From Micromonospora sp. WMMD1082 (GTDB lineage: Bacteria; Actinomycetota; Actinomycetes; Mycobacteriales; Micromonosporaceae): a stretch of 64,000 nt of DNA. Positions within the stretch are counted from its first letter, which is position 1. Every line of letters starts with the position of its first letter. The DNA is taken from contig NZ_JARUBM010000002.1 of NCBI RefSeq assembly GCF_029626175.1, forward strand, positions 7,234,501 through 7,298,500. Reading direction: 5' to 3'. A model generated the notes under the pieces. That model did no database searches, was not told where the DNA came from, and saw only the letters and a list, made by a program, of their open reading frames with translations. Of this stretch, positions 1 to 64,000 are shown piece after piece. A program made the position numbers and the translations under genes.

Positions 1-542
1 CGTCGCAGGCGCTCGACCTCGGCGAAGCCAGCCCGCGTCAGTCGCTCGGAGAACTCGTCGACGGGCCAGCGATAGGCGGTCACGACCCTGTGGTCGAAGG
101 CCGCGACCTCCTCGCCGTCGAAGAGACCGAGCACCAACGGTGCGCCCGGGGCCATGGCGCGCCGGAACTCGGCGAGCACGCCGTCGATATCGTGCGGCGG
201 TAGGTGGATCAACGAGTACCAGGCCAGGATGCCGGCGACGGAGTGGTCGGCGACGGCGAGCGTCCGCATCGACCCGAGGTGGTACCTCCCGCCCGGGTGG
301 GTCGCCCGCGCGTGGGCGATGAACTCGGGAACCATGTCGATACCCGTCGCGTCGACGCCCAGCGACCGAAGGTAATCGGTGATATGGCCGGGCCCGCAGC
401 CCAGATCGAGCACCGTGCCGGGCCGGCCCGCCAGGTGCCGCCCGATGAAGGCGAGGTCGTCGGCGTGCACCTGCCGGCTCGAACCGAACAGCTCGATGTA
501 GAGTTCCGCGACGGACGCGTACGCCTGCCGGACCTGCGCCAT
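1..542 (-). CDS. Class I SAM-dependent methyltransferase (3' end outside window)
   Basis: The frame reads open from an ATG at 542 down to the left edge of the window, so the C-terminus is missing. About 60 residues in is LDLGCGPGHITDYL, the glycine-rich motif I that binds S-adenosylmethionine in class I methyltransferases. GIDMVPEFI follows, with the acidic residue that normally contacts the ribose. Later WYSLIHLPP and LVLGLF fit motifs II and III of small UbiE/Methyltransf_11 enzymes. The substrate cannot be read from the sequence. The gene points the same way as the AHSA1/ArsR module to its right but is separated from it by a 67-bp gap, so shared transcription is only possible. Confidence 0.85.
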   Translation of the reverse strand, partial: MAQVRQAYASVAELYIELFGSSRQVHADDLAFIGRHLAGRPGTVLDLGCGPGHITDYLRSLGVDATGIDMVPEFIAHARATHPGGRYHLGSMRTLAVADHSVAGILAWYSLIHLPPHDIDGVLAEFRRAMAPGAPLVLGLFDGEEVAAFDHRVVTAYRWPVDEFSERLTRAGFAEVERLR

Positions 543-609
543 GCTCACCGGGCGACTGTATGGACGTTCGGATCGGCAGGGCAAGTCCGCGCCGACGCAG
601 TGTGGCGAG

Positions 610-966
610 TCAGGGCAACGGGACGACGTAGGAGTCGACGCGGGCGATGAGCCCGCCGCGGAACGTGAACAGGTCGTTGAAGGCGAAGCGGAACGGTCCG
701 TGGTCGACGCTGGTGCCGTGACCCTCGCCGGTGGCGACGACGACCGGGCCGTCCTCGTGGACACGCTGGACGTCGAGTTCGGGGCTGCCGGTGAACGCCG
801 GATTCTCGATCTCGCCGTCGAACTCCGCCTTGCCGTGGGTGGTCCGGTGGCCGTGGATGACCCACTGGATGTCGTCGGTGAGGGTCGCGAGGATTCGCGG
901 GTGGTCGCTCGTCCGGAATCCTGCAAAGTACTCCGCGACGAGGTGGCGCTGGGTCGTCTGGGTCAT
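610..966 (-). CDS. SnoaL/NTF2-like polyketide-cyclase-fold protein
   Basis: This 118-residue protein has the size and pattern of SnoaL-like (NTF2 fold) proteins. It starts with an N-terminal helix containing LVAEYFAGFRTSDHPRI, then DDIQWVIHG, and ends in strands ending FTFRGGLIARVDSYV, the usual closing strand of this fold. Members are small-molecule isomerases, hydrolases or binding proteins; no substrate can be assigned here. The ATG at 966 overlaps the stop of the upstream AHSA1 gene by four bases, so the two are almost certainly co-translated behind the ArsR regulator. A longer in-frame extension to 1473 exists but runs antisense-like through the upstream genes. Confidence 0.8.
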   Translation of the reverse strand: MTQTTQRHLVAEYFAGFRTSDHPRILATLTDDIQWVIHGHRTTHGKAEFDGEIENPAFTGSPELDVQRVHEDGPVVVATGEGHGTSVDHGPFRFAFNDLFTFRGGLIARVDSYVVPLP

Positions 967-1436
967 CGTGTTCTCCGTCGTGGTCTGGCCTTGGCGTCGC
1001 GGTGCTGCAGGTGCGCGGCGAGGGCGTCGAGGATCGAGGCGAGCCCGTCGGCCGCTTGGGCCGTCCGCAGCTCGGCCGGAAGCCGACGCTGGTGGACCGT
1101 GAGATCCGTGCCGCTGCCGGCGGGGCGGACGTTGATGGTGGTGCGGAGGCCGGTGACGGGCTCGTCGAATACGAGTTCGTGCGGTGCGGCGACGCTCACG
1201 TAGACGAACCGGAGCCGGCGGGTCGCGCCGTCCGGCGCGCGGGTGTCGAGGGCGAACTCTCCACCGGGACGCAGGTCGACGATCACGGACCCCGGCGGCA
1301 CGGTGGCGTGCGAACCGCCCCAGAACGCCGCGATGCCTGCCGGCGAGGTGAGGGCGACCCAGACGCGTTCGGGTTCCGCCGGGAGGTGGCGCTTGGCGAT
1401 CAGTTCGTCGCCGCGGAGTTCTGCGCTGGCGGTCAA
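963..1436 (-). CDS. AHSA1/SRPBCC-family protein
   Basis: A 157-residue SRPBCC (Bet v1-like) protein of the Aha1 C-terminal type. The N-terminal AKRHLPAEPERVWVALTSP and then GGEFALDTRAPDG follow the family's opening helix and second strand pattern. These proteins form a hydrophobic pocket for lipophilic ligands. When they sit beside ArsR regulators they are usually part of a small stress or xenobiotic module of unknown chemistry. The start overlaps the stop of the ArsR gene by four bases (1433-1436), and its own stop overlaps the SnoaL-like gene, giving a tightly coupled three-gene operon. The basic, arginine-rich tail looks disordered. Confidence 0.85.
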   Translation of the reverse strand: MTASAELRGDELIAKRHLPAEPERVWVALTSPAGIAAFWGGSHATVPPGSVIVDLRPGGEFALDTRAPDGATRRLRFVYVSVAAPHELVFDEPVTGLRTTINVRPAGSGTDLTVHQRRLPAELRTAQAADGLASILDALAAHLQHRDAKARPRRRTR

Positions 1437-1783
1437 CGGGTCGCTCCTCGATCCTCGGCGAGGTGCTGCTCAAGGGCGTCGAGCCGGTCGTCCCAGGCGC
1501 GACGCTGGTCGTCGATCCACGTGCCGAGCCGCGACAACTGGTCGACCCGGAGCCGGCAGGGGCGCCTGGTGCCCTCGCGCCGCTGCTCGACGAGGCCGCA
1601 CCGCCGCAGGACGCCCACGTGGTGGGAGATCGCCTGGGGAGTCAGGTCGAACGGTGCGGCGAGTCCTCCCACCGTCGCGTCGCCCCGCGCGAGACGCATC
1701 ACCAGGGCGCGACGGACGGGGTCGCCGAGGGCAGCGAAGGCCGAGTCGAGGTCCGGCCCGGGTGCGACGAGCAAGGGTGGCAT
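1433..1783 (-). CDS. ArsR-family winged-helix repressor
   Basis: This 116-residue protein is an ArsR-type regulator. ALGDPVRRALVMRLARGDATV leads into a winged helix whose recognition helix is in LTPQAISHHVGVLRRCGLV. The wing follows in QRREGTRRPCRL. It lacks an obvious CxC metal site, so it is more like the metal-independent ArsR proteins paired with AHSA1 genes. It is the first gene of a three-gene minus-strand operon. A CGCAAA-N6-TTTGCG inverted repeat lies 14 bp upstream of its ATG and is the natural candidate for autoregulation. Confidence 0.9.
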   Translation of the reverse strand: MPPLLVAPGPDLDSAFAALGDPVRRALVMRLARGDATVGGLAAPFDLTPQAISHHVGVLRRCGLVEQRREGTRRPCRLRVDQLSRLGTWIDDQRRAWDDRLDALEQHLAEDRGATR

Positions 1784-1796
1784 GGGACCACCCTAA

Positions 1797-1814
1797 CGCA
1801 AACACATATTTGCG
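1797..1814. promoter_or_regulatory. Candidate operator of the ArsR-AHSA1 operon
   Basis: CGCAAA at 1797-1802 and TTTGCG at 1809-1814 form a perfect 6-bp inverted repeat with a 6-bp AT-rich spacer. It sits just upstream of the ArsR start at 1783 and overlaps the expected promoter. The position and symmetry fit an ArsR dimer site. No binding consensus is proven. Confidence 0.5.
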
Positions 1815-1888
1815 CAAGCAGCTGTTTTCGGATTGCGGCCCGCCGGGCGATGACCGGTCCTACCGAGAGGTGGGACTATCGTTCTGGC

Positions 1889-2386
1889 GTGCACATCCGC
1901 TTTGACGTCCCCGCCGATCCCACCTACCCGGGCCGTGTGGCCGCCGCGCTCAGCAGCGATCGGCTACGCACGTACGGATATGTCGGTGCGGTGCTGGCCG
2001 CGGTCGGGGCGATCGGTCTCGCCGTCTCGCGGGGGTCCGCGTGGGGCGAGCAGATCTCGCCGCTGTGGCTGGCGATGATCATGGGTGGCCTGCTGGCGAT
2101 GCTGTACTGGCCGTGGGTGCGGTGGCGCGCCCGGCGCCGCTCCGGCGGCTACGCCGTCGAGGGCCACTACGACATCACCGACGACAACATCACGATGCGC
2201 AGCGGCTCGGAGTCCGGCGGCATCGCCTGGGACGGGGTCACCCAGGTCAGGGACACTTCCGAGTTCTGGATCGTGTACGTCGGCCGGGAGCCGGCGACCG
2301 TGATCCCGCGCCGCCTGATGTCCACCGAGGACGACGAGACGCTGCGGGCCTATCTGGCCAAGCGTGGGCTGCTCCAGACTCGGTGA
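1889..2386 (+). CDS. YcxB-like membrane protein
   Basis: From the GTG at 1889 this gives 165 residues. Two hydrophobic segments (around residues 30-45 and 55-75) are followed by a soluble tail reading GHYDITDDNITMRSGSES..IAWDGVTQV. That tail matches the YcxB-like C-terminal domain, a PH-like fold in which a polar strand is followed by the W-D/E loop and PRRLM. Function is unknown in this family. The open frame extends upstream to 1463 but that part lies antisense to the ArsR gene, so I place the start at the GTG. It is divergent from the ArsR operon across about 105 bp. Confidence 0.7.
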   Translation: MHIRFDVPADPTYPGRVAAALSSDRLRTYGYVGAVLAAVGAIGLAVSRGSAWGEQISPLWLAMIMGGLLAMLYWPWVRWRARRRSGGYAVEGHYDITDDNITMRSGSESGGIAWDGVTQVRDTSEFWIVYVGREPATVIPRRLMSTEDDETLRAYLAKRGLLQTR

Positions 2387-2442
2387 GCCAGCCCGCTGAT
2401 GGCGCTGCCCCCGTCCTGGGCTGGCTCGACTAGGTTGGCCGG

Positions 2443-3105
2443 GTGGACGTTCAGGTGTTGGAGGGGTCGTTCGTCGAGGTGCCCGACGCGGGGGCCACGG
2501 GCATGGTGCGCCGTGCGTTTGGTGAGTTCGTCGGTCCTGGGGGCGAGCTGGCGTCGTACGCGTTCGGCTGGACCACCGGGTCCGATCCGCACGTGGGCCG
2601 GCTGTCGATCGGGATCGGCGTCGGCAATCCGGGCGGCGGTACTTTCCACGCGGTGGTGTTCCACCACCAGGACGGCCACGCGTTCTCGCTGACCGACGAG
2701 CCGTTCGAGCAGGTGCCGCAGGGTGGCCCGGACCTGACCGCGGAGCAGGCCCGCGCCCACGAGGACCTGCCGTTCGTGTGGTGGGTCGCCGACCACGTCA
2801 TGGAACGGGACCGACGCGCGTGGTGGATGCGGCACTGGCTCCTGGGTACCCAGTGCATCCAGACCGCCGAGGTCTTCGAACGCCGCGAGCCCATCCTGCT
2901 GGTCGGCCACGACGCCGTCGACGAGCTGTGGCACCTCTTCGGCACCACGGGTGCGGACAGCGGCACCGGAAAGATCGGGCACCTCCATCACGCGGTGGAC
3001 GAAGATCCCACCTTGATCGACGTACTCGACATGCCGCCCGGCCACACCGCGAAGCGCAGCCGGCCCGCGGCGCCCTGGACCCGCGACCTGCGCCACCCAG
3101 CCTGA
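2443..3105 (+). CDS. Hypothetical protein
   Basis: A 220-residue soluble protein starting at a GTG, with good high-GC codon bias throughout. I do not recognise the family. Visible features are a beta-rich N-terminal half (GRLSIGIGVGNPGGGTFHAVVF), a tryptophan cluster around DLPFVWWVADHVMERDRRAWW, and a histidine-rich GKIGHLHHAVDEDP near the C-terminus. There is no signal peptide or membrane segment. The gene follows the YcxB-like gene by 56 bp on the same strand and could share its transcript. Confidence 0.6.
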   Translation: MDVQVLEGSFVEVPDAGATGMVRRAFGEFVGPGGELASYAFGWTTGSDPHVGRLSIGIGVGNPGGGTFHAVVFHHQDGHAFSLTDEPFEQVPQGGPDLTAEQARAHEDLPFVWWVADHVMERDRRAWWMRHWLLGTQCIQTAEVFERREPILLVGHDAVDELWHLFGTTGADSGTGKIGHLHHAVDEDPTLIDVLDMPPGHTAKRSRPAAPWTRDLRHPA

Positions 3106-3266
3106 CCGTCCTCGCAGGGTCGCTCTCGGTCACGCCCCACCGGTCACCGAGCGCCCTCCAGCCTGGCTGGTTCGCCGTCCCGGCGGGTCGTGCGCGAACT
3201 CGATGGTGCCGTAACGGCGACCTGGCTACCCTGCTCGCGTTGTTGATCCCACAGTTAGGAGCCGAA

Positions 3267-3323
3267 ATGCGCCTCGCGATGGTCGCGGTACCCGTTTCGC
3301 CGCGAGAGCACGCCGCGCACTGA
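3267..3323 (+). CDS. Upstream ORF / candidate leader peptide of the MFS gene
   Basis: An 18-codon ORF, MRLAMVAVPVSPREHAAH, starts at ATG 3267 with AGGAG at 3257-3261 at ideal spacing, and ends at TGA 3323. It lies 96 bp upstream of the MFS transporter, in a stretch that otherwise holds no gene. A stable hairpin (3331-3352) follows directly. Bases 3303-3311 inside the ORF can pair with 3357-3366, and 3359-3366 can instead pair with the transporter's own ribosome site (3408-3415). This is the arrangement of a translational attenuator. That it is translated is inference. Confidence 0.45.
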   Translation: MRLAMVAVPVSPREHAAH

Positions 3324-3330
3324 TCGTTTC

Positions 3331-3415
3331 CCGCCGGTGATCGTACCGGCGGTGCGGTGCTCCTCGCCGCGGAGCGGTTTCCCTGCCGACCGCTTCCTTC
3401 CTAGGCTCGAGGAGC
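3331..3415 (+). promoter_or_regulatory. Candidate translational attenuator before the MFS gene
   Basis: Three pairings are visible. CCGCCGGT (3331-3338) and ACCGGCGG (3345-3352) form a perfect 8-bp hairpin. GCTCCTCG (3359-3366) is exactly complementary to CGAGGAGC (3408-3415), which contains the Shine-Dalgarno of the TTG start at 3420. CGAG/AGCAC in the upstream ORF (3303-3311) can pair with GTGCT-c-CTCG (3357-3366), competing with the previous pairing. A ribosome's position on the upstream ORF could therefore decide whether the ribosome site is free. Confidence 0.4.
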
Positions 3416-3419
3416 TCTC

Positions 3420-4625
3420 TTGCGTGCCCCTGTACCCGCGCGTCTGGGCGCGGAATTCACCAAACTGTGGACCGCCTCGGCGGTATCGAACATCGGCGAC
3501 GGTGTCGCCATGGCCGCCGGCCCCCTGCTGGTCGCCTCCGTCAGCGACAACCCGGCCCTCATCGCCGGCGGCGCGTTCGCCCAGCAGCTGCCCTGGCTGC
3601 TGTTCGCTCTGCTCAGCGGCGCCTACGTCGACCGGCTCGACCGGCGCCAGCTGGTCGTGGTCGTCAACCTGGTACGTGCCGCCGCCCTGGCCGGGTTGTC
3701 GGCCACCATCGCGACCGAGACCGTCACCGTGCCCGTCATCTACACGGCGCTTTTCCTCCTCGGTACCGGAGAGACCCTGGCGGACACCGCGATGGGCGCC
3801 CTACTCCCCTCGGTGGTCGCATCCGAGAAGCTGCCCAGCGCCAACGCCCGGCTCTACGCAAGCTTCACCATCGGCAACCAGTTCGTCGCCAAACCGTTGG
3901 GCGCGTGGCTGTTCGTCGTCTCCGCCGCCGTACCGTTCGGGCTCAACGCGGTCACGTTCACTGTGGCCGCAGCCCTGATCGCGGGCATCCGACCGGTTTC
4001 CGCACCGGCGCAACCCCGGCCGCGCGTCTCGCTGCGCCGTGAGATCGGCGCCGGTGTGCGGTGGCTGTGGCAGCATCCGCTGCTGCGGACCCTCGCCACC
4101 ACCATGGGCCTAGCCAACATCGCGTTCGGCGCCGCGTTCGCCGTGTTCGTTCTCTACTGCCAGCAACGACTGCACCTGTCGGACATCGGCTACGGCTTCC
4201 TGCTGACCGCCTTCGCCGTCGGCGGCCTGTTCGGTACGATCGTCGCCGCTACGCTCACCCGAGCCTTCGGCAGCACCACACTGCTCCGCGCCGGCCTGGT
4301 CATCGAGATCGTCACGCACGTGACGCTGGCAATCACGACGACACCCTGGGTGGCCGCGGTCATCCTGGTCGCCTTCAGCATCCACGCCATGGTCTGGGGC
4401 ATCACCGTCGCCTCCATCCGGCAGCGGACCGTGCCCGAACACCTGCGCGGTCGGGTCGGCAGCGTGTACGCGCTGCTGGACCTCGGCGGCGCCGCGCTGG
4501 GCTCTCTCCTCGGCGGCCTGTTCGCCAGCGTCTGGAAGATCACCACACCGTTCTGGATCGCCGCCGTGATGATGACTGCGGTAACCGCCCTCGCCTGGCA
4601 CCGGTTACGCGAGGCAACCGCCTGA
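3420..4625 (+). CDS. MFS efflux transporter, macrolide-efflux (MefA/Cmr-like) type
   Basis: This 401-residue membrane protein has the twelve-helix layout of the major facilitator superfamily. The opening FTKLWTASAVSNIGDGVAMAAGPLL and the loop AYVDRLDRRQLVVVVN (a variant of motif A, G-x3-D-R-x-x-R-R) are typical of the MefA/Cmr/EntS branch. TVPEHLRGRVGSVYALLD in the second half is the matching C-domain loop. Such proteins export drugs such as macrolides or other hydrophobic compounds; the substrate here is unknown. I use the TTG start because GAGGAG lies five bases upstream and because the preceding leader contains a short ORF that could control it. It ends at a strong hairpin terminator. Confidence 0.85.
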   Translation: MRAPVPARLGAEFTKLWTASAVSNIGDGVAMAAGPLLVASVSDNPALIAGGAFAQQLPWLLFALLSGAYVDRLDRRQLVVVVNLVRAAALAGLSATIATETVTVPVIYTALFLLGTGETLADTAMGALLPSVVASEKLPSANARLYASFTIGNQFVAKPLGAWLFVVSAAVPFGLNAVTFTVAAALIAGIRPVSAPAQPRPRVSLRREIGAGVRWLWQHPLLRTLATTMGLANIAFGAAFAVFVLYCQQRLHLSDIGYGFLLTAFAVGGLFGTIVAATLTRAFGSTTLLRAGLVIEIVTHVTLAITTTPWVAAVILVAFSIHAMVWGITVASIRQRTVPEHLRGRVGSVYALLDLGGAALGSLLGGLFASVWKITTPFWIAAVMMTAVTALAWHRLREATA

Positions 4626-4629
4626 CCAC

Positions 4630-4678
4630 CGCACCCGGCCCCGAACGGCAGGAACCCGGGGCGTTCGGGCCGGGTGCG
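4630..4678. terminator. Bidirectional hairpin between convergent genes
   Basis: CGCACCCGGCCCCGAACG (4630-4647) pairs with CGTTCGGGCCGGGTGCG (4662-4678) with one bulged C. It lies in the gap between the convergent MFS and VOC genes. There is no U-run, as is usual for actinobacterial terminators. Confidence 0.7.
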
Positions 4679-4737
4679 CAGGCGGCCCGCGCTCGCGGTG
4701 AGCCGGCCGAGTAGGTGCGCCCAGCCGGGTCAACGAC

Positions 4738-5457
4738 TCAGCGGAGCGCCGCGGCGAGGTCGGCGGCGTTCTCGAAGGCGGGTGCCGCTCTCTCGGTCTC
4801 GTCCGGACCCAGCACCACGCGATCGGCGCGGGCCAGCAGCTCGGCTGCGGTCGTCGTGTCCTGCAACGTCACGGCCAGCTCGGCGCGGTAGACGAGGGCC
4901 TCCACCTGCTCGACGGGATCGTCATCGGGTCGCGGACGGGCCAGTGCGCTGTCGAGTATCCGGGCGGCCTGTGCGACGTCGCCTTTGGAGTCAGCCAACA
5001 CCACAGCGTTCGCCAGGACCTTCGCCAGCCGCCCGGCGGGCGTGGTCGCCGGCCCGGCAGCAGGGGCGCCGCTTTCCGTGATGCGGATCCAGTTGCCGCC
5101 CGGGTCGATGACGCTGAACCCACCCAGCCCGTCGTTGTTCTTCCGCGCCCTCGGTCGCGTCATTCGCGGCGTTCCCGAGACCAGCACCTTGCCGTACGCG
5201 GCGCGCATGCCCGCCGCGAACTCCCGGTGCAGTTTGCTGATGTCGGGGGTCAGGACCAGGCAGGAGCCGTAGGACTGCGCCGGATCGAACCCTGCCATCT
5301 CGAAGAAGTGCAGGTTCAGGTCCTCACGCTGCAACGCCACGTGGGGATTGGGCTTGCGTTGCTGGTAGGTGGTCCGGAAGCCGAGCACCTCGTAGAACGT
5401 GCGGATGTCGTCGATGGAGGCGCAGGGCAGCAGGGGGATGGTCACCTCGTTGGCCAT
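4738..5457 (-). CDS. VOC-family protein with TPR-like C-terminal extension
   Basis: The first ~125 residues form one vicinal-oxygen-chelate module. It opens IPLLPCASIDDIRTFYEVLGF, continues with NLHFFEM, and closes FSVIDPGGNWIRI, the signature of glyoxalase/bleomycin-resistance proteins. The remaining ~110 residues are alanine-rich helices (VLANAVVLADSKGDVAQAARILDSAL) that look like one to three TPR-type repeats. Single-module VOC proteins are ~120-130 residues, so the tail is extra. Bleomycin-resistance-like binding is possible, but the family is too broad to assign a substrate. The gene is alone on the minus strand, with the ArsR-AHSA1 pair divergent to its right. Confidence 0.75.
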   Translation of the reverse strand: MANEVTIPLLPCASIDDIRTFYEVLGFRTTYQQRKPNPHVALQREDLNLHFFEMAGFDPAQSYGSCLVLTPDISKLHREFAAGMRAAYGKVLVSGTPRMTRPRARKNNDGLGGFSVIDPGGNWIRITESGAPAAGPATTPAGRLAKVLANAVVLADSKGDVAQAARILDSALARPRPDDDPVEQVEALVYRAELAVTLQDTTTAAELLARADRVVLGPDETERAAPAFENAADLAAALR

Positions 5458-5572
5458 GCCTTCTTCCTAGGCGTTCAGGGCTGCCCACCGCACATGAAAA
5501 CAGCCGATCGTCCCCCTACCGCTCAGCTGATCGACCGATGGGTCGATGCGTCCGACAAGCCCTGAGCACCTC

Positions 5573-5601
5573 TTGACAACGTACAACCGATTGGTTGTAT
5601 A
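5573..5601 (+). promoter_or_regulatory. Promoter of the second ArsR-AHSA1 pair
   Basis: TTGACA at 5573-5578 is followed 17 bases later by TGTATA at 5596-5601 (TATATT at 5598 is an alternative). The predicted transcription start falls at or a few bases before the GTG at 5610, so the ArsR message is probably leaderless. No ribosome site is visible before that GTG. Confidence 0.6.
5582..5599. promoter_or_regulatory. ArsR operator: perfect 7-4-7 inverted repeat
   Basis: TACAACC (5582-5588), gatt, GGTTGTA (5593-5599) is a perfect palindrome. It covers the promoter spacer and the -10 region. A bound ArsR dimer here would block RNA polymerase, which fits classical autorepression. Confidence 0.7.
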
Positions 5602-5609
5602 TTTGTCTC

Positions 5610-5960
5610 GTGAGCGAGGAGAGCGAGAAGAGTGAGGACCGGGCGGACGCCCTGTTCCACGCGCTCGCCGACCGCACGCGGCGCGACATCCTGCGGCGCG
5701 TGCTGGCCGGGGAGCACTCCGTCTCCGCGCTCGCGGCGAAGTACGACATGAGCTTCGCCGCCGTACAGAAGCACGTCGCCGTGCTGGAGAGGGCCGGCCT
5801 GCTGACCAAGCGACGCAGTGGTCGCGAGCAGTTGGCCACCGGCGACGTCGCGGCGGTGCGGTCGGTGGCGTCCATGCTCACCGAGCTCGAACAGGTCTGG
5901 CGTGGCCGCATCGCCCGCATCGACCTACTCATCGCGTCCGAACCCAACCAGGAGGACTGA
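5610..5960 (+). CDS. ArsR-family winged-helix repressor
   Basis: From the GTG at 5610 the protein is 116 residues. ALADRTRRDILRRVLAGEHSV, SALAAKYDMSFAAVQKHVAVL and the wing LLTKRRSGREQLA are the standard ArsR winged helix. No metal-binding cysteines are seen. It belongs to the group that controls SRPBCC genes in cis. I prefer this start to an in-frame TTG at 5595 because 5595 lies inside the -10 region and operator. The downstream SRPBCC gene begins three bases after the stop, with AGGAGG inside the ArsR 3' end, so the two are co-translated. Confidence 0.9.
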   Translation: MSEESEKSEDRADALFHALADRTRRDILRRVLAGEHSVSALAAKYDMSFAAVQKHVAVLERAGLLTKRRSGREQLATGDVAAVRSVASMLTELEQVWRGRIARIDLLIASEPNQED

Positions 5961-5963
5961 ACC

Positions 5964-6449
5964 ATGCCCGTGACCGACGTTCAGCAGGATCTCGACAACC
6001 TGACCCTGACCATCACCGCGGAGTTCGCCGCGCCGGTGGAGCGGGTCTGGCAGGTCTACGCCGACCCTCGCCAACTGGAAAAAGTGTGGGGACCGCCGAC
6101 CTACCCGGCGACGGTGGTCGAGCACGACCTCACGCCCGGCGGCCGGGTGACCTACTACATGACCGGCCCGGAGGGCGACAAGTTCGCCGGCTACTGGCTG
6201 GTCACCGCGGTGGAGGAGCCCAGCAGCTTCTCCTTCGACGACGGCTTCGCCGATCTGGACTTCACCCCGAACCCGAACATGCCGGTCTCCAAGAACGTCT
6301 ACTCCTTCACCGAACACGACGGCGGCACCCGCGCCACCTACGTGGGCCGGTACGAATCGGCCGAGGCACTCCAGCAGGTGCTGGACATGGGTGTCGTGGA
6401 GGGCACCTCGTCGGCGATCAACCAGATCGACGACCTGCTCGCCTCCTGA
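5964..6449 (+). CDS. AHSA1/SRPBCC-family protein
   Basis: A 161-residue SRPBCC protein of the AHSA1 type. The opening LTLTITAEFAAPVERVWQVYADPRQLEKVWGPP is the family hallmark. TPGGRVTYYMTGPEGDKFAG forms the middle strands and a C-terminal helix ends INQIDDLLAS. It is the partner of the ArsR gene just upstream and should be expressed only when that repressor leaves its operator. The ligand is unknown. It is only broadly similar to the AHSA1 protein at 963-1436, and the gene order differs (regulator first in both, but an extra SnoaL-like gene in the other). Confidence 0.85.
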   Translation: MPVTDVQQDLDNLTLTITAEFAAPVERVWQVYADPRQLEKVWGPPTYPATVVEHDLTPGGRVTYYMTGPEGDKFAGYWLVTAVEEPSSFSFDDGFADLDFTPNPNMPVSKNVYSFTEHDGGTRATYVGRYESAEALQQVLDMGVVEGTSSAINQIDDLLAS

Positions 6450-6458
6450 CCGGCAAGC

Positions 6459-6483
6459 GACCGGGGCCGCTACGGCCCCGGTC
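6459..6483. terminator. Hairpin terminator between convergent genes
   Basis: GACCGGGGCCG and CGGCCCCGGTC form a perfect 11-bp stem with a 3-base loop. It separates the AHSA1 gene from the convergent phosphatase gene and overlaps the latter's stop codon. Confidence 0.7.
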
Positions 6484-7303
6484 AGGCCGGCTCCACCGGC
6501 GACGGTCGGGCCTCGCCGAGGTCGGTGCAGTGTGCGATCGTCGCGTCGTCCGGCCGCACCGCGTGCCGGGCCTCCGCCCGACGGACACGATGGATGATCT
6601 CGTCGGGCCCGCTCGACGCCAGCACGGCCATCACCGCTGGCCAGTCCGCAAGCCCGAACCGGTCCACGATGCGGCTGGCGCCGTTGCTGAGCAGGGCGGC
6701 CCCGGTCAGCTCGGAGATCGGGCAGCCACCGGTGAGCGCCTCGTCCGCCGCGCGGGGGTCGTCCTTGGCCACCCAGAAGCCACCCGGCCGGTTCCGGTTC
6801 GCGCGCAGGTCCCGCAGGAGCCGGCGGTACTCGTCGCCGCCCTCGGCGACCGCCTCGATCGCGGACTGGTACGACCGACTGATGACCACCTCCCGGGGGT
6901 CGGAGACGACCAGCGGCGCGGCGTCCGCCCGGTCGAGCACGACGACCGAGTCACCGAGCACCAGATACTCGACGACACCGTCGGCCACCCGCAGCATGGC
7001 CACGGTCGCCGACGGGCTGATCGGGTCGGTGACGTCGCAGGTGTCCCGGTGCGCGTCCGTCACCTCGGCGATGGCCTCGGCGAGCAGCGCCGGCAGGCTG
7101 CGGCCCCGCACGAGCGACAGCAGGCCGAGGAGACTGCCGCCCAGCCGGTAGGCGTACCAGGCCACCCCGTGCCGGCAGATCGCTTCCGCGCCGGAGAAGC
7201 CGCCGGCGCCGTCGACCAGCACCGCCGCCGTCGGTACGGCACCAGCGAAGTCCTCGTTCACCCGGCCGGGCCGCGCGGCAACGCTCGTCATCGTCACCCG
7301 CAT
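6482..7303 (-). CDS. PP2C-family serine/threonine phosphatase-like protein
   Basis: 273 residues from the ATG at 7303. RPGRVNEDFAG (residues 11-21), AVLVDGAGG (27-35) and later SPSATVAMLRV and YLVLGDS match the conserved metal-binding and core motifs of PP2C phosphatases; the D-G pair in the second motif coordinates the metals. The C-terminal half (ELTGAALLSNGASRIVDRFG) continues the fold. It is probably a cytosolic Ser/Thr phosphatase, without attached sensor domains. The target is unknown. The frame extends 24 codons further upstream but that arginine-rich stretch overlaps the HxlR gene's coding end, so the internal ATG is preferred. Confidence 0.75.
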   Translation of the reverse strand: MRVTMTSVAARPGRVNEDFAGAVPTAAVLVDGAGGFSGAEAICRHGVAWYAYRLGGSLLGLLSLVRGRSLPALLAEAIAEVTDAHRDTCDVTDPISPSATVAMLRVADGVVEYLVLGDSVVVLDRADAAPLVVSDPREVVISRSYQSAIEAVAEGGDEYRRLLRDLRANRNRPGGFWVAKDDPRAADEALTGGCPISELTGAALLSNGASRIVDRFGLADWPAVMAVLASSGPDEIIHRVRRAEARHAVRPDDATIAHCTDLGEARPSPVEPA

Positions 7304-7328
7304 GTCCGGCCGCCGCCCGTCCCGCCGG

Positions 7329-7766
7329 TCACGGCGTCGCCCCCGAGACCCCGACCACGCCCGACGGCACGTCATGCCGGATCGGCGACGGCGGTGGTCC
7401 CGGTGCCGCCCGCGACCGGGCGCGCGCCTGCTCGATGTCCGACGCGTGGGCGACCGCCCACTCGCCGAGGGCGATGATCAACGGCAGGAGCGAGCGGCCC
7501 AGGTCGGTGAGCGCGTACTCGACCCGCTCGGCCGTCGACCGACGGCTGACCAGTCCGTCACCTTCCAGCAGGCGCAGCGTCCGGGTGAGGATCCGCCTGC
7601 TCAGCCCCTGGACCGCGCGGTCGAGTTCGTTGAAGCCGTACGGGCGGTCCTGGAGCACGGCGAGGATCAGCACGCTCCACTTCTCACCGACCCGGCGCAG
7701 GATGTCGGTCGCGGCGCAGGCGTCGTGGTCGGCCGGGGTCACGGGAAGTCGCAGTACCGGTGACAT
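7329..7766 (-). CDS. HxlR-family transcriptional regulator
   Basis: A 145-residue protein with the HxlR winged-helix signature. It reads ACAATDILRRVGEKWSVLIL, then GFNELDRAVQGLSRRILTRTLRLLEGDGLV, then the wing RVEYALTDLGRSL. The single conserved cysteine near the N-terminus (DACAAT) is typical of redox- or aldehyde-sensing members. It is divergent from the SDR gene, whose ATG lies only 46 bp away, so it most likely represses or activates that gene and itself. The last 25 residues are proline-rich and disordered. Confidence 0.85.
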   Translation of the reverse strand: MSPVLRLPVTPADHDACAATDILRRVGEKWSVLILAVLQDRPYGFNELDRAVQGLSRRILTRTLRLLEGDGLVSRRSTAERVEYALTDLGRSLLPLIIALGEWAVAHASDIEQARARSRAAPGPPPSPIRHDVPSGVVGVSGATP

Positions 7767-7812
7767 CAATGTGCCTTCTTTCGCGCGAGCCGGCCGGATT
7801 CCACCATGAAGT

Positions 7813-8568
7813 ATGCGCACAGTGGTGATCACGGGTGGGACACGCGGCATCGGCAGGGCGCTGGCCGACAAGCTCCGGCAGGGCGGAGACCGGGTCATCG
7901 CGATCGGCAGCGCCGACGCGGATCTCACGTCGATCCGACAGACCGCCGCGCTGGCGGCCCGGCTGCCCGACCGGATCGACGTGTTGATCCTGTCGGCGGG
8001 ACGCTTCGACCCGCGGCGGATTCTCACCAGCGAGGGCTTCGAACAGACCTTCGCCATCGGCGTCCTCAGCCGTTACCTGCTCGCCGAACGGCTCCGCCCG
8101 GCTCTGGAACGCGCCCCGGCGCCGATCATCGTCAACCTCTGCGGCACCGGTGGAATCCCCGGCGGCCGCATCCACTGGGACGACCTGCAACTGAGCCGGG
8201 GATACCGCATGCTCACGGCCATCTTGCAGGGCACCCGCGCCAACGACCTGCTCGGGGTCGGCTTCACCGCCGCCGACGCGCAGAGTCCCATCCGGTACGT
8301 GCTGTACAACCCGATGTTCGTCAACAGCGGCATGCATCGTCAGTTCCGCCAGCCCATGCGCACCCTCATCGGCGCGGCGGCGGCCCTCTTCGGATCCGCA
8401 CCGGACGTCCCGGCCACGCAGCTCGCCGCCCTGCTGGCTGAGCCGCCGGCCGCCCCACTGACCGCGCTCCGCCGTGGCACCCCGGTGCCGCTGACCCGCC
8501 CGGAGTTCGACCAGCCCACGGCCATCCGGCTCTACCAGCGTCTCGCCGACCTGACCGCCGCGTACTGA
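7813..8568 (+). CDS. SDR-family protein with degenerate catalytic motif
   Basis: 251 residues starting MRTVVITGGTRGIGRAL, the TGxxxGIG cofactor-binding motif of short-chain dehydrogenases. DVLILSAG replaces the usual NNAG. In place of the catalytic YxxxK the protein has YRMLTAILQGTRAN, so the lysine is not where expected; it may be a non-classical reductase or a binding protein. It lies divergent from the HxlR gene across a very short promoter region and is the likely target of that regulator. No ribosome site is evident, so a leaderless or near-leaderless message is possible. Confidence 0.75.
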   Translation: MRTVVITGGTRGIGRALADKLRQGGDRVIAIGSADADLTSIRQTAALAARLPDRIDVLILSAGRFDPRRILTSEGFEQTFAIGVLSRYLLAERLRPALERAPAPIIVNLCGTGGIPGGRIHWDDLQLSRGYRMLTAILQGTRANDLLGVGFTAADAQSPIRYVLYNPMFVNSGMHRQFRQPMRTLIGAAAALFGSAPDVPATQLAALLAEPPAAPLTALRRGTPVPLTRPEFDQPTAIRLYQRLADLTAAY

Positions 8569-8592
8569 GTCGCGCGGACGGAGTCCGGCTTA

Positions 8593-8636
8593 CCGCGGGT
8601 GGAGCCCTCCCGTTGACGGGAAGGCCCCACCTGCGG
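8593..8636. terminator. Bidirectional hairpin terminator
   Basis: A nearly perfect ~21-bp stem (arms 8593-8613 and 8616-8636, 2-base loop tg) starts CCGCGGGTGG and ends CCCCACCTGCGG. It lies between the convergent SDR and peptidase genes. Confidence 0.75.
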
Positions 8637-8648
8637 CAGCTCGTGACC

Positions 8649-9500
8649 TCAGGCGGAATAACCGCGGGTGGCGGCCCAGTTGGCAAGGTCGATGGTGGTC
8701 ATCCAGTACGACGGGTAGGACGCGTTGGCCGAGTCGGCGATCCGCACCAGCCGACCGTCGTCCTCGTAGCCAACCACCGCGACGTAGTGTCCGCCGGGGA
8801 AGGAGTGCCAGCCCCCGTTGGTGTCGGTGGCACTGCCGGCGATGTTCACCACGACACCCCGGCCGTCGGTGATGGCCGCCACGACGTCGGCCTGGAGCTG
8901 ATCCATCTGGGCCGGGGTGGCCGCGCCACCGCGAATCATCGTGGTCTGGTACGGGCTGCCCTTGACCGTGGCGTTGAGCACGCGAGTGGTGTCCGCAGCC
9001 GAGTTGGTGCCCGCGTACGTGGTGCCGAGCTGACTGGCCAGAGCGTCCTGGCTGCGCTCGATGCCAGCGGCGCTGAGCGCGTTGCGCACGGCGGCCGGGC
9101 CGCAGTAGTAGCCGTTCGTCTGGGCCTGGTACTGGTAGTCCAGCAGCTTCGACGCCGGCGGTTTCGGCGCCGCCTTCTTGCTGGTCGCGTCCGGGTCCGG
9201 CGTGGCGGAGGTGGCCTTCGGCGAGGGCGACGGAGAGGCGGCGGCGCTGGCGGGAGCCGCGCTGCTCGGCGCGGTCGACGGGGTCTGCTCGCCCCGGGCG
9301 TCACTACGGGAGACCGCCGTGTCGCCGCGCAACTCGGCGGTGGTGGTCGTGGTCTGTTCGGTGGCCGGGGTGTCCTCGGTGCCGGTGAGCAGGGCACCGG
9401 CGCCGGTCGCCAGCACGAGCGCGGCGGCCGAGGCGGCGACGATCCGGTACGGGCGTTCGGTGGCCAGCCGACGGAGCTGGCGCTGGACAGTGTGCTTCAC
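8649..9500 (-). CDS. Secreted C39-like cysteine peptidase
   Basis: 283 residues. A basic N-terminus and hydrophobic segment (about residues 20-40) form a signal peptide or anchor. A long Ser/Thr/Pro/Ala-rich linker follows (about 41-118), then a papain-like C39 domain. Catalytic residues are visible: Cys133 in YYCGPAAV, His238 in GGHYVAVVGYED and Asp256 in IADSAN. It should act outside the membrane, probably on cell-wall peptides or small secreted peptides; the substrate is not known. The GTG start at 9500 has GGAGG upstream. Its transcript appears to begin beyond 9880 and to carry a c-di-AMP riboswitch, linking the enzyme to cell-wall and turgor control. Confidence 0.85.
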   Translation of the reverse strand: MKHTVQRQLRRLATERPYRIVAASAAALVLATGAGALLTGTEDTPATEQTTTTTAELRGDTAVSRSDARGEQTPSTAPSSAAPASAAASPSPSPKATSATPDPDATSKKAAPKPPASKLLDYQYQAQTNGYYCGPAAVRNALSAAGIERSQDALASQLGTTYAGTNSAADTTRVLNATVKGSPYQTTMIRGGAATPAQMDQLQADVVAAITDGRGVVVNIAGSATDTNGGWHSFPGGHYVAVVGYEDDGRLVRIADSANASYPSYWMTTIDLANWAATRGYSA

Positions 9501-9644
9501 GGAGATCCTCCACGGGGCTCAGGGGCGCACGGCGCACACGTCTCCGGCGGTCGGCGGCAGGCAGTGCCGGCGACCACCCGGGGGACGCGGATGGACCGTG
9601 CAAGGGGATGTGCCCGGGGCACCGGGCGGCGGCGATGGCCGGTA

Positions 9645-9728
9645 TCAGCTCGCGGTCGGGCCGGCGAGCACGGGCACCGCAGTGCCGTGGAGGCGGGGGA
9701 ACAGCGGGGGAATCACAACGAACTGCAC
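9645..9728 (-). CDS. Small ORF between riboswitch and peptidase gene
   Basis: A 27-codon ORF starts at GTG 9728, ten bases after GGAAGGAG (9739-9746), and ends at TGA 9645. Its product is hydrophobic and proline-rich (begins VQFVVIPPLFPRL). It is the first possible reading frame downstream of the c-di-AMP riboswitch and lies 144 bp before the peptidase start. It could be a leader peptide whose translation is what the riboswitch controls, or chance. Such a short frame carries little statistical weight on its own. Confidence 0.35.
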   Translation of the reverse strand: MQFVVIPPLFPRLHGTAVPVLAGPTAS

Positions 9729-9750
9729 GAGGTGGAAACTCCTTCCGACA

Positions 9751-9881
9751 CCGCCGACCGGGTTAGCTGACGGATTCGGGCGGGAAGATCGCCCTACCGC
9801 GGGCCAAGGCTCGCGGATTCACCCCAGTGGTGCAGTGGGTCCCCGGTTCGTGAGATCACGATTGAGCGGGTCGGCGCGGCG
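9751..9881 (-). ncRNA. c-di-AMP riboswitch (ydaO/yuaA type)
   Basis: Read on the minus strand, the region contains the conserved blocks of actinobacterial ydaO elements in order. These are GAACCGGGGACCCA, then GGGGTGAATCCGCGAGC, then GGTAGGGCGATCTTCCCGC, then CCGAATCCGTCAGCTAACC. The closing stem is CGCCGACC (from 9881 side) with GGTCGGCGG (9751-9759). In streptomycetes this class sits before resuscitation-promoting factors and wall hydrolases and responds to cyclic di-AMP. Here it precedes a secreted C39-like peptidase. The assignment rests on recalled consensus blocks, not on a covariance-model score. Confidence 0.88.
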
Positions 9882-10157
9882 TCGCCTTTTGCGATCGGTT
9901 ACCGCACCGGACGCGCCGACACTACTGGCCGGTCACTGGTAAGCCAACCCCGCTTGAGCTGGCTAAACATGATCCAGCGCGGCAATTTTCGGGTAACCAG
10001 CCACTGTCGTCGCTCAATGGGATCCATGGCGTTCCGAGCGCTTTCAGGTGAGAACCGGACGGCTCGTGGACAATGCCCACGAAGATTGCTGCGGTAATCG
10101 ACCCGTCTACGCGCAGTGACCGATTTCCGGGTGGCTGTGACCCGGCTCACCGAATCT
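9882..10157. other. Intergenic region, promoter presumed
   Basis: No gene is visible in this stretch between the riboswitch and the next minus-strand gene. It should contain the promoter for the riboswitch-peptidase transcript. I could not single out a convincing -35/-10 pair. Base composition is somewhat less GC-rich than the flanking genes. Confidence 0.4.
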
Positions 10158-10916
10158 TCAGCCCAACCGGGCGGGCCGCCAGCGCAGGATCGCGACCGGG
10201 TGGCCGACGGGGGCCCGGCGCGGGGCGGGAAGACGGTTCGGCCGCAGCCGCTCGGCGGCCGCGTACGCCTCCGCGGAGAGGGTACGGGCCGCTTCGGTGG
10301 CGAGTTCCGCCGCCCGCCACAACTCGCGCTCCCGCTCGGCGGCGGCCCGGTAGGCGGCGAGCCGGCTGTCGCGTACCACCCGGGCCAGGACGATCTCCTG
10401 CTCGGCCGGGTGGCGCCGGGGATCCCAGCCGGCCCGATGCGCCAGCACGTCGCTGAGCTGCCGGGCGGTCAGGTCTCCACGCCAGTGCGCGGCCATCGCG
10501 GCGCGGTGCAGCCAGCGCTCTCGGGCGGCGTACTCGGCGGGGGTGCGGGGCGTACGCGGGGTGGGCAGACCGGCGGTGCCGGCCAACCGCCGGACCGCGG
10601 ACTCCGCCTCGTCGTACGCGGCCCAGGCGCGGTCCAGCTCCGCCTGGGCGACCCGCCACCCGGTACGCCGCCGGTCGGCGTTCTGGGCGGCGCCGGTCGC
10701 CGCGACCGCCACCTCACCGGCGTAGCGGCGCAGGTCGGCCGCCTCGGTCGCGGCCGGATCCTCGCCCCGGTCGGCGGGTTCGTCGGCGGGCAGGGCCGGC
10801 TCGGGGCGCGCGACCAGGGCCGTGAGCACGCCCAGCGCGAGCACGAGCAGGACCGACCAGATGGCGGCGGCCCGTGGCACCTCGATCAGGAACTGGTAGA
10901 GAACGGTCTTCTCCAT
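10158..10916 (-). CDS. Hypothetical membrane-anchored helical protein
   Basis: 252 residues, family not recognised. A short N-terminal stretch precedes one hydrophobic segment (AAIWSVLLVLALGVLTALVA, about residues 17-36). The rest is soluble, rich in Ala, Arg and Glu and predicted helical (for example VAQAELDRAWAAYDEAESAVRRLAG), likely with coiled-coil character. It is probably a single-pass protein with a cytoplasmic or extracytoplasmic helical domain; topology cannot be decided. The next minus-strand gene upstream ends about 270 bp away, and no partner gene makes its role clear. Confidence 0.6.
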   Translation of the reverse strand: MEKTVLYQFLIEVPRAAAIWSVLLVLALGVLTALVARPEPALPADEPADRGEDPAATEAADLRRYAGEVAVAATGAAQNADRRRTGWRVAQAELDRAWAAYDEAESAVRRLAGTAGLPTPRTPRTPAEYAARERWLHRAAMAAHWRGDLTARQLSDVLAHRAGWDPRRHPAEQEIVLARVVRDSRLAAYRAAAERERELWRAAELATEAARTLSAEAYAAAERLRPNRLPAPRRAPVGHPVAILRWRPARLG

Positions 10917-11187
10917 GTCGGTACCTCGCGGGGAATCGGTGCGGCGACGGCGGCCGTACCGGCAGCGGATCGTCGTGGCGGGGCCACGAACACGGGGTCG
11001 GGCAGTGCGGGCGGTGCCGAACGAACGGCGGACCGGCCGCGACGTCAGGAGGCGGCGTGGGCGGTGCCGGATGGCGGACCGGCCGCGGCTTCAGGAGGCG
11101 GCGCGGGCGCGACGTCAGGACGGCGTACCGGCGCGGCTGGCGACGGTGGCGCGGGCGCCTCCGGATCGCGCGGCACGGTCGATGGGG

Positions 11188-11607
11188 TCAGGAGCGGGGT
11201 GGGGCGCGGGTCGCGTGGGCCCCCGCCACGACCGCCGCCGCCAGCGGCGGGATCGGTGCGGTGACCTTCGCGGGAACCGGCGGCCGCGCTGCGGCGGGCG
11301 TCGCCGGCACCGATCCCGTCACACCGCCCGGGTCGGCGTGACCAGCGGCACCGCGAACGCTCGGCGCGGCGGGGTCGACCAGCTCGTGGGGCGTGACGAG
11401 GTCCCACCCGGCGGGCGCCGGCGGCACGACGGCCTCGACCGGCGGCGGGATGGAGACCGTGGCGGTGAGCCGCTCGGCGGGTGCGGCCGGGGCGGGTGCC
11501 GCCCAGGCGCCGAGAGTGAAGGCGGCGGCGACCGCGAACCCGGTCAGCAGCCGCGCGGCCCAGCGCGCCAGCCACCACAGAGGACGGGCGGGCGCGACGT
11601 CAGGCAC
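11188..11607 (-). CDS. Hypothetical secreted Pro/Ala-rich protein
   Basis: 139 residues. LWWLARWAARLLTGFAVAAAFTLGAWA at the N-terminus looks like a signal peptide or membrane anchor followed by an AxA-type cleavage region. The remainder is a low-complexity Pro/Ala/Val segment with no recognisable domain. The codon pattern supports coding, but with composition this simple the call is weaker than for its neighbours. The 270 bp between it and the next gene (10917-11187) holds nothing I can identify. Confidence 0.4.
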   Translation of the reverse strand: MPDVAPARPLWWLARWAARLLTGFAVAAAFTLGAWAAPAPAAPAERLTATVSIPPPVEAVVPPAPAGWDLVTPHELVDPAAPSVRGAAGHADPGGVTGSVPATPAAARPPVPAKVTAPIPPLAAAVVAGAHATRAPPRS

Positions 11608-11715
11608 ATCGTCACGCTACCGCCACGGCCGTCCGATCGCACCGTCACCGGGCGTGTCGCGTGCGCCGGCGCGTCGTCGCCAGCACGCGTCTACGCAGGT
11701 CACTGGCCCCTCGGG

Positions 11716-12948
11716 TCACTGTCCTGGATGGACGTTTCGCTCTCGGTCGGGGTACGCCGTCGGGCTCCTGTCGCCGCGCGGCGCCCGCTGTCGCGGTGCC
11801 GCGCCTCCCGGCGCACCGCCCGGCGCCGGTGGTCGTGGTGATCCGCCCCGCGCCACCCGGGGCGGGGCCAGCCGGCGCATCATCGGTTGTTCCACGAAGC
11901 GGTGCAGCAGCGCGGCCAGCGCGAGGGTGAGCAGGAGGAAGCCGATCACGGCCGGCGGACCCCACCAGCCGGGCAGACCGGTCCCCCAGTCGCCGGTGAG
12001 CCGCAGGATCGTCGTGATCACGAACACGTGCACCAGGTAGAAGGCGAAGGAGACCTCGCCGAGCCAGACCATCGGGCGCGAGCGCAGCGGCGAGCGCCGC
12101 CCGTGCACGTCGGCGTCCGCCGCCGCGGCGATGACCAGGACGTACGCCACCGACAGCAGCGCCGCCCAGAACTCGGCCCGGATCCACTGGGAGGCCGCCA
12201 CCCAGGTCGCAACGAAGATCAGACTGGCCAGCGGGAGCCGAGGCCCCCGCCAGCGCCCGCGCAGCATGAGTTCGGCCGCGGCCACGCCCATCCAGAACTC
12301 CAGCGACCGGACCAGCGGAAAGACCTGGGTGAACCACCAGCGACTCTGCTCCGGCACCAGCGTCTGCCCGGGCCAGAGCGCCAGGATCAGCAGCGGCACC
12401 GCGATCACCACGGCCCACAGCATCCACGGCCGGGCCCGCCGCACCGCCGGCAGCGCCAGCGGCAGGCACAGGTAGAAGAACAGCTCGCAGGAGAGCGACC
12501 AGCTCACGTTGTTGACGCTGTAGAAGTGGCCGGGCCGGGGATCCCAGGCCTGCACCAGGAAGAGGTTCTCCAGCGCGGCCACGGGATTGATCGGATCGGC
12601 GAACCAGAGCATCGCCAGCATGGCCAGCGCCCACATCACCACGTGGTTCGGGTAGATCTTGGCGAACCGGCGCCGCCAGAACCGGCGCCGGGAGTCACCG
12701 GGCCGGGCCGACCAGACCAGCACGAACCCGCTGAGGATGAAGAAGAACTGCACCCCCGACAGGCCCAGGGTGAAGATCTCGCCGACCACCGCCTGCGGGC
12801 CGGGCTCGGCGATGATCCGCATGGTGCCGGCGTGGAAGCCGAAGACCAGCAGCGCGGCCACCCACCGCAGGCCGGTCAGCGACGGCAGTCTGCTCGCGTC
12901 GCCACGTCCGACGCCGGGAGCCTGTCGATCGGCGGCGGTGCTGGTCAT
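11716..12948 (-). CDS. Acyltransferase-3 (OafA/YrhL-like) membrane protein
   Basis: 410 residues with about ten hydrophobic segments. LPSLTGLRWVAALLVFGFHAG at the N-terminus carries the family histidine, and FFFILSGFVLVWS with the following RRRFAKIYPNHVVMW is the classical Acyl_transf_3 signature. Members transfer acyl groups, usually acetyl, from the cytoplasmic side to extracytoplasmic sugars. At the edge of the pseudaminic-acid locus it is the best candidate for O-acylation of the glycan. The C-terminal ~50 residues are basic and disordered. It is divergent from the pyruvyltransferase gene. Confidence 0.88.
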   Translation of the reverse strand: MTSTAADRQAPGVGRGDASRLPSLTGLRWVAALLVFGFHAGTMRIIAEPGPQAVVGEIFTLGLSGVQFFFILSGFVLVWSARPGDSRRRFWRRRFAKIYPNHVVMWALAMLAMLWFADPINPVAALENLFLVQAWDPRPGHFYSVNNVSWSLSCELFFYLCLPLALPAVRRARPWMLWAVVIAVPLLILALWPGQTLVPEQSRWWFTQVFPLVRSLEFWMGVAAAELMLRGRWRGPRLPLASLIFVATWVAASQWIRAEFWAALLSVAYVLVIAAAADADVHGRRSPLRSRPMVWLGEVSFAFYLVHVFVITTILRLTGDWGTGLPGWWGPPAVIGFLLLTLALAALLHRFVEQPMMRRLAPPRVARGGSPRPPAPGGAPGGAAPRQRAPRGDRSPTAYPDRERNVHPGQ

Positions 12949-13149
12949 CCGGGCACCCTACCCATTCGGGCACTCCGCCTCGAATTGGGCGCGTCACACC
13001 CGCGACCACGCGGGTTTCATCCGGCGGCCTCGTGGCCTACTATTCCCAGACCCGAAAGGGACACCGCCCCGTCACCTGCGGCCGATGGGGGTGAGGCGCC
13101 GGACCGGGGCATGAGGCCCCAGACGCACCGACGAAAGGCAGAGCCAGCG

Positions 13150-14487
13150 ATGCACCAGCGGATCCTGATGCGGGCCCGGCAGGACCCGTTCGAGGTCAAC
13201 TCCCCGGAGGAGACGTTCGACCGGAACCTGATCGGTGACAACGTGGGCAACCTCGTGTTCAGCCACGCCGCACACAAGCTGCTGGGTACCGCCACCGCCA
13301 AGGTCACCTCCAACCGCTTCACGATCAATGCCCGCGCGGCGGACCGGATCAACGAGCAGTACGACGTGTTCGTCGTGCCGCTGGCCAACGCCTTCCGGCG
13401 CAGCTACGCGCACCGACTCGACGCGATGAGCGCGCTCATCGAGCGGCTCAAGATCCCAGTCGTGGTGCTCGGGGTGGGCGCGCAGACCAACGTCGACGGC
13501 GACCGGGAATACATGCGGCCGATCGACGAGCCGGTCACCCGCTTCTGCCGCGCCGTCCTCGACCGCTCACACAGCATCGGCGTCCGCGGCGAGATCACCG
13601 CCGACTATCTGCGTACGCTCGGCTTCTCCGATGTCGACGTGATCGGCTGCCCTTCGATGTTCCTGCACGGCGACACCCTGCCGGTGGAGAAGCGCAAGCC
13701 CGCCATCGGGCCGGACGACCGGATCGCACTGACCGTCTCGCCGTACGTGAAGTCGATGGCGAAGATCATTGAGGCGCACCACCGGCTCTATCCCAACCTG
13801 CGCTACATCCCGCAGGATCTCAAGACGCTGGGCACCCTACTCTTCGGCGATGCGCCGGAGGACCGGGGCAAGACCAGCAAGATCCCGATCCACACCTCGC
13901 ACCCGCTCTTCACCGAGGACAAGGTGCGGATGTTCGTCGACCCGTGGACCTGGATCGACTACCTGACCGGCTTCGACTTCAACTTCGGCACCCGCATTCA
14001 CGGCACCATCGTCTCGCTGCTGGCCGGCACGCCCGGCTACCTGTTCGCCCACGACTCCCGCACCCTGGAGTTGGCGCGGTACTTCGAGATCCCGCACCGG
14101 ATGATGCGGGACGTGCCGGCGGACGTCGACGCCGCACAGCTCTACGCCGAGGCCGACTACACCGGGATGGTCACCGGTCACAAGGCGCGGTTCGAGACGA
14201 TGCTGGCCTTCCTCGCCAAGCACGACCTGGGCAACTCCTTCGCCGACGGGGACAGCCCGGCGATCTTCGACGCCCAGGTCCGCGCCACCACCTTCCCACC
14301 GGTCGTCCGGCCGGCGCTGGCCACCGCGCCCGAGACGCTGGTACAGCGCATCCAGTGGCTGCGCGACCGGGAGGCCACGTTCCGCGAGCAGGCCGTGTCC
14401 CAGAGCCAGTCGGTACGCACGGAGCGGATCCGTACCCGGATCAAGAAGGCCGTCCCCGCACCGGTACGCCGCATGCTGAACCGTTAA
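13150..14487 (+). CDS. Polysaccharide pyruvyl transferase family protein
   Basis: From ATG 13150 the protein is 445 residues. NLIGDNVGNLVFSHAAHKLLG at the N-terminus, IPVVVLGVGAQTN, SIGVRGEITADYLRTLGF and the later FNFGTRIHGTIVSLLAGTP are the conserved blocks of the PS_pyruv_trans family, with the key RxHG motif. These enzymes use phosphoenolpyruvate to make pyruvate ketals on polysaccharide sugars. The last ~30 residues are a basic helix (RIRTRIKKAVPAPVRRM), a tail also seen on glycan-locus proteins here. It opens the rightward part of the surface-glycan locus. The open frame continues upstream to 11887, but that part is antisense to the acyltransferase. Confidence 0.88.
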   Translation: MHQRILMRARQDPFEVNSPEETFDRNLIGDNVGNLVFSHAAHKLLGTATAKVTSNRFTINARAADRINEQYDVFVVPLANAFRRSYAHRLDAMSALIERLKIPVVVLGVGAQTNVDGDREYMRPIDEPVTRFCRAVLDRSHSIGVRGEITADYLRTLGFSDVDVIGCPSMFLHGDTLPVEKRKPAIGPDDRIALTVSPYVKSMAKIIEAHHRLYPNLRYIPQDLKTLGTLLFGDAPEDRGKTSKIPIHTSHPLFTEDKVRMFVDPWTWIDYLTGFDFNFGTRIHGTIVSLLAGTPGYLFAHDSRTLELARYFEIPHRMMRDVPADVDAAQLYAEADYTGMVTGHKARFETMLAFLAKHDLGNSFADGDSPAIFDAQVRATTFPPVVRPALATAPETLVQRIQWLRDREATFREQAVSQSQSVRTERIRTRIKKAVPAPVRRMLNR

Positions 14488-14576
14488 CCCGGCGCTGACC
14501 GGCTGTTCAATCACTTAACCGTCGCCGGTCACGTCAGGTTCCAGGCCCGTCCACCCGGTCGGTCGAGGGTAGCGGC

Positions 14577-15803
14577 GTGGTCATTGAGCAGACGCCAGCG
14601 CCGCTGCTGAGCATCGTCGTGCCGGTGTACGGCGTCGAGGCGTACCTGCGGCAGTGTCTGGACTCGATCCACAGCGACATCCCGGCCGGTGAGGTGGCCT
14701 CGGTGGAGGTCGTCGCCGTCGACGACGCCTCGCCGGACCGGTGCGGTGAGCTGCTGCGCGGGTACGCCGCCGAGCACCCCGGGGTGCGGGTGCTGCACCT
14801 GGAGAGCAACGTCGGCCTCGGGCCGGCCCGCAACGCGGGCCTGGACGTGGCCACCGGGCGGTACGTGTGGTTCGTCGACAGCGACGACTGGCTGCCACCG
14901 GGCACGATCGCGGCCGTGCTGGAGCGGCTGCGCGCCGACCGCCCGGACGTGATGATGGTCGACCACCTGCGGGTGCACGAGGGCGGGCGCCGGGAGGTGG
15001 ACGCCAGCAGCCGGTTGCTGCGCGGGGCCACCGGCGTGGTGCGGCTGACCGACCGCTCGCAGCTGCTGCGGGTGCAGCACACCGCCTGGAACAAGGTGGT
15101 ACGCCGGGAGTTCATGGCCGAACTCGGCCTGCGCTTCCACCCCGGCTGGTACGAGGACATCCCGTTCAGCCATCCGCTGCTGATCGGCGCCGAGCGGATC
15201 TCCGTGCTCGACCGGGTCTGCTACCTGTACCGCCAGGGCCGTCAGGGAGCCATCACCTCCACGCGCAGCGGCCGGCACTTCGACTCCTTCGCGCAGTACG
15301 ACCGGCTGTTCGCCTGGCTGCGCCAGCGGCACCCCGACGGGCGCTGGCACGCTGAGCTGTTCGCGCTGATGGTGAACCACTTCCTGGTGGTGGTGGGCAA
15401 CGACGACCGGCTGCACCCGCACCTGCGCAAGGGCTTCTTCCGCCGGGCGGCGGCGCACTACCGCAGGTACCTGCCGAGCGGCGGCTATCCTCGCCCGGGC
15501 GGGGTGGCCGGGCTCAAGCACCGGCTGGTCGGCCGGAACAACTACCTGGCCTACGCGGCGCTGCGGCGGACCCACCGGGCCACGGCCCGGCTCCGTTCCC
15601 CGGCCACGCCGGCCAGCCCGGCCACGCCGACCGCCCCGACCGACTCGACCCCGCCGGCATCCCCGACCGACTCGGCCCTGCCGGCATCCCCGGCTGACTC
15701 GGCCGCCCCGGGCGCCGCATCGACCCCGACGACCGGTGCCGGCACCGAGCCGGACACCACGCACCACAGGCTGGTGCAGACACACGGAAACGGATCGCAA
15801 TGA
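14577..15803 (+). CDS. Family 2 glycosyltransferase with PT-rich tail
   Basis: 408 residues from the GTG at 14577. LLSIVVPVYGVEAYLRQCLDSI opens the GT-A fold. VVAVDDASPDRC and WFVDSDDWLPPG supply the nucleotide- and metal-binding acidic residues (DDAS and the DSDD version of DxD). RRTHRATARLR ends the fold, and the last ~70 residues are imperfect repeats rich in Pro, Ala, Ser and Thr. It likely transfers a nucleotide-activated sugar to the glycan in the cytoplasm. The pseI start overlaps its stop by four bases, so the two genes are translationally coupled. Confidence 0.88.
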   Translation: MVIEQTPAPLLSIVVPVYGVEAYLRQCLDSIHSDIPAGEVASVEVVAVDDASPDRCGELLRGYAAEHPGVRVLHLESNVGLGPARNAGLDVATGRYVWFVDSDDWLPPGTIAAVLERLRADRPDVMMVDHLRVHEGGRREVDASSRLLRGATGVVRLTDRSQLLRVQHTAWNKVVRREFMAELGLRFHPGWYEDIPFSHPLLIGAERISVLDRVCYLYRQGRQGAITSTRSGRHFDSFAQYDRLFAWLRQRHPDGRWHAELFALMVNHFLVVVGNDDRLHPHLRKGFFRRAAAHYRRYLPSGGYPRPGGVAGLKHRLVGRNNYLAYAALRRTHRATARLRSPATPASPATPTAPTDSTPPASPTDSALPASPADSAAPGAASTPTTGAGTEPDTTHHRLVQTHGNGSQ

Positions 15804-16849
15804 CGACGCTGAAGATCGGCCCACACCTGGTCGGCGCCGGGGAGCGCCCCTTCGTGGTGGCCGAGATGTCCGGTAACCACAACGGTGACCTGGGGCGCGC
15901 CCTGGCCATCGTGGACGCGGTGGCGGCCAGTGGTGCGCACGCGCTGAAGCTCCAGACGTACCGGCCGGACACGATCACCATCGACGCCGACACCCCGGCC
16001 TTCCGCATCTCCGGCGGGCACGAGCTGTGGGGCGGGCAGAACCTCTACCAGCTCTACGAGCGCGCCCACACGCCGTACGAGTGGCACGGGCCGATCTTCG
16101 AGCGCGCCCGCGATCGGGGGCTGACGGTCTTCTCCTCCCCGTTCGACGCCACGGCGGTGCGGCTGCTGGAGGAGCTGGGCGCGCCGGCGTACAAGATCGC
16201 TTCGTCGGAGCTGGTCGACCTGCCGCTGATCGGCCTGGTCGCCGCCACTGGCAAGCCGATGATCATCTCCACCGGGATGGCCACGCTGGCCGAGATCGAC
16301 GCCGCCGTACGCACCGCGCGCGACGGCGGTGCGGGCAGGATCGTGCTGCTCGCCTGCACCGCCTCCTACCCGGCGCCGCCCGCCGACAGCAACCTGCGCC
16401 GCATTCCGGTGCTGTCCGAGGCGTTCGGCGTGCCGGTCGGCCTCTCCGACCACACCCCGGGCATCGGCGTGCCGGTCGCCTCGGTGGCGCTCGGCGCCTG
16501 CTTCATCGAGAAGCACGTCACGCTGGACCGCGCCGACGGCGGCGTGGACTCCGACTTCTCCCTGAACCCCGCCGAGCTGGCGGCCCTGGTGGTCGAGTCG
16601 GAGCGGGCGTACGCGGCGCTCGGCGGCACGGCCGTCGGGCCGACCCCGGCCGAGCAGGAGGGCCTGCGCTTCCGGCGCTCGCTCTACGTGGTGGCGGACG
16701 TGCGGGCCGGCGACGAGGTCACCGCACACAACGTCCGGTCGATCCGCCCCGCCGGCGGCCTCCCCCCGGTCGAGATCACCCGCGTGCTCGGCCGCCGTTT
16801 CACCACCGACGTCCCCCGCGGCACCCCCCTCACCTGGAACCTGATCTAA
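15800..16849 (+). CDS. pseI: Pseudaminic acid synthase (NeuB family)
   Basis: 349 residues. FVVAEMSGNHNGDLGRALAI, HALKLQTYRPDTITI, TVFSSPFDATAVRLLEELG and YKIASSELVDLPLI are characteristic NeuB/PseI barrel motifs. IEKHVTLDR carries the conserved His and Lys, and a SAF/antifreeze-like domain closes the C-terminus (RSLYVVADVRAGDEVT). The enzyme condenses 2,4-diacetamido-2,4,6-trideoxy-L-altrose with PEP. The MSGNHNG variant and the presence of pseB, pseC, pseG and pseH in the same locus favour pseudaminic over sialic acid. The ATG overlaps the glycosyltransferase stop. Confidence 0.9.
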   Translation: MTTLKIGPHLVGAGERPFVVAEMSGNHNGDLGRALAIVDAVAASGAHALKLQTYRPDTITIDADTPAFRISGGHELWGGQNLYQLYERAHTPYEWHGPIFERARDRGLTVFSSPFDATAVRLLEELGAPAYKIASSELVDLPLIGLVAATGKPMIISTGMATLAEIDAAVRTARDGGAGRIVLLACTASYPAPPADSNLRRIPVLSEAFGVPVGLSDHTPGIGVPVASVALGACFIEKHVTLDRADGGVDSDFSLNPAELAALVVESERAYAALGGTAVGPTPAEQEGLRFRRSLYVVADVRAGDEVTAHNVRSIRPAGGLPPVEITRVLGRRFTTDVPRGTPLTWNLI

Positions 16850-16868
16850 ACCCACCCCACCCCGCCAG

Positions 16869-16882
16869 GTTGATCATGAAGT
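16869..16882. repeat. Short intergenic repeat at a convergent junction
   Basis: GTTGATCATGAAGT occurs here between the convergent pseI and PPTase-like genes. The same bases open the 19-bp palindrome arm at 30704-30717. Here only one arm is present, so this copy may be a decayed version of the same element. Confidence 0.5.
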
Positions 16883-16922
16883 CGGGCGGGAGTGAGGGGT
16901 GGGTGGGTGGGGTCAGGGCGGG

Positions 16923-17369
16923 TCAGGGTGGGGTGGGGGCGAAGGCGACGGTTATCACGAGGTTGGTCAGGGGCAGGGTGCGCCATAGCCAGACGGTGCC
17001 GGGTGGCACCTCCAGGCCGTGCCGCTGCCACCAGATCGCCACCGGGACGTCGGCGAGCTTGGCCAGGCACTCGACGCGGGTCCACCGGGCCCAGAAGTCC
17101 GTGGCGCCGAACCGGCGAACCAGCGCGGTGGGCAGCGGGGCGTCGGCACGCTCGGCGTCTACCGCGACCCGCCAGCCGGGCACCGGCGGCGCGTACCAGC
17201 CGACGCAGCGCCCGTCGCCGAGGTGACTGCGGGTGACCGCGCCGCCGGAATCGGCCACCGGCGCCACCCGCAGGTGTCGTGGTGCGCCGGCGAGCAGGAC
17301 CGGCACCCGTTGTCCCGCGCCAGCGTCGGCGCGGGACAACCGGGGCGGGGTGTCAGATCGAGGCGGCAC
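16923..17369 (-). CDS. Possible 4'-phosphopantetheinyl transferase-like protein
   Basis: 148 residues. GWRVAVDAERADA resembles the metal-binding motif of Sfp-type transferases (GVDVE). FWARWTRVECLAKL resembles the later catalytic block (F-x-x-x-W-T-x-K-E-A-x-x-K), though the usual Lys-Glu is Val-Glu. It is shorter than typical Sfp enzymes (over 200 residues). It ends a minus-strand run with an SDR, an AMP-ligase and an acyl carrier protein, so activating that carrier protein by adding phosphopantetheine is the obvious role. The 17-bp overlap with the SDR gene suggests coupling. Family assignment is inference from two motifs plus context. Confidence 0.5.
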   Translation of the reverse strand: MPPRSDTPPRLSRADAGAGQRVPVLLAGAPRHLRVAPVADSGGAVTRSHLGDGRCVGWYAPPVPGWRVAVDAERADAPLPTALVRRFGATDFWARWTRVECLAKLADVPVAIWWQRHGLEVPPGTVWLWRTLPLTNLVITVAFAPTPP

Positions 17370-18111
17370 CGTCGACCACGATGACCTGGCCGTTGATGTT
17401 CGTCTGGTCGCGCAGCAGCATCCGCACCACCGGCACGACCTCGTCCGGCTCGGTCAGGTGACCGGTCGGGGTGCGGCGCACGATCTGGTCCAGCTGGGTC
17501 TGGCCGAGCACCGCCGACATCTCCGAGGCGAAGAAGCCCGGCGCGACGGCGTTGACCAGCACCCGCCCGCCCAGCTCGCGGGCCAGCGACCGGGTCGCCG
17601 CGTCCATCCCGCCCTTGGTGGCGGAGTACGCGACCAGGCCCGGAAACCCGCGCTGCGCACAGATCGAGGTGATGTTGACGATCCGGCCCCGGCGGCCCTG
17701 GCCCAGCATTCGCCGTACGGTCAGCCGGGTGAGCTGCAACGGCGCGGTCAGGTTGGTCTCGATGATCCGGGCGATGTCGCCGGTGGCCGTGTGCACGTGC
17801 AGCGAGTCCTGCCCGACGGCCGCGTTGTTCACCACACCGTCGATCGGCCCGAGCCGCTCCTCCGCCGCCCGGACGAACGCCTGCGCGGCGGCGAGGTCGG
17901 TGACGTCGACCGAGCCGACGTGCGCCCGCTCCGGATGGGCGTCGGCGAGCTTGGCCAGCTCGGGGGTGACGGTACGGGCGAAGGCGGCCACCTTCAGGCC
18001 CATGTCGAGCAGGTCGGTGACGATGGCCAGGCCGAGGCCGCGTGATCCGCCGGAGACGAGCACCACGGAGGACGGCGGGACGGGCGGCGGAGGGGTGACG
18101 GGGTCAGACAT
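17353..18111 (-). CDS. FabG-like short-chain dehydrogenase
   Basis: 252 residues with a complete classical SDR set: LVSGGSRGLGLAI for NAD(P) binding, NNAAVG, a catalytic serine in NITSICAQRG, and YSATKGGMDAATRSLA as YxxxK. VNAVAPGF and NGQVIVVDGAAS are typical of FabG, 3-oxoacyl-ACP reductase. With an acyl carrier protein and an AMP-ligase in the same run, reduction of a carrier-bound 3-oxoacyl group is likely. Direct action on a nucleotide sugar is the alternative. Its start overlaps the end of the ligase gene. Confidence 0.85.
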   Translation of the reverse strand: MSDPVTPPPPVPPSSVVLVSGGSRGLGLAIVTDLLDMGLKVAAFARTVTPELAKLADAHPERAHVGSVDVTDLAAAQAFVRAAEERLGPIDGVVNNAAVGQDSLHVHTATGDIARIIETNLTAPLQLTRLTVRRMLGQGRRGRIVNITSICAQRGFPGLVAYSATKGGMDAATRSLARELGGRVLVNAVAPGFFASEMSAVLGQTQLDQIVRRTPTGHLTEPDEVVPVVRMLLRDQTNINGQVIVVDGAASI

Positions 18112-19411
18112 CGCTCTTCAGGGTCTCCTTGACGGGAATCTCGGTCAGTAGGCGGATCCGGCGCGGCACCGCGTACTCGGGCAACCGGTCGGCGCACCAG
18201 CGCACCAGCGCCGCCTCGTCGAGCGCCGTGCCGTCGAGCGCCGGCTGCGGCCGCTGCTGCGGGTCGGTCGGCGTCGCGGCCGCACCGGAGACGGTCGGCA
18301 CCACGTCGGCGACGACCATGTGGCCGAGCAGCGGGGCACGGCGGCCGGTGACCCGCGCCCAGGCCACTCCCGGGTGGGCGGTCAGCACGTCGCGGACTCC
18401 CCCGGCGGACACCTTGCTCCCGCCGACGTTGATCTCGTCGGCGTCGAGGCGCCCGCTGATCAGCACCCGGTCGCCGACCAGCTGCGCCCGGTCGCCGGTG
18501 CGGACCGGGCCGTCCAGCCCGGCACCGTGGTACGGCGAGGTGATGACCAGCTCCCCGTCGCGTACCCCGATGGCGGGACGGCCGGGCGCCGCCCGGTCCA
18601 GCCACTCGACCGGGAACCCGGCCCGTCCGTCGTGCACCACGATCGCCGCACCGACCTCGGAGGAGGCGTAGATCCAGGAGATCCGGGCGGCCGGGAACAT
18701 CTCCCGCAGTCGGTCCAGGATCGCCTGGTCCACCGGTTCGCCGCCGAGGGTCACCTGGCGCAGCGGCACCCGGGCGAGGGCGGCCGGGTCGCGGTGCAGG
18801 GCCCGCCGCCAGAAGGTGGGCGTACCGGAGGCGGCATCCACGCCGTGCTCGGCGGCCAGCGCCGGCCAGTCGTCCAGCTGCTCCGGCTCGACCACCACCA
18901 GGTGCTGCCCCGCCTGGGTCAGCGAGAGCGTCACCACCTGCCACCAGGCGTACGTGCCGGGGGCGTACGGGCAGAGCCAGGTGCGTCCGGGCTGCTGGCC
19001 ACGGACGGTGGTCAGCGATTCGAGGGTGTGCCCGACCCGCTTGGGCCGGCCGGTGGAGCCGGAGGTCAGCAGCCACAGGCGGCCGGGTTCGGCCGGACGC
19101 GCCCGGGTCGGCGCGGTCTCCCCGCCCACCTCGGCGCCGAGGTCGGTGACGACGAACCCGGCGTCGCGCAGCTCCGCCCGCATCGCCGGGTCGACCCGGC
19201 CGGCCGCGCTGATCAGCAGCTCGGTGCCGTGCACGGCGTGCTGGCGGGCGGCGGCGAGCGCGTACCGGGCCGAGTGGGCGAGCGCCGCGGCGGGCGCGGG
19301 CAGGGTCAGCTGCGGCAGGTCGCGCCAGGTCAGCGTCGCACCGTCGACGACGATCCGGTTGTCCGCGCCGGCCGGGTGGGCGGCGGCCGGCGGGGCGGTC
19401 TCCACGCTCAC
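18104..19411 (-). CDS. AMP-dependent synthetase/ligase (ANL superfamily)
   Basis: 435 residues. LWLLTSGSTGRPKRVGHT is the phosphate-binding A3 motif. WIYASSEVGAA corresponds to the A5 region and VRTGDRAQLVGDRVLISGRLDADEINVGG to A7/A8. The C-terminus ends PVKETLKSDV, with the lysine that drives adenylation. It is shorter than typical 500-550-residue members, mainly at the N-terminus. It probably adenylates a carboxylic acid and loads it onto the carrier protein encoded immediately upstream, with which it overlaps by four bases. The substrate cannot be read off. Confidence 0.85.
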   Translation of the reverse strand: MSVETAPPAAAHPAGADNRIVVDGATLTWRDLPQLTLPAPAAALAHSARYALAAARQHAVHGTELLISAAGRVDPAMRAELRDAGFVVTDLGAEVGGETAPTRARPAEPGRLWLLTSGSTGRPKRVGHTLESLTTVRGQQPGRTWLCPYAPGTYAWWQVVTLSLTQAGQHLVVVEPEQLDDWPALAAEHGVDAASGTPTFWRRALHRDPAALARVPLRQVTLGGEPVDQAILDRLREMFPAARISWIYASSEVGAAIVVHDGRAGFPVEWLDRAAPGRPAIGVRDGELVITSPYHGAGLDGPVRTGDRAQLVGDRVLISGRLDADEINVGGSKVSAGGVRDVLTAHPGVAWARVTGRRAPLLGHMVVADVVPTVSGAAATPTDPQQRPQPALDGTALDEAALVRWCADRLPEYAVPRRIRLLTEIPVKETLKSDV

Positions 19412-19659
19412 TGGTGCTGCAGCTCGACGAGGAAGTCCAGCACGTCGCCGACGGTGGCGATCCGGCGCAGCCCGGGAGCGTCGAAGTTCAGCTCCTCCCC
19501 CGTCTCGTCCTCGACCCGCAGCGCCAACTCGGAGAAGTCCAGCGACCGGAAGCCGACCTCCCGCAGATCGGCGGCATCGTCGGCGGGCAACACCTTGCCC
19601 TGGTTCTTGAGAACCTGGCCCATGAGGTCGCGAATCTGCGCACGACTCAATTCCTTCAT
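19408..19659 (-). CDS. Acyl carrier protein
   Basis: 83 residues, with the four-helix ACP pattern. LREVGFRSLDFSELALRVEDETG holds the phosphopantetheine serine, Ser39. The usual aspartate before it (DSL) is replaced by arginine (RSL), a variant that would affect partner-enzyme recognition. It is the first gene of the ACP-ligase-SDR-PPTase run, divergent from pseH with only 27 bp between the two starts. It is likely dedicated to a surface-sugar acylation step rather than to housekeeping fatty-acid synthesis. Confidence 0.85.
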   Translation of the reverse strand: MKELSRAQIRDLMGQVLKNQGKVLPADDAADLREVGFRSLDFSELALRVEDETGEELNFDAPGLRRIATVGDVLDFLVELQHQ

Positions 19660-19686
19660 GCGGCGGAGTGTACAGCCAGGTGAATC

Positions 19687-20247
19687 GTGATTAGGGTGCC
19701 CGGTGACCAGGTAAACGAAGCGGAAAGCGAGCGGTACGTGCTGCGTGACGCCATCGAGGATGACGTTAACCTGATGTTGTCCTGGCGTAATCAGGACATC
19801 AACCGGCAGGTCAGCAAGACCAGCCATGTCATCACTCCCGAGGAGCACGGACGCTGGTGGTCGGCGGTGCGTGCCGACCCCACCCGCCAGGTGCTGACCT
19901 ACCTGCGCGACGGGGTGCCCAGCGGCGTGGTCACCTTCTTCGACCTGCGCTTGGACGGGCCGCGTACCGGTTCGTGGGGCTTCTATCTGGACGGCGACGG
20001 GTTGGCCGAGCGGGGTGAGACGCTGCCCGCCTGGCTGGAGGTCATGCGGGAGGCGGTGGACCACGCCTTCGACGTGCTGGCACTGGAACGACTCGACGGT
20101 GAGGTGCTCGCCCACAACACCGTGGTGCGCCAGATGAACCGACGGTTCCGTTTTGTCGAGGGCCCCGGCCGCCAGGAGACGCACGACGGCCGGGAAATCA
20201 CCGTCATCCCCATTTCGCTGGAGCGCGCCAGCCGCCGCGTTCGCTGA
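19687..20247 (+). CDS. pseH: Pseudaminic-acid pathway N-acetyltransferase (GNAT)
   Basis: 186 residues starting at GTG. YVLRDAIEDDVNLMLSWRNQDINRQV, then EHGRWWSAVRADP, then GVVTFFDLRL and WGFYLDGDG follow the GNAT fold as found in PseH. That enzyme acetylates the 4-amino group of UDP-4-amino-4,6-dideoxy-N-acetyl-altrosamine. LERLDGEVLAHNTVVRQMNRRFRFV is the usual C-terminal acetyl-CoA region. It is monocistronic on the plus strand but divergent from the carrier-protein operon. An acyl donor other than acetyl-CoA is possible given that neighbour, but this is inference. Confidence 0.82.
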   Translation: MIRVPGDQVNEAESERYVLRDAIEDDVNLMLSWRNQDINRQVSKTSHVITPEEHGRWWSAVRADPTRQVLTYLRDGVPSGVVTFFDLRLDGPRTGSWGFYLDGDGLAERGETLPAWLEVMREAVDHAFDVLALERLDGEVLAHNTVVRQMNRRFRFVEGPGRQETHDGREITVIPISLERASRRVR

Positions 20248-20313
20248 TTATTCCGTTTCTGTGCACGCATTGTTCACGCAACCGGCCCGATCGCGCGACT
20301 CGATGATCCGCCG

Positions 20314-22074
20314 TCACCCGCGCCGCCAGGCGGCCCATTTCCGCTCCGGGTCCCCGCCGAGGCGGACGAAGCCGTGGCGGGCACCGTCCCAGTCGCCGCG
20401 CTCGCCGGGCGCCCAGCGCGCGAAGACCACCTGGGCCGTGGCCGGCGGCCGGTCGGTGAACCAGGGCACCTCGGTCCAGGTGACCTGGTGGCTGAGGTTG
20501 TACCGCAGTTGGTAGGGCACGCCGGTGGCGGCGGCGACCCGGTCGGCGGGGCCGATCCCGAGGTCGGCCACGCTGGGCGTGGGTGTGCCGGCGACCGCCA
20601 GCGGACGGATCAGCCGCTGCACGATCGCCTGCATGGTCGCCACGTTGGCCACGACCAGCGCCGTGAGCACGACCGCGAGCAGACCCACCCGCGCCCGCCG
20701 GTGCCGGGCCGCGAGCACGACCACGAACAGCAGGCAACCGGCGATCCCGATCGCGGCACCGACCAGCGGCCGCAGCTGTTCCCCACCACCGGTCAGGACC
20801 GCCAGATCCGGCGCGCTGAACCCGCCGTAGCGCAACTCCGCGCCGCGCGCCGCCGCACGTGCCAGGCGTACGTGGATCAGGGCGCCGCCGGCAGCGAGCA
20901 GCACCACCGTCACGGCGGCACGACGCAGCAACGACCGGTACGCCGTGCCGAACAGCAGCCCGACGCCGACCAGCAACCAGAACGGGGCGAGCATCTGCAC
21001 GTACCGGGCGTAGATGGCGTCCGGCACCCGGTCCGGGACACCCGCGAGGACGACCTCCGCGCCGACGGCGACCCCGACGGTGGTCAGCAGCGCCACCCCG
21101 AGGGTCCACCTGGCGGCCTCGGCGCCCCCGCGACACAGCCGCGTCACGGCCTCGACACCGGCCAGCCCGGCCAACCCGAAGGTGATCACCATCAGGTACC
21201 ACAGCTGGGTGCCGGTGGACGCCAGCACCTGCGACAGCCCCCGGCCGGAGGTGACGGCCCGCAGGGCATTGCCGTCGGCGGGGCTGCCGAGCAGCTGGAT
21301 CGTGTCGCCGAGCAGCCGCACCCCGACCTCGTTGCCCACCGCCGCGGCCAGCACCGGCAGCGTCGCCGCCAGCATCCCGGCCGGGGCCAGCCGGCGACGC
21401 ACGACCAGGGCCAGCGTCAACGCGGCGTACGCGGCGACGACCACCACCCCGCGCGAGTGCACCAGGTGGCAGGCGCCGGCGAGCGCGCCCCCCACCGCCA
21501 CCGCGACCGGGCCGGGCCGCTCGATCACCCGGTGCACGGCCAGCAGCCAGGCCAGCAGCAGCGGGGCCAGCACCGCGTCGGTCATCGCCACCGTGGCGTG
21601 GTAGGCCGCCGCCGGCAGCGTCGCCGCCGCGACGGCCGCCACCAGGGCCGGTCCGGGCCGTAGCCCCAGCAGCCGGCGGCCGAGCAGGTACGCCAGCGGC
21701 AGGACGGTCGCGTTCACCGCCGCGTTGATCAGCCGTACGAGCAGGTAGCTGTCGACGAAGTCCCGGTCGCCCAGGAAGGCCGGCGCGATCAGCAACGGGT
21801 AGCCGATCCGGCGCAGCGTCTCGTTCTCGCTGCTGAAGCCGCCGGGACCGCCGGCCAGGGCACGGGCGGTGAACAGGTAGCTGTCCTCGTCGGTGTGCGC
21901 GAACGGCATGCCGGCGTGACGGGCCAGCCAGATCCGCCAGGCCACCCCGAGCAGCCAACCGCATCCGAGCAGCACCGGAAGCAGCCACCGCCGGCGGGCC
22001 GGCCCCGCCGGCCCACCCGCGTCCCCGACCCGGGCCACCTCGGCCGCCACGACCATCGTTTCCCTCCACCCCAC
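20314..22074 (-). CDS. Integral membrane glycosyltransferase-like (GT-C) protein
   Basis: 586 residues with roughly ten or more hydrophobic segments. The first extracytoplasmic loop reads MPFAHTDEDSYLFTARAL, an acidic D-E-D cluster where GT-C glycosyltransferases (ArnT/GT39/GT87 type) carry their catalytic aspartate. RRIGYPLLIAPAFL follows. The C-terminal ~100 residues are soluble. Such enzymes use polyprenyl-phosphate sugars on the outer face of the membrane. Its position inside the pseudaminic-acid locus supports a role in glycan assembly. An internal ATG seven codons in is an equally good start. Confidence 0.72.
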   Translation of the reverse strand: MGWRETMVVAAEVARVGDAGGPAGPARRRWLLPVLLGCGWLLGVAWRIWLARHAGMPFAHTDEDSYLFTARALAGGPGGFSSENETLRRIGYPLLIAPAFLGDRDFVDSYLLVRLINAAVNATVLPLAYLLGRRLLGLRPGPALVAAVAAATLPAAAYHATVAMTDAVLAPLLLAWLLAVHRVIERPGPVAVAVGGALAGACHLVHSRGVVVVAAYAALTLALVVRRRLAPAGMLAATLPVLAAAVGNEVGVRLLGDTIQLLGSPADGNALRAVTSGRGLSQVLASTGTQLWYLMVITFGLAGLAGVEAVTRLCRGGAEAARWTLGVALLTTVGVAVGAEVVLAGVPDRVPDAIYARYVQMLAPFWLLVGVGLLFGTAYRSLLRRAAVTVVLLAAGGALIHVRLARAAARGAELRYGGFSAPDLAVLTGGGEQLRPLVGAAIGIAGCLLFVVVLAARHRRARVGLLAVVLTALVVANVATMQAIVQRLIRPLAVAGTPTPSVADLGIGPADRVAAATGVPYQLRYNLSHQVTWTEVPWFTDRPPATAQVVFARWAPGERGDWDGARHGFVRLGGDPERKWAAWRRG

Positions 22075-22225
22075 GGGACCGGGCCGGCCGGCCGCCGTGC
22101 GGCCGTGGCCACGCTGCCCGGTCGGGTCGGAACCCTAGCGGCCCGGTCGGCACAGCGGGGCGGGCGCGCCCCGCCGACGGGACGTGTTCGCCTACCGGGT
22201 GCCCGCCATTCACCGCCTCACGGCA

Positions 22226-22239
22226 TGCGGTTAACCGCA
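22226..22239. promoter_or_regulatory. 14-bp perfect palindrome upstream of pseB
   Basis: TGCGGTTAACCGCA lies 94 bp before the TTG start of pseB, in the 258-bp divergent region between the membrane glycosyltransferase and pseB. It is a plausible binding site for a dimeric regulator. No matching regulator gene is seen in the locus. Confidence 0.35.
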
Positions 22240-22332
22240 GGGCGTGGGCCTGTTAACCCGCCGGGTCTAGCGTTCCCACCCGGCCGGCCGGCCCAGGCCC
22301 GCCGGGTAACCGACTGAACACGGGAGCACCAG

Positions 22333-23316
22333 TTGAGCGAGCTGAACGGATCGTCCATCCTCGTCACCGGGGGAACAGGTTCCTTCGGCAGGACCTTCCT
22401 GCGGCACCTCCTCGCCGAGACCGATCCGGCCCGGGTGGTGGTCTTCTCCCGTGACGAGCTCAAGCAGTACGAGCTGCGCCAGCAGCTCGGCGACGACCCC
22501 CGGCTGCGCTGGTTCATCGGCGACATCCGGGACCGGCACCGGCTGACCCGGGCCATGCACGGGGTCGACCACGTCGTGCACGCCGCCGCCCTCAAGCAGG
22601 TCGACACGGCCGAGTACAACCCCTCGGAGTTCATCGCCACCAACATCACCGGCTCCCAGCACGTCGTGGACGCGGCGATCGAGGCCGGGGTGAAGAAGGT
22701 CGTCGCCCTCTCCACCGACAAGGCGTCCAGCCCGATCAACCTCTACGGCGCGACCAAGCTGGTCGGCGACAAGCTGTTCATCTCGGCCAACCACTACGCG
22801 GCCCATCACCCGACCCGGTTCGCGGTGGTGCGCTACGGCAACGTGGTCGGCAGCCGCGGTTCGGTGGTGCCGCTGTTCCGCCGGCTCGCCGCCGAGGGCA
22901 AGAGCCTGCCGATCACGGACAAGCGGATGACCCGCTTCTGGATCACGCTGGAGCAGGCCGTGCAGTTCGTCATCGACTCGTTCGACCAGATGCAGGGCGG
23001 CGAGCTGTTCGTGCCGCGCATCCCCAGCATGCGCATCCTCGACCTGGTCGAGGCGGTCGCCCCGGACGCCACCACGCACGAGATCGGCATCCGGCCGGGC
23101 GAGAAGCTGCACGAGGAGATGATCGCCCCCGACGACAGCCGGCGGACGCTGATCGCCGAGGACCGCTTCATCGTGCAGCCGACCATCGCCACCTGGGGCT
23201 ACCAGCCGCCGGCCGGCTGCGAGCCGGTGCCGGACGGCTTCGCGTACCAGTCGGACTCCAACGACGAGTGGCTCACCGTGCCGCAACTGCGCACGATGCT
23301 CGGCATCGCGGCATGA
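22333..23316 (+). CDS. pseB: UDP-GlcNAc 4,6-dehydratase (inverting)
   Basis: 327 residues starting at TTG with GGGAG upstream. SILVTGGTGSFGRTFL binds NADP. VVHAAALKQVDTAEYNP and LSTDKASSPINLYGATKLVGDKLF are diagnostic of PseB/FlaA1-type dehydratases; the latter holds the YxxxK pair. PGEKLHEEM near the end is typical. The enzyme makes UDP-2-acetamido-2,6-dideoxy-beta-L-arabino-hexos-4-ulose, the first step towards pseudaminic acid. It starts a rightward operon (pseB, pseC, a GT-like gene, a methyltransferase-like gene, pseF, pseG) with small gaps or overlaps. Confidence 0.93.
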   Translation: MSELNGSSILVTGGTGSFGRTFLRHLLAETDPARVVVFSRDELKQYELRQQLGDDPRLRWFIGDIRDRHRLTRAMHGVDHVVHAAALKQVDTAEYNPSEFIATNITGSQHVVDAAIEAGVKKVVALSTDKASSPINLYGATKLVGDKLFISANHYAAHHPTRFAVVRYGNVVGSRGSVVPLFRRLAAEGKSLPITDKRMTRFWITLEQAVQFVIDSFDQMQGGELFVPRIPSMRILDLVEAVAPDATTHEIGIRPGEKLHEEMIAPDDSRRTLIAEDRFIVQPTIATWGYQPPAGCEPVPDGFAYQSDSNDEWLTVPQLRTMLGIAA

Positions 23317-23338
23317 GCGAGCACAGCGGAGTGCCGGC

Positions 23339-24496
23339 ATGAGTTCCATGCTCCCGTACGGCCGCCAGTCGGTGACCGAGGACGACGTCGCCGCGGTGGT
23401 TTCCGTGCTGCGCGGCGACTGGCTCACCACCGGCCCGGAGGTCGCCGCCTTCGAGGCGGAGCTGTCCGCCTGGGCCGGCGGCGCCGGGGTGGCCACGGTC
23501 TCCAACGGCACGGCGGCGCTGCACGTGGCGTACGCGGCGGCCGGCGTCGGCCCGGGCGACGAGGTGATCGTGCCGCCGATGACGTTCGTGGCCACCGCCA
23601 GCAGCGCCGTGGCGCTCGGGGCCACCGTCGTCTTCGCCGACGTGACGGAGGAGACCTTCACCCTCGACCCGGCGGCGGTGGCCGCGGCGACCACCGAGCG
23701 GACGAAGGTCGTCGCCGCGGTGGACTACGCCGGCCACCCGGCCGACTACGACGCACTGCGCGCCGCGCTCGACGGCAGCGACGCGTTGCTGCTCGCCGAC
23801 GCCGCCCACTCGATCGGGGCCACCTACCGGGGCCGGCCGGTCGGCTCGCTGGCCGATCTGACCACGTTCTCGTTCTTTCCCACCAAGAACCTGACCACCG
23901 CCGAGGGCGGTGCGGTCGCCACCACCGACCCGGAGCTGCTCACCCGGGCCCGCCGGTTCCGCAACATCGGGCTGGTCCGGGAGCCCGCCGAGTGGCGCTG
24001 GCCGGACGAGGGCGGCTGGCACCAGGAGGTGCACGAGTTCGGGCTGAACTACCGGCTGCCCGACGTGCTCTGCGCGCTCGGCCGCAGCCAGTTGCGCCGC
24101 CTCGGTGACTTCCTCGCCCGCCGGGCCGAGCTGGTCGCCCGCTACGACGAGGCGCTGGCGGACCTGCCCGGCGTGCTGACCCCGGGCCGGCGGGACTGGG
24201 CGGCGCCGGCCTGGCACCTGTACCCGATCCGGGTGCTCGACGGCCGCCGCCGCGAGATCTACGACCGGATGCGCGCCGCCGGTATCGGGGTCCAGGTCAA
24301 CTACATCCCCGCGCACTGGCACCCGGCCTTCGCCGACCTCGGCTACCGGCGCGGCAGTTGTCCCGTATCGGAGGCCTTCTACGCCCAACAACTCTCGCTG
24401 CCCCTCTACCCTGGACTACGCGACGCCGACCAGGACCGCGTCATCGACGCGCTGGCCGCGGCCCTGCGCGGCGCCTCGGTTCGCTCCGCCGCCTGA
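23339..24496 (+). CDS. pseC: PLP-dependent aminotransferase, pseudaminic pathway
   Basis: 385 residues of the DegT/DnrJ/EryC1 family. MLPYGRQSVTEDDVAAVVSVL opens it, VIVPPMTFVATASSAVALG and DAAHSIGATYRG follow, and FSFFPTKNLTTAEGG contains the PLP-binding lysine. FGLNYRLPDVLCALGRSQL and VNYIPAHWHP complete the PseC pattern. It transfers an amino group to C4 of the PseB product. It follows pseB after 22 bp. Confidence 0.93.
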   Translation: MSSMLPYGRQSVTEDDVAAVVSVLRGDWLTTGPEVAAFEAELSAWAGGAGVATVSNGTAALHVAYAAAGVGPGDEVIVPPMTFVATASSAVALGATVVFADVTEETFTLDPAAVAAATTERTKVVAAVDYAGHPADYDALRAALDGSDALLLADAAHSIGATYRGRPVGSLADLTTFSFFPTKNLTTAEGGAVATTDPELLTRARRFRNIGLVREPAEWRWPDEGGWHQEVHEFGLNYRLPDVLCALGRSQLRRLGDFLARRAELVARYDEALADLPGVLTPGRRDWAAPAWHLYPIRVLDGRRREIYDRMRAAGIGVQVNYIPAHWHPAFADLGYRRGSCPVSEAFYAQQLSLPLYPGLRDADQDRVIDALAAALRGASVRSAA

Positions 24497-24506
24497 GGGG
24501 ACGCCC

Positions 24507-25343
24507 GTGCACCACGCGAACCACTTCTACGGCCACGCCCACGTGCTGGCCCGCTACGCGGGGTTGGGCGACGGGCACCCGCCCCGGATCAACGGCTACG
24601 TCCAGCACGGCTGGAACATCGGCGACGGTCTCGCGCCCGGCCACCCGTACGCCGCGCGCACGCCGAGCCTGCTCTGGTCGGAGCAGACCCGGCGGCGGGC
24701 CTGGTCGGTCGGACGGCGCAACGTCACCGTGATCGGGGCCCCGTTCGTCTACCTGCAGGCTTTGCGCGGAGCGGAGGGTCCGCCGCCGCGCCGGGAGGGC
24801 ACCATCTGGTACCCGTTCCACGGCTGGGAGGGCCAGCACGTCAAGGGCGACCACCGGGGGCTGATCGCCCGGATCCGGGACACCGAACCCGGCCCGGTCA
24901 CCGTCTGCCTCTACTGGCACGAGCACCGGATGCGCCGGGTCCGCCGGCTCTACGAGAACGCCGGCTTCCGGGTCATCTGCCACGGCTACCGGGGGCACTG
25001 GTGGTCCGACACCGACCCGGCGTTCCTGGACCGCCAGCTCGCCGAGCTGCGCCGGCATGCCCGGGTCGCCTCCAACCGGCTGACCAGCGCCATCTTCTAC
25101 GGCATCGCCGCCGGCTGCGAGCCCGCGGTGTACGGCAACCCGATGGTGCTGGCCGACGAGGACCCGACGTTCGGCGGCACCGCCCGGATCCGCCGGCAGT
25201 GGCCCGAGCTGCACGGCGAGCAGGTGCACCAGCCGACCGCCGTCGAGATCGCCCGCGCCGAGCTGGGCACCGACCACCGCTACCCGCCCGCCGCGCTGCG
25301 GGAGCTGCTGGGTTGGGCGTACCCGCAGAAGGAGACGACGTGA
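24507..25343 (+). CDS. Probable glycosyltransferase-like protein of the Pse locus
   Basis: 278 residues from a GTG; the family is not recognised with certainty. WNIGDGLAPGHPY, VTVIGAPFVYLQAL, GTIWYPFHGWEGQHV, VTVCLYWHEHRMRRV and SNRLTSAIFYGIAAGCEPAVYG suggest a GT-B-like half. The last block resembles the nucleotide-binding region of sialyl- and polysialyl-type transferases, where a Ser or His and an acidic residue follow. It sits between pseC and the methyltransferase-like gene, overlapping the latter by four bases. Transfer of CMP-pseudaminic acid is therefore a reasonable role, but this is mostly context. Confidence 0.6.
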   Translation: MHHANHFYGHAHVLARYAGLGDGHPPRINGYVQHGWNIGDGLAPGHPYAARTPSLLWSEQTRRRAWSVGRRNVTVIGAPFVYLQALRGAEGPPPRREGTIWYPFHGWEGQHVKGDHRGLIARIRDTEPGPVTVCLYWHEHRMRRVRRLYENAGFRVICHGYRGHWWSDTDPAFLDRQLAELRRHARVASNRLTSAIFYGIAAGCEPAVYGNPMVLADEDPTFGGTARIRRQWPELHGEQVHQPTAVEIARAELGTDHRYPPAALRELLGWAYPQKETT

Positions 25344-27229
25344 CAACCGAGACGGTGCCGGCGGTGGCGCTGCCCGGCGGCGAGATGCTCGCCTGGTCCG
25401 ACCAGCGCGACGGGGCCGGCAACGGGCCGCTCGCGGCGCTGGCGGCGCACCTGGTGCCGGACGGCGCCCGGGTGCTGCTGGCCGGGCCGCACGACCCGGC
25501 GCTGCTCGACGCGCTGGCCCACGCCCGGCTCACCTGTTTGCTGCGCGGCTACCCGGACGCGGCGGCGATCGCCGGTCGGGTGGACCGGGTGCTGGTGGCC
25601 GGCCCGCACGGCCTGCCCCCCGGCGAGGAGTACGACGTGGTGATCGCCGGCGCCGGGCTGGACGCCGTCGAATCGGTGGAGGGCGCCCGGCTGGGCTGGG
25701 ACGGCCTGCTGGCCCGCCTGGTGGCGGCCGTGCGGCCCGGCGGCGACCTGCTGCTGCGGGTGGACAACCCACTCGGCGTGCACCGGCTGGTCGCCGCCTC
25801 CGGCTGGTACGCCGGTCGGGGCGACGCCGAGTGGACGGTCGGCGGGGTGCTCGACGCGGCCCGCCCCGCCAACCTGGAGCAGGCGCGCGCCCGGCTGGCC
25901 GCCGTCGGGATGCGGGCCGGCACCGGCTACGCCGCGTACCCGCGTCCGGAGCTGACCACCGCGCTGCTCGCGGTCGACCAGCTGTCCCGGCGGACCACCT
26001 CCGGGCTGTTCGACGCGGTCCTGCACGACGCCTGCACCGAGGGGTTCACCGGCCAGTTCGTGCTCGCCGATCCGGCCCGGTTGGCCGTGGACGCGCTGCA
26101 CGCCGGCCGCGCCGCCGACCTGGCCCCGTCCTGGCTGGTGCACGCCCGCCGGCCGGCCGCCACCGAGGTGGCCGACGACATGCCGACCACCGGCTCGCCC
26201 GTCACCGGCCCCTCGGCAACCGCCGGGGTGGCCGGCGACCCGGCAGCCGGGGACGCGCTGCCGGTGGCGCTGGTGCGGGCCGGCGGACCGGGCAGCGACG
26301 TCGTCGAGGTGCGCGACGGGCCGCAGGGCTGGCACTGGCACCGCACCGACGGCGACCGTCGTACCGGGCCGGTGCCCGCGCCGTACGCCAGCCGGGAGGC
26401 CGCCTACCGCGACCCGGAGGCACCGCACGGGCCGGTGCCCGACGGGCGCCTGCTGCGCAGCCTGCTGCTCGACGGCTGCCTGCGCCGCGACACCGTCCTG
26501 CTGCGCCGGCTGCTGCGCGGGTACGCCGACTGGCTCGCCGGCCAGGCCGAGCAGGGCCGGCTCACCGGCGCGGTGGCGCTGGCCGGGGCGGACAACCTGG
26601 TCGTCGCCGGTGACCGCTACGCGGTGCTCGACCCGACCTGGCGGGCCGACGCCCCGTTACCGGTCGACGTGGTGCTGGCCCGGACCCTGTGGCGCTTCGC
26701 CACCGAACTGCTCACCGGCGGGTACGCCCACCCGTGGGTCTCCACCCTGGACGTCGCGGGGCTGACCGTGGTGCTCGGCGGAGTCGCCGGGCGAGACTTC
26801 GACCGGGAGGTCGTCGACGCGGCGGTGGAGACGGAGGCCGCGGTGGGTGCCGCGCGGCGCGGGCTGGACGCGGCCGGGCGGATCGACCTCGACACCGAAC
26901 TGCGCGCGGTCACGCCGACCGACCCACCGCCCGGCCCCCACAGCTACCAGCAGCTACGCGAGGCGTGGCGGCGCCAGCGGGACGAGAACACCCGGCTGAG
27001 CGCGCTGCTCAAGTGGACCGAGGACCTACTCACCTCGCGCGAGCGCGCCCTGCGCCGAGCCGAGGCGAAGATCAATCTGCTCAGCGGCTCGCTGAGCTAC
27101 AAGGTCGGCCGGCTCGCCATCACCCCGGCCCGGATGGCCAGCCGGGGTGCCCGGGCCGCCAAGCGCCGGGCCCGCGCGGCGATCACCGCCCGCCGACAGG
27201 AGCACCCGAAGCAGGAGGATCGGACGTGA
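25340..27229 (+). CDS. Methyltransferase-like fusion protein with C-terminal coiled coil
   Basis: 629 residues from the GTG at 25340. The N-terminal ~230 residues look like a degenerate class I methyltransferase (VLLAGPHDPALLDAL, YDVVIAGAGLDAVESV, AAVRPGGDLLLRVDNP). The middle part (about 330-540) contains LVVAGDRYAVLDPTWRAD and repeated Arg/Leu helices and is not recognised. The last ~90 residues form a coiled coil and basic helix (RRAEAKINLLSGSLSYKVGRLA), a tail common on actinobacterial glycan-assembly proteins. It overlaps the genes on both sides by four bases. A role in methylating or capping the pseudaminic glycan is inference. Confidence 0.6.
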   Translation: MTTETVPAVALPGGEMLAWSDQRDGAGNGPLAALAAHLVPDGARVLLAGPHDPALLDALAHARLTCLLRGYPDAAAIAGRVDRVLVAGPHGLPPGEEYDVVIAGAGLDAVESVEGARLGWDGLLARLVAAVRPGGDLLLRVDNPLGVHRLVAASGWYAGRGDAEWTVGGVLDAARPANLEQARARLAAVGMRAGTGYAAYPRPELTTALLAVDQLSRRTTSGLFDAVLHDACTEGFTGQFVLADPARLAVDALHAGRAADLAPSWLVHARRPAATEVADDMPTTGSPVTGPSATAGVAGDPAAGDALPVALVRAGGPGSDVVEVRDGPQGWHWHRTDGDRRTGPVPAPYASREAAYRDPEAPHGPVPDGRLLRSLLLDGCLRRDTVLLRRLLRGYADWLAGQAEQGRLTGAVALAGADNLVVAGDRYAVLDPTWRADAPLPVDVVLARTLWRFATELLTGGYAHPWVSTLDVAGLTVVLGGVAGRDFDREVVDAAVETEAAVGAARRGLDAAGRIDLDTELRAVTPTDPPPGPHSYQQLREAWRRQRDENTRLSALLKWTEDLLTSRERALRRAEAKINLLSGSLSYKVGRLAITPARMASRGARAAKRRARAAITARRQEHPKQEDRT

Positions 27230-27960
27230 CCGAGCGAATCGTCGGGATCGTGCAGGCCCGGATGGGATCGTCCCGGCTGCCCGGCAAGGTGCTGCGGCCC
27301 CTGGCCGGGCGCAGCGTGCTCGGGCGGGTGGTCCGGGCCGCCCAGGACAGCGGCGTGCTCGCCGACCTGGTGGTGGCGACCAGCACCGATGCCACCGACG
27401 ACGCGGTCGTCGCCGAGTGCGACCGGCTCGGGGTCGCCTGGCACCGGGGTCCGGTCGACGACGTGCTGACCCGCTACGTCGGCGCGCTCGACACCCACCC
27501 GGCCGACGCGGTCATGCGGTTCACGGCCGACTGCCCGCTGCTGGACCCGGAGATCGTCACGCTGGTCGCCTCGGTGTACCGCGCTGTGCCGGGGCTGGAC
27601 TACGCCAACACGTCGATCGCCCGTACCCTGCCGCGCGGGCTGGACGTCGAGATCATCCGGGCGGCCGCCCTGCGTACCGTGGACCGGCTCGCCACCGACC
27701 ACCACCGGGTGCACGTCACCTCGTACGCGTACGCCCACCCGGAGCTGTTCCGGGTGCTCGGCGTGACCGTCACGCCGGACCGCTCGCACCTGCGACTCAC
27801 CCTGGACACCGAGCGTGACTGGGAACTGGTCAACGCGGTGGTCGACCACTTCGGCGACGTCAGCGTGCCGCTGGCCAAACTCGCCGACTGGCTCGACGGA
27901 CAGCCGGGGCTGCGCGCGCTCAACGCCGACGTGCGGCAGAAGCAGTTGGAGGAATGCTGA
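27226..27960 (+). CDS. pseF: SpsF/PseF-type cytidylyltransferase
   Basis: 244 residues from GTG 27226. VGIVQARMGSSRLPGKVLRPLAG is the nucleotide-binding signature of the SpsF-type CTP_transf_3 family. MRFTADCPLLDPEIV holds the metal-binding aspartate. LPRGLDVEIIRAAAL and LRLTLDTERDWELV are conserved SpsF blocks. In pathways of this layout it activates pseudaminic acid as CMP-Pse. The motif is ARMGSSRLPGK rather than the RxGSKRIPxKN usual in Campylobacter PseF and NeuA. The symbol is assigned by pathway completeness. Confidence 0.78.
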   Translation: MTERIVGIVQARMGSSRLPGKVLRPLAGRSVLGRVVRAAQDSGVLADLVVATSTDATDDAVVAECDRLGVAWHRGPVDDVLTRYVGALDTHPADAVMRFTADCPLLDPEIVTLVASVYRAVPGLDYANTSIARTLPRGLDVEIIRAAALRTVDRLATDHHRVHVTSYAYAHPELFRVLGVTVTPDRSHLRLTLDTERDWELVNAVVDHFGDVSVPLAKLADWLDGQPGLRALNADVRQKQLEEC

Positions 27961-29000
27961 GCACGGTACGCGTCGGACTGCGCTGCGACGCCGGGCCGCT
28001 ACGCGGCGTCGGGCATCTGGTCCGCTGTCTCGCCCTCGGCGAGGAGTTCCTGGCCCGGGGCGCCTCGGTCGAGGTCTTCGGGACGGTGGCCGGTGTCGAC
28101 TGGGCGACCGGGCAGCTCGCCGCCCGGGGCCTGCCGCTGCACCCCGGCCCGGACACCCCGGCGGGGCTGGTCGAGGCGGCCCGCCGGCACCGGCTGGACG
28201 TGCTGGTCCTCGACTCGTACGAGCTGGATCCGGCCGCGGCCGGCGCGCTGCGCGCCGCGGGCGTACTGACCCTGACCATCGTCGACGGCGACACCCGGGG
28301 GCAGGACGCCGACCTCTACCTCGACCAGAACTTCGGCACCGACCTGGCGGTGCCGGCGCGCCGGCTGCTGGCCGGCAGCGGGTACGCCCTGCTGCGCGAC
28401 GGCGTACTGGCCGCCCGGCCGGCGACCGCCCGGCCGGCGGTGGAGGTGGACCGCCCCTCGGTGCTGGCCTTCTTCGGCGGCACCGACGCGGCCGGCGCGG
28501 CACCGCTGCTGACCGAGATACTGCTGTCGACCGGCCGGCCGATGGAACTCACGGTCGTCGCCGGCCGGCCCGAGGTGGCCGCCCGGCTGGCCCGGCTGGC
28601 ACCGGGGCCCGGGCAGGCGCTGCTGCCGGTGCCCCCCACCGGCACGCTGCCGGCCCTGATCGCCGCCGCCGACCTGGTGGTCAGCGCGGCCGGCACGTCG
28701 ACCTGGGAACTGTGCTGCCTCGGTGCGCCCTCGGCGCTGGTCTGCGTGGTGGACAACCAGCGCGAGTCGTACCACCGCGTGGTGGCGGCCGGGCTGGTCG
28801 CCGGGCTCGGTGAGCTGCCCGCGCTCGCCGCCGACGGTGCCGCCGGCGCCGCCGCCCGGCGCGTCCTCGACGGGCTGTTGGGCAGCGGGGCACAGCGGGC
28901 GGCGCTGTCCGCGCGGGCCTGGGCGGCGGTGGACGGGCGCGGCCGGCAACGAGTGGTCGACGCGGTGCTCGACGCGCTCACCCACCAGCAGGTCGCCTAG
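27954..29000 (+). CDS. pseG: UDP-2,4-diacetamido-trideoxy-altropyranose hydrolase
   Basis: 348 residues. RCDAGPLRGVGHLVRCLALGEEF is the N-terminal signature of PseG with the catalytic histidine of GxGH. VLVLDSYEL, LDQNFGTD and LAFFGGTDAAGAAPLL follow. The GT-B-like C-domain contains VVSAAGTSTWELCCLGAP and VDNQRESYH. The enzyme removes UDP from the PseH product. The ATG overlaps the pseF stop. The final codon and stop lie inside the left inverted repeat of the 169-bp palindromic element, so the original 3' end may have been altered by its insertion. Confidence 0.9.
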   Translation: MLSTVRVGLRCDAGPLRGVGHLVRCLALGEEFLARGASVEVFGTVAGVDWATGQLAARGLPLHPGPDTPAGLVEAARRHRLDVLVLDSYELDPAAAGALRAAGVLTLTIVDGDTRGQDADLYLDQNFGTDLAVPARRLLAGSGYALLRDGVLAARPATARPAVEVDRPSVLAFFGGTDAAGAAPLLTEILLSTGRPMELTVVAGRPEVAARLARLAPGPGQALLPVPPTGTLPALIAAADLVVSAAGTSTWELCCLGAPSALVCVVDNQRESYHRVVAAGLVAGLGELPALAADGAAGAAARRVLDGLLGSGAQRAALSARAWAAVDGRGRQRVVDAVLDALTHQQVA

Positions 29001-29165
29001 GGCCGGTGTCGAAGTCCTCGGTCGAGCCGAGGCGGAGTCCAGACGGCGGCCGGCAAGGCGGAGATGGGTCCGGATACAACACCGGTATCCGGACCCATCT
29101 CCAACGCCGCCGGTCGGTGCCTGGGCCCGCCGCAGGCCGGCCAGGGGCTTCGACACCGGCCCTAG
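28997..29165. mobile_element. 169-bp MITE-like nested palindrome
   Basis: CTAGGGCCGGTGTCGAAG (28997-29014) and its exact reverse complement (29148-29165) bound a 169-bp segment. Inside is a second perfect palindrome: 18-bp arms at 29060-29077 and 29085-29102 with a 7-base loop. There is also a small CCTCGG/CCGAGG hairpin near the left. It has no coding capacity. The terminal repeats and size fit a miniature inverted-repeat element; the CTAG ends could be a target duplication. As a fold it would also end the pseG transcript. Confidence 0.6.
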
Positions 29166-29187
29166 CCCGTCATGGTGTAGTGCTGTC

Positions 29188-29976
29188 GTGGACTGGGTCA
29201 GGAGCTTCTACTCGCAGACCGGTGCCTGGTGGGGCGCCGCAGAGGCGAAGATCTCGGATCGAGATCACCGTCGGGTGCGGCTCCTGCACGAGCACCGGGG
29301 AACGCGACCCATCCGGGTGCTGGAACTCGGGTGCGGCTACGGCACCACCGCCGCCGCCATGGCGGCGGCGGGCCATGTCGTGACCGCCGTGGAGATCAGT
29401 GACCGGGCCCGCCATGCCGTCGACTTCGCCCGCGCGGCCGCACCCGGACGGCTGTCCATCGTCCAGGACGACTTCTACGCGGTGCAGCTGCCCGAGCGAT
29501 TCGACGCCGTCTGCTACTGGAACGGCTTCGGCGTCGGCACGGATGCCGATCAGCGCCGGCTTCTCGTCCGGATCGCCCGCGACTGGCTGAAGCCCGACGG
29601 GGTCGCGCTCGTCGACGTCCAGAATCCGTTCGGCTGGGCCCGGTGGGACGGCGACGAGGAGCACCGGCTCCCCAACCCGGAGCTGGGTTACGCGCACGAG
29701 TTGTACGAACGGACCACGTTCGATCCGGTGACCTGCACGGCCACCGACACGTGGTGGGAGGCGGCCAGTCCCCATCACAAGATCAGTCAGACCCTCCGCT
29801 GTTACAGCCCGGCCGATCTGGCGTTGCTGCTGGCCGGCACCGGCCTGACCCTGACGGCCGTCACCGTCGGAGATCGCCCGGTCGACCCGACGACCCCGCT
29901 ACCCAGCTTCTCGGGACTGCTCCACGAGCACCACGAGTACCTCGCCGTCCTGCATCACGATCTCCGGGGCTGCTGA
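29188..29976 (+). CDS. Class I SAM-dependent methyltransferase
   Basis: From GTG 29188 the protein is 262 residues. RVLELGCGYGTTAAAMAAAGHVVTAVEIS is motif I plus the ribose-binding acidic residue. LSIVQDDFYAVQLPERFDAVCYWNGFGVG and WLKPDGVALVDVQNPF give the later motifs. Two tryptophans and the aromatic FYSQTGAWWG at the N-terminus are typical of small-molecule methyltransferases of the Methyltransf_25 group. The substrate is unknown. It starts 23 bp after the MITE-like element, so it may originally have been expressed with the pse operon. Confidence 0.85.
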   Translation: MDWVRSFYSQTGAWWGAAEAKISDRDHRRVRLLHEHRGTRPIRVLELGCGYGTTAAAMAAAGHVVTAVEISDRARHAVDFARAAAPGRLSIVQDDFYAVQLPERFDAVCYWNGFGVGTDADQRRLLVRIARDWLKPDGVALVDVQNPFGWARWDGDEEHRLPNPELGYAHELYERTTFDPVTCTATDTWWEAASPHHKISQTLRCYSPADLALLLAGTGLTLTAVTVGDRPVDPTTPLPSFSGLLHEHHEYLAVLHHDLRGC

Positions 29977-30008
29977 CCGCCTCGGCGCCTGCCGGCGCGA
30001 GAACCTCA

Positions 30009-30018
30009 TACACGTGTA
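30009..30018. promoter_or_regulatory. Short palindrome before AlkB-like gene
   Basis: TACACGTGTA is a perfect 10-bp palindrome 24 bp upstream of the ATG, inside an AT-richer patch. It could be an operator or part of the promoter. The regulator is not known. Confidence 0.3.
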
Positions 30019-30042
30019 CTAACCCCCTGCTAGGGTGGCCTC

Positions 30043-30678
30043 ATGTCGCAGGCCGCGTACCAGCCGTCGATGCTCGACGTCAGCGACGCGCCACCCGCCC
30101 TCGGGGCGCTGCGCGGGCGGGCGCGCCGGCACCCGCTGAGCCGGGGCGCCTGGGTCGACCACCTGCCGGGCTGGGTGCACGGCTCCGACCAGGTGCTCGA
30201 CGTACTGCTGCGGGAGGTGCCGTGGCGGGCCGAGCGGCGCACCATGTACGACACCGAGGTCGACGTGCCCCGGCTGCTCTGCTGGTATGGCGCCGGCCGA
30301 CCGCTGCCACACCCGGTGCTGCTGGCCGCCCGGGAGACGTTGACCCGGCACTACGCCGACGAGTTGGGCGAGCCCTTCGTGACCGCCGGCATGTGCCTCT
30401 ACCGGGACGGCCGCGACAGCGTGGCCTGGCACGGCGACACCCAGGGCCGCTCCGCACACGCCGACACGATGGTCGCCATCGTCTCCTTCGGCTCACCCCG
30501 GCACCTGCTGCTGCGCCCGCGCGGCGGCGGGGCCAGCCTGCGTTTCCCGCTGGGCCACGGCGACCTGGTCGTGATGGGCGGCTCCTGCCAGCGCACCTGG
30601 GAACACGCCATACCCAAGACCACCCGCCCGGTGGGCCCCCGAGTCAGCGTCCAGTTCCGCCCCACCGACGTCGCCTAG
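30043..30678 (+). CDS. AlkB-like 2-oxoglutarate/Fe(II) oxygenase
   Basis: 211 residues. FVTAGMCLYRDGRDSVAWHGD places the iron-binding HxD pair. The distal histidine is in CQRTWEHAIPK and the 2-oxoglutarate arginines in GPRVSVQFRPT. This order and the loop PRLLCWYGAGRPLPHPVL match AlkB-family dioxygenases that repair alkylated bases by oxidative demethylation. It is smaller than some AlkB proteins but has all metal ligands. It is monocistronic and convergent with parC, ending at a 19-bp palindrome. Confidence 0.88.
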   Translation: MSQAAYQPSMLDVSDAPPALGALRGRARRHPLSRGAWVDHLPGWVHGSDQVLDVLLREVPWRAERRTMYDTEVDVPRLLCWYGAGRPLPHPVLLAARETLTRHYADELGEPFVTAGMCLYRDGRDSVAWHGDTQGRSAHADTMVAIVSFGSPRHLLLRPRGGGASLRFPLGHGDLVVMGGSCQRTWEHAIPKTTRPVGPRVSVQFRPTDVA

Positions 30679-30703
30679 CCCCCGCCCCACCCCCCACCTC
30701 ACC

Positions 30704-30764
30704 GTTGATCATGAAGTTGTTGCCACCGTGCCCGGCGTGTCGCGACAACAACTTCATGATCAAC
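30704..30764. terminator. 19-bp perfect palindrome at convergent junction
   Basis: GTTGATCATGAAGTTGTTG (30704-30722) and its exact complement (30746-30764) surround a 23-base loop between the convergent AlkB-like and parC genes. It can end transcription in both directions. Its arm shares GTTGATCATGAAGT with 16869-16882, so it is also a dispersed repeat. Confidence 0.75.
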
Positions 30765-30785
30765 CCGGGTGGGGGTGAGGGTGGG

Positions 30786-33269
30786 CTAGTTGCGGTCGAA
30801 TTGGTGGCCAATGACGGTGGGGCCGAGCATGACGGCGAAGCCGGAGCCATCGCGGCGCGGGTCGGCGGCGGGCAGCTCGACCGGCTCGCCGGTGGCGGTG
30901 GAGCCGACCGGGCGCGGGCCGACCCAGGCGACGACCACGTCGGCCTCACCCTTGAGGAACCGCTGCGCGCGCACCCCGCCGGTCGCCCGCCCCTTCGCCG
31001 GGTACGCGGCCAGCGGCGTCACCTTGACCGTCGCGCCGGTCGAGGTGACCACCATCGGGTCGCCGTGCTCCGGATCGTCGGTCCGGACCGCGCCGAAGAA
31101 GACCACCTGCGCCCCGGCCGGCAGGGCGACCCCGGCCATCCCGCCGCCCTTGAGGCCCTGCGGGCGGATCGTCCCGGCGGGGAACCGCAGCAGCGAAGCC
31201 GCGCTGGTCAGGAACGCCAACGTCTCGGCGCCGTCGGTCAGCCAGGTCGCGCCCACCACCTCGTCACCCTCGCGCAGCCCGATCACCTCGAACTCGTCGG
31301 AGCGCACCGGCCAGTCGGGGGCACACACCTTCACCACGCCCTGCCGGGTGCCGAGCGCCAGCCCGGGCGACCCCTCGGCGGACGGGCCGAGCGGCGCCAC
31401 GCCGACCACCGTCTCCCCCGGCTCCAGCGGCACCAGCTCGGCGGCGGACATCCCGCCGCGCAGCGACACCGTGCCGGTCTGCTCGGGCAGCACCGGCAGC
31501 GGCAGCACGTCCACCTTGAACGCCCGACCGGCACTGGTCACCAGCAGCACCCGGCCCCGGGCGGTGGAGTGCACCAGGGCGCGTACCGCATCGTGCTTGA
31601 CCCGGCCGTGCCGGCGGCGCCCCTCGGCGGCCTCCTCCGACTCCGCGGCGGTGCGGGCGACCAGGCCGGTGGCCGACAGGATCACCTGGCACGGGTCGTC
31701 GGCCACCTCCAGCGGGCCCGCCGGCGCGGACGCGGCCAGCACCTCCTTGAGATCGCCGTCGACCAGGGTGGTCCGCCGGGGCGCGGCGAACTGCTTGACC
31801 ACGGCGGCCAGTTCGTCGGAGACGACCTTCTTCAGCACGTTCTCGTCGTCGAGGATGGTGGACAGCTCGGCGATCTCCGCGCGCAGCTTCTCCTGCTCGG
31901 CCTCCAGCTCCAGCCGGTCGTACTTGGTCAGCCGGCGCAGCGGAGTGTCCAGGATGTAGCTCGCCTGGATCTCGGAGAGCTTGAACTGGCGCATCAGGCC
32001 ACTCTTCGCCGCCTGGGCGTCCTCGCTGGCCCGGATCAGCTTGACCACCTTGTCGATGTCGAGCAGGGCGATCAGCAGGCCGTCGACCAGGTGCAGCCGT
32101 TCCTCCCGCTTACGCTTACGGTACGCGCTGCGCCGGCTCACCACCTCGTAGCGGTGGGCCAGGAACACCTCCAACAGCTCCTTGAGCCCGAGGGTGCGCG
32201 GCTGACCGTCGACCAGCACCAGATTGTTGACGCCGAACGACTGCTCCAGCGGGGTGAGCCGGTACAGGTCGGCCAGCAGCGCCTGCGGGTTCACCCCGAC
32301 CTTGCACTCGATGACCAGGCGGGTGCCGCTCTCCCGGTCGGTGAGGTCCTTGACGTCGGCGATCCCGGTGAGCCGCTTGGTCTTGGTCACCTCGTTGGTG
32401 ATCGCGGCGATGATCTTCTCTGCGCCGACCCCGTACGGCAACTCGACCACGGTGATGGCCTGCCGGCCCCGGCTGCCCTCCAGCGGCCCGATCTCCACCT
32501 TGCCGCGCATCCGCACCACACCACGACCGGTCTCGTACGCCCGGCGCACCTCGTCGAGGCCGAGCAACAGACCGCCGGTGGGCAGGTCGGGGCCGGGCAC
32601 GAACTCCATCAGCCTGTCGAGCGTGGCGGTCGGGTGCCGGATCAACCAGCGGGCCGCCGAGACGACCTCGCCCAGGTTGTGCGGGATCATGTTGGTGGCC
32701 ATCCCGACGGCGATCCCGGAGGTGCCGTTGACCAGCAGGTTCGGGAAGGCCGCCGGCAGCACGGTGGGCTGGGTCAGCGAGCCGTCGTAGTTGGGCTCGA
32801 CGTCGACGGTCTCCTCGCCCAACTCGCCGACGAGCAGCATCGCCTCCCGCGACATCCGCGCCTCGGTGTAGCGCGCCGCTGCCGGTCCATCGTCTGGGCT
32901 TCCATAATTTCCATGCCCGTCGATGAGTGGCACGTTGAGCGAGAAGTCCTGCGCCAACCGGACCATCGCGTCGTAGATCGCGGTGTCGCCGTGCGGGTGG
33001 TAGCGGCCCATCACGTCGCCGACCACGCGGGCCGACTTGACGTAGGCCCGGTCCGGCCGGAAGCCCGACTCGTGCATGGAGTAGAGGATGCGCCGGTGCA
33101 CCGGCTTGAGGCCGTCGCGGGCGTCGGGCAGGGCGCGGGAGTGGATGACCGAGAAGGCGTACTCCAGGTAGGAGTCGGAGACCTCGGTGGTCAGCGGGTT
33201 GTCGATGATCCGCGCGCCGGCCCGGTCGAACGCGGAGTGGTCGACCTTCGTTTCCTTACGCCGTGCCAT
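30786..33269 (-). CDS. parC: DNA topoisomerase IV subunit A
   Basis: 827 residues. SRALPDARDGLKPVHRRILYSM, then MGRYHPHGDTAIYDAMVRLAQD (the quinolone-resistance region), then AARYTEARMS with the catalytic Tyr134 define the breakage-reunion subunit. A long C-terminal half of beta-pinwheel repeats follows. It forms the A2B2 enzyme that unlinks daughter chromosomes with the ParE subunit, encoded 31 bp upstream on the same strand. A short stretch (about 32890-32930) encoding HGNYGSPDDG uses codons such as AAT, TAT and GGA that are rare in the rest of the gene. GyrA is the alternative, but pairing with this ParE-type gene and the absence of a gyrB-gyrA order near dnaA favour parC. Confidence 0.85.
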   Translation of the reverse strand: MARRKETKVDHSAFDRAGARIIDNPLTTEVSDSYLEYAFSVIHSRALPDARDGLKPVHRRILYSMHESGFRPDRAYVKSARVVGDVMGRYHPHGDTAIYDAMVRLAQDFSLNVPLIDGHGNYGSPDDGPAAARYTEARMSREAMLLVGELGEETVDVEPNYDGSLTQPTVLPAAFPNLLVNGTSGIAVGMATNMIPHNLGEVVSAARWLIRHPTATLDRLMEFVPGPDLPTGGLLLGLDEVRRAYETGRGVVRMRGKVEIGPLEGSRGRQAITVVELPYGVGAEKIIAAITNEVTKTKRLTGIADVKDLTDRESGTRLVIECKVGVNPQALLADLYRLTPLEQSFGVNNLVLVDGQPRTLGLKELLEVFLAHRYEVVSRRSAYRKRKREERLHLVDGLLIALLDIDKVVKLIRASEDAQAAKSGLMRQFKLSEIQASYILDTPLRRLTKYDRLELEAEQEKLRAEIAELSTILDDENVLKKVVSDELAAVVKQFAAPRRTTLVDGDLKEVLAASAPAGPLEVADDPCQVILSATGLVARTAAESEEAAEGRRRHGRVKHDAVRALVHSTARGRVLLVTSAGRAFKVDVLPLPVLPEQTGTVSLRGGMSAAELVPLEPGETVVGVAPLGPSAEGSPGLALGTRQGVVKVCAPDWPVRSDEFEVIGLREGDEVVGATWLTDGAETLAFLTSAASLLRFPAGTIRPQGLKGGGMAGVALPAGAQVVFFGAVRTDDPEHGDPMVVTSTGATVKVTPLAAYPAKGRATGGVRAQRFLKGEADVVVAWVGPRPVGSTATGEPVELPAADPRRDGSGFAVMLGPTVIGHQFDRN

Positions 33270-33300
33270 GGCTCAGCTTTCCTTCCGAAGGGCCCGGTGG

Positions 33301-35448
33301 TCAGGCGTCGATGGCGTCGCGGTCGACGCGGTCGGCGGAGTCGATCAACCAGTTGCGGCGCGGCTCGACCTTCTCCCCCATCAGCAGTTCGAGGATCCGC
33401 TCGGCGGCCTCGACGTCGTCCAGGGTGATCCGGCGTACCGTCCGGGTGGCCGGGTTCATCGTGGTCTCCCACAGCTCGTCGGCGTTCATCTCGCCGAGAC
33501 CCTTGAACCGGGGCACCGGGCTGACGATCTGCTTGCCGGCCCTCTCCAGCTTGCGCACCGTCGCCTCCATCTCCGCCTGGGTGTAGGTGTAGACGGTCTC
33601 CGGGTTACGCCCCCGCGTGGTGATCTTGTGCAGGGGTGGCATCGCGGCGTAGAGCCGGCCCGCCTCGATCAGCGGCCGCAGGTAGCGGGCGAAGAGGGTG
33701 ATCAGCAGCGTCCGGATGTGGGCGCCGTCGACGTCGGCGTCGGCCATGATGAGCACCCGCCCGTACCGCATCGAGGACAGGTCGAAGGTGCGCCCGGAGC
33801 CGGCCCCGAGCACCTGCACGATCGCCGAGCACTCGGCATTGTCCAGCACCTGCTGGAGGTTGGCCTTCTGCACGTTGAGGATCTTGCCGCGAATCGGAAG
33901 AAGCGCCTGATATTCCGCAGAACGGGCAAGTCGACCTGTGCCCAATGCGCTGTCGCCTTCCACGATGAACAATTCACTTCTATCGATGCCCGAAGCGCGG
34001 CAGTCGACCAGCTTGGGCGGCATGGCCGCGCCCTCCAGGGCGGTCTTGCGGCGGGCGGCGTCCTTCTGCTGCTTCTGGGTGAGGCGCACCCGGGCGGCGT
34101 CGACGATCTTCTGGAGGACCGTGCGGGCCTCGGTCTTCGTCTTGCGATCGTCCAGCCAGGACTTGAGGTGCTGCTCGACCACGCCCTGCACGACCTTGGT
34201 GACGCCGGCGGTGGAGAGCTCGTCCTTGGTCTGCGAGGTGAACTGCGGCTCGGGCACCCGGACGTGCACCACCGCGGTCATGCCCTCCAGGACGTCGTCC
34301 AGGGTGGGCGCGTCCTCCTTGGCCTTGAGCAGCCCACGGGTGTTGCGTACGGCGTCCGCGAGCGTACGCGCCAGCGCCCGCTCGAAGCCCTTGCGGTGGG
34401 TGCCGCCGTGCGCGTTGCGGATGGTGTTGGTGAAGCACTCGACGGTGCGCTCGTAGCCGGTGCCCCAGCGGAACGCCACCTCGACCTCGGCGCGCCGCTG
34501 CACGTTGGACTGCATGACGCCGTTGGCGTCGGCGGCGTTCTCCCGGTAGCTCCCCTCGCCGGTGACCAGCAGGGTGCCGGAGACGGGCCGGTCGCCGACC
34601 GGGGCGAGGAACTCCACCATGTCGGTGAGCCCGTCGGGGTAGTGGAACCGCTCCTCGGTCGGCTCCTCGACGGTGCGGTCGCGCAGGGTGTAGCTGACCC
34701 CGGGCACCAGGAAGGCGGTGTGGCGCAGCTTGGCCCGCACCGCGTCGTGGTCCAGCGCGGCACCGGTCTCGAAGTAGCGGGGGTCGTACCAGTAGCGGAT
34801 CGAGGTGCCGGTGCGCTGGCCGCGCTTTGTCGCGCCGACGACCTGGAGGCCGGGCCCGGGGGTGAACGGCGCGTCGGGGCCGTCGCCGTCGAAGACGCCC
34901 GGTACGCCGTGCCGGAACGACATGGCGTGGATCTTGCCGCCCCGGCGGACGGTGACGTCGAACCGGAGCGACAGCGCGTTGACCGCCGAGGCACCCACGC
35001 CGTGCAGGCCGCCGGAGGTCTTGTAGCCGGAGCCGCCGAACTTGCCGCCGGCGTGCAGGCGGGTGAGCACCAGCTCGACGCCGGAGATGCCGGAGCGGGC
35101 GTGCACGTCGGTGGGGATGCCCCGGCCGTCGTCGTCGACCTGCACCGAGCCGTCGGCGTGCAGGGTGACCTCGATCTTTGTCGCGTGGCCGGCGACACCC
35201 TCGTCGGTGGAGTTGTCGAGGATCTCGTTGACGAGGTGACCCACACCACGGCTGTCGGTGGAGCCGATGTACATGCCGGGCCGCTTGCGAACGGCGTCCA
35301 GCCCCTCAAGGTGGGTGAGGTCGTCGGCCCCGTACAGGGTCTCAGGCTCTGCGGTCAACTGGTCGTACTCCCCGGTCTCGGCGATGTGCTGCCCCGCACC
35401 GTCGGCGGTCGGCCCGGCGCGGGCACGCCGCAGCGAGCGTAGCCGCAC
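33301..35448 (-). CDS. parE: DNA topoisomerase IV subunit B
   Basis: 715 residues with the GHKL ATPase fold: VRKRPGMYIGST, NEILDNSTDEG, DDDGRGIPTDVH and GGLHGVGASAVNAL. The TOPRIM domain follows with IVEGDSALGTGRL and MADADVDGAHIRTLL, then the C-terminal LGEMNADELWETTMNP. It powers strand passage for ParC. The exact start is uncertain: a TTG at 35358 would begin at LTAEPETLYG, closer to usual ParE N-termini, while the longer frame begins at 35448. A ~105-bp block (about 33890-33995) covering the SELFIVEGDS to LLPIRG core uses AGA, AGT, CTT, TCT and ATT codons unlike the rest of the gene. Confidence 0.88.
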   Translation of the reverse strand: MRLRSLRRARAGPTADGAGQHIAETGEYDQLTAEPETLYGADDLTHLEGLDAVRKRPGMYIGSTDSRGVGHLVNEILDNSTDEGVAGHATKIEVTLHADGSVQVDDDGRGIPTDVHARSGISGVELVLTRLHAGGKFGGSGYKTSGGLHGVGASAVNALSLRFDVTVRRGGKIHAMSFRHGVPGVFDGDGPDAPFTPGPGLQVVGATKRGQRTGTSIRYWYDPRYFETGAALDHDAVRAKLRHTAFLVPGVSYTLRDRTVEEPTEERFHYPDGLTDMVEFLAPVGDRPVSGTLLVTGEGSYRENAADANGVMQSNVQRRAEVEVAFRWGTGYERTVECFTNTIRNAHGGTHRKGFERALARTLADAVRNTRGLLKAKEDAPTLDDVLEGMTAVVHVRVPEPQFTSQTKDELSTAGVTKVVQGVVEQHLKSWLDDRKTKTEARTVLQKIVDAARVRLTQKQQKDAARRKTALEGAAMPPKLVDCRASGIDRSELFIVEGDSALGTGRLARSAEYQALLPIRGKILNVQKANLQQVLDNAECSAIVQVLGAGSGRTFDLSSMRYGRVLIMADADVDGAHIRTLLITLFARYLRPLIEAGRLYAAMPPLHKITTRGRNPETVYTYTQAEMEATVRKLERAGKQIVSPVPRFKGLGEMNADELWETTMNPATRTVRRITLDDVEAAERILELLMGEKVEPRRNWLIDSADRVDRDAIDA

Positions 35449-35652
35449 GCTCCGACAACCCGTACGGACACCCGCACGGCACGCCGGGGCCGCTGCTGGC
35501 GGGACCTGTCGCGGTCAACGCCCCGTCGTCCGGCCTTATGCCCGGCACCGGCGTCCACCGGTGGTCGGGCAGCGCGGTCGGGCAGCCGAGATTTAACCCC
35601 CACCTGACCCACAGATCACAAGTGTTTCCCCCTGTTGACGTGCGTCACACAC

Positions 35653-35669
35653 GCGTGATGTCATCACGC
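35653..35669. promoter_or_regulatory. 8-1-8 perfect palindrome before SGNH gene
   Basis: GCGTGATG-T-CATCACGC lies 43 bp upstream of the ATG at 35712 and just downstream of TTGACG (35635-35640). It is shaped like a GntR-type operator and could control the secreted hydrolase. The regulator is not known. Confidence 0.4.
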
Positions 35670-35711
35670 ACCAGAGGATCTTTCATATTTCTATGAACGG
35701 ATGGGCAGCCC

Positions 35712-36971
35712 ATGTCCGGGATTCGTCGTACCGTCGGCGCGATGGCCCTGGCCATCGCCACGGCGACCCTCTCCGCCGCCGTCGCGGCACCCGCCCCCGC
35801 CTCGGCGGCGCCACCCACGGCGGCGATCGCCCTCGGCGACAGCTTCATCAGCGGCGAGGGGGCCGGCGCCTACCAACCGGTGGTCAACGCGGCCGGCGTC
35901 GCACAGGGCTTCCCCGGGTGGACCGCGCCGAACAGCAACGCCTTCTTCTGCCACCGCTCCGGCAACGCCTCGCTGCACACGGCGTCGCTGCCGGGCATCC
36001 AGGACCGGTTCAACCTGGCCTGCTCCGGCGGCCAGCCGCACGACATCGCCGCCGCCTCCTCGGCGCGGGCCAATGGCCGGCAGGTCGCCGCCCAGCTCGA
36101 CCAGCTGCGCGCGGTCGCCGCGACCCACGACATCGACCTGGTGCTGATCGGGCTCGGCTCCAACAACAGCTCGTTCACCTTCGGCGGCGTGGCCGAGAAG
36201 TGCGCCAACCGGTTCATCGCCGACGCCTGGACGGGCTGGTGGGAGTTCTGGGCGTACCTGAACGGGCCGGTGGAGCAGAAGCCGTGCGCGGACGCCGACC
36301 TGGCCACCGCCGCCCAGATCAGCGCCGCGACGGCCGAGACCACCGCGGCCGTACGCCAGATCCTGACCACCCTGCGCGAGGTGGACGCCGACGGCCAGCA
36401 CCGGGTGGTGCTACAGGACTACACCAACCCGCTGCCGCTCGACCTGGAGCCCGGCTACCACACGGAGGACAGCCGCGACGACACGCGGGACAAGTTCCGC
36501 GCCCTTGGCGCCGAGCGGTACGCGGCCGGCTGCCCGATCCACCGGGCCAGCCTCGCCCCTGGGCACCGGTTCTCGCAGGGCCTCGGCACCATCGTGCGCT
36601 CCACCCGGGACACCCTCGCCGGCGAGTTCCCCGGTGCCGACCTGGTCTACCTCAACGTGCAGCGCGCCTTCGACGGCGCCCGGCTCTGCGAGAACGCGGG
36701 CAGCCCCACCGGCACGCTGGCCACCCCCATCCGGCTGATGGACAACCCGCCCAACGGCACCTTCGTGACCAGCCTCTCCGGCAAGGACAAGATCGCCATC
36801 CAGCGGATCGCGAACACCTGCGTGAGCCACTTCCAGACGTGCCAGGAGTCGTGGCACCCGAACGCCGCCGGGCACCAGGTGCTGGGCCAGTGCCTGACCG
36901 GCGCGGCCGCCACCGCCGCCCGCTCGGTCGCCTGCGTACGCGCGTCGAACGGCACGGTCACCGTCTCCTGA
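35712..36971 (+). CDS. Secreted SGNH/GDSL-family hydrolase
   Basis: 419 residues. A Sec signal peptide (about residues 1-33, ending ASA) is followed by IALGDSFISGEG, the block I serine of SGNH esterases. LIGLGSNNSSFTF is a variant of block III. SWHPNAAGHQVLGQC near the end provides the catalytic histidine. Several cysteines (FCHRSG, LACSGG, PCADAD, TCVSHFQTCQ) suggest disulfides in an exported protein. It likely cleaves ester bonds in lipids or acylated polysaccharides outside the cell; the substrate is unknown. The 263 bp upstream hold promoters for both this gene and parE. Confidence 0.85.
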   Translation: MSGIRRTVGAMALAIATATLSAAVAAPAPASAAPPTAAIALGDSFISGEGAGAYQPVVNAAGVAQGFPGWTAPNSNAFFCHRSGNASLHTASLPGIQDRFNLACSGGQPHDIAAASSARANGRQVAAQLDQLRAVAATHDIDLVLIGLGSNNSSFTFGGVAEKCANRFIADAWTGWWEFWAYLNGPVEQKPCADADLATAAQISAATAETTAAVRQILTTLREVDADGQHRVVLQDYTNPLPLDLEPGYHTEDSRDDTRDKFRALGAERYAAGCPIHRASLAPGHRFSQGLGTIVRSTRDTLAGEFPGADLVYLNVQRAFDGARLCENAGSPTGTLATPIRLMDNPPNGTFVTSLSGKDKIAIQRIANTCVSHFQTCQESWHPNAAGHQVLGQCLTGAAATAARSVACVRASNGTVTVS

Positions 36972-36984
36972 CCGACCCGTCCCC

Positions 36985-37017
36985 CGCCGCCCGGACCCCG
37001 CTCGGGGCCGGGCGGCG
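36985..37017 (+). terminator. Hairpin terminator after SGNH gene
   Basis: CGCCGCCCGG (36985-36994), a bulged A and CCCCG pair with CGGGG and CCGGGCGGCG (37003-37017). The stem starts 14 bp after the stop codon. Confidence 0.7.
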
Positions 37018-37067
37018 CGCCGGAGGGCAGGCCCCACTCCCCGCTTACCCACCGGTAACCTGGTCGG

Positions 37068-37928
37068 GTGAACACGGAGGTCGAGTACGCCCAGGAGTTC
37101 GTCCAGGTCGAGGGTGCCCGCCTCGGCATCCAGGTCTATCCCGAGCCCGCCGGGGTGGTGGACGCGCCGGTGGTGCTGATCACGCCGGCGATGGGGGTCC
37201 GGGCCCGGTACTACCGGCCGTTCGCCGCCGCGCTGCGCGACGCCGGGCTGGCCGTGGTCGTGGCCGACCTGCGCGGCACCGGTGAGAGCACACCCCGGCC
37301 GGGCCGGGCCTGCCGGTACGGCTACGCAGAGTTGGCCGCCGACATCGGCGCGGTGCGGGCGGCGCTCAAGCCCCGGCTGGGCGGGCGCCGCACCCTGCTG
37401 CTGGGGCACTCCCTCGGTGGGCAGGCCGCCGTGCTGCACCTGGCCCTGCACGGCGAGCACGAGGTGGACGGGTTGGCGCTGGTGGCCGTCGGCATCCCGT
37501 ACTGGCGCGACTTCGCCGGCGCGCGGCGTTACGGCGTGCTGGCGTCCACCCAGGGCATCGCCGCCACCGCCCGGCTGCTCGGCGTCTGGCCCGGGTGGAG
37601 CTTCGGTGGCCGGCAGGCGCGCGGGGTGATGCGGGACTGGGCACACACCGCCCGCACCGGCCGCTTCCCCCGGATGGGCGGGATGGACACCGAGGCGGCG
37701 GTGCGCCGGGTCCGCACGCCCGTGCTGGCGGTCAGCGTGGACGGCGACCAGTACACCCCACCGTCCACACTGGATCGGCTCTGCGCCAAGCTCACCGCGG
37801 CCCCCGTCGAGCGCGAGCACTACCGGGCGCCGGCGGGCGCCGTCGTCGACCACTTCACCTGGGTACGCGCCGCCGGGCCGCTCGCCGCGCGGGTGGCCGA
37901 CTTCGCCGCCACCCTGCCCGTACGCTGA
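37068..37928 (+). CDS. Alpha/beta-hydrolase (serine aminopeptidase/lysophospholipase-like)
   Basis: 286 residues from GTG 37068. VVLITPAMGVRARYYRPFAAAL and VVVADLRGTGESTPRP form the first strands. LLLGHSLGGQAAVLHLAL contains the nucleophile serine in GHSLG. SVDGDQYTPP positions the acid and VVDHFTWVR the histidine. It resembles predicted alpha/beta-hydrolases that mix lipase- and peptidase-like features; no substrate is assigned. It has no signal peptide. It is convergent with the membrane-protein gene that ends at 37950. Confidence 0.85.
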   Translation: MNTEVEYAQEFVQVEGARLGIQVYPEPAGVVDAPVVLITPAMGVRARYYRPFAAALRDAGLAVVVADLRGTGESTPRPGRACRYGYAELAADIGAVRAALKPRLGGRRTLLLGHSLGGQAAVLHLALHGEHEVDGLALVAVGIPYWRDFAGARRYGVLASTQGIAATARLLGVWPGWSFGGRQARGVMRDWAHTARTGRFPRMGGMDTEAAVRRVRTPVLAVSVDGDQYTPPSTLDRLCAKLTAAPVEREHYRAPAGAVVDHFTWVRAAGPLAARVADFAATLPVR

Positions 37929-37949
37929 CGGATCGTCCGGGCGAAGACG

Positions 37950-38492
37950 TTACGGCGCCGGATCGGGCGGACCGGCCCGGCGCCGGGTACGACGTCGGCG
38001 CAGCAGCCTGGCCACGACCATGGGCAGCAGGTGCAGCACGACGAGGAGCGCGACCGTCAACGCGGCGATCTGGCCGACCGAGAGCCCGTGCAGCGCCAAC
38101 ACCAGCCAGGCGCACCCGCCGGTGAGCAGCAGCTGGGTCGCCACCCGCAGTGTCACTCCTCGGGTCGAGGGCTCGGCCGCGTCGGGCCTGGCGGTGCGCC
38201 ACAGCGCCGCCGCCACCGCCGTGATCGCGATCAGCACCGAGAACTGCACCGCCCACCGGGCGGTCGTCCCGACGCTGGCCCCGTTGGTCGTCGAGGGCGC
38301 GGCGATGGTCGAGGCCGCGAACACGAGGAAGGCCGGCGGCCAGGTGAAGACGAAGGCCGTGATCGCGGCCTGCCCGAGCCTTCTCGGCAGACTGGCCTGC
38401 GGCTGGACCTCTTCGCCGAGGCGGGCGATCACGTCGTCGGGGGCCCACACGAGCTTGCGGGCCGAGCCCGGTTCGGGCGTCGGGCGCGACAT
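37950..38492 (-). CDS. Hypothetical membrane protein
   Basis: 180 residues from the ATG at 38492, which I prefer to the longer frame to 38600 whose first residues are arginine-rich and unlikely. About four hydrophobic segments (AAITAFVFTWPPAFLVFAAS, VQFSVLIAITAVAAALW, LLLTGGCAWLVLAL, IAALTVALLVVLHLLPMVV) are followed by a strongly basic tail. I do not recognise the family. It is divergent from the next gene. Confidence 0.6.
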   Translation of the reverse strand: MSRPTPEPGSARKLVWAPDDVIARLGEEVQPQASLPRRLGQAAITAFVFTWPPAFLVFAASTIAAPSTTNGASVGTTARWAVQFSVLIAITAVAAALWRTARPDAAEPSTRGVTLRVATQLLLTGGCAWLVLALHGLSVGQIAALTVALLVVLHLLPMVVARLLRRRRTRRRAGPPDPAP

Positions 38493-38616
38493 GCGGGCCA
38501 GCCTAGTGGTGACGGTGAATCCTTTCCACCCCCGCGCCGCGCCGAACCGGTGACCGGCGATTAGCCGTCCCCGGCGCGGGTAAGCCGCTGCGCCCGACAC
38601 GGCGGAAGGGGACCTG

Positions 38617-39255
38617 ATGTCTGACAGTCACACCGCACTGCGCTCGATGCATGATCTCGGGCTGGCGGCCTGGTTCGGCGGCTCCCTGATGGGGGTCTTC
38701 GGCGTCAACGGTGCCGCGGCCCGGGTCGGCGACTCGACCCAGCGACTCCCGGTGGCCTCCGCCGGCTGGTCACGGTGGACGCCGGTCAACGCGGCGGCCA
38801 TCGGTACCCACCTCGCCGGCGCGGTCGGTGAGCTGGTGACGGAGAGTCCACGGATGGCCGCCCAGTCCGGTGTCGGCCGGGCGAGCGCCGTGAAGACCGC
38901 GCTGACCGTCGGTGCCCTGGCGGTGACCGGCTACAGCCGACTGCTCGGCATGCGGCTGGCCAGGGCCGGCCGGCCGTCGGTCGAGGGCGTCACCGAGCCC
39001 AACCAGCAGACGCCGGCGAACGTGGCGTCCTACCAGCGCCAGCTGAAGATGCTCCAGTGGGCGATTCCGGCGCTGACCGGCGCGCTGATCGTGGTCACCG
39101 CCCGCATGGGTGAACAGCAGAAACCCGGGCAGGTTCTGCGCGGCGTGCTCGGCCGCGCGAACGGCCTGATGCACGCGTCCCGGACGGCGGGCAAGGGTGC
39201 CGGCGGGATGGCGGCGGTGCGGGCGGTCCGGCAGATGGCGATGTCCGGCCGCTGA
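38617..39255 (+). CDS. Conserved actinobacterial membrane-associated protein, unknown function
   Basis: 212 residues with hydrophobic stretches around residues 15-35, 60-72, 90-105 and 148-162. It starts SDSHTALRSMHDLGLAAWFGGSLMGVFGVNGAAARV. GGS and glycine-rich turns suggest a compact helical membrane protein. The C-terminal part is basic. I do not recognise a named domain. AGGGGA precedes the ATG. The next gene, encoding a disordered acidic protein, begins 62 bp downstream on the same strand. Confidence 0.6.
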   Translation: MSDSHTALRSMHDLGLAAWFGGSLMGVFGVNGAAARVGDSTQRLPVASAGWSRWTPVNAAAIGTHLAGAVGELVTESPRMAAQSGVGRASAVKTALTVGALAVTGYSRLLGMRLARAGRPSVEGVTEPNQQTPANVASYQRQLKMLQWAIPALTGALIVVTARMGEQQKPGQVLRGVLGRANGLMHASRTAGKGAGGMAAVRAVRQMAMSGR

Positions 39256-39317
39256 CGGCAGGACCGCGACCGGCCGGACCACCACCGGGTGCCGGCACAC
39301 CGATCAGCGAGGTGGCC

Positions 39318-39704
39318 ATGACCGACAGGGACAGGCAGGACCGGGGACCGCAGGACGTCGCGCCCTGGGGAACCACGGACGGCGTCGACGCCGATCCGCC
39401 GTGGGGCGCCGGTGCGGACTCGCCGATGGACGAGGGCGACGAGGAGACCGCCGTACCCGAGGGCCGGCGCGGCGAGCGGCGGGCGGGTGGCGCGCCCGGG
39501 GGCGACGCGGCGGACCGGCCCGCCGGCCGGCACGGTTTCGGCCCGGTGGAGCCCACCCGTACGCCGGTGGCCGGGCCCGGCGCGCCGCCGGACCCGGCGC
39601 CGTCGCGACGCAGCTTTCCCAACGACGCGGCCGGCGACGACCTACCGGACAACGCGCTGGAGGAGGCGACCGGCATGCACACGGAGGGATCCTGGCACGG
39701 CTGA
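39318..39704 (+). CDS. Hypothetical disordered protein
   Basis: About 128 residues from ATG 39318 (a GTG two codons earlier is possible). It is dominated by Asp, Gly, Arg and Pro, with no hydrophobic core (for example MDEGDEETAVPEGRRGERRAGG), and ends LEEATGMHTEGSWHG. It looks intrinsically disordered. Codon bias is consistent with coding, and the conserved-looking C-terminal tail argues against chance. Function is unknown. Confidence 0.5.
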   Translation: MTDRDRQDRGPQDVAPWGTTDGVDADPPWGAGADSPMDEGDEETAVPEGRRGERRAGGAPGGDAADRPAGRHGFGPVEPTRTPVAGPGAPPDPAPSRRSFPNDAAGDDLPDNALEEATGMHTEGSWHG

Positions 39705-39730
39705 GCCGTGGGCGGTGACCCCGCGTCCGA

Positions 39731-40624
39731 TCAGGACGGCACGGCCCGCCGGCCGGGGACACCGAGCAGGTCGGCCAGCCGCTCCGCGTCGTGTTGGGCC
39801 TGGCCGCCGCAGCAGTTGTTGAACAGCACGTGCAGCTCGTCGGCCTGCCCGGCGAGGTCGACCAGCAGCTCGGACCAGCGGCGCAGTTCCTCGGCACCGT
39901 AGGCGTAGCGGAACCGTTCCTCCTTGTCGCCGCCGGTCCACGCGCTGCTGTGGCCGTGGAACCGGATCATCGCCAGGTCGGCGGTGGCGACCGGGATCGG
40001 CGGTACCGAGTCCGGGTGCCCCTGCGGCATGTCCACGCAGCAGAAGGTCAGCTCCTGCTCGCGCAGGAAGGCCAGCGTCTCCAGCGCCGCCGTACCGTCG
40101 AACCAGGAGGCGTGCCGCAGCTCGACGGCGACCCGCCACGGCCGGCAGCGGGACGCCAGTTCCGCGATCCGTCGTCGGGCGGCCTCGCCGCGGGCCAGCC
40201 ACGGCGGGAACTGCAACAGCACCGCGCCGAGCCGGTTGGCCGCCGCGATCGGCGCCAGCGCCGCCCGGAAGCGGCTCCACAGCTCGTCGTACGCCGCCGG
40301 CGGCAGGTCCCGCCGGCGGATCCGCGCCGGCCCGCCGGCCGGACGGAGGTCGGCGGGCAGGGTGGCGACGGGGGTGGGGTGGCCGGTGAAGAGGCTGAAC
40401 GCCTTGACGTTGACGGTGAACCCGTCGGGGGTGGCGTCCACCCAGCCCTGCGCCGTCTCCGGCGCCGGCACCGCGTAGTACGACGTGTCCACCTCGACCA
40501 GCCCGAACCGGTCGGCGTAGTAGCCCAGCCGCCCGGCGGGGGTGTTCACCTCTCGCGGGTACCAGCCGGAGCGCAGCAGCGTCCGGTCGGCCCAGGAGGA
40601 CGTGCCCACCTTGATGACACCCAT
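39731..40624 (-). CDS. DUF72 (YecE-like) protein
   Basis: 297 residues from the ATG at 40624. IKVGTSSWADRTLL at the N-terminus, then YYADRFGLVEVDTSYY, FTVNVKAFSLFTGH, LGAVLLQFPPWL, RVAVELRHASWF and MIRFHGHSSAWTG are the conserved blocks of DUF72, a TIM-barrel-like family of unknown function. LHVLFNNCCGGQAQHDA closes the fold. The longer open frame to 40762 has an arginine- and proline-rich start and is not preferred. The divergent gene is an alcohol dehydrogenase. Confidence 0.88.
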   Translation of the reverse strand: MGVIKVGTSSWADRTLLRSGWYPREVNTPAGRLGYYADRFGLVEVDTSYYAVPAPETAQGWVDATPDGFTVNVKAFSLFTGHPTPVATLPADLRPAGGPARIRRRDLPPAAYDELWSRFRAALAPIAAANRLGAVLLQFPPWLARGEAARRRIAELASRCRPWRVAVELRHASWFDGTAALETLAFLREQELTFCCVDMPQGHPDSVPPIPVATADLAMIRFHGHSSAWTGGDKEERFRYAYGAEELRRWSELLVDLAGQADELHVLFNNCCGGQAQHDAERLADLLGVPGRRAVPS

Positions 40625-40752
40625 GTAGTTCAGTGGACCGCCGCGCGGGCGAATCGGCAACCGGTGGGCGGTCCCGGTCGCCGGTCGGGTGGTTTGGCCG
40701 GCCGTCGACCGGGGAGGCCGTGCGGCAGCGTCACCGACGTCGGGAGGCAAGG

Positions 40753-41799
40753 ATGCGCGCACTGCGGCTGCCCGCCTGGAAGACCGAACCGGAGCTGGTC
40801 GAGGTCGACCAGCCGACGCCCGGACCGGGCCAGGTGGTGGTGCGGATCGGGGCCGCCGGAGCCTGCCACTCCGACCTGCATCTGATGCACGACTTCGAGG
40901 CGGGCACCCTGCCGTGGAACCCGCCGTTCACGCTCGGTCACGAGAACGCGGGCTGGGTGCACGCTCTCGGTGCCGGGGTGACCGGCCTGGAGGTGGGTCA
41001 GCCCGTCGCCGTCTACGGCCCCTGGGGTTGCGGCAGTTGCGCCCGCTGCCGAGTCGGTGCCGACAACTACTGCGAGAACCCGGCCGCCGCGCCGGTGCCC
41101 GGCGGCGGTGGTGGCCTCGGCCTCGACGGCGGAATGGCCGAGTACGAGTTGGTGCCGGACGCCCGGCACGTGCTGCCGCTACCCGAGGGTCTGGACCCGG
41201 TCGACGCGGCGCCGCTGACCGACGCGGGGCTGACCCCGTACCACGCGATCCGCCGGTCCTGGCCCAAGCTGCCGCCCGGCAGCACCGCGGTCGTGATCGG
41301 CGTCGGTGGGCTCGGGCACGTCGGCGTGCAGATCCTCAAGGCCACCACCGCGGCCCGGATCATCGCGGTGGACACCCGGGACGAGGCGTTGCGGCTCGCC
41401 GAGGAGTGCGGCGCCGACCTGACGCTGCGCTCCGGCGAGGGCACCGCCGAGGAGATCCGGACGGCCACCGGCGGCCGGGGCGCCGACGTGGTGCTCGACT
41501 TCGTCAGCGCCGACGCCACGCTGAAGACCGGCGTGGCCGCCGCGCGGACCGTGGGTGACCTGACCATCGTGGGTCTCGGCGGTGGCTCGCTGTCGGTCGG
41601 TTTCTTCACCGTGCCGCACGAGGTCAGCATCCAGACCACGTACTGGGGCAGCCGCCCGGAGCTGATCGAGGTGCTCGACCTCGGTGCGCGCGGCCTGGTC
41701 CGGCCGAAGACGACCACGTTCAGCCTGGACGACGCGATGGACGCGTACCGCATGATGCGGGACGGCACGCTGGACGGCCGGGCTGTCGTCGTACCGTAG
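40753..41799 (+). CDS. Zinc-dependent alcohol dehydrogenase (MDR family)
   Basis: 348 residues. GAAGACHSDLHLM and FTLGHENAGWV provide the catalytic zinc ligands (Cys and the His-Glu). GCGSCARCRVGADNYC is the four-cysteine structural zinc site. VVIGVGGLGHVGVQILKA is the Rossmann NAD(P)-binding motif. It resembles NAD-dependent ADH of the AdhP/Rdh type, oxidising primary or secondary alcohols or reducing aldehydes. GGAGGCAAGG is a good ribosome site before the ATG. It is followed ten bases later by the 2H phosphoesterase gene, with which it may be co-transcribed. Confidence 0.9.
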   Translation: MRALRLPAWKTEPELVEVDQPTPGPGQVVVRIGAAGACHSDLHLMHDFEAGTLPWNPPFTLGHENAGWVHALGAGVTGLEVGQPVAVYGPWGCGSCARCRVGADNYCENPAAAPVPGGGGGLGLDGGMAEYELVPDARHVLPLPEGLDPVDAAPLTDAGLTPYHAIRRSWPKLPPGSTAVVIGVGGLGHVGVQILKATTAARIIAVDTRDEALRLAEECGADLTLRSGEGTAEEIRTATGGRGADVVLDFVSADATLKTGVAAARTVGDLTIVGLGGGSLSVGFFTVPHEVSIQTTYWGSRPELIEVLDLGARGLVRPKTTTFSLDDAMDAYRMMRDGTLDGRAVVVP

Positions 41800-41808
41800 A
41801 TTGATCAT

Positions 41809-42324
41809 GTGGTCGCCGCGCTGGAGCTGTACCTGGACACCGTCGCCACCCGACGCATCCGGGTGCTCTGGGACGCCCTGGAGGCCGAGGGGGTGCAGAG
41901 CATGCGCTCCCTGCTGGCGCAGCGGCACCGGCCGCACGTCTCGCTCGCGGTCGCGCCGCGCTTCGACCCCGAGCAGGTCACGGCGGCGCTGGCCGGCACC
42001 AGGGTGGCGGTGCCGCTGCGGCTGTCGTTCCAGCACGCCGGCCAGTTCGTCGGCCGGGTGCTCTGGCTGGGCCCGGTCCCCACGACGGAGCTGCTCGATC
42101 ACCACCGGCGGGTGTACGACCGGCTCACCTCGGGCGGCGTCCCGCTGGTCGAGCACTACCGGCCGGGCCGGTGGGTGCCGCACTGCACGCTGTCGATGCG
42201 GGTGCCGAACGCGCTGATGGCCACCGCCATACGCCGCTGCCTCGAAGTGCTCCCCCTGGAAGCCACCGTCGTCGCCGCCGCCCTCACCGACCACGCCCGC
42301 AACATCTCCCACCCCCTCCCCTAA
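41809..42324 (+). CDS. 2H phosphoesterase (2'-5' RNA ligase-like)
   Basis: 171 residues from GTG 41809. Two HxT/S motifs, RPHVSLAV and VPHCTLSM, spaced about 80 residues apart, define the 2H phosphoesterase superfamily to which bacterial 2'-5' RNA ligases (LigT/ThpR) belong. FVGRVLWLGPVPTTELLDHHRRVY matches the intervening fold. Possible roles are cyclic-phosphate hydrolysis or RNA end processing; the native substrate is unclear. The IS4-family element is inserted just after its stop codon, leaving the reading frame intact. Confidence 0.85.
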   Translation: MVAALELYLDTVATRRIRVLWDALEAEGVQSMRSLLAQRHRPHVSLAVAPRFDPEQVTAALAGTRVAVPLRLSFQHAGQFVGRVLWLGPVPTTELLDHHRRVYDRLTSGGVPLVEHYRPGRWVPHCTLSMRVPNALMATAIRRCLEVLPLEATVVAAALTDHARNISHPLP

Positions 42325-42327
42325 CCC
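42318..42327. repeat. Left target-site duplication of the IS
   Basis: CCCCTAACCC directly before the left inverted repeat. The same ten bases recur at 43825-43834 directly after the right repeat. Confidence 0.8.
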
Positions 42328-43824
42328 CAATGCCGCTCAGTTAGGGTTCTGGGCCGGTCGTCAACCCTGCTGTGGCGAGGATGTTGATGTTGATCGTGGC
42401 TTGGTAGTTGGTGCGGTCGATGGTGCCTTTGGCGCGGTGTTTGGAGATTGCTCGTTTGACCACGTGAGGGCTGACTCGGGTGCGGCGTGGGGGCAGTGGG
42501 TCGGCCAGGACTGCGCGGCCGATGGCGCCGACGAGGTCGATGGTGGTCTCGGCGATGACACCTGCGGCGTGGATGATCTGGTCGCGGGCGGCGTGCAGCG
42601 CGATGGTGAAGCTGGCCCGGTCGGGGCTGGTCGTGGGTTGGCTGGCGGTGGCGTCAGCCATCGCCAGCCGGACCGCCTGGTAGGCGGCCAGTAGGGCGTA
42701 GACCTCCTGGTTTACCCCGTTCGGGGTCCGTGCCCGCAGGACCCGTCCGCCCAGCAGGGTGGACTTCAGCTCCAGGTACGCCGTCTCGATCTCCCAGCGT
42801 TGGTGGTAGAGGGTGACCAGATCCAGGGCGGGGAAGCGGCGCTGGTCGGTGAGGGTGGTGATCAACCGGTACCGGCCGACGTGGCGTTTACCGTTCATGC
42901 TCACGACGATCTCGGCGTCAACGACCCGGACCGTCATCGCGCCGATGACAGACAGCCAGGACCCGTCGCGATGGCGGCGGATGACGGGCAGCCGCCGGTC
43001 GTCCTTGTCGCGGATGAGCAGGTCAGCGCCGGTGCCGGCGAACTGTTCGATCATCTGACGGGCGGCGAACCCACGATCGGCCAGCAGCAGCATTCCTGGG
43101 CGCAGGCAGCTCAGCAGCCGGCCGGCGCAGCCCAGTTCACCGATGCTGATCGGCGCGAACACGGCGTCGATGACAGCGCGAGTGCCGCACGCCACGACGG
43201 CGACCAGCCGCAGCATCGGATACCCCGACCCACCGTGGCTGCCCGCCTGACGCGGATAGACCCTCAAGTTCGCCGTAGTGTCGGGCACGAACATGCTGGT
43301 GCCGTCGATCGCGCACACCAGCAGACCCCGCCACCGGGCGGCCCCCGCCGGCGGACCCGACAGCAGCCGGAACAACGCCACCAGAGGCTTGTCCCCGACC
43401 CGCCGGCGAGCCTGCGACAGCGCCGAGGACGTCGGCAGCGCCACTGTCAACCCGTCCAGCCCGGCAACCAACCGAGCCCACACCTGCCGGTAACCGACCT
43501 CAGCGAACAACCCCGCCGCGAGCAGCAGATACACCACCACCCGCGACGGCAGATCCCGCACCCGCGACTGCACACCACCGGCCTCGGCCAGCACCGCATC
43601 GACCATCTCGAACGGCACCTGCTGCGTCAACTCACCCAGATGACCCGGCGCGAACCGCCCCGCAGCCACCGTGATCGTGGACGTGATGGCAGACTGTTCC
43701 AACGGCGGGGCTCCCGGTCCAGAGGCTGTCTTGGAGTGACAAACCTCTATACCGAGACCCCGCCGTCCTCGTCTACCACCACACCCCTTGACACACGCCC
43801 CGCCCCCTTAACTGAGCGGCATTG
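42328..43824. mobile_element. Complete IS4-family insertion sequence (~1.5 kb)
   Basis: The element is bounded by CAATGCCGCTCAGTTA (42328-42343) and its exact reverse complement (43809-43824). It carries one transposase gene on the minus strand whose stop codon lies inside the left repeat. Exact 10-bp direct repeats flank it, in line with the 9-12-bp duplications of IS4 elements. All parts look intact, so the insertion may be recent and able to move. It sits between two convergent genes and breaks neither. Confidence 0.9.
42341..43702 (-). CDS. IS4-family DDE transposase
   Basis: 453 residues, full length. The N-terminal ~110 residues (APGHLGELTQQVPFEMVDAVL) are the Nterm_IS4 domain. AIDGTSMFVPDT holds the first catalytic Asp and MLLLADRGFAARQMIEQF the second. 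YHQRWEIETAYLELK gives the Y-x2-R-x3-E-x6-K signature with the catalytic Glu. The C-terminal part includes RVSPHVVKRAISKHRAKG, which is basic. No frameshift is apparent. The gene nearly fills the element. Confidence 0.93.
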   Translation of the reverse strand: MEQSAITSTITVAAGRFAPGHLGELTQQVPFEMVDAVLAEAGGVQSRVRDLPSRVVVYLLLAAGLFAEVGYRQVWARLVAGLDGLTVALPTSSALSQARRRVGDKPLVALFRLLSGPPAGAARWRGLLVCAIDGTSMFVPDTTANLRVYPRQAGSHGGSGYPMLRLVAVVACGTRAVIDAVFAPISIGELGCAGRLLSCLRPGMLLLADRGFAARQMIEQFAGTGADLLIRDKDDRRLPVIRRHRDGSWLSVIGAMTVRVVDAEIVVSMNGKRHVGRYRLITTLTDQRRFPALDLVTLYHQRWEIETAYLELKSTLLGGRVLRARTPNGVNQEVYALLAAYQAVRLAMADATASQPTTSPDRASFTIALHAARDQIIHAAGVIAETTIDLVGAIGRAVLADPLPPRRTRVSPHVVKRAISKHRAKGTIDRTNYQATININILATAGLTTGPEP

Positions 43825-43834
43825 CCCCTAACCC
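43825..43834. repeat. Right target-site duplication of the IS
   Basis: CCCCTAACCC, identical to 42318-42327, directly follows the right inverted repeat. Confidence 0.8.
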
Positions 43835-43872
43835 CCACCCTCCCCTCCCCAACCCCACCTCCCTCTCCTCGC

Positions 43873-43942
43873 CGATCTTGCACTTCTGGTCGCCGATAAG
43901 TGCCTTTCTACGGCTTTTGCGGGGACCAGAACTGCAAGATCG
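43873..43942. terminator. Near-perfect 19-bp palindrome at convergent junction
   Basis: CGATCTTGCACTTCTGGTC (43873-43891) pairs with GACCAGAACTGCAAGATCG (43924-43942) with one mismatch and a 32-base loop. It originally lay between the 2H phosphoesterase and the siderophore-interacting protein genes, before the IS inserted. It is a likely bidirectional terminator and possibly a dispersed repeat. Confidence 0.65.
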
Positions 43943-43976
43943 CGGGGTTGGGGGTTGGGGGTTGGGGTTGGGGGTG

Positions 43977-44912
43977 TTAGGAGGGGGCGGGGCGGCCGTG
44001 GCGCCAGTAGCCCATGAAGGCGACGGCGCGACGGTCCAGGCCACGCTCGGCGACCAGGTGCCGGCGCAGGGTACGGATGACACCCGCCTCCCCGGCCAGC
44101 CAGGCGTAGAGCGGGGCGGTCGGCGGCGCGTCGGGCACCTCCCAGAGGATCTCGTTGTCCACGTCCACGTCGTCGACCTGCGCTGCCGCCGACCCGGCCT
44201 CCGTCGGTGACTCCGCCGGTGCGGCCTCCACGCTGGCCAGCAGCTCGGCCGCCGTGGCGGCGACGGCGGCGACCAGCCGGCTGCCGTGCGCGCCAGCGTC
44301 CCGGGGCAACCAGGTCACCTCGACGCCGGGCGGTGTGACCAGCGGCAGCGCGTCCTCGGCCTCGGGCACCTCCAGCAGCACCCGGCCGCGCGCGTCGAGC
44401 GGCAGCCGCTCGCAGATGCCGGCGATCGCGGGCACCGCCGTCTCGTCCCCGGCCAGCAGCAGGCACCCGGTCGACGGGGGCCGGAACTCGATCCCACCGT
44501 GGTCGCCGTGGTACCCCGCGTCCGGTCCCATGATGGCGATCTCGTCGCCCGGGCGGGCCCGCCGCGCCCACCGGGACGCCGGCCCACCGTCGCCGTGCAG
44601 CACCAGGTCGACGTCCACCTCACTGAGCTGCTGCCGGACCGCGCGCACGGTGTAGGTCCGGATCGGGTTGCGCTGGTGGTCGGGCAGCGCCCGCCACTGC
44701 GCGTACCAGTCCGGCCCCTGCGGCAGGTCCACCCCGCTCCGGTCGGGCAGCGGCAGCGCCAGCTTGATCCGCTGGTCGTAGCCGTTGTCGGCGAAGCGGT
44801 CCAGATCCGCGCCGGTGAAGGTGACCCGGACGAAGGACGGGCTGAGCTGACGTACCGCGCGGACCTCGACGGCGAAGAACCGCCACGGCGCGACGGGCAG
44901 AGTGTTGGTCAT
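43977..44912 (-). CDS. Siderophore-interacting protein (FAD/NADPH ferric reductase)
   Basis: 311 residues from the ATG at 44912. VRAVRQLSPSFVRVTFTGADLDRF starts the FAD-binding 9 domain, with IRTYTVRAVRQQLSEVDVDLVLHG for flavin binding. GPASRWARRARPGDEIAIMGPDAG continues it, and LLLAGDETAVPAIAGICERL and AWLAGEAGVIRTLRRHLV belong to the SIP domain. VAFMGYWRHG at the end is typical. It reduces ferric siderophores in the cytosol after uptake to release iron. It is the last gene of the four-gene minus-strand operon below the DtxR-like box, 29 bp after the permease gene. Confidence 0.92.
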   Translation of the reverse strand: MTNTLPVAPWRFFAVEVRAVRQLSPSFVRVTFTGADLDRFADNGYDQRIKLALPLPDRSGVDLPQGPDWYAQWRALPDHQRNPIRTYTVRAVRQQLSEVDVDLVLHGDGGPASRWARRARPGDEIAIMGPDAGYHGDHGGIEFRPPSTGCLLLAGDETAVPAIAGICERLPLDARGRVLLEVPEAEDALPLVTPPGVEVTWLPRDAGAHGSRLVAAVAATAAELLASVEAAPAESPTEAGSAAAQVDDVDVDNEILWEVPDAPPTAPLYAWLAGEAGVIRTLRRHLVAERGLDRRAVAFMGYWRHGRPAPS

Positions 44913-44941
44913 GGTGCCTCTCCGTGTGCGGGTCGGGGTGC

Positions 44942-47050
44942 TTACCGGGTGTGCGACGCCGCGGCGCGTGACCGCCACAGCAGCCAGACGAAGTAGGGCG
45001 TTCCGATCATGGCGGTGACCAGGCCGGCAGGGATCTGGGCCGGGGCGATCACGGTGCGGCCCAGGCTGTCGGCGAGGCTGACCAGGGCCGCGCCGAGCAG
45101 CGCGGCGACCGGGAACACCCGGGAGTGCCGGCCGCCGACGAGGGCACGGGCGGCGTGCGGGGCGACCAGGCCGACGAAGCCGATCACACCGACGGCGGAT
45201 ACCGCGGTCGAGGTGAGCAGCGCCGCCGCGCCGAGCGCGACCAGCCGGGTGCGCTCCAGCCGGACACCGAGCACGCGCGGGGTGTCGTCGTCGAGCGTCA
45301 TCAGGTCCAGCTCGCGCCGGGCGGCCACCACCGCCGGGGTGAGCACGAGCAGGGCGATCGCCACCGGCAGCACCTGGGTGGCCGTCCGGCCGTAGGTGGA
45401 GCCGGAGAGCCAGGTGAGGGCCTTGCCGGTGTTCCACGGGTCGAAGGCGACGATCATGAAGGTGATCATTGCCATGCCGCCCTGCCAGGCGCCGAACCCG
45501 ATCAGGACCAGCCGGTCGGAGCTGAGCCCACCGCGCCACGCCGCGCCGTAGACCAGACCGAAGGCCAGCATCGCGCCGAGCCCGGCCACGCCGGAGACGG
45601 CCCAGACCCCGGCCAGCGGCACGAAGGTGAGCAGCGAGACGGCGCCCAGCCCGGCACCTGCGGTGATGCCGAGGATGCCGGGCTCGGCCAGCGGGTTGCG
45701 GCAGACCGCCTGCACGGTGGTGCCGGCCACCGCCAGGGCCGCGCCCGCCAGCATCGCCGCGGCGACGCGCGGCCACCGCTGGTCCAGCACGAAGGTGTAC
45801 GCGGGCCCGGTCGTTCCGTTGATCCAGTTGACGATGTCGCCGAGCAGCAGCCAGGTGTCCCCGGCGAGCATGCCGAGCAGCACCGCCGCGGCGGTGACCG
45901 TGGCGGCGACGGCGACGACCATGCGGTGGAAGCCCGCCGAGCGGACGGCCGCGTGGCCGCCGGGCGGGCGGCGGGTGGGGCCGGCGTCGCGGTGCCGGCG
46001 GGCCAGCCAGATCAGGATCGCCGCGCCGAGCAGGGTGGTGACCACGCCGGTGGGGATGTCGACGCCGGCCTGTCCGCCCATCAGGGCCCGCAGCAGCACG
46101 TCGGAGCCGAGGACGATGATCACCCCGGCGATGCCGGAGAGCGGCAGCAGGATCCGGTGCCGGTGCACCCCGGGCACCAGCGGGCCGAGCAGCCGGACGA
46201 TCACCGGCGCGCAGAGACCGACGAAGCCGACCGGGCCGGTGAGGGTGACCGCCGCGGCGGAGAGCAGCACGGCGAGCACGGTGACGATCAGCCGGGTACG
46301 CCGTACGTCGATGCCGAGCACGGTGGCGGTGTCGTCGCCGAGGGCGAGGATGTCGAGGCGGTGACCGAGCAGCAGCAACGCCGCGATGGCCGCCCCGATC
46401 ACGGGGGCGAGCTGGGTGAGCGCGTTGAGGTCGCTCTGCACCAGGGAACCGCTGCCCCAGGCGAACAGGCCGATGGTGGCCTGCTCGAAGAGCAGGAGCA
46501 GCAGGGTGGTCACCGAGGCGAGCGCCAGCGCGGTGGCCGAGCCGGCGAGGATCAGCCGGGTGGTGCCGGCCTGCCCGCCGGCCGACATCGCCATCACCAG
46601 GCCGGCGGCGGCGAGCCCGCCGCAGAAGGCCAGGCCACCGGCGGGCAGCGCGGGCAGCGCGATGCCGAACGCGGCCACCGAGACGATGGCCAGGTGCGCG
46701 CCGGCGTTGACGGCGAGGGTGTCCGGCGAGGCGAGCGGGTTACGGGCGATCGACTGCAACGCCGCACCGGCGAAGCCGAGGGCGACGCCGATGGTCAAAC
46801 CGGCGAGCAGTCGCGGCAGCCGGGAGGCGATCAGCACCCGGGCGGTCTCGTCGTCGCCGCCGCTCAGCAGGCGGAGCAGGTCGAGCGCACCGACGGAGGA
46901 GGTGCCCTGGGTGAGGTGCACCGCCACGACCACCAGCAGCAGCGCGGTGGCGGCGGCGAACGCACCGACGACGCGGGGCGCGGAGAGGCGCCCGGCCGGA
47001 GCCGGCTGGACGGCCGACTCCGGACGCGGGGGCGCGGACAGCGTGGTCAC
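44942..47050 (-). CDS. Iron-siderophore ABC permease, two fused FecCD domains
   Basis: 702 residues, about twice the usual FecCD length, made of two tandem FecCD domains. The first half contains LRLLSGGDDETARVLIASRLPRLLAGL and ARNPLASPDTL. The second half repeats the pattern with VLDQRWPRVAAAMLAGAALAVAG and CRNPLAEPGILGITAGAGLG. Each half should hold about ten helices and the loop that contacts the ATPase. Fusion is known for FhuB-like proteins, where the polypeptide replaces two separate permeases. It overlaps the binding-protein gene by four bases. Confidence 0.92.
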   Translation of the reverse strand: MTTLSAPPRPESAVQPAPAGRLSAPRVVGAFAAATALLLVVVAVHLTQGTSSVGALDLLRLLSGGDDETARVLIASRLPRLLAGLTIGVALGFAGAALQSIARNPLASPDTLAVNAGAHLAIVSVAAFGIALPALPAGGLAFCGGLAAAGLVMAMSAGGQAGTTRLILAGSATALALASVTTLLLLLFEQATIGLFAWGSGSLVQSDLNALTQLAPVIGAAIAALLLLGHRLDILALGDDTATVLGIDVRRTRLIVTVLAVLLSAAAVTLTGPVGFVGLCAPVIVRLLGPLVPGVHRHRILLPLSGIAGVIIVLGSDVLLRALMGGQAGVDIPTGVVTTLLGAAILIWLARRHRDAGPTRRPPGGHAAVRSAGFHRMVVAVAATVTAAAVLLGMLAGDTWLLLGDIVNWINGTTGPAYTFVLDQRWPRVAAAMLAGAALAVAGTTVQAVCRNPLAEPGILGITAGAGLGAVSLLTFVPLAGVWAVSGVAGLGAMLAFGLVYGAAWRGGLSSDRLVLIGFGAWQGGMAMITFMIVAFDPWNTGKALTWLSGSTYGRTATQVLPVAIALLVLTPAVVAARRELDLMTLDDDTPRVLGVRLERTRLVALGAAALLTSTAVSAVGVIGFVGLVAPHAARALVGGRHSRVFPVAALLGAALVSLADSLGRTVIAPAQIPAGLVTAMIGTPYFVWLLWRSRAAASHTR

Positions 47051-48030
47051 ACCGCGTAGGTGTTGACGAACTGGTCGATGTACTGCTTACCGGAGAGCGT
47101 CCCGCCGAAGGTCCAGATGCCGTCGGGCATCCGGTGCAGATTGCCCTGCTTGACGAAGGGCAGCGACGTCCAGATCGCGTTGCCGGCGAGGCCGTCGGCG
47201 AAGACGTCGGTGCCGTCCGAGGCGTTGTAGAAGAAGTGCAGGTCCGGGCTCTTGAGGACGGTCAGGCCCTCGACGTCGGTCTGGCCCAGGCCCCACGCCT
47301 CGTCGGTCTTGCCCTCCCAGGCGTTGGTCAGGCCGAGCGCGATGCCGATCTGGGAGACCAGGGCGCCCTGGCCGAACATCCGGATGCTGACCGTGCTGCC
47401 CTCCTTCCAGCCGTCGGCGATGACGAACGGCTTGCCGGCCGCGCCCGCGTCGGCGATCTTCTTCTTGCCGTCGGCGATCGCGGCGTCGAAGTCGGCGAGC
47501 AGCTTCTCCGCCTCGGCCGTCTTGCCGACCGCCGTGGCGATCATGTTCAGGTCGGTACGCAACCGGCCGAGGTTGTCCGAGGCGTCGGTGCCCTTGGCGA
47601 CGAGGACCGGGACGTACTTCTCCAACTGGCTGATCACGTTGGCGCCGCGGTCGTCCTCCATGATCACGAGGTCGGGCTGCAGCGCGACGATCGAGTCGAT
47701 GCTCGGCTCGCCCCGCGTGCCGACGTCCTTGACGTCCGCGTCGAGCTTGGCGGCGCTCACCCAGGTGGCGTACCCCTTGGGATCGGCGACACCGACCGGC
47801 ATGACGCCGAGGCTGACGAGCATCTCGACCTCGCCCCACTCCAGGCCGACGACCTTGGTGGCGGGGGCGTCGAGCTTGATCTCCTTGCCCCGGCTGTCGG
47901 TGACGGTGACCGGTCCGCCGGCGGCGGGGGCGGAGGCGGCGGGCTCGGTCGGGTTCTCGGTGCTGCCGCAGGCGGCCAGCAGCACCGCGGTGGCGGCGGC
48001 CACCAGGGCGGTTACTCGGGTACGGGACAT
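47047..48030 (-). CDS. Siderophore-binding lipoprotein of ABC importer
   Basis: 327 residues. The lipobox LLAAC ends the signal peptide near residue 21, so it should be anchored on the outer face of the membrane. The mature protein has the two-lobed FepB/FhuD type III binding fold: EVEMLVSLGVMPVGVADP, PSIDSIVALQPDLVIMED and NLNMIATAVGKTAEAEKLLADFDA. It delivers a ferric siderophore to the fused permease. The ligand is not identifiable, but xenosiderophore uptake is possible, as no siderophore synthesis gene is nearby. Confidence 0.92.
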   Translation of the reverse strand: MSRTRVTALVAAATAVLLAACGSTENPTEPAASAPAAGGPVTVTDSRGKEIKLDAPATKVVGLEWGEVEMLVSLGVMPVGVADPKGYATWVSAAKLDADVKDVGTRGEPSIDSIVALQPDLVIMEDDRGANVISQLEKYVPVLVAKGTDASDNLGRLRTDLNMIATAVGKTAEAEKLLADFDAAIADGKKKIADAGAAGKPFVIADGWKEGSTVSIRMFGQGALVSQIGIALGLTNAWEGKTDEAWGLGQTDVEGLTVLKSPDLHFFYNASDGTDVFADGLAGNAIWTSLPFVKQGNLHRMPDGIWTFGGTLSGKQYIDQFVNTYAV

Positions 48031-48069
48031 GATGTTCTTTCTCGGGTGGGGTTCGTGACTGGTCTGTGC

Positions 48070-48903
48070 TCAGACCGGGATGCGGGTCAGGTGCCGGCCG
48101 ACAGGGCGGGTGGTCACCAGTCCGCTGAACGAATCGGTGGTGACCTCGATCCGGATCCCGTAGGTCTCGGTCAGGTCGTGCTCGGTGAAGACCTCGGCCG
48201 GGGTGCCGGTGGCGCGGACCCGGCCGCCGTGCAGCAGCACCACCTCGTCGGCCACCGCGGCGGCCTGGTTGAGGTCGTGCAGCACGACGCCGACCGCGAC
48301 GCCGTGGTCGTCGGCGAGGTCGCGCATCAGGTCGAGGATCTCGACCTGATAGCGCAGGTCGAGGAAGGTGGTGGGCTCGTCGAGCAGCAGCACCGGCGTG
48401 TCCTGGGCGAGGCAGGTGGCCAGCCAGACCCGCTGTAGTTCGCCGCCGGACAGTTCGTCCACCGGCCGGTCGGCCATCGCGGTGACCCCGGTGACCTCCA
48501 TCGCGCGGGCGACGGCGGCCGGCCCGCCGGGATCGTCGGCCCGCCACCGGCCCCGGTACGGGTGGCGACCGTAGCCGACCACGTCACGGACGGTGACTCC
48601 GCTGGGGATCGGCCGGCTCTGGGCGAGCAGGGTGACCCGGCGCGCGTACTCCTTGGCGGGCAGGCCGGCCGCCTCGGTCCCGTCGGCGAAGAGCACCGTG
48701 CCGCTGTCGACCGGATGCAGCCGGGCCAGTGCCCGCAGGAGGGTGGACTTGCCGCTGCCGTTCGGCCCGACGAGAGCGGTCACCGCGCCGGGACGCAGGG
48801 CGATCGCGGCCCCGTGCACCACCTGCGTGCCGTGGTAGCCCAAGTGGAGATCGACTCCGCGGAGGCTCTGCTCGGCGCCACTCGACACCAGTCCGCTCGA
48901 CAT
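48070..48903 (-). CDS. Siderophore ABC transporter ATPase
   Basis: 277 residues with all ABC motifs. The Walker A is ALVGPNGSGKSTLLRAL. The Q-loop is in TLLAQSRPIP, the signature is DELSGGELQRVWLA, Walker B and its Glu are PVLLLDEPTTFLDL, and the H-loop is VVLHDLNQA. Length and C-terminus (GTPAEVFTEHDLTETYGI) are those of FecE/FhuC-type ATPases. It is the first gene of the iron-uptake operon, with the DtxR-like box starting four bases before its ATG on the minus strand. Confidence 0.93.
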   Translation of the reverse strand: MSSGLVSSGAEQSLRGVDLHLGYHGTQVVHGAAIALRPGAVTALVGPNGSGKSTLLRALARLHPVDSGTVLFADGTEAAGLPAKEYARRVTLLAQSRPIPSGVTVRDVVGYGRHPYRGRWRADDPGGPAAVARAMEVTGVTAMADRPVDELSGGELQRVWLATCLAQDTPVLLLDEPTTFLDLRYQVEILDLMRDLADDHGVAVGVVLHDLNQAAAVADEVVLLHGGRVRATGTPAEVFTEHDLTETYGIRIEVTTDSFSGLVTTRPVGRHLTRIPV

Positions 48904-48907
48904 GCGG

Positions 48908-48926
48908 TTAGGCTAACCTAACCTAA
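48908..48926. promoter_or_regulatory. DtxR/IdeR-like iron box
   Basis: Read on the minus strand it is TTAGGTTAGGTTAGCCTAA, matching the canonical 19-bp iron box TTAGGTTAGGCTAACCTAA at 17 of 19 positions. Placed just upstream of the ATPase start, it would let iron-loaded DmdR/IdeR shut off the uptake operon. The DivIVA-like gene on the other side is ~290 bp away and is less likely to be controlled. Confidence 0.85.
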
Positions 48927-49216
48927 GTGCCTGTCAAGACGCGGGCCCTTGTCGCCTTCTCCGCCTCGACGACGACGTCGGCACTGGTGGACGCGGTGCG
49001 ACAGGCCATCCTGACGCCGCGCTGTCCGTCCCGCCGGGCATCCGCCACGGCCGCCTCCCGGGACCGGGCGCCGACACCGATCGGGAGCCAGCCGCCAGGC
49101 GGGACGAAAACGATACCGGGGTGGGAGGACAGACCGGCCGGAGCAGCGGTAACGTTGCGCGTCATCCGCCGCCGGCCCGCCGGTGCGGCGCTCTGCGATC
49201 GTACGGAGGATGGGGC

Positions 49217-50962
49217 ATGTCCATCGGCGACGAGCCGTTCGCAGCCCGCGACGACCTGGCCTCGCGGCCGAGCTTCGAGGTCGCCCTGCGCGGGTTCGAC
49301 AAACGGCAGGTCGAACGCTACGTCGAGCAGATGGACGGCCGGCTCGCCGCGATCTCGGCGGAACGGGACCGGGCCGCGGCGCACGCGCGGGAGCTGACCG
49401 GCAAGCTCCAGGCGTTCCAGGCCGAGATGGCGGAGCTGCGGCAGCGTCCGGCGCAAGTGGACAAGGCCACCTTCCATGACGTGGGCCCGATGGTCGGCCA
49501 GATCCTGGACCTGGCCGAGAAGCAGGCCGCGGCGATCATCGAGACGCACACCCAGCGGGCCACCAAACTCCAAACGGAGGCGGAGAAGACGCTCGCCAAC
49601 GCACGCGAGCGCACCGTCAAGGCGCTGGCCGACCTCGAGGAGGAACTGGCCGGCCGGCGGGCCGAACACGAGAAGACGTACGAGGAGCTGCGCGCGGCGG
49701 CCGATGCGGAGCTGACCGAGACCCGCGAGCGGGCCGAGCAGCTGCGCGCCGAGGGTGAGGCCGCGCACGAGCGCGCCCAGCAGGAGGCGCAGCGGATCGG
49801 CGAGCAGTGCCGCCAGCAGATCGAGCAGGCCCGCTCGGCGGCAGAGGCGCTGACCACCTCGGCGCGTACCCAGATCCACCAGGAGATCCAGGCCGCCCGG
49901 TCGAAGAGCCAGCAGGAGCTGGCCCAGTGGCGGGCCACGGTCGAGGAGGAGCTGGCGGAGCGGCGGGCCGCGGCCGAGGAGGACCTGGCCGAGCAGCGGG
50001 CCGCCGTCGAGCGCGAGCTGGCCGCCCAGCGGGCCACCGCGGAGCAGCGGGTCAGCTCGATGATCGCGGACGCCCAGCAGTACTCCGCGGAGATCCGCAA
50101 GCGCGCGGACGAGCAGGCGGCCGAGGTACGCAGGCTCAGCGACGAGCACGCCGCGGCGGCCGAGGAGCAGCTCCACACCGTACAGCTGGCGGTCGGCGAG
50201 CAGCAGCAGGCGCTGGCGCAGCTGCACGAGGAACTGGACGAGGCCCGGCAGCAGCTCGACGAGTCCCGCCGCATCAAGGACGCCACGGATGCCGAGTGGA
50301 ACCGACTGCGCCGGCAGCTGGAGGAGACCAGCCGCGACCTGGCGGCGGAGCGCCAGCGACTGGACGAGGTGCGTCGGGCCGCCGAGGCCGCCGAGCGGCA
50401 CGCCAAGGAGACCCGGGCGCGGGTGCAGCGCGAGGCCAAGCGGGTCGCCGACCTGGCGGCAGCGGCCGTGATGGCCGCCGCGGCCGGTGGCGGCGAGACC
50501 GCCGAGTACCCGATGGTCGCCCGTGCGGCGACCAGCTGGGCCGGCGGCGATCCGGCCACGCCGGCCGGCGGCGAGCCCGAGGGGGGCACCGACCCCGCCT
50601 CCGCCGAGGACGCCGACGGGAACGGGTCGGCCGCGGAGCGGGCGGTGGCCGACGGCGCCGGTCCTTCCACCTCGGAGCGTAACGGCGTCGTGGCCGGGCG
50701 ACCGGGGCACCCGCAGGCCGGGAACGGCGCGTACCCCCTGCCCGATCCGGTGGCCCGCGCGGCGGCGGCGGTGGCCGCCGGCGGGCCGGGGGGCATCAAC
50801 TGGTTCGCCGGTCAGGCTGCCGAGCAGGCCGGACAGTCCGAGCAGGCCGATCGGGCTGATCGGGCTGATCGGGCTGAGCACACCGAGCAGGCCACGCACG
50901 CCGAGCGGCCGGCGGCCACCTCGACCGATGCCGACCGGTCACCGGAGCCGGCGGCGAACTGA
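49217..50962 (+). CDS. DivIVA-like long coiled-coil protein
   Basis: 581 residues from ATG 49217. The first ~70 residues carry FEVALRGFDKRQVERYVEQMDGRL, the DivIVA-type membrane- and pole-binding region. The next ~400 are almost uninterrupted coiled coil, rich in Ala, Glu, Gln and Arg (for example AAEEDLAEQRAAVERELA), including repeats at roughly 20-residue spacing. The C-terminus (about 430-581) is disordered, with the short repeat ADRADRADRAE. It likely acts in polar growth or cell division, like DivIVA, Scy or FilP proteins of actinobacteria. About 290 bp upstream hold nothing else identifiable apart from the iron box. Confidence 0.8.
   Translation: MSIGDEPFAARDDLASRPSFEVALRGFDKRQVERYVEQMDGRLAAISAERDRAAAHARELTGKLQAFQAEMAELRQRPAQVDKATFHDVGPMVGQILDLAEKQAAAIIETHTQRATKLQTEAEKTLANARERTVKALADLEEELAGRRAEHEKTYEELRAAADAELTETRERAEQLRAEGEAAHERAQQEAQRIGEQCRQQIEQARSAAEALTTSARTQIHQEIQAARSKSQQELAQWRATVEEELAERRAAAEEDLAEQRAAVERELAAQRATAEQRVSSMIADAQQYSAEIRKRADEQAAEVRRLSDEHAAAAEEQLHTVQLAVGEQQQALAQLHEELDEARQQLDESRRIKDATDAEWNRLRRQLEETSRDLAAERQRLDEVRRAAEAAERHAKETRARVQREAKRVADLAAAAVMAAAAGGGETAEYPMVARAATSWAGGDPATPAGGEPEGGTDPASAEDADGNGSAAERAVADGAGPSTSERNGVVAGRPGHPQAGNGAYPLPDPVARAAAAVAAGGPGGINWFAGQAAEQAGQSEQADRADRADRAEHTEQATHAERPAATSTDADRSPEPAAN
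50849..50879 (+). repeat. Short tandem repeat in DivIVA-like gene
   Basis: The 9-base unit gatcgggct occurs three to four times in tandem, encoding AspArgAla repeats in the disordered tail. In-frame repeats such as this can vary in number between strains. Confidence 0.6.
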
Positions 50963-50994
50963 CCTCGCACCGGCGAACCCGTACGCCGGTCAGG

Positions 50995-51666
50995 TCAGAA
51001 GGGGCGGCGAGGCAGCCAGCCGAGGAACCGGTTACGCGCCCGGGCCAGCGGCAGGCCCGGCAGGTCCCGGGCGGCGGCCAGCAGGCACGAGCCCAGGTAG
51101 ACCGCGAGTGCGGCACGGGCGCCGCCGAACTCCGCGAGCAACTGGCTCTGCTTGACCGCACACGGCCACTCCTGTCCGCAGCCGGTGCAGGTCCAGGCCG
51201 GCGGCGAGGGCAGGTGCTCCGGGGGCTTGGCCGAGCGGTAGCGGGTGGTGGCACTGTTGCGACTGCGGACCCGGGTGGGCATCCCCAGCGGGTCGCCCGG
51301 CGCCGGCCGCCGGGCGACGAACAGTTCCCGGCGCGCCACCCCGAGTGCGCCACCCACCCGCACCAGCGCATCCGGCCCCGGCCGGTAGCCGACCAGGGCG
51401 CCCAGCACATGGTGCCCCAGCAGGTCGAACGTGTCGGGCTCCAGGCCGAGGTCCCGGCACAGCGCGATCAGCCGTGTCGGCGCCGCCACCCGCTGCTCCA
51501 CCAGGGCAGAACGCAGCAGGTCCCGTAGCCCGTCACCGAGGGCGGACAGACGGGCTCCCATGATGGCGGTCAGGAGTGTCTCCCCGGCGATCCGCCGGAG
51601 CGCTTCAGCCGTCGCCCGGCGGACGACGTCAGTCGGATCCTTGGTCTCCAACACCCATCCCTTCAT
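50995..51666 (-). CDS. Hypothetical protein with C-terminal cysteine cluster
   Basis: 223 residues. The C-terminal ~60 residues read WTCTGCGQEWPCAVKQSQLLAEFGG, with a C-x2-C...C arrangement that could bind zinc. AALAVYLGSCLLAAARDLPGL follows, a pattern seen in many unassigned actinobacterial proteins. The N-terminal ~150 residues (DTFDLLGHHVLGALVGYRPGPDAL) are not recognised. No membrane segment is obvious. It is convergent with the DivIVA-like gene, with a 7-bp hairpin between, and divergent from the AraC regulator. Confidence 0.6.
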   Translation of the reverse strand: MKGWVLETKDPTDVVRRATAEALRRIAGETLLTAIMGARLSALGDGLRDLLRSALVEQRVAAPTRLIALCRDLGLEPDTFDLLGHHVLGALVGYRPGPDALVRVGGALGVARRELFVARRPAPGDPLGMPTRVRSRNSATTRYRSAKPPEHLPSPPAWTCTGCGQEWPCAVKQSQLLAEFGGARAALAVYLGSCLLAAARDLPGLPLARARNRFLGWLPRRPF

Positions 51667-51828
51667 CCGTTGGTCGATCAGCTACCTCTCGTTCGACACC
51701 CTTCGCATGATCACGGCCACGGTCGGTTGTCGGCTAGGCCGGTGCGCGCACGCCGGACGGCTCCGGCTAGCCCGAAAACGAAGCTCCCCCTGACGTCGGC
51801 AACGATCGAGTCCCATCGCCGCGACGCC

Positions 51829-51860
51829 GGAAATCCCCACGAAAACTTCGTGGGATTTCC
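51829..51860. promoter_or_regulatory. Hairpin/inverted repeat between divergent genes
   Basis: GGAAATCCCCACGAA (51829-51843) pairs with TTCGTGGGATTTCC (51847-51860) with one bulged C and a 3-base loop. GGGAATCCC follows at 51890-51898. It lies upstream of the AraC gene and of the cysteine-cluster gene on the other strand, so it is better read as an operator or leader structure than a terminator. Confidence 0.4.
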
Positions 51861-51986
51861 TCCTTTGTGGATACCATCGATGGGAATCCCGGCTCTGCCT
51901 ACCCTGCCGCTCACCGGATCCACCACGTCCCGCCAGGCTCCGCTCGACACGCGGCAGCACCCTCCGTCCAGGTCGATGGAGACGTA

Positions 51987-52955
51987 GTGACGACGAAGGT
52001 TCCGACCGCCCACCGGTTCGACAGCCAGGACCCGGCAACGATCCACGGCTTCCTGACGAGCGCCTACGGCACCGAGGTCGTGATCCGCGCGGCCGCCGGG
52101 ACCGGCTACCGGTTCCGCCATCATCGGGTGGACGCCGGCCCGTTCTGGTTGGAGGCGATGGACCAGACCACCCGACTCGATATCGATGTCGGACCGACCG
52201 CCGCCCTGGTGGTCGGTCAGGTCGTCAGCGGTCGCGTCGATCGCCACTGCCGGAATGTGGACGGTCGGTTCGGGCCGGGCGACGTCTTCCTGGCCGCCGC
52301 ACCCGGCCTGCCCTACTCGGTGCGCTGGCTGCCCGGCAAGGTCACGATGTGCCTGCTGGGCCTTTCCGTGCTGGGCCGGGTCGCCGGTGGGGCACAGCCC
52401 GACCCGGCCACCACGGTCCAGTTCACCGGGCTGACGCCCATCTCGCCGGCGCTGACCCGGTTGTGGCGGCACACCACGAGCTACCTCAACCACGTGGTGC
52501 TCGGCAACCCGCACGCGTACCGGGAGCCACTGGTGATCGCCAACGCCGCCCGGCTGCTGGCCGCCTCGGCTCTCGCGGTCTTTCCGCACACCACCGCGGG
52601 CTGGCCGACCGCGACGGACCGGCGCGCCGCGACGACCGCGACGCTGCGCCGGGCGACGGCGTTCATTGAGGAGTACGCCGACCGCGACATCGGGGCGGCC
52701 GACATCGCCGCCGCGGCCCAGGTCTCGCTGCGGGCCCTGCAGCTGGCCTTCCGCCGTCACCTCGATACCACCCCGATGGCGCACCTGCGCCGCGTCCGGC
52801 TCGACCGTGCCCACCGCGACCTGCTACAGGCCGACCCACGGCAGGAAACGGTTTCGGCGATCGCCTCGCGGTGGGGATTTCTCAGTCACAGCCGGTTCAC
52901 CGCCCGCTACCACGCCACCTACGGGATACCGCCAAGCCGCACACTACACGCCTGA
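51987..52955 (+). CDS. AraC-family transcriptional regulator
   Basis: 322 residues from the GTG at 51987, which has GGAG at good spacing; a longer frame starts at 51867 but crosses the hairpin. The N-terminal ~200 residues form a cupin-like sensor (FRHHRVDAGPFWLEAMDQT, FGPGDVFLAAAPGLP). The C-terminal two helix-turn-helix units are DIGAADIAAAAQVSLRALQLAFRRHLDTTP and SAIASRWGFLSHSRFTARY. This is the AraC-binding-like group that senses small molecules. It lies 79 bp before the LuxR gene and may control it. Confidence 0.88.
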   Translation: MTTKVPTAHRFDSQDPATIHGFLTSAYGTEVVIRAAAGTGYRFRHHRVDAGPFWLEAMDQTTRLDIDVGPTAALVVGQVVSGRVDRHCRNVDGRFGPGDVFLAAAPGLPYSVRWLPGKVTMCLLGLSVLGRVAGGAQPDPATTVQFTGLTPISPALTRLWRHTTSYLNHVVLGNPHAYREPLVIANAARLLAASALAVFPHTTAGWPTATDRRAATTATLRRATAFIEEYADRDIGAADIAAAAQVSLRALQLAFRRHLDTTPMAHLRRVRLDRAHRDLLQADPRQETVSAIASRWGFLSHSRFTARYHATYGIPPSRTLHA

Positions 52956-53034
52956 CCGGTGCCTGACCGACCGCCGCCGGCGGGTCACCGTCCAGACGAT
53001 GGCCCGCTACCGCGGCGGGTGCCAGAATCGCCAC

Positions 53035-55854
53035 ATGCGGCGTGCGCTCGTCGACCGGAACGACGTGTTCGACCAGGCCTGGCGCTCGCTGAACACGCCC
53101 GGGTCGGTGCTGCTGGAGGGCCCGGCCGGCATCGGGAAGACCGCCTTGCAGCGGGCACTGGTCGCCGAGGCGACGCAGGCCGGCTGGCACGTGCTGGCCT
53201 GCGCGCCGACCGAGTCCGAGACCGACCTGCCCTTCGCCGCCCTCGCCGACCTGCTCCGCCCACTGGCGGATCTGGTGCTGGGCCTGCCACGTCCACAGCG
53301 GATCGCGGCCGAGATGGTGCTGCTCACCCACGACAGCGACGAAACCGTCGACGAGCGGGTGGTCGGAGCGGCAACCCGCTCGCTGCTGGAGGCCACGCTC
53401 GCGGCCGGCCGGCCGGTGCTGGTCGCCGTGGACGACGCGCCGTGGCTGGACCGGCCGAGCGAGCGCGCGCTACGGTTCGCGCTGCGCCGGGTCGGCCCCG
53501 GGCTGGCCACCCTGGTCAGCTCCCGCACCGACCACGCGCCGGCACTACGGGCCGCGCCTCTCGGGCTCGACACCTGCCCCGGTCCGCTGACCCGGCTGCC
53601 CCTGGCACCGCTGGGCGTCGGGGCCCTGCACCACCTCCTGCGGGAGCGGACCGGTGCCACGCTGAGCCGCCCGCTGCTCGCCCGGATCGCCCGCGAGTCC
53701 GGCGGCAACCCGCTCGTCGCCATCGAGGTGACCCGCGCGGTGCAGCGGCTGCCGCGGCCGCCGGAGCCGGCGCAGGATCTGCCGGTGGCCTCGTCCATGC
53801 ACCAACTCCTCGGTGAGGTGCTCGCCCGGTTGCCGGCCCGGTGCCGCGACGCCGTACGGCTGGCCGCCCTGCTCGGCGTACCCCTGCTGCGGGACCTGGC
53901 CGCGGCGGGTTTCCCTCCCGCCGCGTTCGACGCCGCCGAGGAGGCCGGGCTGCTGGCGGTCGGGCCGCTGCGGGTGGAGTTCACCCATCCGGTCCACGCG
54001 GCGGCGGTTCGCGCCGGCATCCCGCCCGGTGTCCGGCGCGGCCTGCACCGCCGGCTGGCCGAGGTGGTGACCGACCCGGACGAGCGCGTCCGGCACCTGG
54101 CACTCTGCACCACCACGGCGGATCCGGTGGTCGCCGACGCCCTCGCCGCGGCCGCCGCCCGGCAGCACGTCCGGGGCGCGCCGGAGGCCGCCGCGAACCT
54201 GTATGAGTCGGCCGCGCGGCTCACCCCGACCGATGACGAAGCCGGCCGCGGGCGGCGGCTACTGGCGGCGGCCCGCTGCCGGTTCGGGTGCGGAGACCAT
54301 CCCGGGGCACGAGCCGCCGCCGACGCGGTCGCCACCGGGTTCAGCGGCGAGGTTCGCGCCGAGGCGCTGCTGCTACGCGCGGTGGTCGCGTGGAGCGCCG
54401 ACGAGTCGGGCGGCACCGCCGTCGAGGCCGCCGAGCGGGCACTGGCGGCCACCCGGCCGGATTCCCCGCTGGCCGGTCGGATCCACGCCCACCTGGCGCT
54501 CTTCGTCGACCTGCCGGACCCGGCGCGGACGCACGCGGAGGCCGCCATCGCCCTGCTCACCGGTCCCGACGGCGACCGCACACTGCTGGCCGCGGCGCTG
54601 CTGTACCTGTTCTTCCACGAGGTGCGCGCCGGTGAGCCGCCCCGCACCGAGTTGCTCGACCGCGCGCTGAAGACGGAGGGACCGGAGCCGTCGTGGCTGG
54701 CCGGCACGATCCCGGCGATCTGGTGGAAGGCGATCGACGATCCGGCGCAGGCCCGGGCCCGGCTGCGGACGATGCTGGACCTGGCCACGGCCCGGGGTGA
54801 CGAGCCGTCACAGTACGAGCTGCTCAAGCACCTCGGCGAGACCGAACTGCTCGCGGGGCGCTGGGCGGCGGCCGAGCGGCACATCTCGGCGGCGCGCGAA
54901 CTCGGCGAGTTGCTGGGCACGGAGGCGACCGCGGAGACCTGGCTGACCGGCCTGCTCGACGCCCTCCGCGGCCGGCTCGACGTGGCGCAGCAGGTGGCCG
55001 AGGCGGGCGTCCGGCTCGGCGAGCAACTCGACGACGACTGGTGCCTGCGCATCCACCTGCAACTGGGTGCGTTCGTCGCGCTCTGCGCCGGGCGGATGAC
55101 CGAGGCCGCGGCCGGGTACGGCCGGCTCGCCACGACGGTCGATCGGCTGGGGCTGGCCGAGCCCCTGGCGCAGCGCTTCGAGGCGGACTGGATCGAGGCG
55201 TGCGTGGGGGCCGGTGATCTCGTCACCGCCCGCACCGCCCTCGACCGGTTGGCGCAGCGCCACCGGCGGCTGCCCCGCCCCTGGACGCTGCTGGGCCTGG
55301 CGCGCAGCCGCGCCCTGTTGGACAGCGCCGGTGGCGTCGACCCCTCGGCCGCCCTGGCCGACCTCGCCGCCGCGCGCGCCTCGGTGCCGCCCGACATCCT
55401 GCCGCTGGACCGGGCCCGGTGCCTACTCGTCGCCGGCGTGGTGCACCGCCGGTCGCGCCGTAAGCGCCCGGCCCGGGAGGCGCTGCGAGACGCGGCGGCC
55501 GAGTTCGACGCGATCGGCGCGTCGGCGTTCGCCCGGCGGGCCCGGGCCGAGGGGGCCCGTCTCGGCGGGCGCCCACCCGCGCCGTCGGACCTCACCGCCA
55601 CGGAGGAACGGGTCGCCCGGCTCGCCGCGCAGGGACGGACCAGCCGGACCATCGCCGACGAGTTGTTCGTCAGCCCGAAGACGGTCGAGACGAACCTGTC
55701 CCGGGTCTACCGCAAGCTGGGCATCTCCCGCCGGGCCGAACTCGGTGCCGCGCTGGCCCGGGTCGGTGGGCCCGACGAGCGGGGGCGCCGGACGGAACCG
55801 GCGGCATCGAAGGCCGGTGCACCGTCCGGTGCCCTCGGCGGCGGCAAAGGCTAG
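53035..55854 (+). CDS. LAL-type LuxR regulator (large ATP-binding)
   Basis: 939 residues from ATG 53035. The N-terminal AAA-type ATPase has Walker A GPAGIGKTALQRAL and Walker B VLVAVDDAPWLD. The middle ~500 residues are helical repeats of TPR type (for example AAERHISAARELGELLG). The C-terminal LuxR HTH is LTATEERVARLAAQGRTSRTIADELFVSPKTVETNLSRVYRKLGI. LAL regulators are large activators, often pathway-specific in sugar or antibiotic gene clusters. The control target is not apparent here. A glycine-rich basic tail ends the protein. Confidence 0.92.
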   Translation: MRRALVDRNDVFDQAWRSLNTPGSVLLEGPAGIGKTALQRALVAEATQAGWHVLACAPTESETDLPFAALADLLRPLADLVLGLPRPQRIAAEMVLLTHDSDETVDERVVGAATRSLLEATLAAGRPVLVAVDDAPWLDRPSERALRFALRRVGPGLATLVSSRTDHAPALRAAPLGLDTCPGPLTRLPLAPLGVGALHHLLRERTGATLSRPLLARIARESGGNPLVAIEVTRAVQRLPRPPEPAQDLPVASSMHQLLGEVLARLPARCRDAVRLAALLGVPLLRDLAAAGFPPAAFDAAEEAGLLAVGPLRVEFTHPVHAAAVRAGIPPGVRRGLHRRLAEVVTDPDERVRHLALCTTTADPVVADALAAAAARQHVRGAPEAAANLYESAARLTPTDDEAGRGRRLLAAARCRFGCGDHPGARAAADAVATGFSGEVRAEALLLRAVVAWSADESGGTAVEAAERALAATRPDSPLAGRIHAHLALFVDLPDPARTHAEAAIALLTGPDGDRTLLAAALLYLFFHEVRAGEPPRTELLDRALKTEGPEPSWLAGTIPAIWWKAIDDPAQARARLRTMLDLATARGDEPSQYELLKHLGETELLAGRWAAAERHISAARELGELLGTEATAETWLTGLLDALRGRLDVAQQVAEAGVRLGEQLDDDWCLRIHLQLGAFVALCAGRMTEAAAGYGRLATTVDRLGLAEPLAQRFEADWIEACVGAGDLVTARTALDRLAQRHRRLPRPWTLLGLARSRALLDSAGGVDPSAALADLAAARASVPPDILPLDRARCLLVAGVVHRRSRRKRPAREALRDAAAEFDAIGASAFARRARAEGARLGGRPPAPSDLTATEERVARLAAQGRTSRTIADELFVSPKTVETNLSRVYRKLGISRRAELGAALARVGGPDERGRRTEPAASKAGAPSGALGGGKG

Positions 55855-55957
55855 GGAAACACCGGATTCCTCCACGGCTGGCCGACCGTAGCGTCAGGAC
55901 GTCACCTGCCGGAGCCCGGTCCGGGTGGCGGCCGGGTGGGAGAAGGGAACAGAACAC

Positions 55958-56470
55958 GTGCGGCGACTGATCCTGCCCGTGGTCCTCGCGGCCATGCTCG
56001 CGCTGACCGGCTGCGACAGCACCGAAACCCCGCCGCCGGAGGCGGGATCCGGCACGGACGCCGACCTCGACCTGCCCGCCGGCGACGCCGGTACGCAGCG
56101 TCCGGCCTGTCCCTTCACCGCGGCCCAGATCTCGGAGTTCGTCGGCCAGTCGATGGTCGACGACGGCAACTGCAGCTTCGGCGACGGCAAGGGGGTGGCC
56201 ACCCTCTCCGTGACGACCGCCTCCCAGCTCGCCGGCGAGACGACCTACGACTACCAGCGCCAGCAGGCCGGTCAGATCTACCAGACGGTGACGGATCTCG
56301 ATGGTGCCGGCAAGGGCTACCTGGCAGTCAAGGACATCGGTGCCGAGGCGGTGGTGGTCGGCGGCGCCGGCAGCTTCACCGTGACCCTGAGCAGCTTCGA
56401 GCGCCTCGGCGCCGAATCCGACGGGTACGAGCGGGCGCTGCGCCGCCTGCTCGACGCCCTGCCCCGCTGA
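55958..56470 (+). CDS. Putative lipoprotein
   Basis: 170 residues from GTG 55958. The signal peptide ends in a clear lipobox, LTGC. After ~35 low-complexity residues the mature domain (CPFTAAQISEFVGQSMVDDGNCSFGDGKG) has paired cysteines and a beta-rich pattern, ending in a helix SDGYERALRRLLDALP. It resembles DUF3558-like lipoproteins; family call is tentative. It is followed 21 bp later by a second lipoprotein gene of similar layout, so the pair may come from duplication and act together. Confidence 0.7.
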   Translation: MRRLILPVVLAAMLALTGCDSTETPPPEAGSGTDADLDLPAGDAGTQRPACPFTAAQISEFVGQSMVDDGNCSFGDGKGVATLSVTTASQLAGETTYDYQRQQAGQIYQTVTDLDGAGKGYLAVKDIGAEAVVVGGAGSFTVTLSSFERLGAESDGYERALRRLLDALPR

Positions 56471-56491
56471 CGTCGGCCGGAGGAGACGACC

Positions 56492-57028
56492 GTGAGGTAC
56501 CTGAGGCTCGCCGGCGCGGCAGCTGTCGCCGTGACCGTGCTCGCCGCCTGCGGGGGTGACCCGGGCACCGGGGCGACCCCACCATCGCCGGCCGAGGCCG
56601 TGGCGCCGGTCGAGGCGACCGGCGCACCCGAGCCGCCGATCGACGCGCCACAGGTCGACGCGCCCGAGATCGACGCCTGCGCGCTGGTGTCCAAGGCGGA
56701 GGCCGAGAAGCTGGCGGGCACGCCGCTGGAGGACGCGGTGTCGGTCCGCGAGACCTGCACGTACACCGGGCCGGTATCGGGGCCGTTGGCACAGGTGGAG
56801 GTCTTCGTCGGCGATGGGGCGCAGAAGATTCTCGACATCGACCGCGAACTCGGGCACGAGTTCGAGACGCTCTCCGGAATCGGGGACGAGGCGCACCTTC
56901 AGGACGGCTCGGTCTTCGTGCACGCCTCCGGGGTCTGGGTCGCCATCCGGCTGGTCCGGCTGGACGACATGGCCACGTACGACAAGCGCCTGACGGAGCT
57001 GGCCCGGACGGTCGCCGGGCGGCTCTGA
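56492..57028 (+). CDS. Putative lipoprotein, DUF3558-like
   Basis: 178 residues from GTG 56492. The lipobox is VLAAC, followed by a ~40-residue Pro/Ala-rich linker. The domain IDACALVSKAEAEKLAGTPL, then ETCTYTG, fits DUF3558-like proteins: a cysteine pair and the C-x-Y-T element. It is anchored to the outer face of the membrane. Function is unknown. GGAGGAGACGACC is a good ribosome site before the start. It is convergent with the FUSC-like gene. Confidence 0.7.
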   Translation: MRYLRLAGAAAVAVTVLAACGGDPGTGATPPSPAEAVAPVEATGAPEPPIDAPQVDAPEIDACALVSKAEAEKLAGTPLEDAVSVRETCTYTGPVSGPLAQVEVFVGDGAQKILDIDRELGHEFETLSGIGDEAHLQDGSVFVHASGVWVAIRLVRLDDMATYDKRLTELARTVAGRL

Positions 57029-57047
57029 CCCGACCGGGCCGGGCCGG

Positions 57048-58262
57048 TCACGCGCGGTCCGGCTCGGCCGGGTAGTCGGCGGAATCATCGGCGCGCCGCC
57101 GGGCGAAGCGCTCCCGGACGACGGTGCTGGCCTCCTCCTCGCCGCAGCCGAGGCTGCGCAGCAGGTCGGTGGCGACGGTGCGGATCTGGGCCACCACCAC
57201 GCTGCCGGAGAAGCCGACCCCCTCGTCGTACGCCTCGGCCGCCCGGTCCACCGCCTTGAGGACCAGCAGCTCGGACCGTTCCGTGTGGTGCCCGCTCTCC
57301 GCCTCGATCTGGAGCAGCGCGAGGGCGTCGCCGAAGTCGTGCACCGCGCCCGGCAGCCCGGGTGGGACGGGTTCGCCGTCGCGGACGGCGGTGGCCCCCC
57401 GGCGCAGCATCTCCTGGCTGCCCCGGATGGCCAGGTCCAGGTAGCGCGTGCCGCGTTGGTAGTGCTCGAACTCGCGCCGCCGGTGCCAGCGGGCCGGCGA
57501 GACCGCCACCGCCTCCTCCGCGCCGGAGACGGCGTCGTTGAGCAACGCGAGCTGAGAGTCCAGGGCGCCCAGTTCGTCCCGTGCCCGGGCCACCATCTCG
57601 GCGTCACCGCTGGACATCCCGTCCGCGGCGGCGTGCAGGTGTTCGATCAGGGCCGCGAAGAGCGGGCGCGCGGCCTTCTGGATGATGCGCAGCGGGTTGG
57701 CCGGCAGGACGGCCACCACCACCACGGCGGAGAGCCCGCCGATGATCGCGTCGATGATCCTGGGTACCTCCAGCCCGCGCTGGAACGGCGCGAGCGTGGC
57801 GATCAGCACCGCCGTGCCGCCCGCCTGGGTGACGACCTGGCCGCCCCGACTCAGCGTGAGGGCGAGCAGGATGGCCAGGGTGACCACGGTGCCGATCTGC
57901 CAGGGTCCGGTGCCGATGATCGCGATCAGGGCATCGCCGACCAGGAGACCGGCCAGCACCCCGAGCAGCAGCTCGACGGTGCGGCGGGTGCGGCGGCCGA
58001 TCGCGGCGGCGATGGTGCCGACGGCAGCGGTGGGAGCGAAGACCGGCGACGGGTGGTGCAGCACCTCGTGCGCCACCGTCCAGGCGAGCGCGGCGGCCAC
58101 CCCGGCCTGCACGGCGAGGATGGCGTACAACTCCAGGGTCCGGCGCCGCTCCCGCCAGCCGACCCGCCGGCTGAACCCGCCGACCGCCCCCGCGACCCCG
58201 GCCTCCACCCGGCGCGCGGCGCCCCGCGCCCGGCCCCAGCCCCGCTCGCCCGCCGCCACCAC
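57048..58262 (-). CDS. FUSC/aromatic-acid-exporter-like membrane protein
   Basis: 404 residues. About six hydrophobic segments occupy residues 40-190, with the characteristic FAPTAAVGTIAAAIGRRTRRTVELLLGVLAGLLVGDALI. This is the FUSC/ArAE N-terminal region, and LTLSRGGQVVTQAGGTAVLIATL continues it. The rest is a cytoplasmic helical domain (DELGALDSQLALLNDAVSGAEEA). Such proteins are linked to efflux of aromatic acids or to membrane stress; substrate unknown. It is convergent with the lipoprotein genes and divergent from the cellulase gene. Confidence 0.8.
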   Translation of the reverse strand: MVAAGERGWGRARGAARRVEAGVAGAVGGFSRRVGWRERRRTLELYAILAVQAGVAAALAWTVAHEVLHHPSPVFAPTAAVGTIAAAIGRRTRRTVELLLGVLAGLLVGDALIAIIGTGPWQIGTVVTLAILLALTLSRGGQVVTQAGGTAVLIATLAPFQRGLEVPRIIDAIIGGLSAVVVVAVLPANPLRIIQKAARPLFAALIEHLHAAADGMSSGDAEMVARARDELGALDSQLALLNDAVSGAEEAVAVSPARWHRRREFEHYQRGTRYLDLAIRGSQEMLRRGATAVRDGEPVPPGLPGAVHDFGDALALLQIEAESGHHTERSELLVLKAVDRAAEAYDEGVGFSGSVVVAQIRTVATDLLRSLGCGEEEASTVVRERFARRRADDSADYPAEPDRA

Positions 58263-58341
58263 GCCGCCGACTACCCCGCCGGGCCGTGCTCATTCACCGT
58301 CCGGCGGTACCAGCGGTGGCGGCGACATCGCGATGTGTCGA

Positions 58342-58371
58342 TTGACAAAGTTGTTGATCCAAACTTATGGT
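58342..58371 (+). promoter_or_regulatory. Candidate promoter of the cellulase gene
   Basis: TTGACA at 58342-58347 is followed 18 bases later by TATGGT at 58366-58371, about 80 bp before the ATG. AAGTT and AACTT flank the spacer region and could be half-sites of a repressor. The classic CebR site TGGGAGCGCTCCCA is not present. Confidence 0.5.
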
Positions 58372-58451
58372 GCGAGCCGGCCGGATGTTTCCGGTGGTCC
58401 GGCGACGCCCGGCCAGCCACCCGTCGACACCATCACCACACGAGGAGCGTC

Positions 58452-60566
58452 ATGGCTGGGCTGAGGGGCACACTACGAAGGACACGCTGGCGATTCGGTC
58501 TGGTCGCCAGCGGCATCGCCGTACTGCTGGCCGGGGTCGGCCTGGTCAATGCCGGTGCCGCCCAGGCGGCGGCCGGGTGCCGGGTGGCATACTCCGCCCC
58601 CAGCCAGTGGCCGGGCGGCTTCACCGCCAGCGTGGACGTGACCAATCTCGGCGACCCGCTCGACGGCTGGCGGCTGACCTGGACGTTCCCCTCCGGGCAG
58701 CGGGTGACGCAGGCGTGGAACGCCACGGTCACCTCGTCCGGCGACAACGTCACCGCCGCCAACCTGAGCTACAACGCCGCACTGGCCACCAACCAGACGG
58801 TCTCGTTCGGCTTCAACGGGTCGTGGTCCGGGAGCAACACGGCGCCGACCACGTTCGCCCTCAACGGCGTCACCTGCACCGGCAGCGTCGGTCCCACCAC
58901 CCCGCCGCCGAGCACCCCGCCGCCGAGCACCCCAGCGCCCACCACGCCGCCGCCGACCACCCCGCCGCCGGCCGGTGACCCGATGGCGTACGTGGCCGCG
59001 ATGCAGCCCGGCTGGAACCTCGGCAACAGCTTCGACGCCGTCGGTGCCGACGAGACGGCCTGGGGCAACCCCCGGGTCACCGCGGCGCAGCTGGACGCCA
59101 TCCGGGCGCAGGGCTTCAACAGCATCCGGATCCCGGTCACCTGGAGCAACCACCACGGGCCGGCACCGTCGTACACCATCGACGCGGCCTGGCTGAACCG
59201 GATCAAGGAGGTCGTCGGCTGGGCCCTGGACGACGGCTTCTACGTGATGATCAACCTTCACCACGACTCGTGGCAGTGGATCCACGAGATGCCCACCAAC
59301 CGGACCACGGTGTTGAACCGCTACAACGCGCTCTGGACCCAGATCGCGACCGCGTTCCGGGACGCCTCGCCGAGGCTGCACTTCGAGAGCGTCAACGAAC
59401 CGCAGTTCGCCAACAGCTCCGGCGACGCCCAGAACGCGCAGCTGCTGGACGAACTGAACACCTCGTTCCACCGGATCGTGCGCGCCTCCGGCGGCAACAA
59501 CGCCACCCGGATGCTGGTCCTACCGACCCTGCACACCTCCGCCGACCAGGCCCGCGTCGACGAGTTGGCGGCCACCATCAGCCGGCTGAACGACCGCAAC
59601 CTGATCGCCACCGTGCACTTCTACGGCTACTGGCCGTTCAGCGTCAACGTCGCCGGCGGCACCCGCTTCGACGCGGTCGCCCAGCAGGACCTCACCGACT
59701 CCTTCGACCGGGTCCACCGGGCCTTCGTCGCCCGGGGCATCCCGGTCGTCATCGGCGAGTACGGGCTGCTCGGCTTCGACCGGCACACCGGCACCATCCA
59801 GCAGGGCGAGAAGCTGAAGTTCTTCGAGTTCTTCGGCTACCACGCCCGCAGCAGGCAGCTCACCACCCAGCTCTGGGACAACGGCCAGCACTTCAACCGG
59901 ACCAGCTTCCAGTGGCGGGACGCGGAGCTGTTCGCCCAGATCAGGTCGAGCTGGACGACCCGCTCCGGCACCGCCTCCGCCGACCAGCTGTACGTGCCGC
60001 GTACCGGCTCGGTCACCGCCGGGTCGCTCACGCTGAACCTGAACGGCACCACCTTCTCCGGGCTGCGCCAGGGCAGCACCGAGCTGGTGCGGGGCACCGA
60101 CTACACCGTCTCCGGCAGCCAGCTCACCATCACCGCGAGCGCGCTGACCCGGCTGGTCGGCAACCGGGCGTACGGGGTCAACGCCACCCTGCACGCGCGG
60201 TTCTCCGCCGGCGTGCCCTGGCGGATCGACGTGATCACCTACGACACGCCGGTGCTGTCCAACGCCACCGGGTCGACCGACTCCTTCGCCGTCCCGACCC
60301 AGTTCCGGGGCGACCAGTTGGCCACCATGGAGGCGAGGAACGCCGACGGCAGCAACGCCGGCCCGCACGACTGGACGTCGTTCAAGGAGTTCGACGTGAC
60401 GTTCGCCCCCGACTACACCGGCGGCCGCATCACGCTGACCGACACCTTCTTCGGCGAGGTACGCGACAACGCCCCGGTCACCCTCACCTTCCACTTCTGG
60501 AGCGGTGCACAGGTGACCTACCGGGTCACGAAGTCCGGCAGCAGCGTCACCGGCGTCACCGGCTGA
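58452..60566 (+). CDS. Secreted cellulase, CBM2-GH5-X2
   Basis: 704 residues from ATG 58452. Domains in order: a Tat- or Sec-like signal peptide (RRTRWRFGLVASGIAV, cleavage about residue 40, AQA); CBM2 (about 42-142, with W residues in SQWPGG, DGWRLTW and NGSWSG); a Pro/Thr linker; and GH5. GH5 has WNLGNSFDAVG, then FESVNEPQF with the acid/base Glu and VIGEYGLLGF with the nucleophile Glu. An X2 Ig-like module follows (LTLNLNGTTFSGLRQG), then a beta-rich C-terminal domain. It hydrolyses cellulose or related beta-1,4-glucans outside the cell. Shorter endoglucanases usually lack the X2 part. Confidence 0.92.
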   Translation: MAGLRGTLRRTRWRFGLVASGIAVLLAGVGLVNAGAAQAAAGCRVAYSAPSQWPGGFTASVDVTNLGDPLDGWRLTWTFPSGQRVTQAWNATVTSSGDNVTAANLSYNAALATNQTVSFGFNGSWSGSNTAPTTFALNGVTCTGSVGPTTPPPSTPPPSTPAPTTPPPTTPPPAGDPMAYVAAMQPGWNLGNSFDAVGADETAWGNPRVTAAQLDAIRAQGFNSIRIPVTWSNHHGPAPSYTIDAAWLNRIKEVVGWALDDGFYVMINLHHDSWQWIHEMPTNRTTVLNRYNALWTQIATAFRDASPRLHFESVNEPQFANSSGDAQNAQLLDELNTSFHRIVRASGGNNATRMLVLPTLHTSADQARVDELAATISRLNDRNLIATVHFYGYWPFSVNVAGGTRFDAVAQQDLTDSFDRVHRAFVARGIPVVIGEYGLLGFDRHTGTIQQGEKLKFFEFFGYHARSRQLTTQLWDNGQHFNRTSFQWRDAELFAQIRSSWTTRSGTASADQLYVPRTGSVTAGSLTLNLNGTTFSGLRQGSTELVRGTDYTVSGSQLTITASALTRLVGNRAYGVNATLHARFSAGVPWRIDVITYDTPVLSNATGSTDSFAVPTQFRGDQLATMEARNADGSNAGPHDWTSFKEFDVTFAPDYTGGRITLTDTFFGEVRDNAPVTLTFHFWSGAQVTYRVTKSGSSVTGVTG

Positions 60567-60573
60567 CGCGCCC

Positions 60574-60606
60574 GCGCCACCGGCCGTCCTGGACGGCCGG
60601 TGGCGC
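60574..60606 (+). terminator. 15-bp perfect hairpin after cellulase gene
   Basis: GCGCCACCGGCCGTC and GACGGCCGGTGGCGC pair perfectly around a 3-base loop, starting eight bases after the stop codon. Confidence 0.85.
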
Positions 60607-60626
60607 CCGGGGGTCATGATGAATCC

Positions 60627-61007
60627 ATGATCCGCTTCGTGTTGAACGTGCTCTGGCTCATCTTCGGTGGCGGGCTGGTGCTGGCGATCGGTTACGGCAT
60701 CGCCGCCCTGATCTGCTTCGTGCTCATCGTCACCATCCCGTTCGGCGTCGCGTCGCTGCGCCTGGCGTCGTACTCGCTGTGGCCCTTCGGCCGGACCCTG
60801 GTGCCCAAGCCCGGTGTCGGCGTGGCCTCGGGCATCGCCAACGTCATCTGGGTGCTCCTGGCCGGCTGGTGGCTGGCCCTGTCGCACATCGTCGCCGGCG
60901 TCGGCCTCTGCCTCACCATCATCGGCATCCCGTTCGGCGTGGCCAACTTCAAGCTCGTCCCGGCGGCGATCTGGCCGCTGGGCCAGGAGGTCGTCCCCGC
61001 CCCGTAA
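60627..61007 (+). CDS. YccF-domain membrane protein
   Basis: 126 residues from the ATG at 60627. Two similar YccF units are visible: VLNVLWLIFGGGLVLAIGYGI with IPFGVASLRLASYSLWPFG, and NVIWVLLAGWWLALSHIVAG with IPFGVANFKLVPAAIWPLG. The doubled W-x-x-x-G/A and IPFG motifs are typical of this small inner-membrane family, whose function is unknown. It is downstream of the cellulase terminator and upstream of an MFS gene on the same strand. Confidence 0.88.
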   Translation: MIRFVLNVLWLIFGGGLVLAIGYGIAALICFVLIVTIPFGVASLRLASYSLWPFGRTLVPKPGVGVASGIANVIWVLLAGWWLALSHIVAGVGLCLTIIGIPFGVANFKLVPAAIWPLGQEVVPAP

Positions 61008-61056
61008 CGGTCCGCCCGCCGCGTTTGGGCGGCGTGCACCGGGTACCGGAGACGGC

Positions 61057-62406
61057 GTGCGCAGCGAACGCGACCGGGACGGGCGTCCGGCCGGCACCGC
61101 GCCGTCCCGCCGCCGGCGGGCGGTGCTGGTGCCCCCGGGCGGTGGGGTACCGACGCCGCCGCGACGGGTCCGCTGGGCCGGCGCGGTGGCGGCGCTGGGC
61201 TGCCCGCCGTTCCGGGCGTTCTGGGTGGGGGCGATCTGCGCCAGCACCGCCACCTGGATGCTCAACCTGACCGTGCCCCTGCTGCTCTACCAGGCGACCG
61301 GGCGGGCGCTCTGGGCGGGTCTCGGCGCGTTCGCGCAGTTCGTGCCGGCGATGCTCGGCTCTCCGGTCGGCGGGGTGCTGGCCGACCGCTACCCCCGCCG
61401 CGCGGTGCTGGCCGTCACCCAGCTGGTCGCGCTCGCCGTCGCCCTGCTGCTGGCGCTGCTCAGCCGGGACGGGACGGCATCACCGCTGGCGCTGCTGGCC
61501 CTGGTCGCCGCCGCCGGCGCGGCCAACGGGGTGCAGACCCCGGCCTGGCAGAGCCTCATCCCACAACTGGTGCCGCCCCGGCATCTGCTCAACGCGATCG
61601 CCCTCAACGCGATGCAGGCCAACGCCGCCCGGGCGCTGGGACCGGTGCTCGCCACGGCGGTGCTGGTCCGTTCCGGAAGCACCGCGGCGTTCCTGGTGGC
61701 GGCGGGCGCCAACGTCACGATGCTGCTGGCCCTCGCGACGATCCGGCCGCGTACGCCGGCGGAGCCGGCACCGCCGGAGCCGATGTTCGCCCGGCTGCGC
61801 GGCGGCGTGCGGTACACCCGCCGCGTCCCCGGACTGCTGGTCGCGGTGCTGCTCGCCGGCTGCGTGTCCTTCGTCGGTACGCCGATCGTCCAGCTCGCCG
61901 CCGTCTTCGCCACCGACGTGTACGACGCCGGTACCGGCGGCGCCGGCCTGCTCGCCTCCGGGCTGGGCATCGGCGCCGTCCTGGGCGCGGTGCTGCTCAG
62001 CGTGTACGGCAGCGGCCGGCGGCGGTCCGGCGTCGCCGGTGTCGCGCTGGCCGTACACGGTCTCGCGACCTTCGCCCTGGCCGCGGCGCCGACGCTCTGG
62101 CTCGGCTTCGCCGCGGTGGTCGTGCTCGGCACCAGCTACCTGGCGGTGCTCTCCACCGCCAACGTGACGGTGCAGGTGCTGGCGCCCGACGCCCTGCGGG
62201 GACGGGTGGCCTCGCTGTACTGGATGGCCTTCGCCGGTGCCTATCCGGCGGGCGCGCTGGTGCAGAGCTGGCTGGCCGATGTGATCGGGGTGCGGTGGGC
62301 CGTGGCGCTCACCGGGCTGGCGCTGGGCGTCGTGGTGGTGGCGCTGCGGCGCCGCCGGCTGCTCGACGCGCTCGACGCCGACGCCGACGTACCGACCGGC
62401 CGGTGA
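61057..62406 (+). CDS. MFS transporter (EntS/MefA-like)
   Basis: 449 residues from GTG 61057; GGAG precedes it. FRAFWVGAICASTATWMLNLTVPLLLYQATG is a typical first helix. PVGGVLADRYPRRAVLAV is motif A (G-x-x-x-D-R-x-x-R-R), and APDALRGRVASLYWMAF is the C-half equivalent. Twelve helices fit the hydrophobic pattern. EntS/Cmr-type members export siderophores or drugs. The substrate is unknown. The start could be later: the first 40 residues are arginine- and proline-rich and not conserved-looking. Confidence 0.85.
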   Translation: MRSERDRDGRPAGTAPSRRRRAVLVPPGGGVPTPPRRVRWAGAVAALGCPPFRAFWVGAICASTATWMLNLTVPLLLYQATGRALWAGLGAFAQFVPAMLGSPVGGVLADRYPRRAVLAVTQLVALAVALLLALLSRDGTASPLALLALVAAAGAANGVQTPAWQSLIPQLVPPRHLLNAIALNAMQANAARALGPVLATAVLVRSGSTAAFLVAAGANVTMLLALATIRPRTPAEPAPPEPMFARLRGGVRYTRRVPGLLVAVLLAGCVSFVGTPIVQLAAVFATDVYDAGTGGAGLLASGLGIGAVLGAVLLSVYGSGRRRSGVAGVALAVHGLATFALAAAPTLWLGFAAVVVLGTSYLAVLSTANVTVQVLAPDALRGRVASLYWMAFAGAYPAGALVQSWLADVIGVRWAVALTGLALGVVVVALRRRRLLDALDADADVPTGR

Positions 62407-62516
62407 ACGATCTTGTTTATCCGCTCCGGCTCTCGGGTAGCACCGCCGGTCACCGACGAAGTGCCGAGCCCCGCGCCCCGCGCGGTGACGGGGACGCCGC
62501 AGGGAAGGTAGGCCGC

Positions 62517-63707
62517 GTGACCCGGGAGTGGCGCAACTGGTCCGGCAGCATCCGGTTCACCCCGCGCGGCGTGCTGGAGCCGGCGGACGAGTCCGAGGTG
62601 GTCGAGCTGGTCCGGCACGCCCGCGAGTCGGGCGCGACGTTGCGGCCGGTCGGCTCCGGTCACTCGTCGAGCCCCCTGGTGCGTACCGACGGGTTCCTGG
62701 TCAGTGTCGACCGGCTCGCCGGCGTGCTGTCGCACGACGCCGGGCGGCGGCGCGCCACGGTCGGTGCCGGCACCAGGCTGGAGGACCTCGGCGAGGGCCT
62801 GTTCGACGCCGGGCTGGCGATGGCGAACCTGGGCGACATCGACTACCAGACGATCGCCGGTGCGACCGCGACCGGCACCCACGGCACCGGGCCGCGATTC
62901 GGCAACCTCTCCACCCAGATCGCCGGGGTACGCCTGGTGACCGGCACGGGCGAGGCGCTGGACATCTCGGCGGAGCGCAACGCCGAGTTGCTGCCGGCCG
63001 CCCGACTGTCGCTCGGGGCGCTGGGCATCGTCACCCGTATCACCCTGGACGTCCAACCACACTTCGAAGTGGTCCGGCGCACCTGGTGCGCGCCGCTGGA
63101 ATGGACGCTGGCGCATCGGGAGGAGTCGCAGCACCGGCACCGCAACCTCGACTTCTACTGGTACCCGCGCAGCAACCTGACCCAGGTACGCGCCCTGGAC
63201 GACCACATCGACCCGCCCGAGCCGATCTGGACCGGCCCGATCCGGGAGCGGGAGACCGGGCCGCTGCACCACAAGCTGCCGCAGGACCGCGAGCTGCGGT
63301 TCGAGGAGATCGAGTACATGCTGCCCAGCGAGGCGTTCGAGGAGTGCTTCGCTGAGGTACGCCGGCGCATCCTCGACCGCCACCGGAAGGCCGTCGCCTG
63401 GCGGCTGCTCGTGCGTACCGTCGCCGCCGACGACATCCACCTCAGCAACGCCAACGGCCGGGCGACCACCACCATCGCCTGCCTGCACAACGTCGACCTG
63501 CCGCACGAGGAATACTTCGCCGACATGGAAGCGGTCTTCCGGAACTTCGGCGGCCGACCGCACTGGGGCAAGAAACACTCGCTGACCGCGAAGGAGCTGC
63601 GGGAGCTCTACCCGGACTGGGACACCTTCGCCGGCGTCCGCCGCCGGCTCGACCCGGACGGCGTGCTGCTCACCCCGGACCTGGCCCGGCTGCTGGAGGA
63701 GGCGTGA
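62517..63707 (+). CDS. FAD-linked sugar-lactone oxidase (ALO type)
   Basis: 396 residues from GTG 62517. VGSGHSSSPLV is the FAD-binding loop; the histidine after GSG is the residue covalently bonded to FAD in many members. YQTIAGATATGTHGTG is the pyrophosphate-binding block. HWGKKHSLTAKELRELYPDWDTF near the end is the ALO domain signature of D-arabinono-1,4-lactone oxidase/gulonolactone oxidase. It oxidises an aldonolactone or alditol, passing electrons to oxygen or a carrier. The substrate may be a sugar alcohol. Its stop overlaps the start of the next gene by one base. Confidence 0.88.
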   Translation: MTREWRNWSGSIRFTPRGVLEPADESEVVELVRHARESGATLRPVGSGHSSSPLVRTDGFLVSVDRLAGVLSHDAGRRRATVGAGTRLEDLGEGLFDAGLAMANLGDIDYQTIAGATATGTHGTGPRFGNLSTQIAGVRLVTGTGEALDISAERNAELLPAARLSLGALGIVTRITLDVQPHFEVVRRTWCAPLEWTLAHREESQHRHRNLDFYWYPRSNLTQVRALDDHIDPPEPIWTGPIRERETGPLHHKLPQDRELRFEEIEYMLPSEAFEECFAEVRRRILDRHRKAVAWRLLVRTVAADDIHLSNANGRATTTIACLHNVDLPHEEYFADMEAVFRNFGGRPHWGKKHSLTAKELRELYPDWDTFAGVRRRLDPDGVLLTPDLARLLEEA

Positions 63708-64000
63708 TGGACCCGATCGGCGCGACCACGTGGGTGGTGCCCGGCGGGCGCATCCCCTTCCCCAGCCACGGCGAGGAACCGGACTTCACCGGCTTCGACC
63801 AGCTCTGCGTGCTCAACACCGGTGACCGGCCCGCCGAGTTGGAGCTGACCGTCTACTACACCGACCAGGAGCCGGTCGGCCCGTACCCGCTCACGGTGCC
63901 GCCCCGACGGATCCGCCACGTACGCCTCAACGACCTGGTCGACCCGGAGGCGATCCGCCTGGCCCGCCCGTACGGCGCGGTGCTCACCTCCTCGGTGCCG
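63707..64000 (+). CDS. ASRT-family (sensory rhodopsin transducer-like) protein, 3' end outside window
   Basis: 98 residues are visible before the window edge. ATTWVVPGGRIPFPSHGEEPDFTGFDQLCVLNTG, VYYTDQEPVGPYPLTVPPRRIRHVRLNDL and the final VLTSSVP match the compact ASRT fold (DUF1362-type). The first described member is the Anabaena sensory rhodopsin transducer, but most members sit next to carbohydrate genes and may bind small ligands. No rhodopsin gene is in this window. Start overlaps the ALO stop by one base, so they are translationally coupled. Confidence 0.8.
   Translation, partial: MDPIGATTWVVPGGRIPFPSHGEEPDFTGFDQLCVLNTGDRPAELELTVYYTDQEPVGPYPLTVPPRRIRHVRLNDLVDPEAIRLARPYGAVLTSSVP

Follow-up and report, generated by a model that had tools for sequence, protein, structure and literature searches.

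An operon of carrier protein, ligase and reductase genes in Micromonospora pseudaminic acid loci is paired with one form of PseH

The window analyzed here, a 64,000-nucleotide stretch of the Micromonospora sp. WMMD1082 genome, contains a pseudaminic acid (Pse) locus in which four overlapping minus-strand genes (16923-19659) are flanked by pseI and pseH. The initial annotation had described this run as an acyl carrier protein (ACP), an ANL ligase, a FabG-like short-chain reductase (SDR) and a short protein with motifs like those of 4'-phosphopantetheinyl transferases (PPTases), and this observation was confirmed. The four genes, referred to below as the cassette, and the genes surrounding them are:

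11716..12948, minus strand, acyltransferase-3 (AT3; PF01757), not considered the cassette's partner
13150..14487, plus strand, polysaccharide pyruvyl transferase-like protein (PF04230), context
14577..15803, plus strand, family 2 glycosyltransferase (PF00535), context
15800..16849, plus strand, PseI, pseudaminic acid synthase (TIGR03586, 455.5 bits, over the cut-off)
16923..17369, minus strand, compact PPTase-like protein, 148 aa (motif residues)
17353..18111, minus strand, FabG-like SDR, 252 aa (PF00106/PF13561; tetrad Asn120-Ser149-Tyr162-Lys166)
18104..19411, minus strand, ANL (AMP-forming) ligase, presumed acid:carrier-protein ligase, 435 aa (PF00501 and PF13193 over the cut-off; ANL fold)
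19408..19659, minus strand, ACP, 83 aa (PF00550 over the cut-off; attachment Ser39 in GFRSLDF)
19687..20247, plus strand, PseH-type GNAT N-acyltransferase of the Asn151, cassette-linked type (TIGR03585, 61 bits; start uncertain)
20314..22074, minus strand, membrane glycosyltransferase-like protein (PF13231, 26.2 bits, cut-off 26.1), context
22333..23316, plus strand, PseB, UDP-GlcNAc 4,6-dehydratase (inverting) (TIGR03589, 490.2 bits, over the cut-off)
23339..24496, plus strand, PseC-like aminotransferase (TIGR03588, 396 bits, below the cut-off of 423.5)
27226..27960, plus strand, PseF-like cytidylyltransferase (PF02348)
27954..29000, plus strand, PseG-like UDP-sugar hydrolase (TIGR03590, 123.2 bits, below the cut-off of 153.55)

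The catalytic and attachment residues of the cassette proteins were strictly conserved. The ACP scored 24.5 bits against PF00550 (cut-off 20.8), and its attachment serine was kept in 79 of 79 ACPs. The ligase has the AMP-binding and C-terminal domains of the ANL enzymes, the P-loop motif and the C-terminal lysine, Lys432, which lies close to the C-terminus and was found in all 81 sequences. The tetrad of the SDR was retained in 80 of 80 sequences; by its score against the FabG model TIGR01830 (173.6 bits, below the curated cut-off of 297.75) the protein is FabG-like, not FabG. In the PPTase-like protein Asp71, Glu73, Glu100 and Lys104 were invariant in all 18 members, in agreement with the Asp-x-Glu, Glu and Lys that we take to be the motif residues of the PPTase superfamily. 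Its predicted structure (pLDDT 91.5) gave fold searches topped by PPTases; PF01648 matched one of the 18 members, weakly (E 0.12), and there was no PPTase among the PDB sequence matches. This gene was absent from 23 of the 80 cassette loci, 19 of them from the Kribbella group, and the WMMD1082 genome has five further PPTase matches besides it.

The ligase was found in 66 of 151 Micromonospora genomes. Among 150 genomes of the host's family it was present in 10 and PseI in 34, and all 10 ligase-bearing genomes contained PseI, which supports the earlier suggestion of an activation, reduction and carrier set dedicated to the pse genes. Nor was the block found mostly away from pse loci: of 77 loci checked among 80 named cassette loci (40 Micromonospora, 22 Kribbella group and 18 other), PseI was seen in the sequence piece or the genome for 76 and was absent for one. 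In the exception, L093, the ligase is present with no ACP, SDR or PseH nearby, in a genome without PseI. Thus the operon is conserved and, with one exception, dependent on pse genes in Actinobacteria. The neighbors of the cassette in one Kribbella locus, L059 (GHL10, AAA/DUF4143 and FAD-binding proteins), looked unrelated.

The cassette is also paired with one type of PseH. The window enzyme scored 61.0 bits against the TIGR03585 equivalog model, below its curated cut-off of 93.1; it is labeled PseH-type from its place in the locus and its best family match. A window-type PseH (277-414 bits) occurred in exactly the 66 ligase-bearing genomes of the 151 Micromonospora, and a second type (107-145 bits) in 23 others, all without the ligase. 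At position 151 there was Asn in all 67 cassette-linked sequences (the window's and those of 66 loci), and all 14 others had His. A second set, whose Asn side is partly shared with the first, gave Asn in 18 of 18 cassette-linked proteins versus His in 23 of 23 cassette-free ones, and a later check in the family gave Asn in four of four cassette pieces and His in all 20 PseH-like hits from cassette-free genomes. Scores did not separate the types in this wider family, where the weakest cassette genome reached 151 bits and the best cassette-free one 148.5. Arg148 and Met150, which had separated the first set, were dropped after the later check, in which Arg148 appeared in 2 of 20 cassette-free hits and position 150 was Ala or Gly in three of four cassette pieces; of the three candidate markers only position 151 holds.

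In an alignment to 4ri1, position 151 falls opposite Tyr138 of Helicobacter pylori PseH, which is described as the putative general acid of that enzyme (PMC4363471). The window enzyme shares with acetyl-CoA-dependent PseH (4ri1, 4xpk) the GNAT family, the pathway step, as judged from its place in the locus, and, by alignment, the active-site Glu and Asn. According to the same alignment, it differs in having Asn for Tyr138 and Val for Lys133, a contact of the CoA pyrophosphate. An altered CoA loop was considered as a sign of ACP use and rejected, both PseH types being similar there by eye.

On wide trees, PseH divides cleanly by the presence of the cassette and PseI and PseC do not: the cassette label required one change on PseH (48 rows, SH-aLRT 99), and four each on PseI (54 rows) and PseC (30 rows). 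Inside Micromonospora the PseI tree likewise needs only one change, and the adjacency of cassette and PseH means that the two would be co-inherited within this genus from linkage alone. In Kribbella the pairing persists with PseH about 4-7 kb from the ACP.

Surface nonulosonic acids bear many unusual N-acyl groups, and to our knowledge little is understood of how these are synthesized and delivered. The operon probably attaches an unusual acid to a carrier protein of its own, and that it travels with one form of PseH suggests that this PseH decorates Pse with a non-acetyl group. With moderate confidence, we interpret the operon as a dedicated acyl-ACP supply for the PseH of its own locus. The PPTase-like protein would arm the ACP; the ligase, to judge from its family, would use ATP to activate a small free carboxylic acid and load it; and the SDR would reduce a keto group on the bound acyl chain. 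The Asn151-type PseH would then take the acyl group from the ACP, instead of acetyl from CoA, and transfer it to the 4-amino group of UDP-4-amino-4,6-dideoxy-AltNAc. Since this nitrogen becomes N7 of pseudaminic acid, the finished sugar would bear a non-acetyl group at N7, a short hydroxyacyl being the most likely. The ligases of known structure that are closest to this one do not agree in substrate, so the acid is left unnamed. Hydroxybutyryl or another reduced hydroxyacyl would be plausible. Pse with hydroxybutyryl at N7 is known from Sinorhizobium fredii HH103 (PMC9037385). No matching structure turned up in the open-access literature on wall Pse with known acyl groups from Kribbella or Micromonospora. 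The gene-to-residue pairing, in which the cassette goes with Asn-type PseH and either no cassette or a LuxC/LuxE module with the His type, makes the origin of the N-acyl group directly testable with purified enzymes, and offers a genome marker to predict actinobacteria that make non-acetyl pseudaminic acid.

The acyl group may instead go elsewhere on the glycan, as an O-acyl group on Pse or another sugar, through AT3 or an unlinked transferase, with PseH merely hitch-hiking. The ACP and PseH genes are divergent in the window, with 27 bases between their starts (19659 and, as annotated, 19687), so the two would be inherited together, and AT3 is found in 34 of the 40 Micromonospora cassette loci. 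However, AT3 does not follow the cassette: among cassette loci from outside Micromonospora, none of the 22 in the Kribbella group and only 1 of the 18 others has it, and within Micromonospora it is present in 15 of the 23 loci that are free of the cassette. The pairing with Asn-type PseH, moreover, holds across genera and with PseH kilobases from the ACP. We therefore consider this alternative unlikely. The initial annotation had offered PseH or AT3 as the enzyme that might pass the group on; PseH is favored, and AT3 was rejected as the partner.

Still more doubtful is that the ligase loads an amino acid, so that the product would be Pse with an N-aminoacyl group or a substituent derived from an amino acid. 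Among solved proteins, those closest to it in sequence include beta-aminoacyl-ACP synthetases and NRPS adenylation proteins, and prolyl-carrier ligases and DltA were among the top rows of a second comparison. In profile alignments, however, the FD-type Asp characteristic of aminoacyl enzymes falls in a gap of the ligase family (5jjq) or opposite Ala (8yyr), and no acidic residue stands at that point in the conserved segment around Tyr154-Gln158; nor would a FabG-like reductase have obvious work on an aminoacyl group.

The initial annotation had considered such a set beside pse genes unusual, a view that is not supported as regards its kind. Aeromonas group II islands are reported to carry an ACP, a 3-oxoacyl-ACP reductase, an AMP-dependent synthetase, luxE and luxC, interpreted as a possible liposugar component (PMC7874193), and Enterobacteriaceae flagellin islands carry Acp, LuxE, LuxC, CaiC and FabG (PMC4875605). 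In gene content, the cassette shares with the Aeromonas module an ACP, a FabG-like reductase and an AMP-forming synthetase by pse genes, downstream of pseH, but lacks luxE and luxC. It shares with the Enterobacteriaceae islands carrier, ligase and reductase genes within a flagellin glycan island there; the gene set differs and, as those islands are described, is not tied to Pse in general. Flagellin, the target in Aeromonas, was rejected as a target in the host, whose genome has no Flagellin_N match. An actinobacterial module of the luxE/luxC kind is found in other Micromonospora loci: of the 23 with His-type PseH, first read as having no module, 13 hold a full ACP-SDR-ANL-LuxE-LuxC set, 3 hold part and 7 none, so an ACP module alone does not demand the Asn type. 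That the cassette is a relative of this fatty-acid/aldehyde set, serving a liposugar or other glycan part and not PseH chemistry, has the Aeromonas gene set and these 13 loci in its favor but is very improbable, as LuxE and LuxC matched in 0 of 88 window-type pieces (the 80 loci, L093 included, and 8 more, some of the same species) and in none of these did the two modules occur together.

The ACP-ANL-SDR genes would best be read as a portable source of acyl-ACP for a sugar N-acyltransferase, which in this locus is PseH. A broader proposal, which we hold tentatively and rate just short of an even chance, is ACP-dependent N-acylation of nonulosonic acids: a PseH subfamily, recognizable by an Asn that replaces the general acid, would have given up acetyl-CoA for direct transfer from a dedicated ACP, the portable donor cassette would be paired with both GNAT and hexapeptide sugar acyltransferases, and Micromonospora would swap two rival acyl modules in one pse locus. 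A related triplet adjoins a hexapeptide acyltransferase in two Rhodobacterales records, with no PseI within 12 kb of either. In Azospirillum plasmid pse loci (e.g. L193 and L199) a homologous ACP-ANL-SDR order adjoins pseI. These loci differ in adding a ketoacyl-ACP synthase III, an alpha/beta hydrolase and a second small carrier-like protein, and the GNAT encoded there, assuming that it is a PseH, does not belong to the Asn type; the two annotated loci list no PPTase within 12 kb and are followed by flagellin. The Azospirillum and window proteins share 47% identity (SDR) and 41% (ANL) over the aligned parts.

The initial annotation placed an overlapping run of genes for an ACP, a ligase, an SDR, and a PPTase-like protein between pseI and pseH, and this arrangement was borne out, with successive overlaps of 4, 8, and 17 bp. 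The genome is 7.44 Mb, and the closest ligase homologues are from Micromonospora/Verrucosispora. The features are:

19659 to 16923, minus strand, the cassette: ACP, ANL ligase, FabG-like SDR, and 148-aa PPTase-like protein
15800-16849, plus strand, pseI, flanking the cassette on one side; score above the NCBIfam cut-off
19687-20247, plus strand, PseH-type GNAT, flanking the cassette on the other side; score below the NCBIfam cut-off
beyond the PseH-type GNAT, up to 29000, pseB and pseC-like, pseF-like, and pseG-like genes

PseB also scored above its NCBIfam cut-off, and PseC and PseG scored below theirs.

The cassette pairs with a single type of PseH. The ligase was found in 66 of 151 Micromonospora genomes, and the PseH matches in these 151 genomes fell into two separate groups, one of 66 scoring 277-414 bits and one of 23 scoring 107-145 bits, with nothing in between. 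The 66 higher-scoring genomes were exactly the ligase-bearing set, and none of the 23 others contained the ligase. PseI scored above the cut-off in 88 of the 151 genomes: 65 of the 66 with the ligase and all 23 with the second PseH type. Across the family, PseH scores do not split the two types. Position 151 of PseH was Asn in 67 of 67 cassette-linked sequences, whereas it was His in 14 of 14 cassette-free sequences, every one with a PseI neighbor. A second set, sharing Asn-side sequences with the first, gave Asn in 18 of 18 and His in 23 of 23. A later check found His in 20 of 20 further PseH-like places in cassette-free members of the family, some from genomes without a PseI match, and Asn in four of four cassette pieces, two of which were from species counted before. 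Arg148 and Met150 likewise split the 67 sequences from the 14; as markers of PseH type, both failed the later check of these 20 places and four pieces. In a profile alignment to 4ri1, a solved acetyl-CoA-dependent PseH structure, position 151 was opposite a Tyr fitting Tyr138 of H. pylori PseH, and Leu125-Glu126, Asn131, Lys133, and Ala134 of that enzyme also lined up, with residues matched by an inferred offset of 6. Available passages describe Tyr138 as the putative general acid (PMC4363471). PseH-like GNATs with Arg replacing a conserved Glu (RTLAWN) were also seen, in pieces L248-L254 and similar ones from genomes without a PseI match.

The operon stays together as a conserved unit. A genome scan with the ligase alignment yielded 123 loci, the best 80 of which were retained: 40 from Micromonospora, 22 from the Kribbella group (21 Kribbella and one record titled Streptomyces), and 18 others, including Nocardioides, Actinoplanes, Knoellia, and Propionicicella. 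Among these best 80 of 123, ACP was present in 78, SDR by threshold in all 80 (the copy in the Nocardioides marmoriginsengisoli piece, L093, being only a 30% paralogue), PseH in 74, PseI in 69 as counted inside the fetched piece, and the PPTase-like gene in 57. ACP was absent from L093 and from L062, which begins within the ligase, close to a contig end. When whole genomes were searched for eight of the 11 pieces without PseI (all but L028, L039, and L046), PseI was found in seven. With the window included, Ser39 of ACP was invariant (79 of 79), and the SDR tetrad (80 of 80) and ligase Lys432 (81 of 81) were kept; of 78 junctions of each kind, 75 kept the 4-bp overlap and 73 the 8-bp one.

In L093, a close ligase homologue (10010-11233) ends in a TGK motif and adjoins a gene whose product has both GT2 and glycerophosphotransferase domains; ACP, SDR, and PseH were not found near it, nor PseI in the whole genome. 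In L059 (6998-9274) and other Kribbella loci, a protein of 750-800 aa without a Pfam match is encoded on the opposite strand, just ahead of ACP.

The operon requires pse genes; pse genes do not require the operon. A check suggested by the initial annotation, for the cassette near pse genes in other actinobacteria, was positive: of 150 family genomes, 10 had the ligase and 34 had PseI, and all 10 were within the 34 (hypergeometric 1e-7, kinship ignored), while all three ligase-bearing genomes of 396 from the phylum were among the 13 with PseI above the cut-off.

Trees scored by cassette label needed, in the wide set, one change for PseH (48 rows, branch support 99) and four each for PseI (54) and PseC (30); within Micromonospora they needed one for PseH (41 rows), one for PseI (43), two for PseB (43), five for PseC (43), and two for PseF (24). 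Therefore, the cassette and PseH travel together, PseI alongside in Micromonospora, and the remaining pathway is more mixed. Linkage can partly explain the co-movement in Micromonospora, but less so in Kribbella, where about 4-7 kb separates PseH from ACP.

Searching plasmids with the ligase by tblastn hit 14 records, 12 of them from Azospirillum and one each from Qingshengfaniella and Haematobacter; nine Azospirillum records (two of them strain Sp 7) and the two Rhodobacterales records were fetched. All nine Azospirillum records encoded PseI at 58-59% identity and, in order, ACP, ANL, SDR, and ketoacyl synthase III, with flagellin further along in both annotated ones. Both Rhodobacterales records had a hexapeptide-repeat acyltransferase, then ACP-ANL-SDR, with an aminotransferase and epimerase nearby in Haematobacter; PseI was not found within 12 kb in either, and ACP-ANL-SDR is therefore not tied to Pse as such. 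In every setting seen except L093, this triplet has a pse locus or an acyltransferase of the sugar type as its neighbor. Two Azospirillum pse/flagellin loci (L193, L199) also contained an alpha/beta hydrolase and a second small carrier-like protein, and in Haematobacter massiliensis (L201, 11110-12987) the 625-aa ligase reading frame has extra N-terminal sequence and adjoins the hexapeptide acyltransferase.

His-type Micromonospora loci retained GT2, PseI, PseB, and PseC in 23 of 23, the acyltransferase-3 gene in 15, and a pyruvyl transferase-like gene in 17. In 13 of the 23, the pseI-pseB gap holds a second module:

L222, 4001-8723, ACP, SDR, AMP-binding ligase, LuxE, and LuxC; likewise in the others of L215-L218 and L220-L228

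It was partial in L139 and L214 (lone ACP) and L231 (ACP and SDR), and no part was found in seven. Eighteen other cassette-free 20-kb family pieces contained the complete module (four), none of it (10), ACP-SDR-ANL near the piece end with no LuxE/LuxC match (three), or LuxE-LuxC at the piece end (one). No LuxE/LuxC match was found in 88 window-type pieces (80 plus eight, some of the same species). The dependence is therefore one-sided: His-type PseH occurs module-free in seven of 23, and window-type PseH always came with the cassette in Micromonospora (66 of 66).

A diacetyl Pse residue has a mass of 316.13. In the available passages of one study, Aeromonas group II islands have the gene set of the second module, and the Pse derivative of strain AH-3 is 376.14 Da (PMC7874193). 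By arithmetic, the excess over the diacetyl residue is about 60.01, near C2H4O2, which would fit, for example, dihydroxybutyryl replacing acetyl; for the window locus this is a lead only. Carrier-ligase-reductase sets beside pse genes are already published, in the passages available, for Gram-negative flagellin islands, and the initial annotation's view of such a set as unusual in kind is not supported. Searches of the open literature, outside of which most subscription journals fall, turned up no description of the cassette in actinobacteria, of the PPTase-like gene belonging to it, or of the division of PseH into Asn and His types.

The pairing of the cassette with PseH is an observed result; judged from the protein families, an acid would be joined to AMP, loaded onto ACP, reduced, and passed to PseH. 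PseH targets the nitrogen that becomes N7. Since Pse of Sinorhizobium fredii HH103 is described in available passages as bearing 7-(3-hydroxybutyramido) (PMC9037385), a hydroxyacyl group at N7 is chemically known. Flagellin_N had no match in the window organism's own genome, so its Pse probably ends up in a glycan of the wall or surface. Walls of Kribbella contain teichuronic or teichulosonic acids, in passages that do not name Pse (PMC6113628).

Two genes of the window locus (24507-25343 and 25340-27229) had no Pfam match, the first being kept in many pse loci, with either type of PseH. Immediately past the locus, a 2OG-Fe(II) oxygenase family gene (30043-30678) precedes a DNA gyrase/topoisomerase IV subunit A gene.
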